Source: Symbiodinium natans (lineage: Eukaryota > Sar > Dinophyceae > Suessiales > Symbiodiniaceae). Taken from it: a stretch of 64,000 nucleotides of DNA. Positions within the stretch are counted from its first letter, which is position 1; every line of letters starts with the position of its first letter. The notes beneath the pieces were generated by a model that was not told the origin of the DNA, made no database searches, and saw nothing but the letters and a program-made list of their open reading frames with translations. Below, in pieces: positions 1 through 64,000 of the stretch. A program made the position numbers and the translations under genes. The stretch spans positions 645,136-709,135 of the forward strand of contig CAJNDS010001735.1 in assembly GCA_905221605.1 (NCBI GenBank), in the 5' to 3' direction.

Positions 1-3000
1 TTAGGGGTTTAGGGGTTTAGGGTTTCGGGTTCAGGGTTAGGGTTGTGAGGCTTTGGGGTCTCTGAGGTTGTGGGTTTTAGGCTTTTAAAAGCTCTCTCTG
101 GAGTTGAGGGTTTGAGGGCGGTTTTGGGGGGGTCTTTTGGATGTCGGGTTACGGTAATGACGGCGGCTTGGGTGTCGTTTTTTCCTTTCAAAGGGCCTAA
201 GTTATCAAGCCTTCTAGCCTGATGTAAGGCCCCTTGTAGCTCTTATAACCGGAGCCCAGGTTGTAAGGGCGGTTTAGGGCATGGTAGCCCGTATTCTGAT
301 AAGGGCCTAAACCCTAAACCCTACACCCTACTTAGGGCTTTAGGACTTCAGGGGATCCGGCTGCAGCGCTCTTTCTAGGGCTTCTGTGCTTCAGGGTTGC
401 TGCGCGGTGGCAAGACATTAGGGAATTCCGAGGCTTGTGCTGTTCTAGGGTTTAGGGTTTAGGGTTTAGGGTTTAGGGTTTAGGGTTTAGGGTTTAGGGT
501 TTAGGGTTTAGGGTTTAGGGTTTAGGGTTTAGGGTTTGGGGACCCCAAAACCCTGAACCCTAAGTTCTAACCCTAGGCCCTGGACGTCGGCTTCAAAGGC
601 CAAGTCGCCGTGACGTTGCTGACGCGCTGTCCTGCGCCACCTTCAAGCTGCTCGGAAAATCCTTGGAGGCTTCGGGTTTCGGTTTAGGGTTTAGGGTTTA
701 GAGTTTAGGGTTTGGGGTTTGGGGTTTGGGGTTTAGGGCTTGGGGTATTTTCGGGAAGGAATTAAGAAGCAGCTCAACCCCCGAACCACATGATCCTCTC
801 CACCGCATAGACTATATTTAGCCCTAAATTCCCTAGATTCCATGCATTCCCTAAGCCCTAAGCCCTAAGCCCTAAACCCTGAACCCTGAACCCTAAACCC
901 CAAACCCTAAACCCTAAACCCAAACCTTTACCCACAAGAGTCCTTCACAAGGAGTCTGTCTGACAACCCCCCCCCCCCCAACTTCTGCAGCAGTCGGCTC
1001 GAAGTGCTTCTGTTGGAGAGGCTTACGAGGCCCAAATCAAGTCCTGCTCCCCTTACGAGCTCTCCCTCCGTTTTTACAAGCCCTAAACTCTGAACCCTGA
1101 ATCCTAAACCACCAGCTTGAGCTAAGCAGCTTAGTCCTTCAAACCCTGCGGGCTTCCAGAGTCCGTAAACCGGCTGATTGTGAAACTGAGCACCTCAGCT
1201 ATCGATGGCGCACTCTCGGCTCGGGGTGTAGGGCTTGAGGTTGGGACGATGGGGAATCAGAGGGTGGGTTTAGGGTCTAGGGTCTAGGGTCTAGGGTCTA
1301 GGGTCTAGGGTTTAGGGTTTAGGGTTTAGGGTTTAGGATTTAGGGTTTAGGGCTGTGTGAGGCGTTCGTGCAACATCATGAGATTAGACATGACTGTATC
1401 CAAAAAGAACCCGCGAGCATCCGGTGTCAGGCCATGCACCTGCTGCATCCAGGGGCTGAACTTAGAATTAGGGGCTGAACTTAGGGTTTAGGGTTTAGGG
1501 TTTAGGGTTTGGGGTTTAGGGTTTAGGGCTTAGGGTTTAGGGTTCAGAGCTGGAATACCCTGCAGTCAGACAACACACCCCACCTGTGTAGCTTTCGAGC
1601 GAAACAGATTTGCAAGCCAGCTTGTTCGCGCAATCATTAGGGTTGAGGCTCTTAAGGTTTACAACCCGGCGAAAACTATTCCGACACATGAACCTCTTCA
1701 ACCCAAATAGGGGTAGCACAACATATTCCAAAGTCGCACATAGTTTCGAAGCTTGGGGATGTTATGCCGTGTACTATAGGGTCGGAATAATTACTTATGG
1801 CATTCCCTTATGGTCCCTTTATCTTTATACCATAATCACCCCCGAAACCCTAGTTTAATTCTTAAGGCCCCTATAGTGAACCCAGAACCCTAAACCCTAT
1901 ACCGTAAACCCTAAACCCTAAACCCTAAACCCTGAACCCTGAACCCTGAACCCTGAACCCTAAACCCTAAACCCAATCCTTGTTCCTTCAGAGTAAAGTT
2001 GAGGCCAGCCGCCCACATCGATGAAGAATCGCAGTCCATCCCGGCGTCCCTCCCGTTTTCGGAGGATGCCTGTCGGCTTCGAGTTTAAGGGTTTAGGGTT
2101 AGGGTTTAGGGCCGTTTAGGGTTTGGGGTTTGGGGGTTTGGGGTCTGGGGTTTGGGTTTGGGGTTTTTCTGGTTTAGGGTTTAGGGTTTAGGGTTTGGGT
2201 TTAGGGTTTAGGGTTTAGGGTTTAGGGTTTAGGGTTTAGGGTTTAGGGTTTAGGGTTTAGGGTTTAGGGTTTAGGGTTTAGGGTTTAGGTTAGGGTTTAG
2301 GGTTTAGGGTTTAGGGTTTAGGGTTTAGGGTTTAGGGTTTAGGGTTTAGGGTTTAGGGTTTAGGGTTTAGGGTTTAGCCCTAAACCCTAAACCCTAAGCC
2401 CTAAACCCATGGGGCTTTGTGGTTGGGCCTTCCGCCGAAACTCTCTGAGCGTCAAGTTAGCAACAGCGTGGCATTACACTCCACACCCCAAACCCCAAAC
2501 CCCAAACCCCAAACCCCAAACCCTAAACCCTAAACCCTAAACAACCCTAAACCCTAAACCCTAAACCCTACACCCTAAACCCTTCACCGGCCCGAAGCCT
2601 GGGACGCAGGGGCTGGGGTACGAGGAGCCAAGGCTGCACTAAGGTTCACTAAGCCCTGACCCTTTAGGGTTTAGGGTTTAGGGTTTAGGGTTTAGGGTTT
2701 AGGGTCTAGGGTTTAGGGCTCAGGCTGCAGCTGCCTGCGGGTTTGAGTGTGAAGTCACGATTCCGCATTCTATGATGGAGGGCCGAGGGCTCGGTGACTA
2801 AGTTCCAGGCAGGGGAAAGGGTTTAGGTTTTTAGGGTTTAGGGTTTGGGGGTTTAGGGGTTTGGGGGTTTAGGGGTTTACGGGGTTTACGGGGTTTACGG
2901 GGTTTAGGGGTTTAGGGGTTTAGGGGTTTAGAGGCCTAGGGGTTTAGAGGTTTAGGGGGGGGGGGGGGGGGGGGGGTGGGGTCGAGATGGGTACCTTAGG

Positions 3001-3302
3001 TTCAGTCCCTGAAGTCTACCACCGCTGAAACTCTAAACCCCACAAGCTAAGCCCGAAACCCTAAACCCGGAACCCTAAGCCGTAAACCCTGAACCCGGAT
3101 GAAAGAGATGGGTGGACAAAGCCCGTCGTTTGCTCGGGGCCTTCCACCACCTTGCCTTCGAGCTGCCGCACCTGGGGTTTAGGGTTTAGGGTTTGGGGTT
3201 TGGGGTTTAGGGGGTCGGATCGGGGGAGGGGGGGGAGAGGGGCAAATCCTCAACCCTAAACACTATGAGGGTTTAGGGGATTTTTGCGGGCTCCGGCTGT
3301 GC
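1..3302. repeat. Mosaic of interstitial telomere-like arrays and short unique spacers
   Basis: Blocks of TTTAGGG or its complement CCCTAAA, 3 to about 28 copies each, alternate with unique spacers of about 80-250 bp. Clear blocks lie near 447-535, 680-740, 860-930, 1266-1350, 1483-1540, 1890-1975, 2176-2408, 2475-2583 and 2664-2717. Variants such as TCTAGGG (1270-1310), TTTGGGG (712-736) and CCTGAAC (1933-1960) form local runs. Poly-C lies near 967-978 and a poly-G run at about 2947-2976. The arrays face both ways, so this is not a simple chromosome end. I see no convincing gene. Confidence 0.9.
2176..2408. repeat. Long TTTAGGG array ending in a head-to-head inversion
   Basis: About 28 nearly perfect TTTAGGG units run to about 2375, interrupted by one shortened unit near 2288. 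The array then flips directly into CCCTAAA units (2377-2408) with no spacer. The junction is the head-to-head orientation that a fusion of two telomere tracts, or an inversion within an array, would leave. Confidence 0.9.
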
Positions 3303-3660
3303 TAGGTAATAGCTTCAAAAAAGGAAAATAGCAAGCAACAAAGACAAGAACACATGAACTTAAGACTATGAAAAAGGTCTACATATGCATATTTCTCTCT
3401 CTATATATATATATATAGACATACAGACATTCTGCCCAGCATACTTGTGAATGCATTTATCTACTTGTGAGTATGTTGCGCATCTTTCAAATCCGGTCGG
3501 CAGCTGAATGTCATGGTAGCCCAGTAACCATAAGGGCACCCTTTTTGGGGTTGGTTATTTTATAAGGGAAACCATTTAAAAAAAAAAAGGTAAAGGGTAC
3601 CACTGCGCTACCAAGCGTTTGAGCCCAAACCAATTCGACCCTGAGCCCGAAACCCAGGTC
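3303..3660. other. AT-rich spacer with TA microsatellite and a short inverted-repeat element
   Basis: No telomere arrays. The stretch contains a CT/TA microsatellite (about 3395-3417) and the inverted-repeat element at 3512-3615. No coding region is recognisable. Confidence 0.7.
3512..3615. mobile_element. Short inverted-repeat (MITE-like) element, family member A
   Basis: The left end is a version of cTTGGTAGCCCAG and the right end is its near complement (CTGCGCTACCAAG). Inside is the shared motif AAGGGCACCCTT. The same ends and internal motif recur at 40651-40820 and 63561-63672, so this is a small dispersed family. No target duplication is evident for this copy. Confidence 0.6.
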
Positions 3661-6360
3661 GTCTCTGGTGTTGAGTTTGGCTTGTACGCCCCAAACCCTA
3701 AACCCTAAACCCCAAACCTTAAACCCTCAACCCTAAACCCTAAACCCTAAACCCTGGGGATCCTCATCGGGCCGCAGCACATGGTGTATGCTTTTATGAC
3801 TGTAAGCAAAGGGTATCTACGGCCCAGAATCCTCGCCCTAAACCCTAAACCCTAAACCCTAAACCCTAAACCCTAAGCCCTAAACCCTAAACTCAGCCCC
3901 AGAACCCCCACCAGCCCAACCCCCAACGCAGTACCAGCAGCTCAGGCCGGAACAAATCCGGTCCTGTTGTGCTTGGCTTATGGTTTATATATATATATAT
4001 ATATCTCGAATTTAACGAAAGGTCTAGGGTTTAGGGTTTCGGGTTTAGGGTTTAGGCCTTATAGGCTTGACAATGTCTAGGATGGCCCCTCAAACCCTCT
4101 TAAACACAATAAGGAAAAGTACAACATGTCCAATGGGCCTGCCTAGATAAGCAAATCCCTCAACCCTAAAAACCCTAAACCCTAAACCCTAATCCCTAAA
4201 CCCTAAACCCTAAACCCTAAGCCCTAAACCCTAAACCCTAAACCCTAAACCAACCACATCTCATTCCGCAGCAGAGACCCTACGCCCGCAAACCTCGGGC
4301 TCCTGGCGTCAACCCTTGGAGCCTCCAGAACTGCGTATGTTCCAGAACCTCAAGGAAGGCACGAATTTAAGGGGCTTAGGGTTTAGGGTTTAGGGTTTGG
4401 GGTTTGGGGTTTAGGGTTTAGGGTTGAGGGTTGTTGAGGGTTGAGGGTTGTTGAGGGTTAAGGGTTGTTGAGGGTGGAGGGTTGTTGAGGGTTGAGGGTT
4501 GTTGAGGGTTGAGGGTTGAGGGTTGTTGAGGGTTGAGGGTTGAGGGTTGTTGAGGGTTGAGGATTGAGGGTTGAGGGTTGAGGATTGAGGGTTGAGGGCT
4601 GAGGGCTGAGGGCTGAGGGTTGAGGGTTTAGGGTTGGGTTCGGAGATTCGGCTCGGGATGTTGCTATCTGATATCGGAAGGGAGGAAGGGCAACAGAGCT
4701 GTGGTCCAAAGCAATGGGCAAGAAGGTGTGGTGCCCCAAACAACCTCTGTTCACCAGACCCTTCCGTTCGCACACAAGGTCCGTGCCTGATCCGCGAATG
4801 TCCACCACCACAAGATCTGTGAGAATGTCACCTTGGCCGGCGTGGCTGCTTGCAGCAGAGCCCTGATAGCAAAGGACAGCAAACTTTCCCTAGTTCATGG
4901 CTGGGATAGCATTAAGATAAAAAGAGTATTCTTTATTGGGTTTAAGTACCTTTGAAAATGTAAAATGTTACCCAACTATATGGCGGTGTACTAAACATGG
5001 AAAAAGTACAGCAAAATTCCAGTCGCAAGGGCCACGCCGTTCACGTACAGTAGGGTTTAGGGTTTAGGGCTTAGGGTTTCGGGTTTCGGGTTTAGGGTTT
5101 AGGGCTTAGGGTTTAGGCTTGAGGGTTTAAGGTTTAAGGTTTAGGGCAACTACCTAGAACCAAGAACGACTACATGCGGGCAACAAATACAGTATTCCAT
5201 CAAGCTATGGAGTCGTTCTTAGGCAACTAGGCACCGCACAACAACAGAGGCTAGTGTAGGCTAGGGTTTGGGGGTTTGGGGTTTGGGGTTTGGGGTTTAG
5301 GGTTTAGGGTTCAGGGTTTAGTGTTGAGGGTTAGTGTTTAGGGTATAGGGTATAGGGTTTAGGGTTTAGGGTTTTAAGGTTTTAAGGTTTTAAGGTTTAG
5401 GGGCCAAACGCGGACACAAAGGCCACAACTCTGTTAGAGTGTAGGGTTGTTTATGGGTTTTGGGCTGCACGGCCTTGCTAGTTTCCAAGGGAACGCATGG
5501 ATACGGAGGTTTGACTTCACGCAAGCCAGAGGCTCTGACCGGATATCCCACAAGTAGCCTAGGAATTAGAGGGCAGCCTTTTTGTTGAAAGGTGTTTCAA
5601 AGGGAACATAAGCTAACTGCAAAAGAAGGGAACAAGGGCTCACGCTGGCCCACGTATCTCGATCCCCCCCCCCCCCCCCCCCAAACCACATTTGTGCTTC
5701 CCTCTTCCCGTCACTTCGCTCCCGACCCTAAACCCTAAAATTTTCTAAAGCCTAAACCCCGAACCCTAAACCCTCTACCTCTCTCTCAGCCATCAGCACT
5801 ATGCTTCTCAAGCCAAAGCTCCCAAGACACCAGAGCCACGCACCGCGGCGGCTACTCAACCCTCGCCCCTCAACCGTCTAGTCTAAGAGCACCGGCTAAA
5901 CAAAGAACTACAACAGGGTGGTTTACCAAAACAGGGGAGCCCGAATATAGACCACCCCAAACCGTAGGATTCCCTTGGAATAAGGGCCCCGAACAAGGTA
6001 CCGCTTCATGTCGAGAACCCCCATCGAAGCTTCGGACGCCCGAAGAACCCTAGGCCTTCCCAGTGTACGAATGCCGACCCTCAACCCCAATACCCCCAAA
6101 CCCGAAACTCGAATACCCTAGAGTCCCAACTCCTCAAACCCCTAAAGAACCACAAACCCCCCAAAGGCTAAACGCCCATGACCTAAACCCTAAATCCGAA
6201 TACCCTGCCCCAACCCAAAACCCCAAAACTCCAAAACCCCAAAACCCCAAAACCCCAAAACCCGAAAACCCGAAAACCCGAAAACCCCAAAACCCCAAAA
6301 CCCCAAAACCCAAAACCCAAAACCCAAAACCCTAAACCCCAATTGGGGGGGACCTAGAGT
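3661..6360. repeat. Telomere-like mosaic with degenerate variant arrays
   Basis: CCCTAAA or TTTAGGG blocks lie at about 3690-3755, 3838-3893, 4162-4250, 4377-4425, 5050-5145 and 5268-5400. A run built from GTTGAGG and GTTGTTGAGG units fills about 4424-4632. CCCCAAAA-type units fill about 6223-6330. A TA microsatellite lies at about 3987-4004 and a poly-C run at about 5665-5682. Short open frames here are translations of the low-complexity arrays. Confidence 0.85.
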
Positions 6361-9300
6361 CCATAAGATACCGACTTCAAGCGTTCAGGACTAGGGTGTA
6401 GGGATCTGGCCCCCTGTAAACCCTAAAACCTAAGACCCAAAACCCTAAACCCTAAACCCTAAGCCCTAGCCCTAAACCCTAAAGCCCGAAACCCTAAACC
6501 CTAGCCCTAAACCCTAAACCCTAAACCCTAAACCCTAAACCCTAAGAAAGGGCTAGCCCCAAAACGCCCGAAACCGAGGCCCGCAAACCATACCTCAAAG
6601 GGCTTAGGGCGCAAACCCTAAAGGCTAGAACCCGAGCATGCTTTGGGTTTCAGGTTTAGGGTTTAGGGTTTAGGGTTTAGGGTTTAGGGTTTAGGGTTTA
6701 GGGTTTAGGGTTTAGGGTGCACGGTTGAGACTCGAACACGCTGAGCTCCCCGCCTGCACGTCTGGAGCCCTGCAAGTAGAGGGTCTGTAGACTTTATAGG
6801 GCTTGCTAGGGTATGGCTTAGAAGGCTTCACAGGGGATAGGGTTTGCAAGGTAGGAGGGCTCAGGGGATACTTGAAGGTACGTGCGACGCTCAAAATGCT
6901 AAGTCGAGCTTGAAGATGTTGAGGTTTCCGGAAGGTTTCGGGCTTTTGTGCCTTTACAGCTTCTACTTTGCTTGAAGGTTCTTGGACATCATAACTGGCG
7001 TTGGAGGTCGGTTCTGCCAGAGGCCTTCGGTGCAACCGAAGGGCAGAGAAGGATGCAGGGATCACACCCAAGCATGGCACAGCATCAATGGCCACCTTTG
7101 AATGGTCAGCGCGTTGAGGGTTGAGGGTTTAGGGTCTTCAGCTAAGAGGGTCAAGGGAGCCGCTACTTCAACAGCCCATGACGCTCTTTTGGCTCCGTTT
7201 CGGGGTACTTGGCCGGATTCTTGGTTCGTCAGCAGATCGAAGCAACACCTCAGCACACCTCTGTCCTCAATGCGGAATCGAGGGAACCCTAAACCCTAAA
7301 CCCTAAACTCTAAACCCTAAACCCTAAACCCTAAACCCTAAACCCTAAACCCTAAACCCTAAGTTTAGGGGTCCCGAAGCCCCTGAAGGGCATATCGGGT
7401 TCAGAGCTGCTGAGATTTTCTACTTTCTCAAACCTGCTGCTCTTTCTCTCGGCGCAGATACGCAGCCACATTCTCAAACCTCCAAACCCTAAACCTTTCC
7501 ACCCTAAACCGTAAACCTTGTCTAGGGTTTAGGGTTTTAGGGTTTAGGGTTTAGGGTTTCGGGCTCAGGGTTTAGGGTTTAGGGTTTGGGGTTTAGGGAC
7601 CCTGAACTCTACACCCTGTAGAGTTCTAATCTCTGCAGCGGAGAGGCTACGACATCCTCCGCGCCCACCTGCTGTGCCACAAGGAGGAGATCGCTACATC
7701 GGTAGAGGTCCTGCAGACCAGGCTCGTCAGTAGCCCAGGCCTGCGCACGTGGGTTTAGGGTTTAGGGTTTAGGGTTTAGGGTTTAGGGTTTAGGATTTAG
7801 GGTTTAAGATGAAAAAGGTTTAGGGTCCTATATAGAGTACGGCACCCCAGACAAGAAAGACCCTCCCTCCCCTTTTTCAAGGGACTTCCAGTTGAGAGAA
7901 GTGCCCATGTGCAGAGTTTTGATTTTCGGTCTCAGGGTTGAGGCCTGAGGCCGAAACTTCGTCAACTCAGGGGGTTTCCGAAATTAGGGAGTTTATGGTT
8001 TAGGGAGGGAGGTTCGTGGGGGGGGGGGGGGGGGTATGTAACCTGAGGTTCCCTCGTACTCCCTCCCTAAACTTCCCGAAATGCCTACCCCCCATGAAAC
8101 CCCTCCCTTAAGAACTTAAGAACCCTATAAACAGGTATAGTTAGCTGACTCAAAAAAACTAACTTGTCATGCTTATGCTTACAATCCAACGTAAGGTCCA
8201 CCTATAAACTGGGCCACAGATCCTAAACCCTAAACCCTAAACCCTCCCTAAACCCTAAACCCTAAGCCGCGCAAACTGGGCCACAGATCTTTACAAGGAG
8301 GGGCGCCCTCTAGTTAGAGTTGTAAGGACCCAGGTTGGTCAGTGTTCTGCCTTAGGGTATAGTAGCCCTTTCAAGCAAAGATTTGAGTATACTAAGGAAG
8401 GGGGTCCCGCCTTGTAGGGTACAGTTCCGACTTCCTTGTGAAGGGAATGATACATCATAAAATGATTACTTACTCTAAAACCTAAACCCTAAGCCCTCAC
8501 CCTACACCCTACACCCTAAACCCTAAACCCTCCTAAGAAATAATACGGGCGAAATATGCCATATTGCAAGGGCCTACCTTGAAGAGCCTCCACCACCAGC
8601 CCGAATGCCTAATCTTAGGGTTTAGGGATTAAGGATTTAGGGTTCAGGGATATGCCCTCGGAACAAAGAGCATCTGTTGAATGGCAAGTCGGACACGGAA
8701 ACGCAATCAGCAAGAGGCACACAAGGGTTGCCAGCAGGGTCCTGCTCAACCCTTCCCACTTCCTACACCCCAAGCCCTAAACCCTCAACTCTCAACCCTA
8801 CACCCTGCAATGATGCCTCGCCAGAATCGTCTTGCAAAGTGGCCGCTGCTCCCAGCACACGCCCGCAGGCGCTGCTTCCCTCGCAGGGGAGCGGTGGCGC
8901 CTTGCTTAGGGTCTAGGGTTTAGGGTTTAGGGTTCAGGGTTGAGGGTTTAGGGTTTAGGGTTTAGGGCTTAGGGTTTAGGGTTTAGGGTTTAGGGTTTAG
9001 GGTTTAGGGTTTAGGGTTTAGGGTTCGGGGGGTATTTAGGGATTATTTAAGGGGCTTGCTAATTTAGGGACTATATAAGGTATATATATATATATATGTA
9101 TGTATATGTATGTATAAGGCTTATACCGGGGTTACATAGGGGGATAAGATCAAGGGTTCTCTTCCCCCCCTTATACCCCTTAGTTTAAGGCAAAATAGGG
9201 GGTACCCCTTGGGGGCCTTCCCTACTTACAAGCAGTATTTTGGGGGTTTAAGGTTTAGGGTTTAGGGTTTGGGGCAGAACATAAAACCCGGGCACGCAAA

Positions 9301-10440
9301 GGTTGGAGGATTCCAGGCAAAAAGATTCTGGACTTAAGGCTGTGCGCTTACAATGGTCTCGCTTGGCTCTTCCACACTGCAGAAACAGATTGGCAAATTG
9401 GGGTAAGGTATTTAGCATTTGCGGTTTCCGGGGACCTCCCGTTGACGCTGATCTTCTGTCAACCACGACTCCTGGCGGCAGGGGAAGCGTATATCCTAAA
9501 CGCTAAACCCTAAACCGAAAACCGGACGCCACAAGCCCTAAGCCCTAAGCCCTAAGCCCTGAGCCCGAAACCCTCACCACGCAAACCCTTAGAAACTCGC
9601 TTGTGTCCGGAGCAGAAAAGCTTGAATACTCGGGTAAAGATGAGGATTTGGGATTTGGATCCCACTTGGTCACAATGTCTTGAATACCTGGCCCAGGGTC
9701 TAAATCCAAACGGCTTAAGTCCAAATAAAGTCAGAACCCTACACCCTAAACCCTAAACCCCAAACCCTCAACCCTAAACCTCTTGCGGGCTCTTGCATCG
9801 GGTTCCTCTGACGATTTAGGGCTTCGGGCTTCGGGTTTAAGGTTTAGGCATTAGGGTTTCGCGCTCCTTCCTGCGTAGGGGTCCTCTTTATGTTTCCTCT
9901 CGTATTGGGTGGCTGGCTACTGCTCGGTCCCAAGTAGTACGAGCTATACAACATGAGATGCTGAAGCCAAGGCCTAAACCCTAAAACCTGAACACTAAAC
10001 CCTAAACCCTAAACCCTAAACCCTAAACCCTAAACCCTAAACCCTCAGCCCTGAACCCTGAACCCTGAACCCTGAACCCTGAACCCTGAACCCTGAACCC
10101 TGAACCCTGAACCCTGAACACTGAACCCTAAACCCTAAACCCTAAACCCTAAACCCTAAACCCTAAACCCTAAACCCTAAACCCTAAACCCTAAACCCTA
10201 AACCCTAAACCCTAAACCCTAAACCCTAAACCCTAAACCCTAACGCCCCGCGCGACGTACAAAGCCATGCGATCTGGCACTCCTCCGCGTCGAGGATTCG
10301 AAGCCGTGGCCTGGAATCTAGTGATTGGGGTTTGGTTTAGGGTTTAGGGTTTAGGGTTTAGGGTTTAGGGTTTAGGGTTTAGGGTTTAGGGTTTAGGGTT
10401 CAGGGTTCACGGTTTAGGGTTCAAGGGTTGGTTTTAGACA
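6361..10440. repeat. Telomere-like mosaic
   Basis: Arrays occur at about 6440-6543, 6653-6718, 7287-7362, 7515-7595, 7751-7806, 8921-9024, 9735-9780, 9985-10048, 10131-10242 and 10336-10412. Eleven or so units of the variant CCCTGAA sit between CCCTAAA blocks at about 10049-10127. A poly-G run is at about 8018-8034 and a TA-rich microsatellite at about 9078-9115. Spacers are 80-400 bp. One (7639-7752) looks like a gene fragment and is listed separately. Confidence 0.85.
7639..7752 (+). pseudogene. Exon-like coding fragment trapped between telomere arrays (unidentified)
   Basis: A GC-rich 38-codon open stretch follows a TCTGCAG that could be a 3' splice site, and runs straight into a TTTAGGG array, which supplies a stop. 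The translation starts RRGYDILRAHLLCHKEEIAT and has a balanced, protein-like composition quite unlike the surrounding arrays. I do not recognise the family. It may be a captured piece of a host gene or chance. Confidence 0.3.
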
Positions 10441-13400
10441 GGGTGGGGGGCCCCAGACTCTAAAGCCTCCTAAACCTCAAGCCCAAAACCCCTCAACCCA
10501 AATCCTAAACCCTAAGCCCCCCGAAAACCCTTAGACCAAACATACCATCTAACCTTCAAACCCCACATAAGCCCTTAGACCCCTGAAAGCCTTCACGCCC
10601 GTGAGCTGACCCCCAAACGCTCAAAGCCTTGAACTCTCAAGGCCTAAACTAGGGTTTAGGGTTTAGGATTTAGGGTTTAGGGTTTAGGGTTTGGGGTTTA
10701 GGGTTTGGGGTTTAGGGTTTGGGGTTTAGGGTGTAGGGTCCGCCGACCCTGGCGGCGTGTTGGATGGGAAAAGGAGGTGAAAACCTCCCTCTTTCCCCCC
10801 AAAACCCGGGGGGGGGGGGTTGGGGGGGGTACCCGGGCAGCTTTTCCATGGAGGGCCAGGCCACCCACACCGCAGAAACGCAAGGACCATAGGCGGTTTT
10901 GAGAAAAACTCCCCCTACACCCCTGCCCCCCCGCCCCCCCCCCCTACCCCCCCCCTACCCCCCACACCCCCCCTACCCCCCCCCCTAACCCCCCCCCCTA
11001 CCCCCCCCCTACCCCCCCCCACCCCCCCCCCCCACCCCCCCCCAACCCCCCCCCCCCTACCCCTACCCCCCCCCCTACCCAGCTGGCTTCAGCTCCTGTT
11101 TGGGTCTTAACGTTTCACAGAGGCTCAAGCACATCAACTTTTTTGGCATCCTTTGAGCTGACGAGCGCGTTTAAACCTTTCAACTATGCTCCAGCAGGGT
11201 CGGCGGCTTGAGCCGGAGGCTCTTAAATTTAGTTTAGGGCTTAGTTTAGGGTTTAGGGTTTAGGGCCCTAAAGCCCCTCCATGATCCCATTGAAACCCTC
11301 GAAGCCCTACCAAAAGCCTACACATCTTCCCCAAAGCCCAAAACCTGCTATTTGCTTAAGAACCCCCCCCCCACCAAACAAAAAAAAAAACTTCTATGGG
11401 CAATGTAGGGACTATAGGGTTTAGGGATGGGAACCCTGAACCCTAAACCCTAAACCCTAAACCCCAAACCCAAAACTCCAAACCCTAAACCCTAAACCCT
11501 AAACCCCAAACCCTAAACACTAAACCCTAAACCCTAAACACTAAACCCTCAACCCTAAACACTAAACCCTAAACACTAAACCCTAAACCCTAAACCCTAG
11601 ACTCTAGACCCTAAACCCGTCCACAGTCAAGCCACAGTCGGCTACGGCTGCCCGTATTGAGCACCCGTACCTGAGCTCTGAACTCGACTCGCTTTTGAGG
11701 GCTATTTTTTGGGTTTAAACGTTTATATTTGTTTACCAGTTTTGCCTAAGGGTTTGTGTTTACGGCTTGGCCTACAGGGTCTTTAGGATCTTTTCGTGGG
11801 GTTTCAATCTGGTGTTTTAAACGGTTTCGGATCTAAGGTTTAGGGTTTTGTGTTCAGGGCTCTAAACCTAAGGGGAGGGCTCCCCAAAGCCCTGAAAAGG
11901 TTTGAGGTTTGTAGGTTTTAGGGCTGGGTTGACTGTTGAATAGGGTGTAGGGTTTGGGGTTTTGGGGGTTGCTGCGAGCCCTTCTCAATCAGACGGAGTG
12001 CGGGCCCTCCCCCGGCCAAAACGACACCTTCTCTTTGACTTAAACCCGAAAGCAAACTTCTAGACCCAAGAGTACTCGCAAAAAAAAAGTACACTTTTTG
12101 GCTTAAACAAGGCTTCTAAAGGAACCTAACGCCTAAAAAGGGCCTACTCCGCATCCTTCAATCATGGGTTCCCCTACTACCCCCGTCTCTACTACCCCCC
12201 CTAGGTTCCCCCGATAGTTAAGCCTAGTTAAGTAGCCCTAACCCTAAACCCTAAACCCTAAACCCCTAACCCCTGAACCCTAAACACTAAACCCTAGACC
12301 CTAAACACTCTATGGCGGGGGTAGTGGGGTAGAATAGAGGGGAGGGTAGTATAGGGGAACCTGGGGGGGGGGGGGGGTAGCCCTAACCCTAAACCCGAAA
12401 CCCTAAACCCTAAACCCGAAACAGTAGTATAGGGGAACCCATGATTGAAGGCCTTCCATCCAAGTCACCACAACCTCCTTGCCCTCCACGAGCATCTCCT
12501 CCGGCCACGACCGCGATGGATGTGAAGAGCTAGATGCCGTCGGGTTTAGGGTTTAGGGTTTAGGGTCTAGAGTTTTAGGGTTTAGGGTTTAAGGTTTAGT
12601 GTTTAGGGTTTAAGGTTTAGGGTTTAGGGTTTAGGGTTTGGGGTTTAGGGTTTAGGGTTTACGTCTACCCTACGAAAAAAAGCCTCAGCCGTAAACCCTG
12701 AACGCTAACCCTGAACCCTAAACCCTAACCCTAAACCTTGATATCCCTATTCCTAAACCCTAAATTCTAAACCCTAAACCCTGAACCCCGAACCCCAAGC
12801 GCCGGACACCAAACCCTCAGCCGCGAAGACAAAGGTTTAGGCTTGCGAGGGGGAGGGCGGGTTTAGGGTTTCGGGATATCAAGGTTTAGATGTTTGGGCT
12901 CAGCTGTCCAGTACCTAGGGGTTTTAAAGGTTAACCTTTGGGAATAATAAGGGGAATATATTAACCCAAAAAGGTTAAAGGTTACCTACTCTACTACTAA
13001 GTGGGGGTTTAGCGAAGTTGTTTGCTCCAAAAGTCTTCCGGCTTGATTCTGAGATGAGGACCCGGTAGGTAGCTGCCTTTCGCACAGGAAACATCATGTG
13101 GGGCGAGGCCTGCTAGTCGTGAGCCCTAAACCCTGAACCCAAAACCAAAAAAACACAATAAACCCTAAACCCTAAACCCTAAACCCTAAACCCTAAACCC
13201 TAAACCCTAAACCCTAAACCCTAAACTCTGAACCGCAGCTTTGGGCTCATAGGGTTTAGGGCTCATTGGGCTTGGGGTTTAGGGCCTCGGGATGCTTGAG
13301 GTTTAGGGCTTTAGGGGTTTAGGGGTTTGGGGTTTAGGGTTTAGGGTTTAGGGCTAAGGGTTTTAGGGGTTAGGGCTTAGGGCTTACACGCTCAGGTGCT

Positions 13401-13508
13401 GGGATGGCCAGAAAGCACCTCGATGCAAAGCCTGGAAAGATCATGCGGTCAGTCCCCTGAACCCGAACTCCCTACATACAACAGAAATGAACCCTCAACC
13501 CTCAACCC
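10441..13508. repeat. Telomere-like mosaic with poly-C block and foldback element
   Basis: Telomere-like blocks lie at about 10650-10735, 11435-11620, 12240-12305, 12540-12660, 12716-12790, 13120-13225 and 13250-13380. A very C-rich block (about 10912-11082, runs of C separated by TA or A) follows a G-run at 10808-10827. The inverted-repeat element at 12155-12451 is listed separately. I see no gene. Confidence 0.85.
12155..12451. mobile_element. Foldback/MITE-like element containing telomere arrays
   Basis: The left arm 12155-12180 (begins CCTTCAATCATGGGTTCCCC) is repeated inverted at 12424-12451, with one 2-bp difference. A second nested pair is based on AGGTTCCCC near 12203 and its complement near 12353. 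Between the arms are CCCTAAA blocks (about 12237-12305 and 12380-12420) and a poly-G run. No coding capacity is seen. The arms suggest a non-autonomous DNA transposon or a hairpin-mediated rearrangement. Confidence 0.55.
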
Positions 13509-13511
13509 TCA

Positions 13512-13979
13512 ATACCCCAAATACCTTAAATACACTAAATACCTTAGATACCCTAAATACCCTAAATATCCTAAATGCCTCAAATACCTTAGATACCTTA
13601 AATACCCTAAATACCCTAAATCCCCTAAATACCCTAAATACCCTAAATACCCTAAATCCCCTAAATCCCCTAAATACCCTAAATACCTTAGATACCCTAA
13701 ATACCCTAAATACCTTAGATACCCTGAATACCCTAAACACCCTAAATCCCCTAAATACCCTAAGTACCCTACGTACCTTAGATACCCTAAATACCCTAAA
13801 TGCCTTAGATACCCTAAATACCCTAAATACCTTAGATACCCTAAATACCCTAAATACCCTACATACCCTAAATACCTTAGATACCCTAAATACCCTAAAT
13901 ACCTTAGATACCCTAAATACCCTAAATCCCCTAAGTACCTTAGATACCCTAAATACCCTAAATCCCCTAAATACCCTAA
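13512..13979. repeat. 9-bp variant array, CCCTAAATA family (about 52 units)
   Basis: The period is strictly 9 bp: ATACCCTAA with frequent ATACCTTAG, ATCCCCTAA and ATGCCTTAG variants. It is the telomere heptamer expanded by two bases. The variants are interspersed in a repeating order (CTTAG units recur every 2-3 units), which suggests higher-order amplification. The array passes directly into CCCTAAA at 13980. Because 9 is a multiple of 3, several reading frames stay open across it; these are not genes. Confidence 0.9.
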
Positions 13980-14153
13980 ACCCTAAACCCTAAACCCTAG
14001 CCCTAAACACCCTGAGAACCTAAACCCTAAAACCCTAAACCCTAGCCCTAAACCCTAAACCCTAAACCCCAAACCAGTCCTTCTTCAGGGACCACTGCGA
14101 CAGCGTCCCGCACCTGACCGGAGCTGGGGTTGGGGGGTCGGGGGCTTTGGGAT

Positions 14154-14319
14154 GGGTTTAGGGTTTAGGGTTTAGGGTTTAGGGTTTAGGGTTTAGGGTT
14201 TAGGGTTTAGGGTTTAGGGTTTAGGGTTTAGGGTTTAGGGTTTAGGGTTTAGGGTTTAGGGTTTAGGGTTTAGGGTTTAGGGTTTAGTGTTTAGGGTTTA
14301 GGGTTTAGGGTTTAGGGTG
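14154..14319. repeat. Long TTTAGGG array
   Basis: About 23 tandem heptamers, all but one perfect (a TTTAGTG near 14286). It is among the longest uninterrupted interstitial arrays in the window. Confidence 0.95.
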
Positions 14320-14973
14320 CTGACTTTAGGCCGAAGGACCACTTAGGTTTAGTGCCCTTTCGCGGGGTTTAGGGGTCAGGGCTTAACCCGGTTGAGTGTT
14401 GAGGGGTCTCGGCTACCCTGCCCCAAGCCCAAATAAACCCTAAACCCTAAACCCTAAACCCTAAACCCCAACATCCCAATCCCAGGCCACGTCGCCTTGT
14501 GGAGTCGGTGAGCTGAACGCGCCACCGGGTTCCCCTTCAAGTAGGCTTGGGCAGTTTGGGGCTTAGGGTTTAGGGTTTAGGGTTTAGGGTCCATATAGGG
14601 GTTTCAGGGTTTTGGCTACACGGGGCTTAGGCTGTACTGGGTTTAGGTGAGGTTTCTCGGGGTTTTGGCTGATTTTCTTGGGGCTGAGAGCTCGTTGAGG
14701 GCTTAAGGATTTCAGGGTACAGGGCTTGGGGAGAGCAGGTTTCGGGCGCTCAGGCGCTGGTATCTTAAACCCGAACACCCCCAACTCTCCAAACGGCCCT
14801 TCAAACCCTACATCCCTGAGCCTAATGCCCCTAAACCCTAAACCCTAAAACCTAAACCCTAAACCGTACTTTAAGGTTTGAATTCCCAGCAAAACGGCCT
14901 CAACCCATAGGCAGCGCCCGAAGGATCCCTGAACCCTGTATAGCCACTAAAGCCTGCAACCCTCAACCCTCAA
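14320..14973. other. Spacer with small telomere-like blocks, no gene seen
   Basis: Mixed unique sequence with short CCCTAAA blocks (about 14435-14470 and 14833-14865) and TTTAGGG near 14560-14590. The minus-strand open frame at 14584-14784 is proline/lysine-rich and consists partly of repeat-derived codons, so I do not call it a gene. Confidence 0.6.
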
Positions 14974-15233
14974 CCCTAAAATCCTAAAACCCTAAAACCC
15001 TAAAACCCTAAAACCCTAAAACCCTAAAACCCTAAAACCCTAAAACCCTAAAATCCGAAAACCCTAAAACCCTAAAACCCTAAAACACTAAAACCCTAAA
15101 ACCCTAAAACCCTAAAACCCTAAAACACTAAAACCCTAAAACCCTACAACCCTAAAACCCTAAAACCCTAAAAACCTTACACCCTAAAACCCTAAAACCC
15201 TAAAACCCTAACACCCTAAAACCCTAAACCCTA
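14974..15233. repeat. 8-bp variant array, CCCTAAAA (TTTTAGGG) family
   Basis: About 30 units of CCCTAAAA with occasional point changes (TCCGAAAA, ACACTAAA, CCCTACAA). The array then changes to the 7-bp CCCTAAA form at about 15225-15280. TTTTAGGG is the telomere motif known from Chlamydomonas. Here it is most simply a slipped version of the local heptamer. Confidence 0.9.
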
Positions 15234-15714
15234 AAACCCTAAACCCTAAACCCTAAACCCTAAACCCTAAACCCTAAACTTCAGCCTAGGCAGAAACGCT
15301 CCCTGGAGCGACACAGTTCTAGGTCTTGGAGCCGGTCTTGGGGGGGTTTAGGGTTTAGGGTTTAGGGTTTAGGGTTTAGGGTATAGGGTTTAGGGTCACC
15401 CCAACACCAACCCCCGGACCCTAAAAGCCCTAAACCCTGAACCCCCCAACCCCCAAACCTTAAACCTCAAACCCTAAATCCCAAACCCTAAGCCCTAAAC
15501 CCTATAAGCCCTAAACCCTAAACCCCAAACCCTAAACCCCAACCCCCAAACCCCAAACCCCAAACCCCAAACCCTAAACCCTAAACCCTATAAGCCCTAA
15601 ACCCTAAACTACAAGCCCTCATGGGGTTGCTGGCCCGGTCACCCCGCCGGCTTCTGCATCATTCCTGTACGGAAGCTGCCGACCTGAGGCTTGAAAAGGG
15701 TTTAGGGTTTAGGT
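15234..15714. repeat. Telomere-like mosaic up to the Element 1 insertion site
   Basis: CCCTAAA, TTTAGGG and CCCCAAA blocks with small spacers. The last 25 bases before Element 1 are a TTTAGGG remnant, so the retrotransposon entered telomere-like DNA. Confidence 0.85.
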
Positions 15715-15719
15715 GGTAG
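15715..15719. repeat. Target-site duplication of Element 1, left copy
   Basis: GGTAG immediately before the 5' LTR. The identical five bases follow the 3' LTR at 26077-26081. Five base pairs is the usual length for copia integrases. Confidence 0.85.
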
Positions 15720-15872
15720 TGCGTGAAGCATCCTGGCCGCTCAGGTGGAGACGTTGTTGCGTTACCGAGGCTGTCTTTTGTTCGAAAAAATCGAGGCGCG
15801 ATCCGAGGGTCTAGGATTCAGACTTAGGCTGCCTAAGCTTTCTGGTCCCCGTAGGGTTCTGTATTTCACGTA
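15720..15872 (+). repeat. Element 1 5' LTR
   Basis: 153 bp, begins TGCGTGAAGC and ends TTCACGTA. It is unusually short for a 10-kb element. I see no TATA box; dinoflagellate promoters generally lack a canonical one. The end point is set by the 5-bp duplication in the 3' copy. Confidence 0.9.
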
Positions 15873-15886
15873 GGTTATCAGCCGTA
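15873..15886 (+). promoter_or_regulatory. Element 1 primer-binding site (tRNA anticodon-arm type)
   Basis: GGTTATCAGCC directly follows the LTR. Element 2 has GGTTATGAGCCC at the same place, and Drosophila copia is known to use a very similar site that pairs with a cleaved initiator tRNA-Met half. The complement of the Element 1 site, GGCTGATAACC, reads as an anticodon arm with GAT (isoleucine) where Element 2 gives CAT (methionine). Either the primer differs or the site has one changed base. Confidence 0.6.
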
Positions 15887-15962
15887 GTAGGTTCTAGGGC
15901 TGTGAGCTTTAAGATAGGCCTTTTCTTTAGGGTCCGGCACTTAGTGCGGGTGCTGTGACGCC

Positions 15963-18900
15963 ATGGATTCCTTTACACGTCAGCGAAGGGGCTCTGGAGG
16001 AAGGGATATCGAGGTCCCTGCTGGAGCTTCTGAGCCAGATTATCAGGCAGCCTTGGGCCAAGAGGACAGCGAGCAACAGCCTGCACCTGTACGTCTAGGA
16101 GAAATGTCTCCGGGCATGTTGGAGCAGGGCGGGGTTCCGGCAGAGCCGGAGACGCCTGCCAACTTGTTTGTGGCAAGTCCTTTTCATTCTGAGAAGGTGA
16201 AATCAGAAGTGGAGCTTCTCAGATCGAGACCGGCGACGTTGGATGATGACGGAAGGCGTGCTGGAATCGATTACGATGAGGCAGCTCTTGGAGATTCGAG
16301 CTTTTTGAGTGGCGGCAGGGAACCGGACTATAGCTTAGCTGGCCATGGATCTCGTGGAGGAGCTCCTAAGCTGGCCCGAGTGGAGATAGCAGGCGAGCAT
16401 GCTGTTGAGCAGTCTGGTGAAGCCGAGGAGCAAAAGCCTGGCATAGTTGAGGTGCAACCTGAGACTGGGCGAGGCTGGGAAATTACTGGCAAGGGTCGGG
16501 GCGCAAATCCGAGGGATGGATCCGCGAGCACTTTTGCTGNNNNNNNNNNNNNNNNNNNNNNNNNNNNNNNNNNNNNNNNNNNNNNNNNNNNNNNNNNNNN
16601 NNNNNNNNNNNNNNNNNNNNNNNNNNNNNNNNNNNNNNNTCAGCGTTGGCTTGTAGCAGATCCGTTGGAACGGCTAGCTCTCGATCCCTCCACGGTTGTT
16701 GCTCACTATGATGCCGTCAAGTACCAGCGCGTAGAAAGTAGGGCAGTATCGTTGCTGTTGTCGTGTGTCCCTCAGAGTTTCAAGGATGAGCTAGTTACTA
16801 ACCGTTGGATGACAACTGCTTCCATACTGTATCGGATTCTTTGCGTTTACCAACCAGGGGGCAGCACGGAGAGGGCGTACCTCCTTTCGCGTCTTGTTCA
16901 GCCTGATCCATGCAAGTCATTTAAGGATGCGATTTCAGGTTTGAGGCGATGGCAACAGGATCTGATCAGGGCACGGGAGATACAAGCAACCCTCCCGGAC
17001 CCCAGTCTACTTCTGAAAGGGATAGATGCTGCTACCAGCTCTCTTCTAGCTCTTCAGCCAATGGTGGCGTTCCGAGTTAGCGTGTTTAGGCATAAAAGCT
17101 CAATCGACTACAACCCGTCGGTAACGGGGGTTACGCAGCTAGTGAAACTCATTCAGGCTGAGTGCGAGTCTCTAGCCATGACTGTTGAGTCTCCTCCGGA
17201 TAAAAAGGCCAGAGCTGCTGCTGCTGCTGCTGCCGCTGCGAAGGCCCCAGACCCCAAGCTTCCCAGCACATCTGCATCTTCTCAGACGCCGAGTCCCACT
17301 GTGGCAGCGGTATTTGGAGAGGCGGACGCTGGTAAAGGTAAGGGTAAGTCCTCGAAGGGTTCTGGTAGTACGGTTGAGTGTTTCAGGTTTGGTGACGGTA
17401 CCGGGTGTCGCTTTGGGGATAGCTGTACTTTCAGGCACGATAGGGCTAAAGCTAGAAGGCAAAGTAGGTGCTTGGCTTGTGGTCAGAGCGGACACTACCG
17501 GCCGGACTGTCCGATTGTCCCAGCAGAGCTCAGACAGGTGCTGCCAGAGGGTGGATCGCCAAGTGCCAAGAGTCCTCCTAGCCCTAAGAAATCAGAGGCG
17601 AAGCCTAAGCCGAAGTCCCAGCCTCAAGCGAAGGGTATATCTGAGGATGCACCCTCTGGAAGTGCCGGTGCCAGGAATTCTGAAGCCTCTAGTGCTTCGG
17701 GCGCCAAGGAAGCCTTGTTTGCTGAAGCAGCCAAGCTTTTGCAAGGTGCAAGCGCAAAGGTTTTGAGGGTTGGCGAGTGGAACATAGATGAGACTTGGCT
17801 CTGTAGCGCTGTGAGTGCATCCAATCTTGAGTATGCCTTGATTGACTCTGGTGCCACAAACGCCTTAAGGTTTGCTTGTTCTGAGGAGCTTCGTGGGGCT
17901 GAGTCCATTCGGGTTGATCTGGCATCAGGTGTCACTGAATTGCACGTTAACGAGTATGGGACCTTGCTTAGCCCTGTTGATTGCCAGCTCATATTGCCTG
18001 CCGGGTACTTAGTCAGTATGGGTTACCGTATCTCTTGGGGGAAGAAGGGTTGTAGAATACGGCATCCCAAACTCGGAGAGCTTGAGGTGAGTGTGGTGAA
18101 GGGATGTCCTTTGGTACCTAGGGAACTTGGGATGCGGCTTCTGGATCAGTATGAAAGGTTTAGGGCAGGGTCTCGTTCGGTAAAGGGATTGACATGCTCT
18201 GAAGCTGGGGAACAGCTTAACGCGAAAGAAGTGAAGATGTGGTTAAGGGATCAACTGAAGCAGTCGGCTGCCGGGTTGCTAGATCGGGTTACTCAAGTGA
18301 GCCTTTTGAGGAGTGTGTTTCCTGGGATCTCGGATTGGGTTCTAGAGAGGACGGTAGTTGATCCGGAAGATCCCTTTGCGGGTTGCCAGGGTGTTGCTCC
18401 TTGGAATCGCAGGCTTAGGAGGAGTGTTGATCGGGATACGCAAGGGTCGGTACTTCTTCGTGTTGGGGCTGTAGGCGACAAGTGGAAGGGTCCTGGACGA
18501 GTAGTAGAGCTTCGGAGGGACTTCGGTAGTGATCTCGGGATTGTGCCGGTCTTCCTTCAGGTTCTAAAGTGGGCTCAGTCTGGGGTTCTTGGAGGAATTG
18601 TGGCTTCTACCGAAGAAAAGGGTTTCGAACTGGGAAGTAGTCTTTCGGACAGTGAAAAGGAAGCTGCGTTGAGAAAGCAGGTATCATGGTTCAGGTTATG
18701 CTTAGTGTATATGGTGGCGCAGGCAGCTGCTGAGAACACTGCTTGTGAAGTTACCGAGCCGCGTGAGCCTGCTGGTGAGGGCGAGTCAGGGTCCGGAGAG
18801 CCTCCTCAGGGTCTTGATGATCCTCATGAAATAGCCTTGTGGGCTTTACGGAGGGCCGCTGTCAAGCTTCAGATGTCGGTTGAGCCGGAGTTGAGTGACC

Positions 18901-21900
18901 TAAAAGGGGGGCCCCGAGCTGCAGAGAGTCCGCCTGTATGCAAAGGTGGTCAGACAGAGAGGGCTGTCTTCTTTGTCTTAGAGGGGTCCTTTGATGGGTT
19001 GACTAGGCCTGAAGAAGTGGAAGGGCTCCGTGAGGCATATGGGTTGTACCGGGTATCTTTTGATCAGGGATGTCTGGGAAATTTGGCGCGGGATTCCACT
19101 GTCCTTGTGACCTCTTCGTGGGATGTGTTCGAGAGCCTACATGCCCTGCGGGTTCCGGAACATATTCAAATGCCTGAGTCTTCGAGGATCAATGGGAGTC
19201 GGGTTTGGGCTCCAGGTTTGATTGGGTGTGTGAAAAATGCTTGGGAGAAGTGCCGACGTAGTAGGCTTGAAGTTGGGGACCTGAGTGAGCGCCGAGCTTT
19301 GTTGGCGAAGCTAACCGAAGAGGAGACTCTTCGTAGGCATAGGGCCAACGATCATATCCCTTTTAGGAGGGGGTGTGGTGACTGCATAGCTGCTCAAGGT
19401 CGCCAGCGGAGTCATTGGCGATCTCGGATCACCACCTTGTACTCTTTGAGTGTCGACATTGCTGGACCGTTCAAGGATGGTCGCAGTTTTGACTCGATTG
19501 CGTCTGGCAGGGATCGTGGACGTGGCTATAAGTACTTCATTGCTGCAGCGTACTCGATACCCTTGAGTCCCGAGTTGCGACCTGATTTGAGTCCTCCTGA
19601 TGATCTAGCTGAGTATTGTCCTTCTGAGTGTGAGCAAGAAGCTGCAGGGGTAGGACCTATAGCCGATGAGGCGTCTGAGGATTGCTCTGAGTGGCTGGAC
19701 GGGGTACATGAGCAGATTGCTGGAGGGTTCTCTAGTAAGGCCTTGTTCCGTAGGGTAAGAGGCAAGACGTTCCCTAGGGTTGATCCGTTACAAGACGGAG
19801 CTGAGTTTGCAGAAAGAAAGGCTCCTGGCCCTGATTTACCGGGGAACGCTGCAGACGGGGCAGAAGAGGAGCCGAAAGTCGTCACGAAAACCCTTTTTCT
19901 TGGGATTCCGTTGCGCACCAAGCGTGGCTCTGAAGTCATGGGACAGGTTCAAGCTCTGGTCAACAGGTTGGAGTCGTTTGGGTACCCTGTTCACCGCTAC
20001 TTCGCAGACCGTGCTAAAGAGCTGAGGAGCCATGCTTTGATTCAGTGGCTTCGAGAACGCGGCATTCGTGCCTCATTTACCGCAGGAGAGGATCCTGCTG
20101 GAAATAAGGCAGAGGTCAGTGTCCAGCGGTTGAAGCAAGATGCCAGGAAACTCCTTCGCGTTGCCGATCTGCCAATCGAGTTTTGGCCATTTGCTATTCT
20201 TCATGCTTCGCAAAGACACTTTGTGCAAATGGCTGAGGCTTTGGGTGTGGGACAGGCTGTCCTTTTACCGTTTGGGGTATGGTTGCATGCGCGAAAGCGT
20301 TTGAAGTCGGGTCATAAGAAGCATTGGGAGACACGAACTGTTCCGGGCAAGTACCTGGGGGTTGCAACTGATTGTGCTGGTGGGCACCTGGTGTTAATCC
20401 AGGATGGGTCCGAGCAGCGTGTTTTGCTAACCAACACTGTCTACCCTGTTGATCCTTTGACAGTCCCGAAACCCAAGTTTCGTTTGACTACCAAAACCCC
20501 GCCGGGTTTTGCTGTTCGGGCTGTGGCTGCTAAGAGCGCCAGATGGCCAACCGGCCGCTCTTCTGTTGCCAGGTTTGCGCCTGGGGGGGAGTGCGTTGGG
20601 TGTTTGAGAGATTTCGAAAGTTCTGAGGGGCCGAAGTTTGAGACCGGGCTTGAATCAGGGTCTTCCAGTCTTTCCGAAGAGGCTTCAGATGGGGATCTTG
20701 GTGTAACTACGGATGAGGAAGGGTTTCAAGAACTCCAGGTTGATGGTACGACCGTGAAGCTTCTCTTTGGAGATTCTGGTGTTTGGCTGGGAAATAAGCT
20801 TGAGACTGGTGACTACAGCACGGTTGAGGCATTAGAGGTGCTTAGAAGGTGTGCTGACAAGCTTCCTCCTCCAAATCGAAGGGTATTGGGTGGAAAAGGT
20901 AGGTGTGCTGTGATGGGGTTGTACAATCAGGGGGGTTTTCAAGGCGTGTCGAGGTTCGCCAAGGATCATGGGGATCTTGTGCGTTACTTGAACAAGTTTG
21001 TTCGAGCTCAGGGTTGCGAACATCCTTACACTACCCTGTACCTTACTCGTAACACCTCTACCCCTTTGCACCAGGATGCTAGAAATGAAAGAGTGGTACC
21101 GGTTTGGGTGATTGCTCTTGGGGAGTTTCAAGGAGGTGGCTTGTGGGTTGAAAGTTCCGATGGCCAGGGTCCTGTTTTAAGACAGTTGCCGGGGGGTGAC
21201 TTAAGGGCTGGTTTTGTCAGGGATATTCATGATAACCCGTGCACCTTTAGTGGTCAATTGTGGCATTGCGCTGAACCTTGGTGTGGCAAGGATAGGTGGG
21301 TGATTGCTGCCTATGCTCCTCGGGGTACATGGAAGATTCTGAACGAATACGCTCGTGAGCTTGAGAGCTTGGGGTTCGATTCTAAAGGGTTGGATCACCT
21401 TTTCGCTGCAGAGCGTGCTTCGATTTCAAAGTTTAATGCTGAGGGTGATGAGGACTTGACCTCTGAGGGGCTTTGGGAAGTTGAGTTTCCTTGTGAAGTG
21501 TTGAAGCCTGGTTGGCGTGAGCACGTTTTAAGAAATCACCTGTCCTCAGCTTTGGCGTGTAAAGCCCTTGTGAAGGAGCTTAGCTGTTTTGGAAATGATG
21601 ATGTAGGCTACGAATTGATTCGGACCTTGAAGTCGGTTGAATGCCAGCGCGAGTGGTATGAGGGACTTCTGTGGGATGACTTTGTCAGGAATTCTGGGAG
21701 TATGTTAAAGGCTTTGAATCAGGATGTTCCTCTGAACCCGGAAGACCAAACCAGCCCTGCCGAAGCTTTTCTCCAAACGAGGACAGTAAGCTTAGCTGAG
21801 GCAAAGGGTGAATTGGTGCTATGGATACCTTCGGCTACTGAGGAAGTTGTCTCTTTGGAACAAACGAATGAGGCTGTTGAGCGCATTGTCGTGTCGGACA

Positions 21901-24900
21901 TTGAGCGGTTGATTCAAGAAGGAAAAAGGGTAACCCAGGTTCCAGGAAAGGCAGTCCTAACCAGGAAGGCTGGTGTTGGGAAACGCCGATTCAGGTGTGT
22001 CGCGTGTGGGAACTACATCCCCACTGGCTCTCCTGATTCCAACAACCTTTATGCGAGTGGCGTTGAAAGCTTGACTGTCAGAACGGCATTAGGTTTTGCT
22101 GCTTACCGTGGTTGGGCAGCTTTGAGCGCCGACATAAGGACGGCCTTCCTTCACGCGCCGTTGGACGGCGAGCTTGAGTCCGAAGAAATTATCATTGTCA
22201 GGCCTCCATCTATTCTTGTAGACATGAAAATTCTTTCCCCGAATCATCGATGGCGCGTGCGTAAAGCACTGTATGGGTTACGACAAGCTCCCTTGGCTTG
22301 GGCCCGGTTCCGAGATAAGTCATTGCGGGTGCTGACCTTTCAGTGTGACGGTGCATGGTATGCCTTGCAGCAGGGTGTCAGTGATGATTCGCTTTGGTTC
22401 ATCACTAAAAGCGAGATTGCCGAGGATGACACTGAGCGTTGGCATGGTATCTTGATCATTTACGTTGACGATCTTTTGGGTTTCGCTTCATCGGTGATCC
22501 TTAGTGCCCTTTTCGATGAAATACAGAAGCTGTGGAAGCTTTCGGAACCCGAGTGGATTCGGGAGGAGGCTGCCACTAAGTTCTGTGGGTTGGAAATCCA
22601 GGCCCTACAACGAGGAGGGTATCGCATATCGCAGGTTTCCTATTTGCAGGAGCTTTTTGCAAGATACGACGTCACAAGCAGTGCAAGTGCGCCCTTGAGT
22701 AATTGGACTGATCCGGAAAATGAGCAACAGGTGCAGTTGGAGACTGTCCGGAAGGCGCAAGCCCTGACAGGTGCTTTGCTTTGGGCTTCGTCGAAAACCA
22801 GACCCGATATTGCTTTTGCTGTCAGTAAACTTGGGCAATATGCTGTGAAGGCGCCAAGCATTGTGATTGAGAGCGGGCATCAAATCCTGCGCTACTTGTA
22901 TGGTACGGCGGACCTGTGGCTGGAATACCAGAAGCCAAGCGACAATTCCTGGCTTGACGCTCCGGTTCCTCGAACTTTAAATACTCTGGAGTTGTACACC
23001 GACGCTTCCCATGCCCCTAACGGGGGGCGATCTTGCCAAGCGATGGTCATCCTATGGGGAGGAAATGTGTTATGCTGGGAATCCTGTCGTCAACCGTTTG
23101 TGACTCTGTCCTCTACGGAGGCAGAGCTAGTTGCAGTCACCGCCGGAATAGTTGCTGCAGAATCAATTGGGGGCATCATTGAGGAAATGATCGAGTCCGA
23201 CATCACGGTCTCTGCCTTGTGTGATAACCAGGCAGCGGTAAGGTCGTTTGCTGTTGGAAGTCTCGGGTGGCGTAATCGACATCTTCGCATGAGAGCTGCA
23301 GCTGGGCGTGAACGTATAGATGCGGGATCTCTAGTAGTCACCTATGTTCCAGGATCGATTCAGCTCGCAGATATAGCTACGAAACCACTGTCTCGAGCTA
23401 GGATTCTTCAGCTTGCGGAACTAATGAATATGCGAATGAGACTTTCGCCAGCTGGGGCAGATGATTCGATCCGTACAGTCAGCAGGTTGTCTTCCAGCCT
23501 CGGATCCCAGGGATCTGTCTCTCCCCGGACCTTAGCGGGTCTTGCATTGGTTGCTGTGTTGTCTGGTGTCCGAGCTCAACCGGCATTGCGAGTTGAAGAA
23601 AGGATTGAATGGATTCTTTGGTTCTTCGGAGTTTTGGTGGGTTTGGTTTTGCTTGCTTGGGCTCAGTGGTTCCTTGGTTTAGGTTTCAGAGGCTTTTGGC
23701 GGGGGGAACAGTTGCGGGAATTAGTAGGCGATGCTGTCAGTCTTGGGGGTTTGGAGTTTGCTGCCGAGGCTCAACAGGACTTCGGGGTTGGAAATGAGGT
23801 TTCCCTGGCTTCTGAAGTTGAAAGTAGGGCTGGTTCTGAAGGTGATGGGTCTGAACAGTTCTCTGAAACTGAATTGCTGGAGGCGCAGCGCAAACTTCAG
23901 GAACGGGAGCGCAGCAGTCAGCAGGGATTGCCTAGCAGTCAGCAGGTTCCTCCAAGTCCCGATGTGCAGATTGGGGGGAGCAATAGCAGTCAGCAGGTTC
24001 CTCCAAGTCCCGATGTGCAGATTGGGGGGAGCAATAGCAGTCAGCAGGTTCCTCCAAGTCCCGATGTGCAGATTGGGGGGAGCAGTAGCAGTCAGCAGGT
24101 TCCTCCAAGTCTCGGTGTGCAGATTGGGGGGAGCAGTAGCAGTCAGCAGGTTCCTCCAAGTCTCGATGTGCAGATTGGGGGGGGCAGTCGCAGTCTGCAG
24201 GTTCCTCCGAGTGGTGTTGAAAGCTTGACTGTAAGAACGGCATTAAGCCTTGCCGCTTACCGGGGTTTGGCAGCTTCGAGCGCCGACGTACGGGCGGCAT
24301 TCCTTCACGCGCCGTTGAACGGCCAGCCTGAGTCCGAAGAGATTGTCACTGCGCAGTCTCCATCCATTTCCGTGCTGAATCTCCTTGACTTAGAAGATGA
24401 CCCTACTCCAGATGATAGGCCCCATAGAGCTGTAAGTCCCCGGGTTCCTGTAGAAGGTCAATTTTTCCTTGGGGAAGGGTGGTCTTCTTCTGAAAGCGAA
24501 AGCGGAGATTCGACAACTGAGCCGTCGATATTTTCTGTGTCTAGCGGAGATGCTGCTGTCGATGAAGAAGTATGGGTTATTCATGATGCCGAGGCCAGAC
24601 TTGCCCAGGCAGACGAGCCACAACCTTTAGGAGTGAACTTCCGAGCTGGGCATGAAGTGCTAATAGGGACCTATGCTGACGACGAGGTTAGTATAGCGCT
24701 TCAGGGATGGTCCCAGGCTGAGGTTGAGACTATTGTTACCGGGCTGAATGAGGGTGAATGGACGTCGTTTCATGCAATGCTGGCACAGACCAGCAATCAA
24801 GAAAGTCAGAGTTCCACTCAAGTTCAGGGTTCGCAAAGTGTGGTTTGGGTCGTCGGGGTCGGGGTCGGTTTATCTCTTGTTGGGGCATTCGTTCAGTTGT

Positions 24901-25511
24901 GGAGCGTTAGTTTTGTGGCGTGTTGGTTCTTGCTGCTTTGGTGTAGGAGTAAGGGGGATTTTGCAGGGACTTTTGGGAGGATTTGGGGTGTGCGGCCAAG
25001 GAGTGATAGGCGCTGGGTCGTACTTCTCTATGTTCTCTGGTTAGTCCTGGGCGGCATTCTTCCTAGTTCTGCAGAGGTAGTAACCTATGGGGATGAACCG
25101 GTTTCTTTCGGTAGGTGGGATGAACCGACTGGTAGCTCCACTGGGGTTGGCGATGTGTGTCTGGAGGATGAGCAAGGGTCTAGCTCTGAAGAAGCCGGGA
25201 GCTGGGACTGGTGGCTGTGGGTTGCCTGCGTGATTGGAATCTGGGAAATCGTTCGTGCCTTATCTCTTCGTGTGTGCAGAAGTAGAAAGACAGTGCAGGA
25301 TCAGGCAGTCAGCGCCGAAACGGTGCCGTGGCCTTTGCATCCAGGTATCCCTCACCGAGCGAACATCTTGTACTGCTACTGGCGTGCAGGATACGTGTTT
25401 GACGTACAAGAATATCCTGAAGCGGTTCAATCACGATTTTATGGCCTCCTAGGCTCTCACCTTGAGAGGCGTGACAGAGATGGCTTGTCCTCCACAGACT
25501 CTTCTGATTGA
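15963..25511 (+). CDS. Element 1 Gag-Pol polyprotein with methyltransferase relic, 2OG-oxygenase-like domain and membrane tail
   Basis: 3182 codons, interrupted only by the 100-N gap (residues about 193-226). The start sits in ACGCCATGGA, shared with Element 2. In order: Gag with a conserved SRPATL region near the N terminus; CCCH finger C473-x8-C482-x5-C488-x3-H492; CCHC knuckle C503/C506/H511/C516; retropepsin motif D628-S-G-A; a degenerate methyltransferase-like region about 829-1070; integrase with compact zinc site H1126/H1131/C1138/C1141 and D1165, D1349, E1384; 2OG-Fe(II) oxygenase-like domain with H1703-x-D1705, H1768, R1778; reverse transcriptase with D2057 and YVDD 2167-2170; RNase H with D2347, E2386 or E2388, D2421, D2470. 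After about residue 2485 comes a 700-residue tail with hydrophobic segments, a 17-residue tandem repeat and a second copy of an RT segment. The D1-D2 spacing in integrase (184) is very long because of an acidic insert. Domain calls are from motifs only; the 2OG call is a strong inference. Confidence 0.9.
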   Translation: MDSFTRQRRGSGGRDIEVPAGASEPDYQAALGQEDSEQQPAPVRLGEMSPGMLEQGGVPAEPETPANLFVASPFHSEKVKSEVELLRSRPATLDDDGRRAGIDYDEAALGDSSFLSGGREPDYSLAGHGSRGGAPKLARVEIAGEHAVEQSGEAEEQKPGIVEVQPETGRGWEITGKGRGANPRDGSASTFAXXXXXXXXXXXXXXXXXXXXXXXXXXXXXXXXXXQRWLVADPLERLALDPSTVVAHYDAVKYQRVESRAVSLLLSCVPQSFKDELVTNRWMTTASILYRILCVYQPGGSTERAYLLSRLVQPDPCKSFKDAISGLRRWQQDLIRAREIQATLPDPSLLLKGIDAATSSLLALQPMVAFRVSVFRHKSSIDYNPSVTGVTQLVKLIQAECESLAMTVESPPDKKARAAAAAAAAAKAPDPKLPSTSASSQTPSPTVAAVFGEADAGKGKGKSSKGSGSTVECFRFGDGTGCRFGDSCTFRHDRAKARRQSRCLACGQSGHYRPDCPIVPAELRQVLPEGGSPSAKSPPSPKKSEAKPKPKSQPQAKGISEDAPSGSAGARNSEASSASGAKEALFAEAAKLLQGASAKVLRVGEWNIDETWLCSAVSASNLEYALIDSGATNALRFACSEELRGAESIRVDLASGVTELHVNEYGTLLSPVDCQLILPAGYLVSMGYRISWGKKGCRIRHPKLGELEVSVVKGCPLVPRELGMRLLDQYERFRAGSRSVKGLTCSEAGEQLNAKEVKMWLRDQLKQSAAGLLDRVTQVSLLRSVFPGISDWVLERTVVDPEDPFAGCQGVAPWNRRLRRSVDRDTQGSVLLRVGAVGDKWKGPGRVVELRRDFGSDLGIVPVFLQVLKWAQSGVLGGIVASTEEKGFELGSSLSDSEKEAALRKQVSWFRLCLVYMVAQAAAENTACEVTEPREPAGEGESGSGEPPQGLDDPHEIALWALRRAAVKLQMSVEPELSDLKGGPRAAESPPVCKGGQTERAVFFVLEGSFDGLTRPEEVEGLREAYGLYRVSFDQGCLGNLARDSTVLVTSSWDVFESLHALRVPEHIQMPESSRINGSRVWAPGLIGCVKNAWEKCRRSRLEVGDLSERRALLAKLTEEETLRRHRANDHIPFRRGCGDCIAAQGRQRSHWRSRITTLYSLSVDIAGPFKDGRSFDSIASGRDRGRGYKYFIAAAYSIPLSPELRPDLSPPDDLAEYCPSECEQEAAGVGPIADEASEDCSEWLDGVHEQIAGGFSSKALFRRVRGKTFPRVDPLQDGAEFAERKAPGPDLPGNAADGAEEEPKVVTKTLFLGIPLRTKRGSEVMGQVQALVNRLESFGYPVHRYFADRAKELRSHALIQWLRERGIRASFTAGEDPAGNKAEVSVQRLKQDARKLLRVADLPIEFWPFAILHASQRHFVQMAEALGVGQAVLLPFGVWLHARKRLKSGHKKHWETRTVPGKYLGVATDCAGGHLVLIQDGSEQRVLLTNTVYPVDPLTVPKPKFRLTTKTPPGFAVRAVAAKSARWPTGRSSVARFAPGGECVGCLRDFESSEGPKFETGLESGSSSLSEEASDGDLGVTTDEEGFQELQVDGTTVKLLFGDSGVWLGNKLETGDYSTVEALEVLRRCADKLPPPNRRVLGGKGRCAVMGLYNQGGFQGVSRFAKDHGDLVRYLNKFVRAQGCEHPYTTLYLTRNTSTPLHQDARNERVVPVWVIALGEFQGGGLWVESSDGQGPVLRQLPGGDLRAGFVRDIHDNPCTFSGQLWHCAEPWCGKDRWVIAAYAPRGTWKILNEYARELESLGFDSKGLDHLFAAERASISKFNAEGDEDLTSEGLWEVEFPCEVLKPGWREHVLRNHLSSALACKALVKELSCFGNDDVGYELIRTLKSVECQREWYEGLLWDDFVRNSGSMLKALNQDVPLNPEDQTSPAEAFLQTRTVSLAEAKGELVLWIPSATEEVVSLEQTNEAVERIVVSDIERLIQEGKRVTQVPGKAVLTRKAGVGKRRFRCVACGNYIPTGSPDSNNLYASGVESLTVRTALGFAAYRGWAALSADIRTAFLHAPLDGELESEEIIIVRPPSILVDMKILSPNHRWRVRKALYGLRQAPLAWARFRDKSLRVLTFQCDGAWYALQQGVSDDSLWFITKSEIAEDDTERWHGILIIYVDDLLGFASSVILSALFDEIQKLWKLSEPEWIREEAATKFCGLEIQALQRGGYRISQVSYLQELFARYDVTSSASAPLSNWTDPENEQQVQLETVRKAQALTGALLWASSKTRPDIAFAVSKLGQYAVKAPSIVIESGHQILRYLYGTADLWLEYQKPSDNSWLDAPVPRTLNTLELYTDASHAPNGGRSCQAMVILWGGNVLCWESCRQPFVTLSSTEAELVAVTAGIVAAESIGGIIEEMIESDITVSALCDNQAAVRSFAVGSLGWRNRHLRMRAAAGRERIDAGSLVVTYVPGSIQLADIATKPLSRARILQLAELMNMRMRLSPAGADDSIRTVSRLSSSLGSQGSVSPRTLAGLALVAVLSGVRAQPALRVEERIEWILWFFGVLVGLVLLAWAQWFLGLGFRGFWRGEQLRELVGDAVSLGGLEFAAEAQQDFGVGNEVSLASEVESRAGSEGDGSEQFSETELLEAQRKLQERERSSQQGLPSSQQVPPSPDVQIGGSNSSQQVPPSPDVQIGGSNSSQQVPPSPDVQIGGSSSSQQVPPSLGVQIGGSSSSQQVPPSLDVQIGGGSRSLQVPPSGVESLTVRTALSLAAYRGLAASSADVRAAFLHAPLNGQPESEEIVTAQSPSISVLNLLDLEDDPTPDDRPHRAVSPRVPVEGQFFLGEGWSSSESESGDSTTEPSIFSVSSGDAAVDEEVWVIHDAEARLAQADEPQPLGVNFRAGHEVLIGTYADDEVSIALQGWSQAEVETIVTGLNEGEWTSFHAMLAQTSNQESQSSTQVQGSQSVVWVVGVGVGLSLVGAFVQLWSVSFVACWFLLLWCRSKGDFAGTFGRIWGVRPRSDRRWVVLLYVLWLVLGGILPSSAEVVTYGDEPVSFGRWDEPTGSSTGVGDVCLEDEQGSSSEEAGSWDWWLWVACVIGIWEIVRALSLRVCRSRKTVQDQAVSAETVPWPLHPGIPHRANILYCYWRAGYVFDVQEYPEAVQSRFYGLLGSHLERRDRDGLSSTDSSD
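16540..16639. other. Assembly gap (100 N)
   Basis: Exactly 100 Ns inside the Gag part of Element 1. The round number suggests a placeholder, so the frame continuity and residue numbering downstream of it are nominal. Confidence 0.97.
18447..19160 (+). other. Degenerate cytosine-methyltransferase-like domain in Element 1
   Basis: Residues about 829-1066 of the Element 1 polyprotein align by eye with the methyltransferase-like region of Element 2: the pattern hydrophobic-G-x-KWK...VVEL...GSDL...LQVLKWAQSGVLGGIVAS matches, and later FDQGCLG matches Element 2 FDQGALG. The SAM-binding HLFSG and the catalytic GGPPCRT of Element 2 are both absent here, and the KPT motif is DST. The domain is therefore kept as part of the fold or linker but should be catalytically dead. 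Confidence 0.55.
20820..21330 (+). other. 2OG-Fe(II) dioxygenase-like domain in Element 1
   Basis: Within the polyprotein, between integrase and RT. Ligand pattern: H1703-Q-D1705, then H1768 (65 residues on) and R1778 (10 further), as in the double-stranded beta-helix dioxygenases where HxD...H binds iron and the Arg binds 2-oxoglutarate. A GGGLWVE strand follows the HxD, as in prolyl-hydroxylase/AlkB/TET-JBP-type folds. The same pattern occurs at the equivalent place in Element 2. Substrate unknown. A role on DNA or RNA is inference. Confidence 0.65.
22056..22221 (+). repeat. RT-core segment that is duplicated downstream (copy 1, functional RT)
   Basis: Encodes SGVESLTVRTAL through AFLHAPL and SEE, including the first RT catalytic aspartate (D2057). 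A second copy lies at 24210-24375 in the same frame, about 80% identical by eye. Confidence 0.9.
23934..24213 (+). repeat. 51-bp in-frame tandem repeat, five full units plus a partial
   Basis: Units start at 23934, 23985, 24036, 24087, 24138 and 24189 (partial). Each encodes 17 residues of the form SSQQVPPSPDVQIGGSN. The first three are almost identical and later ones have drifted, so expansion is recent. It is a Pro/Ser/Gln-rich linker in the tail of the polyprotein. Confidence 0.95.
24210..24375 (+). repeat. Second, ectopic copy of the RT-core segment (copy 2)
   Basis: In frame and colinear with 22056-22221: GVESLTVRTAL...AAYRG...SAD(V/I)R.AFLHAPL.G...SEEIV. It abuts the last partial 51-bp repeat. 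It lies outside any RT context in the tail and cannot serve as an RT by itself. Confidence 0.9.
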
Positions 25512-25910
25512 ACTGATTTTGGGGCATTCTGAATAAGATCAGCGGTGTCCTAAGTTGCGGATGCTGGCAACTGCCAAAAAACCAAAGGAGACGAAGACTA
25601 TCAGCTGTTATCTCCAGAATATCTGGGCTTTTAATCCTCATGAAGCTAAGTCTTGTGGGGGGTGTAGGATCATAGCTATAGTTTTCGGTCTCTGCTTGCA
25701 TGCGTGGATGCCTCTTGATCCGACATCGAACTGCTCCAAAGGAGAAAGGGCTGCCGAAACAGAACGGCCTGTTCGAAATAGGGTCAAACATTTGTACAAC
25801 GAGGCTTTTGTCCACTTTTGCAACCAAAGGACGATCCATCTGGGCTCGGGCATATAGAATGCTGATGTTTTCCTGGTGATGCATTCCAATCACCTGAGTC
25901 TTGGAGTCTC
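25512..25910 (+). other. Element 1 3' untranslated region
   Basis: About 400 bp between the stop codon and the purine tract. It has no telomere repeats and no recognisable domain; the overlapping minus-strand frames are shadows. Confidence 0.7.
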
Positions 25911-25923
25911 AGGTGAGGGGGAG
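25911..25923 (+). promoter_or_regulatory. Element 1 polypurine tract
   Basis: AGGTGAGGGGGAG directly before TGCG of the 3' LTR. Element 2 has GGACAGGGGGAG at the same place. It primes plus-strand DNA synthesis in LTR retrotransposons. Confidence 0.85.
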
Positions 25924-26076
25924 TGCGTGAAGCATCCTGGCCGCTCAGGTGGAGACGTTGTTGCGTTACCGAGGCTGTCTTTTGTTCGAAAAAATCGAGG
26001 CGCGATCCGAGGGTCTAGGATTCAGACTTAGGCTGCCTAAGCTTTCTGGTCCCCGTAGGGTTCTGTATTTCACGTA
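25924..26076 (+). repeat. Element 1 3' LTR
   Basis: 153 bp, reads identical to 15720-15872. It is followed by the GGTAG duplication and then TTTAGGG repeats. Confidence 0.93.
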
Positions 26077-26081
26077 GGTAG

Positions 26082-29000
26082 GGTTTAGGGTTTAGGGTTT
26101 AGGGTTTAGGGTTTAGGGTTTAAGGTTGAAGGTTCAGGGTTCAGGGTTCAGGGTTCAGGGTTCAGGGTTTAGGGCTTTTAAGGGTTTGCTCTGGGGATTG
26201 GCCTTATGACCTGAATTATGATACTCAACACTCTATCGTCATAAGGGACATCTATAACTTAGTGCTGACAAACCACCTTAAACCCAAAACCCTGAACCAG
26301 CATATCCTAAACCCCCCCCCCCCCCCCCAAACTCTGAACTCCAGATCCTACACGCCCAAAACTTCAAGTTGGTTGTTGGAAAACTATTTATGAATAGGCT
26401 CTCTTAGAAGGCAAGAAGGTGACTCAAAAAGGCGAGAGCCACATGATTTGGAAATCAAGTTTCAGGCTTCGTGCTCGGGTGCGCTACGCGATTCTCGGTT
26501 CAAAAACCAATGTGCAAGCAAATGATCAGGGAATCAAATTCGGGTTGCGTTGGGGGTTAGGCCAAGAATTAGCCCTGAGCAATTTTGTGGGAAGTCCAGT
26601 GTTAATAGGGATTATAGTACCCCCTGTTATATATCTCCATTAAGGACTGTTAGTAGAAGGGATAACAGCCCAATGTAGGAGTCTAAATTGGAAGAGGGTT
26701 TTGGGGGCTGTCATAGTATCATTGTCTGGGAAGAGAATGCTGTTAGATATTTTCCGACCCCTACATGAATAACCTTGCCCCCTAAACATCCACAAGGGTG
26801 GGGGGGGGGGGGGGGGGGAGGAGGGGTTTAGGGGTTTAGGGGTTTAGGGGTTCAGGGGTTTAGGGGTTTAGGGGGTTTAGGGGTTCGATTAGGATTGCGG
26901 GTCCTGCAGCCCCTCACCCCCTAATCTCCAAAGGGTTAAGGGTTCAGGCTGACCCTAAACCCTAAACCCTAAACCCTATAAACCTAAACGGGTTTAGGGT
27001 TCATGGACTAAGGGTTTTGGACGTCCGTGCTGCCGTGAGGTCTTGCGAGATGCGGCCCGACACGAGGGCGTACATCTGCCTCAGTCCATGGGATACTACT
27101 ACGACCCCACCATCTACACCCCAGCCCGAAATAGGTTAAGGGTTTAGGGTTTAGGGTTTAGGGTTTAGGATTTCGGGTTCAGGGCTCAGAATAACAGCTT
27201 CAGCTTTAGGTTTAGGGGATTTCGGGGAGTTCGGGCTGCGTGATTCCTGTCGCGGGGTTGGGGGTAAACAAGGTAGCGAGCAGAGGATCTCATGACATGG
27301 CGGGTTAGGCTGATGTAATTGCTTTGGCGGCCTATCCAAGAAACCAAAGCCCAACACCCCAACACCCCCCCAAACCGTACAAACAACAATTCAGGGTTTG
27401 AAGGCTTGAAGGTGTAGGTTTTTTCGGAGTTTAGTTAGGGTTTTTCGGGCTATAGGGCCTTAGGGGTTTATAGACTTGAGGTATATAGTGAGGGTGGCAA
27501 GTAGGATAACTCTAGATATAGCCTGATTCAAGGTGATGCTAACCCACTTCTAACTGGACCTAGGGTTTGGCGGGGACCTTGGTCTGGTTCTTGAACCCTA
27601 AGCCCTGAACCCCAAACCCTCAAACCCTAAACCCTAAACTCTGAACCCTGAACCCTAATTAAACCCTAAACCCTAAACCCTAAACCCTAAACCCTAAGCT
27701 GGTGTTCGGGTTTACGGACCGGGGGGGGGGGGGGGGGGGGGGGGGTGCTTTGGTCTACCTCATTTGCAGCAAGAGCGGCCCCTCGCGCTCGAAGATGTCG
27801 TCAACTTGCAGCCTTTGCGCCTGCATGCCTGGGATTCCCTAAACTCTACAGGGTTTAGGGGTTTAGGGTTTAGGGTTGAGGGTTTAGGGTTTAGGGGGTT
27901 TAGGGTTATAAACCCCATATTGAATTTATTAAGGGATTGGGTCAGGGGAAAGTTTCGAGGAGCTTCGAGGAAAGTTTCGACATCTGGGTTTTGTCTTCGG
28001 AATTTCAAGTTACAGAGGGCTTGAGGGTTTAGGGTTTAGGGTTTATAAACCCTATACGGTTTAGGGTCTAGACTCTAGGGCCCCCAACCCTGTAAAGCCT
28101 AGCCCGCAAACTTCGTGAAATTTGGGTTTTAGGCCGGGCTCCATGGTCCGGAAGCTTCCGGAGTTTAGGGTCGGGGCTGTTTAGGGTTTAGGGTTTAGGG
28201 TTTAGGGTTTGGGAGTTCAGGGGCTTCCCAGTTGCGTTCTGCAGGGCTTGGACGGAAAGGCACCCCCACCCCCTCCCGAAGCTTGGGGCTTAGGGTGCTG
28301 CTGGGGTTCAAAGCCCTGTAGGGTTTCGGGTTTAGGGTTTAGGGTTTAGGGTTTAGGGTTTAGGGTTTAGGGTTTAGGGCTAGGGTTTAGAAGTTGAGAG
28401 ATCAAGAGCTTTCTGTGGGTTCTGGGCCTGCGGATGGCCTTACATACTAGATCCCGAACATCCCTAAAGCCCCGAAAACCGACAAAAAGCCCTGGCCCTA
28501 AACCCTAAACCCTAAACCCTAAACCCCTAGACCGTGCCCCAAAACCCCTAAAACACCTAGAACCCCAAAGAATCCCTCGGATGCCCGGTTCTGGACCCAG
28601 CGGCCCACAGGACTATCCTTTCTTGCGGCAGTGGGTGGAGAGCCAGTTTTCGCAAAGACCGGCGCAGTCTCACCATCCACCGAAATCAGAAGCCTGGGTG
28701 CCGCGGGGTTTAGGGTTTAGGGTTTAGGGTTCGGGGTTTAGGGTTTAGGGTTTAGGGATATTTCAGGGCTTAAGAAGGCTTCAGGTTAGGAGTTGATAGG
28801 GAGCCACTAGGTTGACTTTCGCACTACTCCAAGATCCTGTGAGGCTCACCCGGGGCGAAGCTAAGGAGGTTTCCGGTTTCCCCCTGACCCTAAACCCTAA
28901 ACCCTAAACCCTAAAACCTAAACCCTAAACCCTAAACCCCAAACCCTAAACCCCCCACCGACCACAATGTTTGCTGCGGGGCCTTCGTTTTTGTACCTCC

Positions 29001-30422
29001 CCCACAAGACCACCAAGATTGTGGGTTTTTTGAGTTTCGAGATTGGTGATTGAGGGCTTGCAACACCGAAGCCGCCCGTCCAAACTCTGGCACCCCCAGC
29101 CGAGGGTTTAGGGTTTAGGGTTTAGGGTTTAGGGCTTAGGGCTTAGGGCTTAGGGTTTAGGGTTTAGGGTTTAGGGTTTAGGGTTTAGGGTTTAGGGCTT
29201 AGGGCTCAATTAGGATTTCACTGGGCACAAGGCCCATCTGAAGTCGATCCATCTGGCATGGTCCAGGCTTGGGCGTAGCCGCTCCTCGCATAACTGCAGG
29301 GTTCAGGGCTTTGGGGTTTCAACCCTAAACCCTAAACCCAAATATCTAAACCCTAAACCCTAAACCCTAAACCCTAAACCCTAAACCCTACACCCTAAAC
29401 CCTAAACCCTAAACCCTAAACCCTAAACCCTAAACCCTAAACCCTAAACCCTAAACCCTAAACCCACCCCCCCAAACCCCCTAAACCCTAAACCCTAAAC
29501 CCGAAACCCTGAAAGCCTCAATTCCTCCATGTAGAGCCTTATAGGCTCTTCCATGGACGGGCTAGGTGCGGGGAACCGCGCCCTAAACCCCAAACCTGAC
29601 CGAAACACTTTTAGGGTTTAGGGTCGAGTGCTAATGGTGCACCCTAAACCCTAAACCCTAAACCCTAAACCCTAAACCCTAAACCCTAAACCCTAAACCT
29701 AAACCCTTGTGTACTAGGGTTTCGGATCTCAGGGCCGTCTGGGACCAGGAGCAGCGCAGCTACCACTAGGCCCGAAACCCTAAACCCTAAGCCCGAAACC
29801 CTAAACCCTAAACCCAATCACCCAAAGCGAAAGGCCCGAAACCTCGCGCCGGAACGCCTCACACTCAAAGTCAGAAAAACCTGCAGCTGGGTGGACCGCA
29901 AGGGGCTAGGCCTTAAGGTTTAGGGTTTAGGGTTGAGGAAGTTTCGGGTCTAGGCACCAAGGGTGAATCCAAGTGGCACAATGCCGTTGCCTCGCCTGGG
30001 CAGGAAGAGCAGGGAACTTCGCGCCATCCATGGTTTAGGGTTTAGGGTTTAGGGTTAGGGTTTAGGGTTTAGGGTTTAGGGTTTAGGGTTTAGGGTTTAG
30101 GGTTTAGGGTTTAGGGTTTAGGGTTTAGGGTTTAGGGTTTAGGGTTTAGGGTTTAGGGTTTAGGGTTTAGGGTTTAGGGTTTAGGGATGTTTAGGGTCTA
30201 GGGTTTAGGGTTCAGGACTTCGGGACAACAACAGCCGTCGCCCCAAATTTAGGATGCAGGGCCTGCGCCGTGGGTATGCCTGAATGTTCACCCAGAAAAT
30301 TTCGGCTGTGAGTTTACAGCGAACCTTTATGTGTTTAGCAATGGGCCCTCAACCGCCCTAAGCCCCAACCCCAAACCCCAAACCCTATAAACTCCCCAAA
30401 CCCTAAACCCTAAACCCTACTG
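26082..30422. repeat. Telomere-like mosaic between Element 1 and the LINE fragment
   Basis: Arrays at about 26082-26170 (including TTCAGGG variants), 26822-26885, 27138-27180, 27605-27700, 28180-28210, 28327-28385, 28890-28950, 29105-29210, 29328-29465, 29640-29700 and 30032-30187 (about 22 TTTAGGG units). Homopolymer G or C runs lie at about 26311-26328, 26800-26819 and 27720-27745. The unique stretch 26341-26760 carries a 74-codon frame (26419-26643) with no recognisable domain. A potential coding fragment at 27031-27132 is listed separately. Confidence 0.85.
27031..27132 (+). pseudogene. Possible captured coding fragment (unidentified)
   Basis: A GC-rich spacer open in two forward frames. 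One contains LRDAARHEGVHLPQSMGYYY, the other RSCEMRPDTRAYICLSPWDT. Base composition and codon pattern resemble an exon more than the flanking repeats, but I cannot name a family and only one frame, if any, was real. Confidence 0.2.
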
Positions 30423-31241
30423 TGGAGGCAAGTATGGTTTGTTTGGAAAGAGAAGGACCCCAAGGCATGGAATATTCAGCATGTTCGTTCACATAGAGAT
30501 GTCTCTGAGGCAAAGTCTGATTTTGATGCATGGTGCATTTACCACGACGATTTGGCTGATTTCTTTGCAAAAAAGGCCAACCGTGAGCGACCCGTGCAGC
30601 AGAAGCAGATTTATTGTCATGCTGCCCGAGAAGGGGCTCGCCTTGAAAAGACGTCCAAACACATCTTTACCTTGCAGAGTCGTGTGTTGCAACAAGCAGG
30701 TTCTGGCCAGAAGCGGCCAGCCACCCCTGGAGCAAAAGCACATGAACAGCAGCGGATCTTCAAGAATGAGGTCACGATTGAAACCCCGCTTGTTCAGGAG
30801 ATGCAGTTTGCAGATTCATTGTTGTGTCCGCGTTTCCTTTGGGTGTTAGCGCAGTGGATGCAAGGCAAGTGGCTTTCAAGCGAAGCCGGGATTAGTTTGG
30901 CAGAAATTTATGTCACATTCATTGAACAAACTGGATGGGTTGTGCCTGTGAATGTTGGTTCTTGGAGGCAGGAGCAACTTCCTGAATGCTGGAGATCAAA
31001 AGTTCCTTCAGCGTGGCTGCAGGAAACAAGCTATGCGAATCTCCTTCTGTGCAGAACGACTTTTGCTAAGCAGCTGACGATATTCCTTCATTCTTTCAAG
31101 TTGTTACTGCGACTTCTCAATATTCCATGCGCATGTTGCCGAGGCCCAGCTTTGACTTCACTAGGACATGGGGCCCCAGTCTCCATGGTGACCATGGCGC
31201 CCTATGCTGCGTGCCACGAAGGATTCCGAATCTTGAAATAA
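30423..31241 (+). pseudogene. 5'-truncated non-LTR (LINE) retrotransposon: C-terminal RNase H-like end of the ORF
   Basis: Open from the junction with a CCCTAAA array at 30422 to a stop at 31239-31241 (272 codons), with no start of its own. It begins VWFVWKEKDPKAWNIQHVRSH and continues to DDLADFFAKKAN. The pattern HVxSH...W...(N/D)D.AD..A is the C-terminal end of RNase H domains found after the reverse transcriptase in many LINE ORFs. The remaining 220 residues are a tail that I do not recognise. Loss of everything upstream is the usual 5' truncation of target-primed LINE insertions. An alternative is a captured host RNase H gene fragment. Confidence 0.55.
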
Positions 31242-31478
31242 CACATGCGAGGCCTTTCATTCTCGGCCTTCGGTAAAGTCTGCTTTGACCCAGTGACAAA
31301 CCCTTGTGAATCACCGGTGGCGCAAGAGCCGCCGCAAGTTATTTGGAATAGGTATTATCAGGCCAACAAACGCCGACAGCGGCAGGCCTAGATGTGATCT
31401 TTTCGAGTGCTCTCTGCTAATTGCAGATGTATGCTTCGCCCGAACTTTCGTCCGAAGTGTCTGATGACTGCATGCATA
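31242..31478 (+). other. Probable 3' untranslated region of the LINE fragment
   Basis: Unique sequence from the stop codon to ATGCATAAACCC. There is no poly(A) tail; the sequence passes directly into CCCTAAA repeats. Confidence 0.4.
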
Positions 31479-32640
31479 AACCCTAAACCCTAAACCCCAA
31501 ACCCTAAACCCTAAACCCTAAACCCTGCAGGACTTCGACGTGGGGTTTCTGATGCAAGGTCATCGTCCTTCTATGTCAAGCAGCATTTAGGCAAACAAGC
31601 CAACACACCGATATGCACACATACGCATACATACATACACACACACACGTCTATACACATATACATACCTCGCTTCATACATCTGCTCATCTTCAGCCAA
31701 GCGGAAGCAACACTGGTACTTGATCTCTTTCCCAGGCACTTGCCGTACGCAATCTTCTTCAGCGAGAGCGTCTTGGGCCGCTCGGGAAGAATCTGCAGGG
31801 AGGAGTCGAAGCTCACCTGCCTCAGGTTCCCGCGCAAGCGGAGCTGAGGAGGCCTCTCCCCTCAACCCTCAACCCTAAGCCGCAAAAGTTTAGGGTTTAG
31901 GGTTTAGGGTTTAGGGTTTAGGGCTTAGGGTTTAGGGTTTAGGGTTTAGGGTTTAGGGTTTAGGGTTTAGGGTTTAGGGTTTGGGGCACCCCCAAACCCC
32001 CGAAACCACAAACCCCGAACCCGAAACCCTAAACCCTCTCTATGGGCGCTCAGCCTTCTCCTTAAACCCCAAACCCTGATGCCCTAAAGCCCCGGGCATC
32101 TGGATGCTGGCCAGGTTGCAGCGCTTCAGCCACGGAAGCCTGTAAGATGAATGGTTTAGGAAGGGGTCTAGGGTTTAGGGTTGAGGGTTTGGGGGTTTAG
32201 GGGGGTTTAGAGGTGTTTAGGGGGGTTTAGGGGGGTCTAGGGGGCTTCCGGGGGTTTAGGGGGGTTTAGGGCGTTTAGGGTTTAAGGGCGTTTAGGGTTT
32301 ATACGTTTACCAAAGGCTACTTGCTTGTAGTTCACCCAAAAATCATGCAAGGCGTTGCATAGCAAGAACCTGCAAATATAGCACAGCAGGCTTGGGGTTC
32401 TTAGCGCAAACCCCAAGGGGCCAAAGGGGCTTATAGCGTGACTGGCTTAGGGTACGCTGTAGGGTTCTTAAGGGTTTAGGGTTTAGGGTTTAGGGTTCAG
32501 CATCTCTGGTCCAAGCATTCGCTAAGGGTTTTTGTCATCACCATACGTGTTTGGCATCACCCCTCCCTCCCAGATCCCTCTTCATCTGAATTACATATCT
32601 TCTTTCTTACTTTAGTTGATCATTTAGCTCGCAACATTCT
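31479..32640. repeat. Telomere-like mosaic with variant TTTAGGGGG runs
   Basis: Arrays at 31479-31527, 31892-31983 and 32474-32498. G-expanded TTTAGGGG/GGG units lie at about 32185-32290. 31571-31860 contains a non-repetitive stretch with a CA/TA-rich microsatellite (about 31615-31670). On the minus strand it could hold an exon fragment (frame with EIKYQCCFRLAEDEQMYEAR, 31675-31740, ending at a GGTATG donor-like site), but this is weak. Confidence 0.7.
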
Positions 32641-33890
32641 TTCTCGATTCGGCACCGTCTAGTCAATTCGGCACACGGATAATACACAGCCGCGTCGGTT
32701 TTCTGGATTTTTTGACCAAAACCGAGCCTTCACCGGTTTCAAAATTTCCAATTTTTCAAGGTTTTTCAAGGTTTTTCAGAGTTTTTCAATGTTTTTTAAA
32801 GTTTTTCAATGTTTTTCAGGGTTTTTAGGACCCCAGGATCGGCCCGGGTCCCTATTTAAAATGTGATTTTTTAGTACTGAAATCGACGGTCCCGGGTGGG
32901 CTCTCGTTTTCTGGATTTTTTCACCAAAACGGAGCCTTCATCTCAGGATTGCAAGTTTTTCAAGGTTTTTCAGAGATTTTCAGTGTTGTTTAAGGTTTTC
33001 AATGTTTTTCAAGGTTTTTAAGCCTCAGTTCTGATGAAGGGCCGCCCCCGCGACCTTTTCACAGCCTAATTTTGGTCAAGGGGGGGTGGTATTTTTCAAT
33101 TTTAAAGGCAAAATAGTCTTTGGAGACCCCCCCTTGCCTCAAACTCCGACCCCCCCTTGAGAGGGAAAGTCTGCACCCCAAATGAGGGGGACCCCAGGAT
33201 CGGGGGTGGCATTTTTCAATTTTAAAGGCAAAATAGTCTTCGGAGACCCCCCCTTGCCTCAAACTCCGGGAAAGTTTGCCTCCAAAAACACCCCAAATGA
33301 GGGGGACCCCAAGATCGGCCCGGGTCCCTATTCAAAATGTGATTTTTTAGTACTGAAATCGACGGTCCCGGGTGGGCTCTCGTTTTCTGGATTTTTGACC
33401 AAAACGGAGCCTTCACCTCAGGATTGCAAGTTTTTCAAGGTTTTTCAGAGTTTTTCAGTGTTTTTTTAAGGTTTTCAATGTTTTTCAGGGTTTTTAAGCC
33501 TCAGTTCTGATGAAGGGCCGCCCCCGCGACCTTTTCACAGCCTAATTTTGGTCAAGGGGGGGTGGTATTTTTCAATTTTAAAGGCAAAATAGTCTTTGGA
33601 GACCCCCCCTTGCCTCAAACTCCGACCCCCCCTTGAGAGGGAAAGTTTGCACCCCAAATGAGGGGGACCCCAGGATCGGGGGTGGCATTTTTCAATTTTA
33701 AAGGCAAAATAGTCTTCGGAGACCCGCCCTTGCCTCAAACTCCGGGAAAGTTTGCCTCCAAAAACACCCCAAATGAGGGGGACCCCGGGTCCCTATTTAA
33801 AATGTGATTTTTCAGTACTGAAATCGACGGTCCCGGGTGGGCTCTCGTTTTCTGGATTTTTGACCAAAACGGCCCCTCCCAGCAAGTCCC
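32641..33890. repeat. Three degenerate tandem copies of a roughly 470-bp unit
   Basis: The block TTTAAAATGTGATTTT...CTGAAATCGACGGTCCCGGG...TTTTCTGGATTTTT occurs starting near 32850, 33328 and 33796. Each is followed by stretches of GTTTTTCAAG/GTTTTTCAGA microrepeats. Between the copies, the purine-rich GGCAAAATAGTCTTYGGAGA block appears twice per unit. Open frames here repeat with the unit and are not genes. Confidence 0.75.
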
Positions 33891-33892
33891 CG

Positions 33893-34262
33893 GGCCTCCC
33901 CGGAATACTAAATTACGAAGCCGGACCTCCCCGGAATATTAAATTACGAAGCCGGGCTTCGCCGGAATACTAAATTACGAAGCCGGGCCTCCCCGGAATA
34001 CTAAATTACGAAGCCGGGCCTCCCCGGAATACTAAATTACGAAGCCGGGCCTCCCCGGAATACTAAATTACGAAGCCGGGCCTCCCCGGAATACTAAATT
34101 ACGAAGCCGGGCCTCCCCGGAATACTAAATTACGAAGCCGGGCCTCCCCGGAATACTACCGGGCCTCCCCGGAATACTAAATTACGAAGCCGGGCCTCCC
34201 CGGAATACTAAATTACGAAGCCGGGCCTCGCCCGAATACTAAATTACGAAGCCGGGCCTCCC
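33893..34262. repeat. 31-bp satellite, about 12 units
   Basis: Unit of the form GGAATACTAAATTACGAAGC + CGGGCCTCCCC, nearly identical from copy to copy, with one truncated unit near 34157. There are no variable spacers, so it is not a CRISPR array. Confidence 0.95.
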
Positions 34263-35990
34263 CAGAGAGGCCCCTGAACCCTAAATCCTAAATCCTAAAT
34301 CCTAAATCCTAAATCCTAAATCCTAAATCCTAAAGCCTCAAAAAATCATAATCAGAACACGACCCCATTAAGGTTTAAATATACATAGGTAGAGAGGGTT
34401 GAGGGTTAGGGTTTAGGGTTTAGGGAGGGGGGTTCAAAGAGGGGGTATGTAACCCAAGGTTCCCTGACGCTCCCTGCTACTCCCTAAGGCTCCCTGAGCT
34501 TCTCCTAGGTGCCTACCCGCTTGAGCCCCCACTCCTCTTGAACCCTAGAAGGATTTGAGGTTACCCGAAACCCTAAACCCTAAACCCTAAACCCTAAACC
34601 CTAAACCCTAAACCCTAAACCCTAAACCCTAAACCCTAACCCCCCACTGCATAAGGTCTCAGGGTGCATCTAGGGTTTACACAACCTCGAACCCTAACCC
34701 TGAAACCTGAAGAACTTACCCCGATAACTCGACTCCAAAAAGGAAGCAAAGACACCAATCCCTCAACCCCAAACCTTTGAACCTCTCAAGTGAACTTCAA
34801 GCTCGAAACCCTAAACCCTAAACCCCAAACCCCAAACCCTAAACCCTAAACCCTCATGCCAGGCCACCGGCGGCGAAATCAGCGGGACGGCGCGACCGTC
34901 GGATGACAGGTCCACGCCGCAAACAACGCCTCGAACCTGAGCAGCCAAAAGGGTTTAGGGTTTAGGGTTTAGGGCTTAGGGTTTAGGGATTGGAATTGGC
35001 GGGCTGATAAAGTTTAGTGACAGGGTCTTGGGGTCTCTAGGGCTTAGGGTTTAGAGATTGAGTCTTGGGGCTTCTAGGGCCTAGGGTTTAGAGACTGGAT
35101 GCCTCGGCAGATTCGTTTGGGGTTTAAGGTTCAGGGTTTAGGGTTTAGGGTTTAGGGTTTGGGGTTTAGGGTTTAGGGTTTGGGGTTTAGGGTTTAGGGT
35201 TTAGGGTTTAGGGTGGTTCAGGGGCCCGTTGGTTTGAGAGCCTAGGAAACTTACACGGCAAGAGTCGGACTGGGGAGATGGACTTGAGGGTTCATCAAGG
35301 GGTTTAGGGTTTAGGGTTTAGGGTTTAGGGTTTAGGGTTTAGGGTTTAGGGTTTAGGGTTTAGGGTTCAGGGTTTTAGGGTTGCGGGGTTTAGGATTTAA
35401 GGGTTAGGGATGATCCTGACTTGGGAAAACAAGTTGAACTCCGCTACCTGAAAGGCACACCTCCAGCCGATCTTGTCGCGGGGCTCCGCATGATAGCAAG
35501 CCTAAACACTAAGGCCCAACAATGTCTACATCAATCCCCCCCCCCCCCCCCCCGGTTCCCACAAACTCTAAGCCCCACAGCCTAAACACTAAACCCTAAA
35601 CCCTAAACCCTAAGCCCTATACATCCTGCAACCACCACAACCCCCCGCCCAATAGGGTTCGTTCGGATAACGGAGCTGCGGGTTGAGAATCAAGCGGCTC
35701 AGGTGTGTCGGAGTGCGCCCGGTATCTAGGCCTTAGAGCCCTAAACCCTAAACCCTAAACCCGAAACCCTAAACCCTAAAACCTATAAACCCTAAACCCT
35801 AGCCCTAAACCCTAAACCCTTCAAGAGAAGCCAGGACGCCCATGCGCCGACGGGAGGGCGCGGTCCGCCACTTAGGGGAAGAAGCGCGCTGGCGCCGGCA
35901 GAAGTGGCCAAGGTGAGGCGCGGGGGGTCCTCAGAGGGTTTAGGGTTTAGGGTTTAGGGTTTAGGGGCGACTCAGGGGTCCGACAGAGAG
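34263..35990. repeat. Telomere-like mosaic
   Basis: Starts with a short TCCTAAA run (about 34276-34332). CCCTAAA or TTTAGGG blocks lie at about 34565-34640, 34805-34855, 34950-34990, 35125-35215, 35298-35368, 35590-35620, 35740-35820 and 35937-35965. A poly-C run lies at about 35537-35553. Spacers are GC-rich and short. No gene recognised. Confidence 0.8.
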
Positions 35991-36405
35991 ACAGAGAGAC
36001 GGCAGCGAGAGAACCACCGAGCGAGAGAGCAACCAAGAAAGAGCAAGGGAGAGAGAGAGGGCGAGAGAGCGAGAGAGAAAGAGCGAGAGCGAGAGAGCGA
36101 CAGAGAACGAGCGAGAGAGAAAGAGGGAGAGAGAAAGAGCGAAAGTCAAAGAGTGAGAGAGAAAGATTGAGTGAGAAAGAGCGACAGAGAACGAGCGAGA
36201 GTGAAAGAGCGAGAGAGCAAGAGCGCGAGAGAAAGAGCAAGAGAGAGGGAGAGAGAGAGAGAGAGAAAGATAGAAAGAGCGAGAGAGAGAGAGAGAGAGC
36301 AACGAATAAAGAGCGAGAGAGAAAGAGCAAGAGAGAGAAACAGCGAGAGAAAAAGAGCGAGAGAGAAAGATGAGAAAGTAAGAGCGAGAGAGAGAAAGAG
36401 CGCAC
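35991..36405. repeat. GA-rich simple repeat
   Basis: Imperfect GAGAGA/GAAAGAGC repeat over about 400 bp on the plus strand. It yields open frames of Arg/Glu/Ser/Lys (or Leu/Ser on the complement) that are artefacts of composition. Confidence 0.9.
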
Positions 36406-38138
36406 GCATATGTTTTGGGCAGAAGCCCTGAGAAGGAAGCGAAATGCCCCAAGAACCCTAAAGCCTAAACCCTAAACCCTGAAACCTAAACCCTGAACCC
36501 TGAACCCTGAACCCTAAACCCTAAACCCTGAACCCCAAACCCTAAACCTTAAACCCAACCCTAGCTAGAGAAGGAAGCAAGTTGCCCCAAGTTCGACGCG
36601 GCCGAGGACGTAGGTGCCCACGCGCGGGAGCTGGAGCAGGTCGGCATCGCCTACCCGCCAGGAGCTTTGGTTTAGGGTTTAGGGTTCGGGTTTAGGGTTT
36701 AGGCTTTCTCGGGTTCAGGGTTTGTAGGGTTTGTAGGGTTTGTAGGGTTTGTAAGGTTTGTAGCGTTTGTAGGGTTTAGGTTTAGGGTTAAGGGTTCAGG
36801 GTTGGGGTCTTAGGGTTTTAGGGCAGGGCTTACGGGCAGTTCAGGGCGGGCTGAGGGTTTCGGATTTTGGGGTTTAGGGCCCTAAACCTTAAACCCTAAA
36901 CCCTAAACCCTAAAACCCTAAAACCCCAAAACCCTAAAACCCTAAACCCTAAACCCTAAACCCTTTAAACCCTAAACCCTAAACCTGTTTGGGGCGCTTC
37001 GGGTTCCCTAGGCCTTGTGTTGGGAGACCCTGGAAGTCCACCCAAACTCTTCAGCGACTGGAGCCCCGGTGTATCGTATAATTACCCTAAACCCTAAACC
37101 CTAAACCCTAAACCCTAAACCCTAAACCCTAAACCCTAAACCCTAAACCCTAAACCCTAACCCCTAGACCCTAGACCCTAAACCCTATCACCCGCAACCA
37201 AATCTCACGATGCCTGCGTTGGCAGGTGCCTTCGCAAGAATCTCCTGTGCTTCCTGGGACCTGAGGCGGACTTACAGGGGCGGGTTTAGGGTTTAGGGTT
37301 TAGGGTTTAGGGTTTATAAGCTCAGCCCTAAACCCGAACACCCTAAACCCTAAACCCTGGGCCTTACCCCTAAGCCTCGGGAAAAGGAGCACCTCCCAAT
37401 GATTCATTGCTGGCTCCGCGGCTCGAACCGGTTTAGGGTTTAGGGTTTAGGGTTTAGGGTTTAGGGTTTAGGGTTTAGGGTTTGCTGTGAACATCTCCGA
37501 AGATTGAAAAACTTAAGCCCTAAACCGCCCTGACGCTAACCAAGCCACAACCCAGCCCAAAACCCTAAACCCTACACCCTAAACCCTCACACCCAAAACC
37601 CTAAACCCTCACCCCCAAACCAAAACCACAAGACCTCAATAGGACCCACTCTCCCACTCCCGAGGGCCAAAGGTACCTTATTGGGTGGGGAAGCTAGGGT
37701 TTAGGGTTTAGGGTTTGGGGTGTAGGGTGTAGGGTTTAGGGTTTAGGGTTTGGGGTTTAGGGTTTAGGGATGCTGGGCGTTCCGGTCGCGGCGCAGCTCA
37801 GCCGGGCTCATCGGCCGCGCCAGAACCAGGGGGCGCCTGAGGTGGTCATATGCCGGGTTTAGGGTTTAGGGTTTAGGGTTTAGGGTTTAGGGTTTAAGGT
37901 TTAGGGTTTAGGATTTAGGGTGGTTCCTAAGTCAGGGTGAAAGGACTTTGTACTGCCTGCTGGCTTTAAAGGTGTGCGGACGTAGGGTTGCCAGCAATAG
38001 TTCGTTGAGCAGCTCCAGCCCCTAAACCCTAAACCCTAAACCCTAAACCCTAAACCCTAAACCCTAAACCCTAAACCCTAAACCCTAAACCCTAAACCCT
38101 AAACCGTCTCTATCACATATATATATATATATGCACCT
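36406..38138. repeat. Telomere-like mosaic with a GTTTGTAGG variant run
   Basis: Blocks at about 36465-36545, 36880-36990 (mixed 7- and 8-bp units), 37083-37160, 37285-37315, 37430-37482, 37694-37768, 37856-37922 and 38021-38104. A GTTTGTAGG run lies at about 36720-36775. The spacer 36590-36668 is open for a peptide beginning FDAAEDVGAHARELEQVGIA, which looks exon-like but is unidentified. Confidence 0.8.
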
Positions 38139-38140
38139 TC

Positions 38141-38412
38141 GTGACTTTTCGGTCAATCTGACCCCAACGTTCGTGACTTTTCGGTCAATCTGACCCCAGT
38201 GTTCGTGACTTTTCGGTCAATGTGGACCAGTGTTGGTGTTGGTGACTTTTCGGTCAATCTGGCCGTGACTTTTCGGTCAATCTGGACCAGTGTTGGTGAC
38301 TTTTCGGTCAATCTGGCCCCAATGTTCGTGACTTTTCGGTCAATCTGGACCAGTGTTGGTGACTTTTCGGTCAATCTGGACCAGTGTTGGTGACTGTTCG
38401 GTCAATCTGACC
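38141..38412. repeat. Satellite of nine GTGACTTTTCGGTCAATCT units
   Basis: The core is strongly conserved. The following 4-17 bases vary between GACCCCAACGTTC-like and GGACCAGTGTTG-like forms, giving periods of 23-37 bp. It is flanked by a TA microsatellite (38117-38132). Confidence 0.9.
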
Positions 38413-41400
38413 CCATATATTATGGTCCCAGCGACGACAAAATGTCACGGAACAAATCGTGCACATGGTATGGTCCCAGTTTTGGGTTTTCAGGGCGTAA
38501 AAGGCTAAATAATAAAAAGTTTTCAGGGCGTAAAAGGTTAATTAATAAAGACCCTGCATTTCTTGATGTTATGGGATTCTCTGGGTGGGTGGGTATTCTC
38601 CGGTTACACAACCACATTGCCTGACTAGTGAAAGCTAGTACGTGAGATGCTGAACCCTAACCTTCCCCACAGCAGCCGCAAAAAACACGGGGGGTTCTCT
38701 AATAGTGCTGTTGCTCCCTTGTCTTGGTTTTGGGGACTCGTGTTCGGATGGATGCGCTGAGGGTTTAGGGTTTTCGGGTTTCGGGTTTAGGGTGCGGGGG
38801 GTTGCCTGCAGCTTGTGTAAAGAGTAGTATGCCCACATCTCGACAAAACCCTAAACCCTAAACCCTGAACCCCGACGGTTTGGGGTTGAGGGTTAACCCT
38901 AAACCCTAAACCATGAACCCTGAACCCTAAATCCTAAACCCACACCCTAAACCCTAAACCCTAAACCCTGAACCCTGAACCCTGAACCCTAAACCCTAAA
39001 CCCCAAACCCTAAACCCTAAACCCTAAACCCTCTGAAACCCCTCAACACCAGTAAAGCCTGAACCTGAAAACTTGAAGCCTTCGACCTCAACCTTAACTT
39101 CGTCTTCCCCACCTTAAGGTGCCCTGACCCAATTCATTTGGAAGCCTTAAACCCTAAACCCTAAACACTACACCCTACACCCTACACCCTAAACCCTAAA
39201 CCCTAAAGCCTAAACCCTAAAGCCTAAACCCAGATGGGATGCTTCGAGCTGGATGTCTGAGAAGTCCCCACACTCCTGGGACGAGCCACGCTCGAACGTG
39301 CATGCTTGAGAAGGGGGTTTAGGGTTTAGGGTTTAGGGGTTAGACTTTCGGGTTTAGGGCGCAGGGTTTAGGGTTTGGGGTTTCGGGCTTAGGGCTTGGG
39401 GTTTAGGGGTTCAGGGGGTTCAGGGGTTTGGAGAAGAGGGGTCAAACACAATACATTCATTAAGCCTCTCCGCGTACACCAAAACCACTTTTTGCGTGAA
39501 CCTACACTCAAATACTCAGGCATCCTTCTTGGGACACGCTGCGCGAAATCCACTACACTGGGACTGCGACACGACCCCGTGCTCGTGAAACACCAACCGC
39601 TGCGCACGGGCAATTTCCTGCGCGTGCTCTTTGGTTTTCCAAGACCTAGCTGCTTCTTGTAGGTGTTGGAGTACACGTGGTTGCTCGTGATGTGGTCAGG
39701 GGGCTGGATGGCATCACGGGGGTAGTGTAGTCCGTGGTGGGCTCTGCCGGCTCACACGAGTCACATCGACCCTTCCTAGGCGCAGGCTCCGCTGCAGCCT
39801 CCCCAGTTGCAGCCTCACCTTTGTCCCCATTGAGAGGTTAGCGTTTAGGGCCTAGGGTTTAACTAAACCAGGAATCTTTTGCCTGGAAGTTTCTATGACA
39901 AAATCCCTAAACCCTAAACCCCAAACCCCAAACCCCAAACCCTAAACCCTAAACCCTAAACCCTAAAAGTGCCAGGCAACCTGTCAGCCTGGGGATCTGA
40001 GGGTTCAGGGCACAGGCTTGAGGGTGTAAGGTTCAGGTACCAAACAAGGTTTTAGGGTTTAGGGTTTAGGGTTTAGGCACGCTTTCTGACTTAACTAGGT
40101 TCATAAGAGAGGTTGAACAGGAAAGCAAGGAAAACATGAAAACAGGGCCAAGTTTCTGAGCATCTTGGCTAAAGATTGATACATGTAATCGGGATCATGG
40201 TAGCTTAGCTGCCGGCCCAGAACAGCACACCCCTAAACCCTAAACCCTAAACCCTCAATGCCCTAAACGCCTAAACGTCTATGAACGTGTCTTCCACCCT
40301 CTTAACGCATCTTGGTAGCTCAGGTTTAGCGTTTAGGGTTTAGGGTGTAGGGTTTAGGGTTCAGGGTTCAGGGTTCAGGGTTCAGGGTTCAGGGTTTAGG
40401 GTGTAGGGCACCGTTTGTTTGGTTGGCTACCCCTGCTTTGGAGTAGACCCTGGAACAAAAAGTATATACTTTTTAGGTACAAGCAGCTATAATAGAAACC
40501 CGAAACCCAATAAAGTATTGAAGTATAGTACTCCGAAACCCAGCTACTGTCTAAGGGGGCCTGGAACGAAACAACGTGGGTAAAGAGCTGCCACTGGGCT
40601 ACGAAGAACTCTCCGAGCTTTCCGGTGGATGCAAGAAGTTGGCATCATTGCTTGGTAGCCCAGTAAGTATATGTTTCCAATGTCCCTAAACCCTAAACCC
40701 TAAACCCTAAACCCTAAACCCTAAACCCTAAAAGACTAAACCCTGTATTCTAATAAGGGCACCCTTCATCACCCTTGTTTTGGCTTGGTTCCCTTATGAG
40801 GGGAACCCAGGCCTACCAAGACTGGATGCCACCCGAAAGGCAGAATTTCGGGCTTCGGGCTTAGGATTTAGGGTTTAGTGCTTAGGGTTTAGGGTTTGGA
40901 CCCAGGTTGACATAACTCTAAACCCTAAACCCTAAACCCTAAACACTCAACCCTAAACCCTAAACCCTAAACCCTGCACCAAAAACTTCGCGAAATGGCA
41001 TGACGGAAGCCCTAAGCCAAGGCACAGGATGCGCACGGGCAGCGCCTGGCAACAGCGAGACACTCAACCCAGATACTCGAAACCCCAAACCCCAAACCCC
41101 AAACCCCAGACCCCAAACCCTAAACCCTAAACCCTAAACCCTAAACCCTAAACCCTAAACCCTAAACCCTAAACCCTAAACCCTAAACCCTAACCCCTAA
41201 CCCCTAAACCCCAACCCCTAGACACAAAAAACAACTTGGCCATCCCTAAGCCTCCTAAATGGCGGATTGCATCCTGAAGCCTCCTGAACCCCATAAACTG
41301 CCTAAACCCTAAACCCTAAACCCTAAACCCTAAACCCTAAACCCTAAACCCTAAACCCTAAACCCTAAACCCTAAACCCTAAACCCTAAACCCTAAACCC

Positions 41401-41868
41401 TAAACCCTAAACCCTAAACCCTAAACCCTAAACCAACCCTAAATAATGTAGAGCCGCCTGTCCGCGCGTGTAGGTGGGCAGCTTCCTGATCAAGGGGGAA
41501 CTCGGACAAGCTCGGAACATTCTCTGAAGCCCCCTTAGGGTTAAGGGTTTAGGGTTTAGGGCGTAGGCAAGCAGGTCGCTTTAGGTTTGGGGCGTTCGGT
41601 GTTCGAGACACTGGTGTTTCCCAGGAGACATTTCAGGTGCCTGGGAATTCAAGGTTTTGGTCCTGGTGTCGCGCAAGCTAATCGGTAGCTTGCAAGGCCT
41701 ACAATCTTAACCCCTAACCTCAATCAAGCCCCTTAGACTTCTCAAAAGCCTTCAACCCTCAAATCCTAACACCCCAACACTAAGGCCTAAACCCTAAACC
41801 CTAAACCCTAAACCCTAAACCCTAAACCCTAAACCCTAAACCCTAAACCCTAAACCCTAAACCCTAAA
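38413..41868. repeat. Telomere-like mosaic leading to Element 2
   Basis: After a unique AT-rich piece (38413-38650), blocks occur at about 38842-38870, 38895-39032, 39150-39230, 39317-39350, 39905-39968, 40048-40075, 40325-40405, 40684-40730, 40918-40975, 41113-41195, 41303-41435 and 41787-41868. 39420-39720 is non-repetitive; its minus-strand frame contains DHITSNHVYSNTYKKQ, possibly a fragment of a real gene, unidentified. The short inverted-repeat element at 40651-40820 is listed separately. Confidence 0.8.
40651..40820. mobile_element. MITE-like element, family member B, with an internal telomere array
   Basis: Left end CTTGGTAGCCCAG, right end CAGGCCTACCAAG (imperfect complement), inside AAGGGCACCCTT. 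In the middle, 40683-40732, seven CCCTAAA units interrupt the element compared with members A and C. Confidence 0.6.
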
Positions 41869-41873
41869 CCCTA

Positions 41874-42113
41874 TGCGGAGCTGCAATTTGTATTCAAGAA
41901 AGAGTTGGTGTTGAAAAGAAAAGGGTCAATGAACCCGGTATCATTTTGGCTCAAGGTATCATTGTGGCTCAAGGAAACTTGGGCAATGCGCCCTGAGAAA
42001 AAGAGTCTCTCTGGGTTTTGGGTTGGTTTGTGGTTGGTTGTTCCAGGGAAATCAAGGGTTTCTGTTGGGGTTGACTGTTTTGTTCCCTGTCCTCCTTCGG
42101 TTGCCCCCCCGAA
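41874..42113 (+). repeat. Element 2 5' LTR
   Basis: Begins TGCGGAGCTGC and ends CCCCGAA just before the primer-binding site. It contains two tandem spliced-leader-like segments at 41935-41973. Confidence 0.9.
41935..41973 (+). repeat. Tandem pair of spliced-leader-like relics in the 5' LTR
   Basis: 41935-41955 ends in CATTTTGGCTCAAG, identical to the last 14 bases of the 22-nt dinoflagellate spliced leader as I know it, and begins CCG as the leader does; only the middle four bases differ. It is followed directly by a second unit, 41956-41973, ending CATTGTGGCTCAAG (one mismatch). The unit of the pair is GTATCATTTTGGCTCAAG. Dinoflagellate genes that were retroposed from trans-spliced mRNA are known to keep such relics in tandem. 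Confidence 0.7.
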
Positions 42114-42125
42114 GGTTATGAGCCC
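42114..42125 (+). promoter_or_regulatory. Element 2 primer-binding site, complementary to a tRNA-Met anticodon arm
   Basis: GGTTATGAGCCC directly after the LTR. Its complement GGGCTCATAACC is the anticodon arm of a methionine tRNA: loop CTCATAA with anticodon CAT, flanked by GGG and CC stem bases. Drosophila copia is primed by a half tRNA-iMet at a nearly identical site. This indicates priming by an internally cleaved tRNA rather than by a CCA end. Confidence 0.7.
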
Positions 42126-42175
42126 AAATTAGGCTTCCTGCGGTATAGGTAAAGATTTTTCGTTTGTTTAACGCC

Positions 42176-43609
42176 ATGGACATGATGCGGCGTCGCTCTG
42201 AGCCTGGACTGTCGCCCACGGCCAATGAAGCCGAAGAAAATCGTGGTGATGGGGGTGAAGAACGACAACAAGTGGTACAAGCGCTGACAGATGGTAGGGA
42301 AGTTGCAATGATACAACCAACGTCTCAGGTGGAAAATGAAGTGGTTCCGGTTCCGGCAGCAAATCCTTTCTGGAGCGAGCGGGCTCAAGAAGAAATAAGA
42401 CTGAGGCAATCAAGGCCGGCAAGTCTTCCTGCAAGCGGAGGGGATAGGAGTGGTGGAACTACGAGGAGGCCACCATCGCTACATGATCTTATGGGTCAGG
42501 AACCTGCACCAGTTGAGAGACCATCGTCAGGCTTAATGGGCCAGATGGAACGAGGTACTATTGGTGGAACACAAGCAGAGGAAGAGCTTATTCCTGATCT
42601 GAGTGGTGAAGAACAAGGTGAAGATATGGCAGTGGTAAAGCGTGCACTTAAAGAGTTGCTTGTGCAAACAAAGGAGCTGGGGAACAGGTTGCATCGGGTG
42701 GAGGAGAAAAGCTATACCTCTGCTGCATCTGGGTCAGCTTCGCGAGCACGGAGCACTGGAGTGGTGGACGCAAATGCTGCGTATCCCTTGGGAATGACTC
42801 CAGAGAAACAGTACCCGCCAGGACAAGTTTTCTACACTGATGGTATGGGTGGTTTTTGGACTGTGTTGCCTGATGGGACGTGGCTGCCTATTGAGGGCTA
42901 CGACCTGCCAAAGGGTTGTGATCTTCAATCCTTGCCTGGGTCCAGGAAGGGGGATGCTCAAGTGGAGGATGAAAAAGAAGTGCCAATGATGCATGTAGCT
43001 GAAGGGAAGAAACCCTCCAGATTGCCTCCATTGAATTACCCCATGGGAGGTCCTGCAAGTGGTGGATATGCAAGTGGACCACCTGGTTTAACACATGCTC
43101 CGATTACTTCCTTGCCGTCAGGTGTTGATGGTTCTGCCGCACCTATGGGGAATCAGCCCGGTTTTGTTTCAGCTCGGGAAACTTCGACGCAAGAGAACTC
43201 AGCAGGATCGGGTGGATATACAATGGTGGATGATGTTCCGTATCGGTGGAAAATGATCGCTGGGAAGTTGGAATTAGAAAAGGTTCCGCTCACAGCTTTT
43301 ACGCCTGGTATAGGACATGGACTGCCTCAAGGGCCTGGTGGTAGGGTCAGCTTACCTCCTGGAGCAGTGGTGCCACGTGGTATGCCAAACATTGGTGATA
43401 GTTCTGGAACTGAACGTCCGGAGGCTCTTGGGAAGCATGTGATGAGCCTTCCTACTTTGGCAGACTACACACCAAGCAATCCGACGGCACTAGGTGATTG
43501 GATCGCAATGATCGAGCCAATGTTGTCTTCGCTGACAGATATGATACAGGAAGAGTGCGGTGGCAATGCGTCTATTCAAAGGCGTATCAAGCGTATGCCA
43601 AATGGTTGA
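42176..43609 (+). pseudogene. Element 2 Gag, N-terminal part
   Basis: Open to the stop at 43609. The start ATG in ACGCCATGGA matches that of Element 1; an in-frame upstream TTG is not needed. The N-terminal segment NPFWSE...RLRQSRPASL matches Element 1 LRSRPATL. The rest is Gly/Pro-rich linker until GDWIAMIEP near 43490, where the capsid-like region begins. The frame is lost near 43550; the true continuation is one base back. Structural Gag role inferred from position. Confidence 0.75.
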
Positions 43610-45228
43610 GCGTTTCTCCGCTGGAAAGGTTGGGCATCAAGGCTGAGCTGGAAGGGCTCAAGGTGGTTCGAACTGTGCATGTTTTGTTGGAGCAGAGAGC
43701 GGTGTCTTTGCTGCTGCAGGCGATTCCGGAGAGATTGAAGACCGAGATCGTTTCCACTCGAATGTTGGGGTCAGTGATGATATTTTACAAATTGCTGACG
43801 GTCTACCAACCAGGTGGAGCAAATGAGCGCAGCACAATGTTGAACTTGTTGGTGCAACCATCTTCGGCAACCTCGATCTCAGAGGCCATTAAGGGAGTGC
43901 GTCAATGGGCGCAATGGCGTTCCCGATTAAGGGAGCTGCGAGCGGCCGAGCCGGACGCTACCTTGCTTATCAAGGGATTGGATGCTTTATCATCCGCGTT
44001 GCTGGCAAAACACCCTACGGTTCATTGCAGAGTGGCATCCTTTCGGGAGAAATTGGGGGTGGACTACTCGCCGACCTCTGAAACTGCGACACAACTAGCT
44101 GAAATGTTACAGGCAGAGCTTGAACTGCTGTTGCATAGCGCTGGTGATCAAGAGGTGAAGCAGGACTCGGACGCCAAGAAAAGGGCAAGGTTAAACAAGG
44201 CCCAAAAGGGAACTGGTGACGAGACAGAGGAGGGTGACAAAGGCAAAGGGAAAGGGAAAAGGTACAGCGGTGATGGTGAACGTCCATTCTGTTGGATATA
44301 TGGGAAGACAGAAGCAGGCTGCAAGTTCGGATCACGCTGCAAATTTCGCCATGACAAGGACTCCCTGGAGCGTGGAAGATGTTTTGAATGTGGGGCCGTT
44401 GGCCATCTACAGCCGCAGTGTCCATACAAAGATGGTGCAAGTTCCAATGTGGACTCAAATCCTGAAAGGAATAGATCTAAAGGGAATTCTCCCAAAGGGG
44501 GAAAGGGCGGCAAAGGTGCAAAATGGGGAAATGCCAAAAAGGCAGAGGTGGCTGAAGGGGGAGATGAGACGGCTAATGCGGGATTGGAGAAAGGTTCTGC
44601 AAGTCCCTCATCACCATCAACACCCAATCAGGTCCTTGCTGAAGCGTTAGAGGTGCTGAAATCTATGAAACTGTCATCAGCGCAGTCAGCATCAAGCGGG
44701 GATCCCAGTGTTCGAATGTTATGTGGCTCTGGGTTGTTTCAGCAGGAAGGGAGAGTGGCGTTGGTGGATACAGCTGCTACGCATCTTGTGCGGACGCTTT
44801 TTCCATGGGAATGTTTACCCGACACTACTGTTATGGTGCAAAGCGCGCTTGGTGGTGTGACAATGAGGATTACAGAGAAAGGGACATTGATCAGGGAAGA
44901 CAATGGGCCTCTGATTATCCCTCTCTGGTTGATTTTGGAGTTTGGGGCGAACCTCACCGTGATCAATGGGATGTGTCACGTGAGTGCAAAATCTTCGCTG
45001 GACCAGCTCTTGTGGTTTGAACATGGCTGTTTGGTTATGGATTACAAAACAGCTGAAAAGATGGTTTTGCATGCTGAAAGGCAGCGTGCATCTTGGTCCC
45101 ATTCTCAATGGAGGAATGGAAGGGCGGACTGTGGAGTCGGTTCGTCTGACGCCACGTTGTTGCCGAAGCAGGGAGAAGGCCGAGGAGTATGCGTTCTACA
45201 TGTGGCCAGGGTTTCTGAATGTTTCTGA
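43552..45228 (+). pseudogene. Element 2 Gag capsid-like region, zinc fingers and first protease domain
   Basis: Continues Gag: SPLERL...RAVSLLLQAIP...VYQPGGANER...LLVQP aligns with Element 1 along about 190 residues. Next, a CCCH finger starting at C codon 44290 (spacing 9-5-3) and a CCHC knuckle (C-x2-C-x4-H-x4-C, from 44380), both expected to bind the RNA genome. Then a retropepsin-like domain with catalytic triplet D-T-A-A (D codon 44767), an unusual form of D-(S/T)-G. It ends in a stop after a frame break near 45100. An apparent ATG at 43498 lies before the true frame entry and is not a start. Confidence 0.75.
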
Positions 45229-45955
45229 CACCAATGAGTGTTCGGGAATGGGCATGTTGGACTCGGGAGCATCACATCCTCTCAGATCACTTCGTCCTGG
45301 TGAACAGCTTCTGCAGCAAAAGGTGTTGGTGTCTTTAGCTGTTGGATCTCGGGAGATGTGTATTACCCCAGGTGGGACCCTGGTAACTCCTGAAATGGTA
45401 GATCCACTAGTGCCAATTGGCAAAGCGAGCGCTTTGGTTGGTCTCAGAGTTCAGTGGCGTGGTGGCAAGTGCACAGCCTCACATCCTGTTCTGGGGGAAC
45501 TTCGCGTTCGAGATCTGAATGGGTGCCCTTGTTTGGAAAAGGAGGTGGCGCTTCAGATCATTGATGAAATGGATTGGTGTTCACCAAAGCAAGCATTGAA
45601 GGTGGCACGTATGGTTCAAGGGTGTCCGAGTACGGACAATGAGGCGGCCGTAAAAGCGTCGTTGCAAAGCGCAGCGCGGACAGCGTCAGCGAACGAGGAG
45701 GAGTTCGTCCAGGCATGTTGGCGATTTCTTCGGTGGTATTATGGGGATATACCAGAAAATATGCTGATGGAGCTGTTGCCGCGTGGAGATATTGCGGCGT
45801 TGCCTTTCAACCGTCATAAAAGGAGACGGCTGGCACGAGCAAAAAGGGTGGTGGTACACCTATTTTCAGGAAAACAAAAATGGCATTTTCCCAGTCGGGA
45901 TGTGGAGGTACTGGAGCTGGATTTGAAGAAAGGCGGGGACTACATAATTCGAGCG
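45110..45955 (+). pseudogene. Element 2 second protease domain and start of the methyltransferase-like domain
   Basis: Contains a canonical D-S-G-A-S motif (D codon 45260) followed by GGTLV...HPVLGELRVRDLNGCPCLEKE, which aligns with the single protease of Element 1 (LGELEVSVVKGCPLVPRE). After a linker comes RVVVHLFSGKQ, resembling motif I (SAM binding) of C5 cytosine methyltransferases, and then VEVLELD...GGDY. The open frame runs on to 46105, but homology ends near 45950 where a 1-base shift is needed. Confidence 0.7.
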
Positions 45956-46275
45956 TCTGGAAGTATCTTCTGCATCTGGCGGCTGAAGGAAAGGTGGTTG
46001 CTGTGGTTGGAGGACCTCCATGCAGGACAGTGTCAAGGTTGGGAGGTGAAGACGGTGGTCCACCTGTATTACGCCGGCGCTGTGGGCCTGAACGGTTGGG
46101 ATTAAAAAGTCTTCCTTGGCCACATCAAGAATTAGCTCAAAAGGATGGTGTTTTACTTCTGAAGATGCTTTTCCTATATGACGTGGCGGTGCATTCAAGG
46201 TGTGGAACTGCTGAAGTCATCAATGAAAGTTCTGTCTTCTTTGGCATGGAAAGTCCTGGGGACCCTGAACTCATA
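45952..46275 (+). pseudogene. Element 2 methyltransferase-like domain, catalytic part (before the insertion)
   Basis: Frame entered at about 45952: LLHLAAEGKVVAVVGGPPC then RTVS, matching motif IV (GGPPCQ.FS) of C5 cytosine methyltransferases with the catalytic-type Cys. Further on is ESSVFFGMESPGDPE, which could correspond to the E-N motif VI region. The foldback element enters after the codon ATA at 46275. Joined across it, the frame stays open into 51258, and the later piece has FWSWPEVKRF and FDQGALGHALVKPTTF, similar to the KPT motif of phage-type cytosine methyltransferases. Family assignment is from motifs only. Confidence 0.6.
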
Positions 46276-46799
46276 CACAGAGGGTTCTTTTGAGATAGGG
46301 CACTTATAAGTGGTTATAAGTCACTTACGCAGCACTTAGCATAAAAAGTTATAAGTCAGTTAAGAGCAACTTGCAAGTTAGTTACAAGCTGGATATATCT
46401 ATTTATATGTTTTTATATGTTTTAGTATGCGCCGGCTATCTTTTTGTATCTTTTTTACTTGTTTTTTGTTAGTGCGAATGTTGCTTCCTATTTGCATTTT
46501 ATGTAAGCGGCTGGCAGACATTGTGTCGCAAGGTAGATTGAAGCTTTCACTATATGTCTGTTTTGGGTTAGCAAAACTTATAGGACTTACTAACCTATGT
46601 ACCAGTAGGTTCTAAGTCCTGCCCAAGCTACCTAAGAGTGACCTGAGTCTGTGGAAGTTGCGAAGAGGTTAAGAAATGTTACATAAGAAATGTTACATAA
46701 GTTGCTAAGTTATGTTAACTTTTCTCAGTATTTCCTAGCTTATCAAACTTTTCCTAACATTTTCCAAACATTTTGGTGTTTTTTATTTTCATATGTTTG

Positions 46800-46995
46800 A
46801 AGAGAAAGCATAGAAGCTTCGTTTCTTTCGTTTGGCATCGATCTCAGGCATAGAAGCTTCGTTCTTTCGTTTGGCATCGATCGCAATACGTCTGTCAGAT
46901 ATGGCATAGAAGCTTCGTTTCTTTCGTTTGGCATCGATCGCAATATGTCTGTCAGATATGGCATAGAAGCTTCGTTTCTTTCGTTTGGCATCGTT
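46800..46995. repeat. Tandem repeat in the left arm (about 4 units, 46-62 bp)
   Basis: Units of GGCATAGAAGCTTCGTTTC + TTTCGTTTGGCATCGATC... repeat four times in the left arm but only about twice in the right arm (50340-50430). This is one of the length differences between the arms. Confidence 0.85.
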
Positions 46996-47039
46996 CGCCG
47001 AAGCTTTGGCGATTCAGTTTACTTCGTTCGTTTGAGGAA

Positions 47040-47540
47040 TAGTGGTTTCCAGGGTTTGGGTTTGGGATGTAGGTCTGGGGTTTAGGATTTAGGGTTGGGG
47101 GGTGAGGGTTGATGGAGAGTTGAGGATATATAGGGTTTACGGTTACGAATTCAGGGTTTAGGATTTAAGGTTTAGGGTTGACTGGAGTGAGGCTCACAGC
47201 CCCAGCTCAGCCCTCAACCCTAACCCACCCTATCAAGAGGATAGCACTTTTAACCCCATCAACCCCGAACACCCAGAGAAGCCTCAACCCCCAACCCTCC
47301 ATCCCTCAACCCCCTACCCCCCATCAACCCCCAACCCTACGAGCCAAAGTTTAGGGTTTCGGGTTTGAGGGTTTCAGGCCTCATTGTGCCCACTCTACCC
47401 TGCAAAAATATAAGGTTAAGGCCGAAACCCTAAGCCTAAACCCTGAACCCTAAACCCTAAATCCTCAACCCTAAACCCCAAGCCCTAAGCCCTAAACCCC
47501 CTAAACCCTCTAAACCCTAAGCCCTAAAACCCTAAACCTT
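47040..47540. repeat. Telomere-like DNA in the left arm of the foldback element
   Basis: Degenerate TTTAGGG/TTGAGGG and CCCTAAA blocks form part of the arm itself. The mirror image lies at about 49800-50290. The transposable element therefore carries telomere-like repeats. Confidence 0.8.
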
Positions 47541-47543
47541 AGA

Positions 47544-47630
47544 TTTGGTGGCAGCGAAACCAAAAACAGCTGCAAGTTAAATTCAACTTATTATTTAACT
47601 TGCAGCTGTTTTTGGTTTCGGGGCCACCAA
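47544..47630. repeat. Nested hairpin in the left arm
   Basis: A 38-bp arm (TTGGTGGCAGCGAAACC...CAGCTGCAAG) is inverted after a short AT-rich loop. The same hairpin occurs at 49707-49793 in the right arm. Confidence 0.85.
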
Positions 47631-48179
47631 AAAATGTTGGGGACAGTGCCTGCGGGTGGGAATCAACGTTATAAAACCTATATTTGAGACGATTTAGAAG
47701 TTGAAGGACGACCCCATACGACATCTACTGCAAGCTTAATAAACCCTAAACCCTAAACCCTAGACCCCAAAACCCTCAATCAAGCCCGACGACTCGAAAT
47801 CCCAAACCGCGAAAAAATCAGAAAATTCGGATTTTTTCTGAAGTTTTCGTGGTCCTAGTACTAAATGCAAGAGGAAAAAATTCAGAAACTTCGGATTTTC
47901 TGAGTATTCTGAATTCTGAATGGGTTGATTTTCTTACGAGAAATATATGCATCTGAGGATGGTTTGGAGCTTTAAGTATATTGAACCTATGGATACAAAA
48001 GAGGTTTAAGTAATTGCAGAAATATAAAAGGAGAAAGAGTTCGGGACAAACCAAAGGGACATCAACTTCACTGGTGCAGTTATAGCGCAGCACAAAATTC
48101 GTTTCATTGTTTCTGGTCTGCCCCTTCCTCAGAAAAGCTAACTTTCTCACACTTGATGGATTTTGCTGGTCCGCGACTT

Positions 48180-48460
48180 TGATCCTAAACCCTAAGCCCT
48201 CTGCTGAGCGATTTTGATCCGATGGATTTTGCTGCTGAGCGATTTTGATCCTACACCCCCTAAACCCTATGCTGAGCGATGCTGAGCCGATGGATTTTCC
48301 TGCTAAGCGATGTTGAGTCGATGGATTTTGCTGCTCCGCGACTTTGATCCTAAACCCTAAACCCTCTGCTGAGCGAATTTGATCCGATGGATCTTGCCGC
48401 TGAGCGATTGTGAGCCTGAACCCTAAACCCTCTGCTGAGCGATTTTGATCCAAGGGATTT
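48180..48460. repeat. Tandem GAGCGATTTTGATCC/GATGGATTTTGCTGCT repeats near the palindrome centre
   Basis: About 50-bp degenerate units, each with a CCTAAACCCT insert. They are repeated in mirror image at about 48925-49185. Open frames on them (RIKVAEQQNPS-type repeats) are repeat artefacts. Confidence 0.75.
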
Positions 48461-48534
48461 GTGCCAAGCAGATCTCAGGAGCCAAGTCACTGCCCAAGCG
48501 GGCTGCAGTACCGAGGGTTTATAGGGTCGACAGG

Positions 48535-48870
48535 TCAATGGGATGCAGGAAGGCCTCTCTGCGGACGACATTTCTGGAGCCCAAGCAAGCGGCGCCAGCC
48601 CGGGCTGCAGCAGGGGCTGCTTCTCAGGCCCACCTCCCCCCACCCACAGCTTGGAGCAAGTGAGTGGCAGCAGGGGCTGCTTCTCAGGACGCAGAGCCGC
48701 CCAAGTCCTGAGAAGCAGCCCCTGCTGCCACTCACTTGCTCCAAGCTGCGGGTGGGGGGAGGTGGGCCTGAGAAGCAGCCCCTGCTGCAGCCCGGGCTGG
48801 CGCGGCTTGCTTGGGCTTGCTTGGGCTCCAGAAGTGTCGTCCGCAGAGAGGCCTTCCTGCATCCCATTGA
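48535..48870. repeat. Central GC-rich palindrome of the foldback element
   Basis: GGGCTGCTTCTCAGG and its complement appear several times; the symmetric point is the 14-bp loop 48691-48704. The inverted segments include GCAGGAAGGCC...CTGCGGACGAC and their complements at both edges. Confidence 0.85.
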
Positions 48871-50675
48871 CCTGTCGACCCTAAACACTCGGCACTGAAG
48901 CCCGCTTGGGCAGTGACTTGGCTCCTGAGCGCTCAGCAGCAAGATCCATCGGATCAAATTCGCTCAGCAGAGGGTTTAGGGTTTAGGATCAAAGTCGCGG
49001 AGCAGCAAAATCCATCGACTCAACATCGCTTAGCAGGAAAATCCATCGGCTCAGCATCGCTCAGCATAGGGTTTAGGGGGTGTAGGATCAAAATCGCTCA
49101 GCAGCAAAATCCATCGGATCAAAATCGCTCAGCAGAGGCCTTAGGGTTTAGGATCAAAGTCGCGGACCAGCAAAATCCATCAAGTTTGAAAAAGTTAGCT
49201 TTTCTGAGGAAGGGGCAGACCAGAAACAAAGAAACGAATTTTGTGCTGCGCTATAACTGCACCAGTGAAGTTGATGTCCCTTTGGTTTGTCCCGAACTCT
49301 TTCTCCTTTTATATTTCTGCAATTTACTTAAACCTCTTTTGTATCCATAGGTTCAATATACTTAAAGCTCCAAACCATCCTCAGATGCATATATTTCTCG
49401 TAAGAAAATCAACCCATTCAGAATTCAGAATACTCAGAAAATCCGAAGTTTCTGAATTTTTTCCTCTTGCATTTAGTACTAGGACCACGAAAACTTCAGA
49501 AAAAATCCGAATTTTCTGATTTTTTCGCGGTTTGGGATTTCGAGTCGTCGGGCTTGATTGAGGGTTTTGGGGTCTAGGGTTTAGGGTTTAGGGTTTATTA
49601 AGCTTGCAGTAGATGTCGTATGGGGTCGTCCTTCAACTTCTAAATCGTCTCAAATATAGGTTTTATAACGTTGATTCCCACCCGCAGGCACTGTCCCCAA
49701 CATTTTTTGGTGGCCCCGAAACCAAAAACAGCTGCAAGTTAAATAATAAGTTGAATTTAACTTGCAGCTGTTTTTGGTTTCGCTGCCACCAAATCTAAGG
49801 TTTAGGGTTTTAGGGCTTAGGGTTTAGAGGGTTTAGGGGGTTTAGGGCTTAGGGCTTGGGGTTTAGGGTTGAGGATTTAGGGTTTAGGGTTCAGGGTTTA
49901 GGCTTAGGGTTTCGGCCTTAACCTTATATTTTTGCAGGGTAGAGTGGGCACAATGAGGCCTGAAACCCTCAAACCCGAAACCCTAAACTTTGGCTCGTAG
50001 GGTTGGGGGTTGATGGGGGGTAGGGGGTTGAGGGATGGAGGGTTGGGGGTTGAGGCTTCTCTGGGTGTTCGGGGTTGATGGGGTTAAAAGTGCTATCCTC
50101 TTGATAGGGTGGGTTAGGGTTGAGGGCTGAGCTGGGGCTGTGAGCCTCACTCCAGTCAACCCTAAACCTTAAATCCTAAACCCTGAATTCGTAACCGTAA
50201 ACCCTATATATCCTCAACTCTCCATCAACCCTCACCCCCCAACCCTAAATCCTAAACCCCAGACCTACATCCCAATCCCCAAACCCTGGAAACCACTATT
50301 CCTCAAACGAACGAAGTAAACTGAATCGCCAAAGCTTCGGCGAACGATGCCAAACGAAAGAAACGAAGCTTCTATGCCATATCTGACAGACATATTCCGA
50401 TCGATGCCAAACGAAAGAAACGAAGCTTCCAGGCTATATCTTCAAACATATGAAAAAAAATATATATATATAAACACCAAATTGTTAGGAAACTGTTAGG
50501 AAAAGTTAGATAAGCTAGGCAAAACTGAGAAAAGTTAGCATAACTTAGCAACTTATGTAACATTTCTTAACCTCTTCACAACTTCCACAGACTTAGGTCA
50601 CTCTTAGGTAGCTTAGGCAGGACTTAGACCCTACTTGTACATAGGTTAGTAAGTCCTATAAGTCCTGCTAACCCA

Positions 50676-50966
50676 AAACAGACGTATTAGTTGGTCTTCA
50701 CGCCTGTTTTGCGCACCTTGGCACTGGACTTGGAGTAAGCCGAGGAGGCTTTCTCCCGGGAAAGAAAAAAGGCAACCAGGCATGTGCATGATGATTTCTT
50801 GGCCTGCCCCCCCGCCCCCGCCCCGGTTCAGTTTCGTGTTGTTGTTGAGAATGACAAGGTCTAGACATGTATATACACCCACTTCCTCTTGTTCCCGTCT
50901 CCTTCAAGAACACCTTTCCTGCATGCTGCTAATACTGATTATTGCTCCATTTTTGCTGAAAACCTA
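50676..50966. other. Segment present only in the right arm of the foldback element
   Basis: From the end of homology at CAAAACAGACGTAT to GCGCCGGCTATC the right arm carries about 290 bp with no mirror in the left arm. It looks like a later insertion or a replacement. GCGCCGGCTATCTTTT on its right edge occurs in the same orientation at 46429 in the left arm, so a local inversion has also happened. No gene seen. Confidence 0.55.
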
Positions 50967-51257
50967 AGCGCCGGCTATCTTTTCCTATCCTTTTTTTGCT
51001 CATTTAGAACTGACTTATAACTACTTATAACTTTTTACTATCTTCCTTCCGTACTTATAAGTACCTTGTGTATCTCATCTTGGAGATACGAAAAAGATAC
51101 ATAAGTCCCGTAAAAGAGGTATATGTGGATGCAAGTTCGAGCCAAACTTATAACTCTTTGTGCCTGAGTTAAATGAGTTACAAGTGCCTTTAGACCACTT
51201 ATAACCTGCCTTATAAAGTACATGTAACTGACCTATCTCAAAACAACCCTCTGTGTA

Positions 51258-52538
51258 GGGAAAGATTTCTCTCAGAACGGCAAAACGGTCTTGAGTGCTG
51301 AGGATCTGGTGGATGGATCTCAGAAAGGGTTCTCAAGTCCTACCTTCTGGAGTTGGCCAGAGGTAAAAAGGTTTTGCGAGCGTTATGGAATGTGCGCTGC
51401 ACATTTTGATCAAGGAGCATTGGGACATGCTCTGGTGAAGCCTACGACTTTCCTGGTGTCTAATATGGAACTATGGGAATCGTTGGAACAGGTTCGCGTG
51501 GTTGTTCCGTGGTCAGCAACATTCGCTTCTACCCTGGAAGAGCGTATTGGACAATCCTCCATATGGGCGCGATGGGCGTTCGGATTGGTAAAAAGAATAC
51601 GTCACAGGTTGGCACAATGGTTGCAGGAGAGCGATGCTGGACGGGAAACTATGGTGTCAAAAAAGGAAGAACGAGAGGGAACGTTACGGAGGTTAACAGC
51701 TGAGGAGCGAGCTTTCCGTGACCATTGCCTAAGGGGGCATATTCCTTTCAGACGTGATTGTCAAATTTGTGTGTCTGCCGCTGGAAAAGAGCGTCGCCAT
51801 TTGAGGCGGAAGCATGGGGATGCTTACACTTTATCATTGGACTTGGCGGGTCCATACAAGTGTTCAAAGGATGCTCACCAGCAGAAGCCACGACACGCTG
51901 TTATTGGTGTGTATCAGTTTCCAATGTTGGATACCAATGTGGGTCGCCCTCCGGAAAAGGAGGAAGATGCGGATGAGGTGGAAGATCAGGTGGCAGATGA
52001 AGGTGCTGGTGTCGGAGAATGGTTAGGCGATGCAGTCGCAAACTTCGAGGAGGAAGACTCTGCGCCGGTGGAACCTGCGCCAGTTCTGGAGGCAGAGGTG
52101 TTGAAAATCCAAGCTTCTGAAAAATCCTGGAAGGAACTGAAGGACCACTTGACCCAGCCTGTCCGTATGATCAACTTCGTTATGGTGGAGCCGATTGTGG
52201 ACAAACAACAGACAACTGTTTTATCGGCTGTTCAAAGGATGATGGTGCGCTTGCAAAGACATGGGTATCCGGTGTTGAGAATCCATTCAGATCGAGCAGG
52301 GGAGTTTGTCAATGCACGCTTCCGGTCCTTTTGTGAAACTCGTCTGATATATAGGACCACTGGTGATCCTGGAGTCCCGCAAACAAATGGGCGCGCTGAA
52401 GCATGTGTGGGTTTATTCAAACGTGGTGTGAGGTCGCTCTTAAAGGAGGCGCGACTCGGGCCGGCGTACTGGGCACTGGCTGCTCGCCATTGGTCAATGT
52501 TACGGTGGCATAAAGCTGAAAGGGAGTTGGGGTTATAA
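51258..52538 (+). pseudogene. Element 2 methyltransferase-like C-terminal part and integrase
   Basis: Continues the frame interrupted at 46275. First FWSWPEVKRF...FDQGALGHALVKPTTF (end of the methyltransferase-like region). Then integrase: compact zinc site H-x4-H-x6-C-x2-C (codons 51723, 51738, 51759, 51768). Catalytic D codon 51840 (LSLDLAGPY), D codon 52290 (HSDRAGEF) and E codon 52398 (TNGRAEA) give a D-x35-E spacing. As in Element 1, an acidic insert of about 90 residues separates the first two aspartates. The frame is lost near 52530. Confidence 0.8.
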
Positions 52539-52942
52539 ACCCGAAAGCATTGCTTCCCTTTGGTGCTCAGATTCAAGTCAAACGTCGTCCGTGGGAGTTG
52601 CTGGGTCCGGATGGAACAAAGAAAGGTCGGCAATGGGTCGATCGTACGCAGCCCGCGCTTCTTTTGGGTCCATGTGATGACCTACCGGGCGGTTATTGGG
52701 TGGAAGCTCAAGGGACTGCAAAAGATCCGGATGAACTGGTGTTATTTCCCTGCACTACGATTTTTTCCAATATAAAGGAACCGCCTGAATTGGAGCTGGA
52801 AGGGGTGGTAGAAGAACAGGAGCCTTCTCCTCCAGAGCATCGTCTCAAGGGGAAAAAACCGGCGCTTCGGTTCGCTGATGAGGAAGGTCCTCCTTTACCT
52901 CCGCCTCGCGATCCTCCAGTTCGCCATCGGTTGATGAAAAAA
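52526..52942 (+). pseudogene. Element 2 integrase C-terminal region
   Basis: INPKALLPFGAQIQVKRRPWELLGPDG aligns with Element 1 LLPFGVWLHARKRLKSG...GKYLG, the C-terminal region that follows the integrase catalytic core in copia elements. Reached by a -1 shift near a GGGG run at 52529-52532. The true frame leaves again at an A6 run (52937-52942), after which SPASSLRGHVGSLRLLRKRG is the better continuation. Confidence 0.7.
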
Positions 52943-55929
52943 GCCCGGCCTCTTCACTGCGTGGTCATGTGGGCTCCTTGCGCTTGCTTCGCAAGCGGGG
53001 GGAGAGTCCGCCCTTAGAAATTTTCGAGGATGACATGCAGGGTCTGGGGGAGCTGGAAGAAAATGCAGATGTTGAGGACAATGTTCCTGGTGATGAGTAT
53101 TGGCCGACATGCTGTTCTCCTCATGAAGATGCTTATTTGGTCTGCAAAAGTGAGACTGCCGAGGATGGAACACAGTTGGAAAAAGAAGAACAAAAAGCTA
53201 AGTCAATGTATGAAAGGTCTATGTACGATTACGTGGACTGTGAGGAGCTTTTGGAAGGGATTGTATACCCAAAGAGGGTGAATCGAAGAGGTGGTATCAA
53301 CAATTGGTGCACAAGTACGCGAGCTCTGGTGTTGGGCCATTATACTCATGGCGGAGTGTGCGGAATTACAAAAGAGACTCATCGAAGGCCATGGCTATGT
53401 CGTTACCTGGCATCATTTGTGAGGCACCACAATCCTGAAGCCAAATTTTCTGCTCTTCAGATCTCATGCAATGCTCCGGTATCATTGCATAGGGATAGTC
53501 ACAATGAAAAGCATTGCTGCAATTATGTGTGTGGCTTTGGTGACTATAAGGATGGTCAGCTGTGGGTTGAGGATGAAAAGGCTTTAGAGGAAGGAGCTGA
53601 AGTGGTGGAGCAATCCTATGGGAAGAAAGTCTTGCCTGGAAAATTGGTTGATATCCACTGGAACTTCATGTCGTTCTTTCCGAGAAAATTGCATGGTCCT
53701 ATGCCTTGGAAAGGGAACAGGGTATCCTTGACAGGGTACACACCTGTTTTTATGGAGCGTTTGAGCTACAAGGATAGGTGCTATCTTCTCCAATGTAAGT
53801 TTCCTCTTCCGGAACCACAAGCTGAAGAAGGTGGAAAGAGGAAATGGTTAAAAATGACGTTGAAAGAGACCTCGCTGGACGACATTGCGGAGGAAGTCGA
53901 CTATGCTGTGTTCGAAGCGCACCAATGGGCTCTAGAGGAGCATTTGAGTATTCGACGCCTAATTGCTGAACAGGAATGTTGCGTTTTGGACGAGTTCCAT
54001 GGATCGGCCAATGAGTCGAATGGAGAAAAAGGATCAGAGACTAGAGAATGGCTGGTTAAAGCAAAAAGAACCGAGGAACAGCTCTCGAAGTTTTTGGTCA
54101 AAGCAGCTCAAGTTCAGCAAATGGTACAAGAAAATACCGCGCTTGAGGCAGCAGAGGAGGTCGAGTTCCTGCAAACAAAAACAATTCCTACACAAGAAGC
54201 CATGCAAGAGCTGGAAAAGTGGAGGGAACCATTGTCGGACGAGGTGACGTCTTTGGTTAAAGAGTTGGAGGTGGTGGAACCAACAACTCAAGAAAAGCTG
54301 GACAAATTGGCGGAAGAGCCTAATGCACCGGTGATTGAGTACGTGCCCAGTCTGGTGGTGTTTACCCGGAAGCAAGGGACAGGGAGGCGACGTGCCCGTA
54401 TCTGTGCATGTGGCAATTTTATTTCGTCAACGGCAGCTACAGAATACGAAGGGCCGAGGTCCCTCAGTCGTCACTCGCTGTACGCTCCTGGTTTAGATTC
54501 AACTACATTCAGGTGTCAAGTGAGGCACGCAGCATATATGGTGTGGATCATCGCTGGCTTAGACATTTCCAAAGCTTTTCTGACGGCGCCGATGAATAGG
54601 GCGCAAAGAGAAGGGCGTCTGGTGGTGGTGCAGCCCCCAAGGGCGGCGGTGAAATTGGGTCTTTGCACAAAGGAGGAGCGGTGGATTGTGAGGAAGGCCT
54701 TGTACGGTTTGGCCGAAAGTCCTGCAGCATGGGTGGAGTGGCGAGATCAACGTCTTCAAGGCATGTCTTGGGTGTCAAAGGATGGACAAGCAATGAGCTT
54801 TCAGAGGTCCAATGCAGACCCAAGTCTGTTCCTTATTATGGCACAAGAGAAGCCGGAAGGTGCAAGCAAGTTGGTAGGGACAATGGGTCTTTACGTGGAT
54901 GATTTTTTGATGGCTGGGACTATGACAGTGCTCCGGGAGGCCTTGGAACAGATCAGGAAGGAGTGGAAAACTTCTGAACCCGAGTTCTGTGGTCCAGGCT
55001 GTGGTGATGGATTCCTGAAGTTTTTGGGTGTCCAAATCTGGTATCGAAATGGCAGCTTCTTTCTCAACCAGGAGGACTTCGTGAGAGATTTGCTGAACCG
55101 AAGAGGGTATCAGATTGATGAAACTGGAAAAGGTAGTAACCTGCCAATGGTGAAAGAAACTCCAGGTGAAGAAGAGGAGGTGGATATTCCTTCCTTGCGA
55201 GCGGCTCAAGGTGCCGTAGGGGAGTTCCTCTGGGTGGCAATCAAAACTCGACCTGATTTGGCTTTCTGCACAAGCCAGTTGTCTTTGTGGACATCCCGAA
55301 GGCCGCGATTTGTGGTTGAAAAGGCTGAGGAGGTATTTCGATACCTTGCTGCAACTCCAACGTTAGGCTTGACGTTCGGAGCAATCGCAACATGCGAAAA
55401 AGAAAGGAATGAGGTGTTGCGTTATGGGCGAGGCGTCAAGGTGGTAGAGTCCTACGCAGATGCTAGCTTTGCAGCAGGTGAAAACGAAAAGAGCCACTCA
55501 GGAGCGGTGGTGGTTTGGGGTGATTGTCCAGTGATGTGGGCAACGCAGAGACAATCAACGGTGGCTTTGAGTACTGCTGAAGCTGAGTTGCATGCGTCTA
55601 TAGAGGGAGCAACGATGATTCAGTCGTGTACCCCTATAATTGCCGCTTTGGTTGGAACGGGTGAAGAATCGCTGCAAAAAGTGCTGTATACAGATTCGGC
55701 TTCGACCTGCTCAATCATTCAATATCCTGCTGGAAGCTGGCGGACAAGGCACCTGAGAATTCGAGCAGCCGGTGTCAGGTCTCTGGTGGACCGTGGTTAC
55801 ATGGTGATAGCGCATCTTCGTGGTGAGTATATGATTGCTGACCTGTTGACAAAATTGATGAGTGGACAGGTTTATGCGAAGCAAAAGGCGTTTGGGGTCT
55901 CCAAATGTTGGTGCAAGGAACTGACTTGA
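52942..55929 (+). pseudogene. Element 2 2OG-oxygenase-like domain, reverse transcriptase and RNase H
   Basis: Nearly 1000 uninterrupted codons. N-terminal part: LGHYTHGGVCGITKET...YLASFVRHH...LQISCNAPVSLHRDSHNE..., with iron-ligand pattern H (codon 53488)-R-D, H (53692) and R (53719), and DGQLWVE between them. This is the same layout as the Element 1 dioxygenase-like domain. Reverse transcriptase: first Asp in LDISKAFLTAP (codon 54562) and YVDD (54892-54903). RNase H: YADAS (Asp codon 55459), STAEAEL, YTDSAS (55693) and MIADLLTK. All key residues are present, so this portion decayed little. The frame ends at 55929, where the tail continues in another frame. Confidence 0.85.
53290..53740 (+). 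other. 2OG-Fe(II) dioxygenase-like domain in Element 2
   Basis: HxD to second His spacing is 68 residues, and His to Arg is 9, close to the 65 and 10 seen in Element 1. All four presumed ligand residues are retained although other parts of Element 2 have shifted frame. Ligand retention in two divergent elements argues for selection on enzymatic activity. The substrate cannot be read from sequence. Confidence 0.65.
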
Positions 55930-56393
55930 AAAGGGCCTCTCTTGCAATGGCGGTCATGATGGTGGCTGCATCTCTGCAAGGGATGGCAACTGGTGGAGAA
56001 GAAGCGTCAATTGCTGGATTCTTTTGCTCAGAAGAAGGGGTGTGCAGGGTCGCCAACACATCTACGGCTATGGTTTTGGCTCAAAGTATTGAAATGGCTA
56101 TCAACAATGCAGACATCGCTGTGTATTTGGTGGCAACAATCATACTCTGGGAGTTGGCCAGGTATCTCTTTCGGAGGCTGTACAAATGGCTGTGGGGTAG
56201 GAAAGTGGTGGTTATTCCCGCGAGTGCCACTTTGTATACAACGGTGGGTGGGAACTGTATGCACGCAAGCAGTAACTGTGATGTTCTGCGATATTCACAG
56301 CCCAGGGCCAAGACGCTTTGTAAGCATTGCGTCAAGAAGGGTTGGGTGGTGAATGCTGAGTTCCTTGGTGAGGAACGGGCCGCGGGAACGTAG
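55905..56393 (+). CDS. Element 2 C-terminal membrane tail with a putative His/Cys zinc site
   Basis: 162 codons overlapping the pol frame by 25 bases in another frame. It probably was fused to it, as in Element 1. The first 25 residues are hydrophobic (SLAMAVMMVAASLQGMATG), comparable to the signal-like LAGLALVAVLSGVRA of Element 1. A second hydrophobic span (IAVYLVATIILWELARYLF) is followed by a basic stretch. The end has G-x-C-x-H-x5-C...C-x2-C, a spacing that could hold one zinc. Function unknown; an independent start at 55905 is possible but not needed. Confidence 0.5.
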   Translation: MLVQGTDLKRASLAMAVMMVAASLQGMATGGEEASIAGFFCSEEGVCRVANTSTAMVLAQSIEMAINNADIAVYLVATIILWELARYLFRRLYKWLWGRKVVVIPASATLYTTVGGNCMHASSNCDVLRYSQPRAKTLCKHCVKKGWVVNAEFLGEERAAGT

Positions 56394-56603
56394 ATTTTTT
56401 CAAGTGTGAGGTGAAGAAATCCTCAATGGCAAGGGATTCGGCCAATGAGCTGAAGGTTCGTCCTGGAAAGACGTAAAACCATGGTGTACAAATTAATGGC
56501 TATGGCCCGTCCATCGGACGTTAAACATGAAGATGACCGTTGTCAAAGCGACAATTTTTCGGTCAAAGGTCTGCACCTCCAGTTTGTATCCTAGGAAAAC
56601 CTA
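56394..56603 (+). other. Element 2 3' untranslated region
   Basis: About 210 bp of unique sequence between the tail stop codon and the purine tract. No repeats and no frame of note. Confidence 0.7.
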
Positions 56604-56615
56604 GGACAGGGGGAG
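56604..56615 (+). promoter_or_regulatory. Element 2 polypurine tract
   Basis: GGACAGGGGGAG directly before the 3' LTR, same position and similar sequence as in Element 1. Confidence 0.85.
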
Positions 56616-56856
56616 TGCGGAGCTGCAATTTGTATTCAAGAAAGAGTTGGTGTTGAAAAGAAAAGGGTCAATGAACCCGGTATCATTTTGGCTCAAGGTA
56701 TCATTTTGGCTCAAGGAAACTTGGGCAATGCGCCCTGAGAAAAAGAGTCTCTCTGGGTTTTGGGTTGGTTTGTGGTTGGTTGTTCCAGGGAAATCAAGGG
56801 TTTCTGTTGGGATTGACTGTTTTGTTCCCTGTCCTCCTTCGGTTGCCCCCCCCCAA
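56616..56856 (+). repeat. Element 2 3' LTR
   Basis: 241 bp. Differs from the 5' LTR at the second spliced-leader-like unit (here perfect CATTTTGGCTCAAG), at one base near 56812, and in the terminal C run. It runs straight into CCCTAAA repeats. Confidence 0.92.
56677..56715 (+). repeat. Tandem pair of spliced-leader-like relics in the 3' LTR
   Basis: Two 18-bp units, both with an intact CATTTTGGCTCAAG (56677-56697 and 56698-56715). The second unit of the 5' LTR has one substitution, so the 3' copy is presumably closer to the original. Confidence 0.75.
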
Positions 56857-57053
56857 CCCTAAACCCTAAACCCTAAACCCTAAACCCTAAACCCTAAACC
56901 CTAAACCCTAAACCCTAAACCCTAAACCCTAAACCCTAAACCCTAAACCCTAAACCCTAAACCCTAAACCCTAAACCCTAAACCCTAAACCCTAAACCCT
57001 AAACCCTAAACCCTAAACCCTAAACCCTAAACCCTAAACCCTAAACCCTAAAC
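56857..57053. repeat. Long CCCTAAA array (about 28 perfect units)
   Basis: The first five bases are the right-hand target duplication of Element 2. With 41787-41873 on the other side, the retrotransposon entered an array of roughly 40 units. Confidence 0.95.
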
Positions 57054-60000
57054 CGTACAGGAGCTTGTATGGCTCGACCCGAAGGAGCGCCATGGTATGA
57101 GGCTGTCAGAGTTTGAGGTTTGTGGGGTCTTTGGGACTGTCATGTTTTGTAGGGTTTAGGGTCTAGGGTCTAGGGTTTAGGGTTCAGGGTTCAGGGTTTA
57201 GGGTTTAGGGTTCGGGTTTAGGTCAAATTTGTAGAAACCCCAAACCCTAAACCCTGAACCCCACAGATGATCAGGGACGCCTACAATAAACCCCCGCCCC
57301 CCACACAGTAGGATCCTCCCCCCTCCCCCCCAAAACAAAGCAATAAATTAGCCCCCAAAAACGTAAACCCCACATATGAATAGCCCTAAAACCCTAAACC
57401 CTAAATCCTAAACCTTGAACCCTAAACCCTAAACTCTGCCAAGGGGCGGGACGCGGCAGTCGCAGTCCTCAGCCAGATCCACGATCACGTCAGTCGCCGT
57501 GGAGGACCTGACGCCCTAGCCCTAAACCCTAAACCCTGAACGTTGTCGAGATGAAGGTTTCAAGGTTTGAAGGTTCGGGTTTAGGATGCAAAAACCCAAA
57601 AGCCTGGTTTCCCAAAAGCCCCGCAACCCCAGAAGCAGGGAGGGGGGCGGGTTGGGGGTTTAGGGCTTATGGCCCAGGGTTTTCTGACCCAAAGAGGAGC
57701 CCGCACACTCTTAAGCGCCCGGCATAATGCGGCCCACCAGCACAGCTCCAGGGAACATCCGCTTCTTGGCTGAGGAATTTGGCTTAAGTGCTCTGCGGTT
57801 GCTGGAAGCCTATAAACGCTATAATTATACACCCTGTGCGCACTAAACCACAAACCCAAAAGCCTAAACCCGAAACCTAAATCCGATGCATCCACAACTC
57901 ACAGGTGCCCTCACCTTCTGCCGGGGCACCTAGCTCTTGTTCTTGGGGTTTTGCACATTTAGGGTTTAGGGTTTTAGGGTGTAGGGTATAGGGTTCATAG
58001 CGTTTAGGACCACAGCACATCAAACACGCACGCATACGCGCAGAGCGGGAGAGAGAGGGAGAGAGAGAGAGAGAGAGATGGCGAGAGGGAGAGAGGGAGA
58101 GAGGGAGACGCAGACAGACACGGACAACGGAGATCACGAAGCCAAACGAATTCGTCGGCTGTTTGTTACTTCTGATCTCGATCCAAACCCCCGAGGACAA
58201 AACAAAACACCTGCGCAGACGCGGACGCCTTTGCTAGGGCCACCTTCATTCAAACCCCTCAAAAAAACCCCAAACGCGAAGCACTGATTAAACCCCTAAC
58301 ACGTAAACCCCAAAACCCTAAAACCTAACCCTAAACCCTAAACCTACATCCAAAAAAGAAACCCTAAACCCTAAGCCCTAAACCCTAAACCCTCAACCCT
58401 AAACCCTAAACCCTAAACCCCAAACCCTAAACCCTATCCGGAAAGGACCAACGCAGTCGCGAAGCTGTTAGCGCCTTGGGTGCCGGCACCCCAGCCACCG
58501 CCCGTAGCTCCTGATCGAACGCGGCCTCAAAAAAGCCAGGAGCACGAGGATCAACCCTAAACCCTAAACCCTAAACCCTAAACCCCAAACCTTAAACCCT
58601 CAACCTTAAACCCTAAACCCGAAAGCCGAGGGCTTGACAGGTTGTTTGCGTTAGGGCGTATGGAACAGGCTTTTCGGGTTGAAGGCTTAAAGGGCTTTAG
58701 GGTTTCAGGGTTTGAAGGTTTCAGGGTTTGGGGGTTTGGGTTTGAGGGTTTGAGGGTTTGAGGGTTTGAGGGTTTCAGGGTCTTAGGGACTGTGGGTTTC
58801 CAGCTAGGGTTTCAGGGTTTTGGGGTTTTGGTTCTGCGGCTCCTGAGCCCGCTAGATTGTTTGGACTGTCTTGTGACCTGAGAGCTTCTAAACCTACTCC
58901 CCTCATCCCCATACCCCGTAAACCTCCCCATATCCCCATACCCCGTAAACCCCAAACTCTAAGCCCGAAATCCAAAACCCTGAGCCCTAAACCGCAATGT
59001 GAAGGAGGAGCATCGCCATCCGAACAAGCAAATATGCCCGAAGAAAGGCGAGGGTTCAGGGCTTGACAGAAAGCGGGGGGGGGGGGGGGGGGGTTTAGGG
59101 TTTAGGGTCTAAGATTATTGGGGGCGGAGGGTTTTGGATGTAGCGTCTGGGGCAGTGCTTCGGGTCTGGAAGCATGTCCTGCTCAGCAGACGAAGACGAA
59201 CACACCAAATGGGGACAAAAATGATCCAGGAGGGTTTACGCTTGTGGTGCAGAACTCTGGCTGTCTGCATGCCTTCTTGACATCAAGGTCGGCCGGGTGA
59301 TGTCTCAGGTGTGCCTCCACACCCTATATACCCTAGACCCTGAGCCCTGCTATAGTGTAATTAATCCGTGCTCCATGGAAGCCATGTCAAAAAATGTTGC
59401 GCTTTCTCATGCTGGTCTCTTCTTGTACGAGCATCCCTGAAACCCCTAAAGGCAAAAGGGGTAGCACGGGCGTTCGACGCAGACCCTCTTTTTTTGATCC
59501 GCTATGTGCTACAGGCATTGCGGTTAGGGTAGCCACGCCCCCCGCCACCCCGCCCTTCCAACCCCCCCCCCTTCCAACCCCTCGCCCCCAAACCCTATAT
59601 TAACCCTAAACCCCCAAACCCAGCACTTTGCAGTAACCCCTTGTCCCTCTGATGCAAGGCAGCGGCGACGTCAATCACCTGCACGCTCGCACCTTTCTCC
59701 GCTACCTGTTTCCCAGGCTGAGAGTCTAGGGTGTAGGGCTTTCTCTCCTAAACTCCAAACCCTGAACCCGAAACTTTACCTAAATCCTAAACCCTGAACC
59801 CTAGACCCAAGAATTCGCTGTAATCTCGAAGCCCTCAGCCATTTGTCAGGTTCTGGTGCGCCCACCAAAGGCTCGACGATTCTGTGATGCGAGACACGGG
59901 TTTAGGGTTCAGATTAGGGTTTAGGGTTTAGGGGTTTAACCCCAAACCCAGAACCTGAGCTTCGGGGGGGGGGTTTGGGCTTTAGGGTTTGGGGTTTAGG

Positions 60001-60185
60001 GCTTAGGTTGGGATGTTCCCCGCAGTCCTTCAGAGGGAGCATAGTAGGGGGTACTATAATCCCGATTAAGGACTGTGCTAGTAAAAGGGGGGGGGGGGGG
60101 GTGGGTGGCTTAAATAGGGTCTATTTGGAAGCTGGGACTCGCGTTTTCTTATAGCCATACACGTTTCCACGAGGGTACGCTGCTG
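57054..60185. repeat. Telomere-like mosaic
   Basis: Blocks at about 57150-57215, 57240-57260, 57385-57435, 57955-57975, 58318-58437, 58553-58620, 58680-58800 (GTTTGAGG variants), 59090-59110 and 59905-59930. Poly-G runs lie at about 59072-59093 and 60086-60102. A GA-rich stretch is at about 58045-58115. 60106-60150 resembles one end of the inverted-repeat element at 62669-62771. No gene recognised; open frames are Pro/Lys-rich or short. Confidence 0.8.
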
Positions 60186-62411
60186 TCACGTCAGTCGTAC
60201 TATGGAGGCCTCAGGAACAAGAACCAGGTAGTTCCTCTTTTCTCTTCTCTTTTTCTCCTCAATCCTAAAGTCGAAGGCTCTCGTGAGGAGAAGAGAAGGG
60301 AGAGAAGGAGGGAAAGATAAGAGGAACACGATTTTCATGGGAAGAGCCAAGAAAAGAATAGAAGAGAGATAAAACAAGGCGCAAAGAAGATGGTACTCTT
60401 CTTTATCTATCCTCTCTCCCTTATCTCTCCGTTCCCTCTGTCTTTTCGAAATGAGAAAAAACAAAAAGAAAGATGAAAAGAAGAAGGGTTAGGAAAAGAG
60501 CCGAAGAGATAGGCCGAAAAGAGGGGTATGGTGAAGTACGGCAAAGGTCCACGCACAAGGAGTCACCTTCTGCTTACCCTTCCACTGCTTGATTTTACAA
60601 GCTCCTTTCTTGTGTTTTATCAGTTAAAATTTAAACGGAAACAGAAGGAGAGAAGGGAAAGGGAAGTGAGAGAGGAGAGACAACAAGGAGGCCATTTTAA
60701 TTTCCTGTGAGTTATCAAAAGGAATGCAATATTATGGGAAGAGCAATGGAAAAAAAGAGTGGAAGAGAAATTAAGACAGGAGAGGGAGGTGCAAAAATAA
60801 GGCAAAGAGAAGATGGTGCCGTTTTCATCTCACCTCTCGTTCTTATCTTCCTCTTCTCTGGTTCTTTTCCCTGTGAAATAAAAAACAAAAGGAAGGACAA
60901 TGAACATATAAAGGAACCCGTTTTCGTTTTCCGTTTGGGCACAAGGAAAAAAAACAGAGGCGATAGGGCGAGAGGAGGGGTTTGCTGAAGCATGGGGAGG
61001 GTGTATGGGCAAGGGGCCAACTCCGCCCACTTCCCCCCTCCATTGAAAGAGGAAAAGGAACAGGGCCTCCATTCCCCTCTTATTCTTCCTTTCTTGCGTT
61101 TTTGTCGTTTAGAAGGGAACAGGAGAAGAGGAGGGAGAGAGAAGGAGAGAGGAGACATAAAAAGGGTTGCATTGTTAATGGGAAGAGCAAAGAAAAGACC
61201 AGAAGAGAGATGATGGGAGAAGAGGGGGAGACAAAACAAGCCGCACAGAAAATGGGCAGATAAGAAGAGAGGAAAGGGAATGACCAAGTACAATGAGGAG
61301 TTCTTCAATTTCCCTCCCTATCTCTTATGTTACTTTTCCTTCTTGTGGGGTGTCCCTTTTTCTTTTGAAGATGCAGAAAACGATTGAAAAGGACACCCGT
61401 TCCATCGCCCATATGTAGGGAAAAAGAGAGAGAATCATGAGCATCAGCTGGGCTTGCTGCCAATCCAACATGGGCGTCCCTTTTAATCGCATTCTGTGTC
61501 CTTTTTTCTCGCTTGAAGATGCAGAAAACGATCCAAAAGCACATCTGTGGGAGGAAGAGAGAAGGAGAGAGGAGAGATACCAAGGATTGCATATTTAATG
61601 GGAAGAGCAAGGAAGAGAATAGAAGACAGATGAATAGAGAAGATGGCGCTCGTCTTTATCTATTCTCTCTCCCTTGTTTCTCCCTTCCCTCTTTCTTTTC
61701 GAAATGAGAAAAACAAAAAGGAAGAACTATGAGAAGGAGAAGAGTAAGGAAAGGAACAGAAGAGATAGGCCGAGAGGATGAATATGATGGAGCATTATGG
61801 AAAGGCTCACGCGCAAGGAGTCACCCTCTGCTTACCTTTTCACTGCTTTATCATATGAGTTCCTTTCTTGTGTTTTATCAGTTAAAAGGAAGCGGAAAAA
61901 GAGAAGGGAAAGGGAAGTGAGAGAGGAAAGATAACAAGGATGCTATGTTTCCCGAAGCGTGCTGCAAGGAATAGAAGAGACAGGAAGCAAGGAGACGGAA
62001 TCACAAAATAAGGCGCCAAGCTGTACATATCATCTCTCCCTTGTCTCTCCCTATTCCCTTTCGAACTAGAAAAAACCATTCTTGCTTTTCACAGATAGGT
62101 TCCCTCTCTCCTCTTCAGGAAATCCCCTTTCCCTTATGTTGCTTTTTGAAGCGAATAAGAAAAATAGCAGATAAGAAGAGAGGAAAGGGTCAATTTCCCT
62201 CCCTATCTCTTATGTTGCTTTTCCTTCTTGTGGGGTGTCCCTGTTTCTCTTGAAGATGCAGAAAACGATTGAAAAGGACACCCGTTCCATCGCCCATGTG
62301 TAGGGAAAGAGAGAGAATAATGAGCATCAGCTGGGCTTGCTGCCAATCCAACATGGGCGTCCCTTTTAATCGCAGTCTGTGTCCTTTTTTCTCGCTTGAA
62401 GATGCAGAAAA
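60186..62411. repeat. Purine/pyrimidine-rich region of duplicated segments
   Basis: Strand-asymmetric blocks (GGGAAGAGCAAAGAAAAGA..., TTCTTTTCGAAATGAGAAAA...) recur at irregular 400-500-bp steps, for example near 60340, 60735, 61180 and 61598. A clean direct duplication of about 225 bp links 61304-61530 and 62190-62411; both contain CATCAGCTGGGCTTGCTGCC. It is free of telomere repeats, in contrast to all flanking DNA. Six-frame translations are open because of composition, and I see no protein domain. Confidence 0.75.
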
Positions 62412-62511
62412 NNNNNNNNNNNNNNNNNNNNNNNNNNNNNNNNNNNNNNNNNNNNNNNNNNNNNNNNNNNNNNNNNNNNNNNNNNNNNNNNNNNNNNNNN
62501 NNNNNNNNNNN
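62412..62511. other. Assembly gap (100 N)
   Basis: Exactly 100 Ns at the end of the second copy of the 225-bp duplication. Assembly probably failed in the repeat. Confidence 0.97.
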
Positions 62512-62645
62512 TTCAACTAATTCAACTAATTCAATTAATTCCACCACCCCCCTTGGAAATAAATGAATTAATTGAATTAATTGATTAAATTCATTAAATT
62601 CCAGGGGGAAAGTGGAAATTAAGGAATTTAATGAATTAAATTCTG
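62512..62645. repeat. AT-rich TTAAT/TTCAACTAA microrepeats
   Basis: TTCAACTAA/TTCAATTAA units, then AATTAATTGA and ATTAAATTC units with inverted symmetry. No gene. Confidence 0.8.
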
Positions 62646-62668
62646 TCTGTGCAACCCTACAGGACCTA

Positions 62669-62771
62669 AAATAGGGTCTATTTGGAACATGGCTCTTGTG
62701 AATAAGTATACGTTTTTGGGCCTGTTTTCCTCTTGTAAATACGATTCCCAGCTTCCAAATAGACCCTATTT
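62669..62771. mobile_element. Short inverted-repeat element with perfect 19-bp arms
   Basis: AAATAGGGTCTATTTGGAA at 62669-62687 is exactly inverted at 62753-62771. The right subterminal sequence GCTTCCAAATAG (with adjoining AGCTGGGA on the complement) recurs at 60106-60140. It is a small non-autonomous element family. Confidence 0.65.
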
Positions 62772-64000
62772 AAGCTGCACACGGGGGGGGTTTGTGGGGG
62801 GGGGGGGGGGGGGGGGGGCGTCCCAAGGTTTAGGGGTGCAGGGGTTACAAGGGGTTTGTAGGAGAGCCATAACAACCACATGAACACATGGTTTTCCAGA
62901 ATCCCCCCCGTTGTACCCCAATAGTAGGGTATGTGGTTTATGGGCCTTTAAGAGAAGCATGAAGCATGAAGCTCTGAACTGATGGAGTCAACCTGCCACC
63001 CCTAGGGCCCCCCCCCCCCCCCAGGCTCAAGGTTGTTGTTTTGTGCCATGAAAGGGAGGTCCGAAACACATCGGGTATCGACACAGGTTAGGTTTGGGGT
63101 TTGGGGTTTGGGGTTTGGGGTTTAGGGTTAGGGTTTAGGGTTTAGGGTTTAGGGTTTAGGGTTTAGGGTTTAGGGTTTAGGGTTTAGGGTTTAGGGTTTA
63201 GGGTTTAGGGTTTAGGGTTTAGGGTTTAATTAGGGTTTAGCGTTCGGGTTTAGGGTTTAGGGTTTAGGGTTATATGACTGAGGGCGCGCCTCTGCATGCA
63301 CCACGGCATCTCCGGTGGAAAATTCCAAGGCCAAGGGCACCTTCACTTGCTTAGTGAGCTGACCGTAAACCCTAAACCCTAAATCCTACCCCAAACCCAA
63401 GCCCCAAAGCTTTGGTCGGAAGTAGGGCACAGTTGTGATCAGGCTCTTCTCTGGAATGCCTATAGAATCCTCCTTTTGGGGTGTTTAGGGGTTAAGGTTT
63501 AGGGTTTAGGATCAATTCGAGGCCCTCTTCATCGCAGGACCTCTTAAACAAACGCTTTGACTTGGTAGCCCAGCAACCAGCTCAGGAACAGGGCACCCTT
63601 CTTTTGGTTTGCTACTTAAGAAGGAAACCTTGAACCAAGATACAGGGTGAAGGGCACGATTGGGCTACCAAGTTGAAGGGACTCTAGTTTGAAAGCGCTT
63701 TAGGGTTTAGGGTTCAGGGTTTAGGGTTTAGGGCTTAGGGTTAAGGGTTAAGGGTTTAGGGTTAAGGGTTTAGGGTTTAGGGGCAGCTGAACACATCAGA
63801 CAAGCCGGTTGCTGGCAGTCGAAGCCACGTGTGCTGGCCATGATGCTATCAACGCCGACGCCAAGACGAAACCCTAAACCTAAACTCTAAACCCTAAACC
63901 CGCCCGCCACCCCACTCTCCAACCCTGAACCCTAAACCCTAAACCCCAAACCCCAAAACTCTAAACCCCAAACCCCAAAATTCTGAACCACCACCCTAGA
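62772..64000. repeat. Poly-G/C runs and telomere-like mosaic at the end of the window
   Basis: Poly-G at about 62797-62818 and poly-C at about 63009-63022. TTTGGGG then TTTAGGG array at about 63090-63230 (about 16 TTTAGGG units). Smaller blocks at 63250-63275, 63365-63390, 63700-63780 and 63870-63975. The short inverted-repeat element at 63561-63672 is listed separately. No gene seen. Confidence 0.85.
63561..63672. mobile_element. MITE-like element, family member C, with TTGA target duplication
   Basis: Perfect 12-bp ends CTTGGTAGCCCA and TGGGCTACCAAG, with TTGA directly outside both (63557-63560 and 63673-63676). It contains the AAGGGCAC motif shared with members A and B. It is the best preserved member and defines the ends. 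Confidence 0.7.

Follow-up and report, generated by a model that had tools for sequence, protein, structure and literature searches.

Published retrotransposons already include some that bear DNMT domains and, among LTR elements, some that bear an oxygenase of the AlkB type. The dinoflagellate retrotransposons SymbioLINE-Dnmt and SymbioDIRS-Dnmt3 code for a C5-cytosine methyltransferase (C5-MTase) domain, and KnitGypsy-Dnmt3 of the charophyte Klebsormidium nitens is an LTR element with a C5-MTase inside its Pol polyprotein, there under purifying selection (de Mendoza et al. 2018, PMC5890265). This precedent, to which an earlier note on the DNA studied here had pointed, is a real one. The main text of that paper has 0 occurrences of dioxygenase, TET or JBP, and it describes the Copia elements of Symbiodinium as having no DNMT domain. 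According to a 2025 paper that cites it (PMC12344493), streptophytes and dinoflagellates have LTR Copia and DIRS elements with DNMT3; if so, the combination of a copia element and a C5-MTase domain has been recorded before, whereas the relevant sections of PMC5890265 name Gypsy, LINE and DIRS, not Copia. The available text of PMC12344493 makes no link to an oxygenase, the word dioxygenase appearing once, in the reference list.

On the oxygenase side, orchid Ty3/Gypsy LTR retrotransposons have an AlkB-type 2-ODD ORF (PMC9289625), and fungal transposons carry TET/JBP dioxygenases, 2OG oxygenases that are thought to counter silencing (PMC12730594). For plant Copia elements, the relevant sections of the orchid study report no domain gain. 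In the literature we found no report of a DNMT-type and an oxygenase domain together in one retrotransposon. 5-Hydroxymethyluracil is abundant in the DNA of dinoflagellates and, in Breviolum, enriched at repeats (PMC11071213); CG methylation covers most of the Symbiodinium genome (PMC5890265).

We analysed a stretch of 64,000 nucleotides from Symbiodinium natans (contig CAJNDS010001735.1; hereafter the window), which contains two Ty1/copia elements with two extra domains in Pol (Table 1). The published elements differ from them in class and in the clarity of the domains. SymbioLINE-Dnmt and SymbioDIRS-Dnmt3 are of the LINE and DIRS classes, with DNMTs recognisable by Pfam; KnitGypsy-Dnmt3 is a Gypsy element of a charophyte host with a clear Dnmt3; an oxygenase is mentioned for none of the three in the main text (PMC5890265). 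The orchid elements are Gypsy, with a separate ORF2 that is a clear AlkBH5 relative with demonstrated m6A demethylase activity (PMC9289625), and in the fungal cases recognised TET/JBP domains are carried by DNA transposons and Helitrons (PMC12730594).

Results

Two related copia elements

Table 1. Features of the two elements, in positions of the window.
Element	Feature	Position	Strand	Remarks
1	copia element	15720-26076	+	one long ORF
1	5' LTR	15720..15872	+	target duplication GGTAG just before, 15715-15719
1	single Gag-Pol ORF, 3188 aa	15945..25511	+	read through 100-N assembly gap 16540-16639
1	counterpart of MTase-like segment	18399..19154	+	GGIVAST at expected GGPPC place, placed by eye
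1	2OG-oxygenase-like domain (HQD, H, R)	20880..21374	+	aligned to Element 2
1	3' LTR	25924..26076	+	target duplication GGTAG just after, 26077-26081
2	CCCTA before 5' LTR	41869-41873		target duplication, ambiguous: flank is a CCCTAAA array
2	complete Ty1/copia element	41874-56856	+	carries the motifs quoted by the earlier note
2	5' LTR (TG...AA)	41874..42113	+	237 nt, 99.2% identity to 3' LTR; edges read directly
2	putative primer-binding site GGTTATGAGCCC	42114..42125	+	adjoins 5' LTR directly
2	Gag region, CCCH and CCHC zinc-finger-like motifs	42149..44640	+	ORF 42149-43609 and start of ORF 43498-45228
2	two tandem retropepsin-like segments (..VDTAATHLVR.., ..LDSGASHPLR..)	44740..45420	+	motifs read directly
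2	C5-MTase-like segment, first part	45850..46290	+	HLFSG at 45857-45871 (frame of ORF 44984-46105), then GGPPCRTVS from 46009 and MESP (frame of ORF 45820-46293, E2d)
2	extra DNA, about 5 kb, splitting the MTase-like segment	46300..51270		between GGPPC and FDQG
2	giant inverted repeat, ~4.1-kb hairpin	46552-50687		inside the extra DNA
2	C5-MTase-like segment, last part, FDQGALGH..KPTTF	51273..51554	+	FDQG from ~51405; ORF 51228-52538
2	integrase	51640..52540	+	Pfam rve E 2.5e-4, under curated cut-off; colinear with Element 1
2	2OG-oxygenase-like domain	53302..53772	+	HxD 53488-53496, distal H 53692, R 53719; ORF 52882-55929
2	reverse transcriptase (RVT_2) and RNase H	54350..55929	+	Pfam RVT_2 E 1.4e-10, above cut-off
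2	3' LTR	56616..56856	+	preceded by a purine run

The earlier note had called Element 2 a copia retrotransposon, and the marks of Ty1/copia were all found: the order protease (PR), integrase (IN), reverse transcriptase (RT), RNase H (RH), an RT of the RVT_2 type, paired LTRs, a primer-binding site at the LTR end and a 5-bp target duplication. The motif GGTTATGAGCCC at the primer-binding site is, we presume, complementary to the anticodon arm of tRNA-Met(CAU). The target duplication of Element 1 (GGTAG) is clear, unlike the ambiguous one of Element 2. The zinc-finger matches in the Gag region of Element 2 fell under the curated Pfam cut-off, and from 43600 on this region is colinear with Element 1 (tblastn). 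Over 57 aa, the two retropepsin-like segments share 33% identity (E 1e-4 to 2.6e-4). The RNase H of Element 2 had no Pfam match and was placed by colinearity and motifs.

Element 1 gave a Pfam match to RVT_2 above the cut-off (E 1.6e-17) and no Pfam row for rve. Its LTRs aligned over 161 nt with a single mismatch, which lies outside the LTR; with this near-perfect match and one long ORF, the element is recent and apparently unbroken. The two elements are colinear over Gag, PR, IN, the 2OG-like domain and RT-RH (tblastn), and Element 1 is a distant relative of Element 2, about 30% identical. All statements on conservation below rest on these two elements of the window.

The motifs quoted by the earlier note (HLFSG, GGPPCRTVS, FDQG..KPTTF and HxD/H/R) are all present on the + strand of Element 2 and lie where it had placed them, the first three between protease and integrase and the last between integrase and RT.

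The 2OG-oxygenase-like domain

The HxD, distal H and R residues, read by the earlier note as an iron/2-oxoglutarate signature, are kept in the second family member, all four being invariant between the elements. The domain is 30.6% identical (45/147) in the two elements. RT and RNase H reach 34.9% and 32.4%, and the linker that follows the domain 21.2%. The pair scored 170; 1,000 shuffles averaged 31.9, and none of them reached that score. An identity close to that of RT and RNase H and above that of the linker, together with the invariant ligands, points at the sequence level to an old, enzyme-like domain under selection.

The pattern H.D(50-75)H(7-10)R by itself was no rarer than expected by chance, with three real matches, while 200 shuffled ORF sets had 1.36 on average and 78 of them at least two. 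The third real match was at an unrelated place in the integrase ORF of Element 2. The weight of the signature therefore comes from the residues being invariant at aligned positions of two elements that are about 30% identical, not from the rarity of the pattern.

Profile comparisons (hhalign) gave partial agreement with known 2OG families. Aligned to a YbiX-type 2OG profile (P 0.0027), the two-element profile had its glycine turn, distal H and R in register; aligned to a five-protein AlkB profile (P 0.017), it had its HxD in register. For both, no column shuffle out of 150 scored as high; the match of the Element 2 sequence alone was out of register. The YbiX-based ranking of tiles was fragile, as neither domain was in the top five without YbiX. 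The AlkB profile did not single out the 2OG-like domain among 138 tiles, and with either profile, YbiX-type or AlkB, hmmsearch missed both 2OG-like domains. The Pfam scan, whose library we take to include Tet_JBP, gave no match, and none of our results ties the domain to AlkB or TET/JBP.

For both extra domains, Pfam, NCBIfam and PHROGs gave no significant match, for the 2OG-like domain none up to E 5, and sequence searches of the PDB gave no relevant match. The AlphaFold2 models of the 2OG-like domain were of low confidence (mean pLDDT 34.8 and 37.3), and Foldseek with the second of them found nothing below E 1.8. An unrelated control pair, the FDQG block against the 2OG profile, reached P 0.022 in hhalign, so the hhalign P values lie close to the noise level; the highest scores from column shuffles (24.7 and 21.4) nearly equalled the respective observed ones (25.4 and 21.5).

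The methyltransferase-like segment

The earlier note had treated HLFSG, GGPPC and FDQG as one C5-MTase-like unit. The order in Element 2 is right (HLFSG, GGPPCRTVS, MESP, FDQG..KPT), but the reading frame changes between HLFSG and GGPPCRTVS near 45.94 kb, and some 5 kb of added DNA interrupts the segment further on; this copy therefore cannot yield the MTase-like protein in one piece.

The C5-MTase assignment, weaker than that of the oxygenase-like domain, held in part. Motif IV, a PC with the catalytic Cys, is present in Element 2 (GGPPCRTVS), and the ORF that contains it, E2d, was the best of 729 window ORFs against a C5-MTase HMM, at a weak E of 0.11, with 2 of 7,290 shuffled ORFs scoring above it. 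E2d was also the best of 138 tiles for the MTase profile, with motif IV in register (hhalign P 0.001; 0/150 column shuffles as high), a fragile rank that dropped to fourth without two GPPC/SPPC proteins; the second-ranked tile was out of register. Among 100 simulated windows scanned on both strands, one had an LFxG with a GxPCxxxS-type motif 90-300 nt further along the same strand, a pattern that was set after the motifs had been seen.

Motifs I and VIII are not canonical. Motif I (FxGxG) reads HLFSGKQK in Element 2, without the second G, and the HLFSG piece did not match the MTase profile (16/150 shuffles as high). The distance from motif I to the Cys is about 53 residues, compared to 64-84 in the reference proteins (measurable in 8 of 11). 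At motif VI (ENV), Element 2 has MESP, 76 residues past the Cys compared to 37-58 in 11 reference MTases. At motif VIII (QxRxR) it has FDQGALGHALVKPTTF, without RxR; the QxRxR pattern was present in 6 of the 11 references, several of them short proteins from phages. In Element 1 the FDQG..KPT block is alike (aa 1000-1070; score 94, 0/1000 shuffles as high), the centre of the domain showed no detectable likeness (833/1000 shuffles as high), and neither HLFSG nor GGPPC is present in the counterpart segment, so that motif I and the catalytic residues are not kept.

Discussion

Our main reading, to which we assign a probability of roughly 0.55, is that the Gag-Pol of these two dinoflagellate Ty1/copia members includes a 2OG-like domain and a probable C5-MTase-derived domain, both packaged and acting on the element's nucleic acid. 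The 2OG/Fe(II)-oxygenase-like domain would date back to the ancestor that the two elements share, with a conservation about equal to that of RT; the protease-integrase domain probably came from a C5-cytosine methyltransferase, with the motif-IV cysteine kept in Element 2 and lost in Element 1. Being parts of Pol, both would be packaged with RT and integrase and may act on nucleic acid inside the particle. For the oxygenase, this would mean oxidation of cDNA bases or demethylation of RNA, which might let incoming DNA escape or imitate host marks; the methyltransferase would be a dispensable partner, left to decay in some lineages.

Judging by sequence, a jumping gene may thus bring its own tools for chemical marks on DNA or RNA; the pair of writer and eraser that the earlier note proposed is a hypothesis. 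The oxygenase-like domain, conserved and located in a copia element that seems intact, would be a concrete candidate for what mobile elements contribute to a conflict over such marks, and it can be expressed and assayed. We think it unlikely that the copia lineage packages a writer resembling a C5-MTase together with a 2OG oxygenase in the virus-like particle and uses this base-modifying pair on its cDNA before integration, with some lineages having the oxygenase only; if true, such elements would directly take part in shaping 5-hydroxymethyluracil or CG methylation across dinoflagellate genomes.

The 2OG-like domain could also be of the prolyl-hydroxylase type (P4H/PKHD), hydroxylating a protein (such as Gag, integrase or a host factor) and unrelated to nucleic-acid marks. 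The spacing from distal H to R, +9 in Element 2 and +10 in Element 1, is typical of P4H/IPNS-type enzymes, while JBP has +16, TET +15 and E. coli AlkB +17. Human ALKBH5 has +11 (H266, R277) (PMC9289625). The alignment of H and R in register was also to the YbiX-type profile; however, that match is weak and collapses without YbiX, and the HxD is in register with AlkB instead. We regard a protein hydroxylase as rather unlikely.

We lean against the view that the MTase-like motifs are left over from decay or arose by convergence, in a segment that would serve this copia lineage as a structural linker with no working methyltransferase. The intact and recent Element 1 does without HLFSG and GGPPC, the defects and spacings of motifs I, VI and VIII in Element 2 fit such a remnant, and Pfam is silent on the segment. 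On the other hand, the Cys, the Glu and the flanking blocks of Element 2 are in the right order, motif IV is in register, and LFxG and GxPC pairs are rare. That neither domain is genuine, with HxD/H/R and GGPPC being chance patterns in a fast-evolving linker, we find improbable: the first pattern does arise by chance and no family model matches, yet the 2OG region is conserved like RT and unlike the linker, with its four residues invariant.

In other respects the elements resemble ordinary Ty1/copia, with which they share LTRs, the primer-binding site, the Gag-PR-IN-RT-RH order and RVT_2. Besides the two extra domains, they differ from it in a long C-terminal extension (Element 1) and in spliced-leader relics (as defined in PMC12014239) in both LTRs of Element 2, where four matches compared to 0.33 expected were counted for a dinoflagellate origin.

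Conservation of an oxygenase-like domain in two copia elements

The two copia-type LTR retrotransposons, Element 1 and Element 2, are colinear, with tblastn pieces at 26-32% amino-acid identity, and in both of them a copia-type reverse transcriptase (RT) was detected with the Pfam model RVT_2 (E-values 1.6e-17 for Element 1 and 1.4e-10 for Element 2).

Features of the two copia elements (nucleotide positions in the window unless marked aa)
Feature	Position	Strand	Remarks
Element 1	15720-26076		Clear 5-bp target duplication GGTAG
Element 1 ORF	15945-25511		Single, 3188 aa; spans one 100-N assembly gap, 16540-16639
Element 2	41874-56856	+	Complete LTR retrotransposon
Element 2 putative primer-binding site			GGTTATGAGCCC; directly 3' of the 5' LTR
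E2d, ORF of Element 2	45820-46293		Contains GGPPCRTVS
Giant hairpin nested in Element 2	46552-50687		Arms ~1.86 kb, 92% overall identity
16-nt direct repeat	46429-46444 and 50968-50983		GCGCCGGCTATCTTTT; flanks the hairpin, outside the arms
2OG-oxygenase-like domain	Element 2, 53302-53772; Element 1, aa 1646-1810		Between integrase and RT in both
Tandem spliced-leader relics	41941-41973 and 56683-56715		Period 18; inside the Element 2 LTRs
Telomere-type repeats	15560-15719, 26077-26200, 41700-41873, 56857-57000		In or beside both copia elements

The 2OG-oxygenase-like domain has 31% identity between the two elements, and in their alignment the residues H63, D65, H131 and R140 (Element 2 numbering) are invariant. 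The local alignment of this domain had a score of 170 compared to a shuffle mean of 31.9, with none of 1000 shuffles scoring as high. Per region, the identity was 30.6% (45/147) for the oxygenase-like domain, 34.9% (89/255) for RT, 32.4% (48/148) for RNase H and 21.2% (38/179) for the linker that follows the domain. Since the value for the domain is close to those of RT and RNase H, the constraint on the domain after the split of Elements 1 and 2 has been about as tight as that on the replication enzymes. An earlier note had taken the HxD, H and R residues of Element 2 for the ligands of a 2OG dioxygenase; we observed that they are kept in a second family member, Element 1, which is in agreement with that proposal as far as two elements go.

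Identity of the oxygenase-like domain

The H/D/H/R pattern alone is not rare (3 matches among the window ORFs compared to 1.36 per shuffled set), and the main grounds for the putative 2OG-oxygenase identity are the invariance of these residues and the conservation in the two elements. The Pfam, NCBIfam and PHROG models gave no match to the domain up to an E-value of 5, and PDB sequence searches with the domains gave no relevant match. De novo TIM-barrel matches in the PDB (E-values down to 8.5e-7) were rejected as repeat-summing artefacts, with per-stretch E-values of at least 67.

For comparison with known families, two reference profiles were used. The YbiX-type 2OG profile consisted of YbiX and nine proteins from seven phage loci, among the 14 of 181 records listed; two of its members are neighbours annotated as 2OG oxygenases and not matches themselves. 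The AlkB profile had five proteins, E. coli AlkB and four plasmid proteins (among the 10 of 51 records listed), two of the latter as the matched stretch only; plasmids served as the source because no phage relatives of AlkB were found. With either profile hmmsearch missed the domain. When the profile of the two elements was aligned by hhalign, the YbiX-type profile matched it with the glycine turn, the distal H and the R in register (P 0.0027), and the AlkB profile with the HxD in register (P 0.017); one unrelated control pair reached P 0.022. The YbiX-type and AlkB scores were reached by 0 of 150 column shuffles, the largest of which came close (24.7 vs. 25.4 and 21.4 vs. 21.5).

Among 138 tiles from the 103 window ORFs of at least 90 aa, the top-ranked match of the YbiX-type profile was the domain of Element 1, followed by that of Element 2. 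This ranking is fragile: without YbiX both domains fell outside the top five, and after two other drops Element 1 kept the first place, with Element 2 in third or fifth. With the AlkB profile, neither domain stood out among the same tiles. When single sequences were aligned, the Element 1 domain was in register and the Element 2 domain out of register. AlphaFold2 predictions from two sequences had low pLDDT (34.8 and 37.3), and a Foldseek search with the second model, uninformative at such pLDDT, gave no match (best E-value 1.8). Phage tblastn found no relatives; neither did five scans of viral contigs nor two scans of prokaryote contigs, the latter both based on one pair of short stretches from the 2OG domain, all of these scans being able to detect only sequences that share one of two to six short patterns.

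The methyltransferase-like domain

The METHYLTRANSFERASE-like domain of Element 2, situated between protease and integrase, contains HLFSG, GGPPCRTVS, MESP and FDQG..KPT, in that order. The reference set was drawn from 40 of 1105 records listed, of which 13 loci were taken, and was used without XFactor67 (no PC motif as annotated), an unannotated Flavobacterium phage ORF and an Erwinia phage locus; the C5-methyltransferase (C5-MTase) HMM contained 11 proteins, ten from phages and E. coli Dcm. With this HMM, E2d, the ORF that carries the motif IV candidate GGPPC, came out on top of 729 window ORFs with an E-value of 0.11, and two of 7290 shuffled ORFs scored higher. By hhalign, E2d matched the C5-MTase profile with motif IV in register (P 0.001; none of 150 shuffles reached this score) and was first of the 138 tiles; it was still first without Dcm and fourth without two GPPC/SPPC proteins. 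The second-ranked tile was out of register and was discarded as evidence. The HLFSG piece alone had no match to the profile, with 16 of 150 shuffles as high. The top PHROG matches of E2d were two DNA-methyltransferase families (E-values 0.16 and 0.21), and family scans of the domain gave nothing significant. A MAFFT alignment of the pieces was discarded because fragments were misplaced.

In Element 1, the FDQG block is kept (score 94; 0 of 1000 shuffles as high), as is the block that ends at HLFSG (equalled by 2 of 1000 shuffles). The catalytic centre is not kept, with 833 of 1000 shuffles as high, and GGIVAST is found at the expected place of GGPPC. Because of this missing centre, an incomplete FxGxG, an absent QxRxR and motif spacings that depart from the reference set in Element 2, we named the domain C5-MTase-like and did not file it as a member of the family. 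The proposal that one copia element combines such a domain with an oxygenase-like one is partly supported on the methyltransferase side: the order of the motifs and the best, though weak, profile match, E2d, argue for it, and the incomplete FxGxG, the absent QxRxR and the lost centre of Element 1 against it.

Possible function and relation to known systems

Each of the two domains has a fixed place within Pol, and conservation was seen for the oxygenase-like one. They would be packaged with RT and integrase, and may act on the cDNA or RNA of the element itself. Dinoflagellate genomes are reported to have much 5-hmU, enriched on repeats (PMC11071213), and the Symbiodinium genome to be mostly CG-methylated (PMC5890265). 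Marking or unmarking of the cDNA is therefore a natural hypothesis. A 2024 paper, by its title, attributes dinoflagellate 5-hydroxymethyluridine to a characterised enzyme and links it to transposable-element silencing; if this is so, an oxygenase borne by an element would more likely counter such marks, or act on other bases, than install them. For action on RNA, the Gypsy elements of orchids, with RNA demethylation, are a precedent; the same study describes plant Copia as without domain gain (PMC9289625).

Hydroxylation of protein by the oxygenase-like domain is a serious rival to this action on nucleic acid. The distance from H to R, +9 in Element 2 and +10 in Element 1, speaks for it, since this distance is closer to that of prolyl-hydroxylase-type enzymes than to those of TET/JBP and E. 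coli AlkB. The TET/JBP and AlkB labels that the earlier note had suggested are possible but unsupported by these analyses, and TET/JBP was not adopted as a label. In human ALKBH5 the distance is given as +11 (PMC9289625).

De Mendoza et al. report that LINE and DIRS elements of Symbiodinium, as well as a charophyte Gypsy element, carry DNMTs, and they state that Symbiodinium Copia is without a DNMT domain (PMC5890265). A 2025 paper that cites them words the DNMT carriers as LTR Copia and DIRS (PMC12344493). Given the Gypsy case and this wording, a methyltransferase in the Pol of an LTR element is known, and in Copia it may be known. For a copia element with both domains, we found no description in the accessible portions of the open-licence literature, which does not prove absence.

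Structure and state of the elements

The LTRs of Element 2 have 99.2% identity between 237-nt copies, and the LTR alignment of Element 1 (161 nt) has a single mismatch, outside the LTR proper. The putative primer-binding site of Element 1 (15873-15883, GGTTATCAGCC) is unlike that of Element 2, and a different tRNA anticodon arm may be used. Judging by its ORFs, the coding part of Element 2 has at least five frame changes, and its MTase-like part contains ~5 kb of extra DNA, including the hairpin, with 962 nt of the arms 100% complementary; the hairpin is either an artefact of the assembly or a foldback element. The Element 2 copy as read is not functional, and some of the frame changes could be assembly errors. 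Of the two, Element 1, in which the oxygenase-like domain is present and the MTase catalytic motif absent, is the more plausible working element.

A tandem pair of retropepsin-like segments was seen in Element 2 at 44740-45420, the first with DTAA and not DSG/DTG. The Element 1 ORF extends ~700 aa past RNase H (23393-25511); this extension has several hydrophobic, membrane-like segments, SSQQVPPSPDVQIGGS-type repeats and an incomplete duplicate of the element's own RT, and is env-like in outline. By eye, a membrane-like segment is also present in Element 2, 3' of RNase H at ~56.12-56.20 kb and in another frame.

Spliced-leader relics and telomere-type repeats

In each LTR of Element 2, a spliced-leader relic occurs twice in tandem. 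The 15-mer CCATTTTGGCTCAAG, a published tag of dinoflagellate retrogenes (PMC12014239), had four matches with 1-2 mismatches in these LTRs (0.33 expected; four in 0 of 100 shuffles). The full 21-nt leader had no match at up to 3 mismatches, and Element 1 had no relic at the 1-2-mismatch stringency used for Element 2. Together with the abundant TTTAGGG/CCCTAAA repeats, the relics make a dinoflagellate host almost certain. It appears that the RNA of Element 2 was trans-spliced and that the leader was then fixed in the LTR. Telomere-type TTTAGGG/CCCTAAA repeats are scattered across the window (994 heptamers), and a CCCTAAA array surrounds Element 2; their position in or beside the elements, two cases in all, possibly reflects a target preference of the copia elements.
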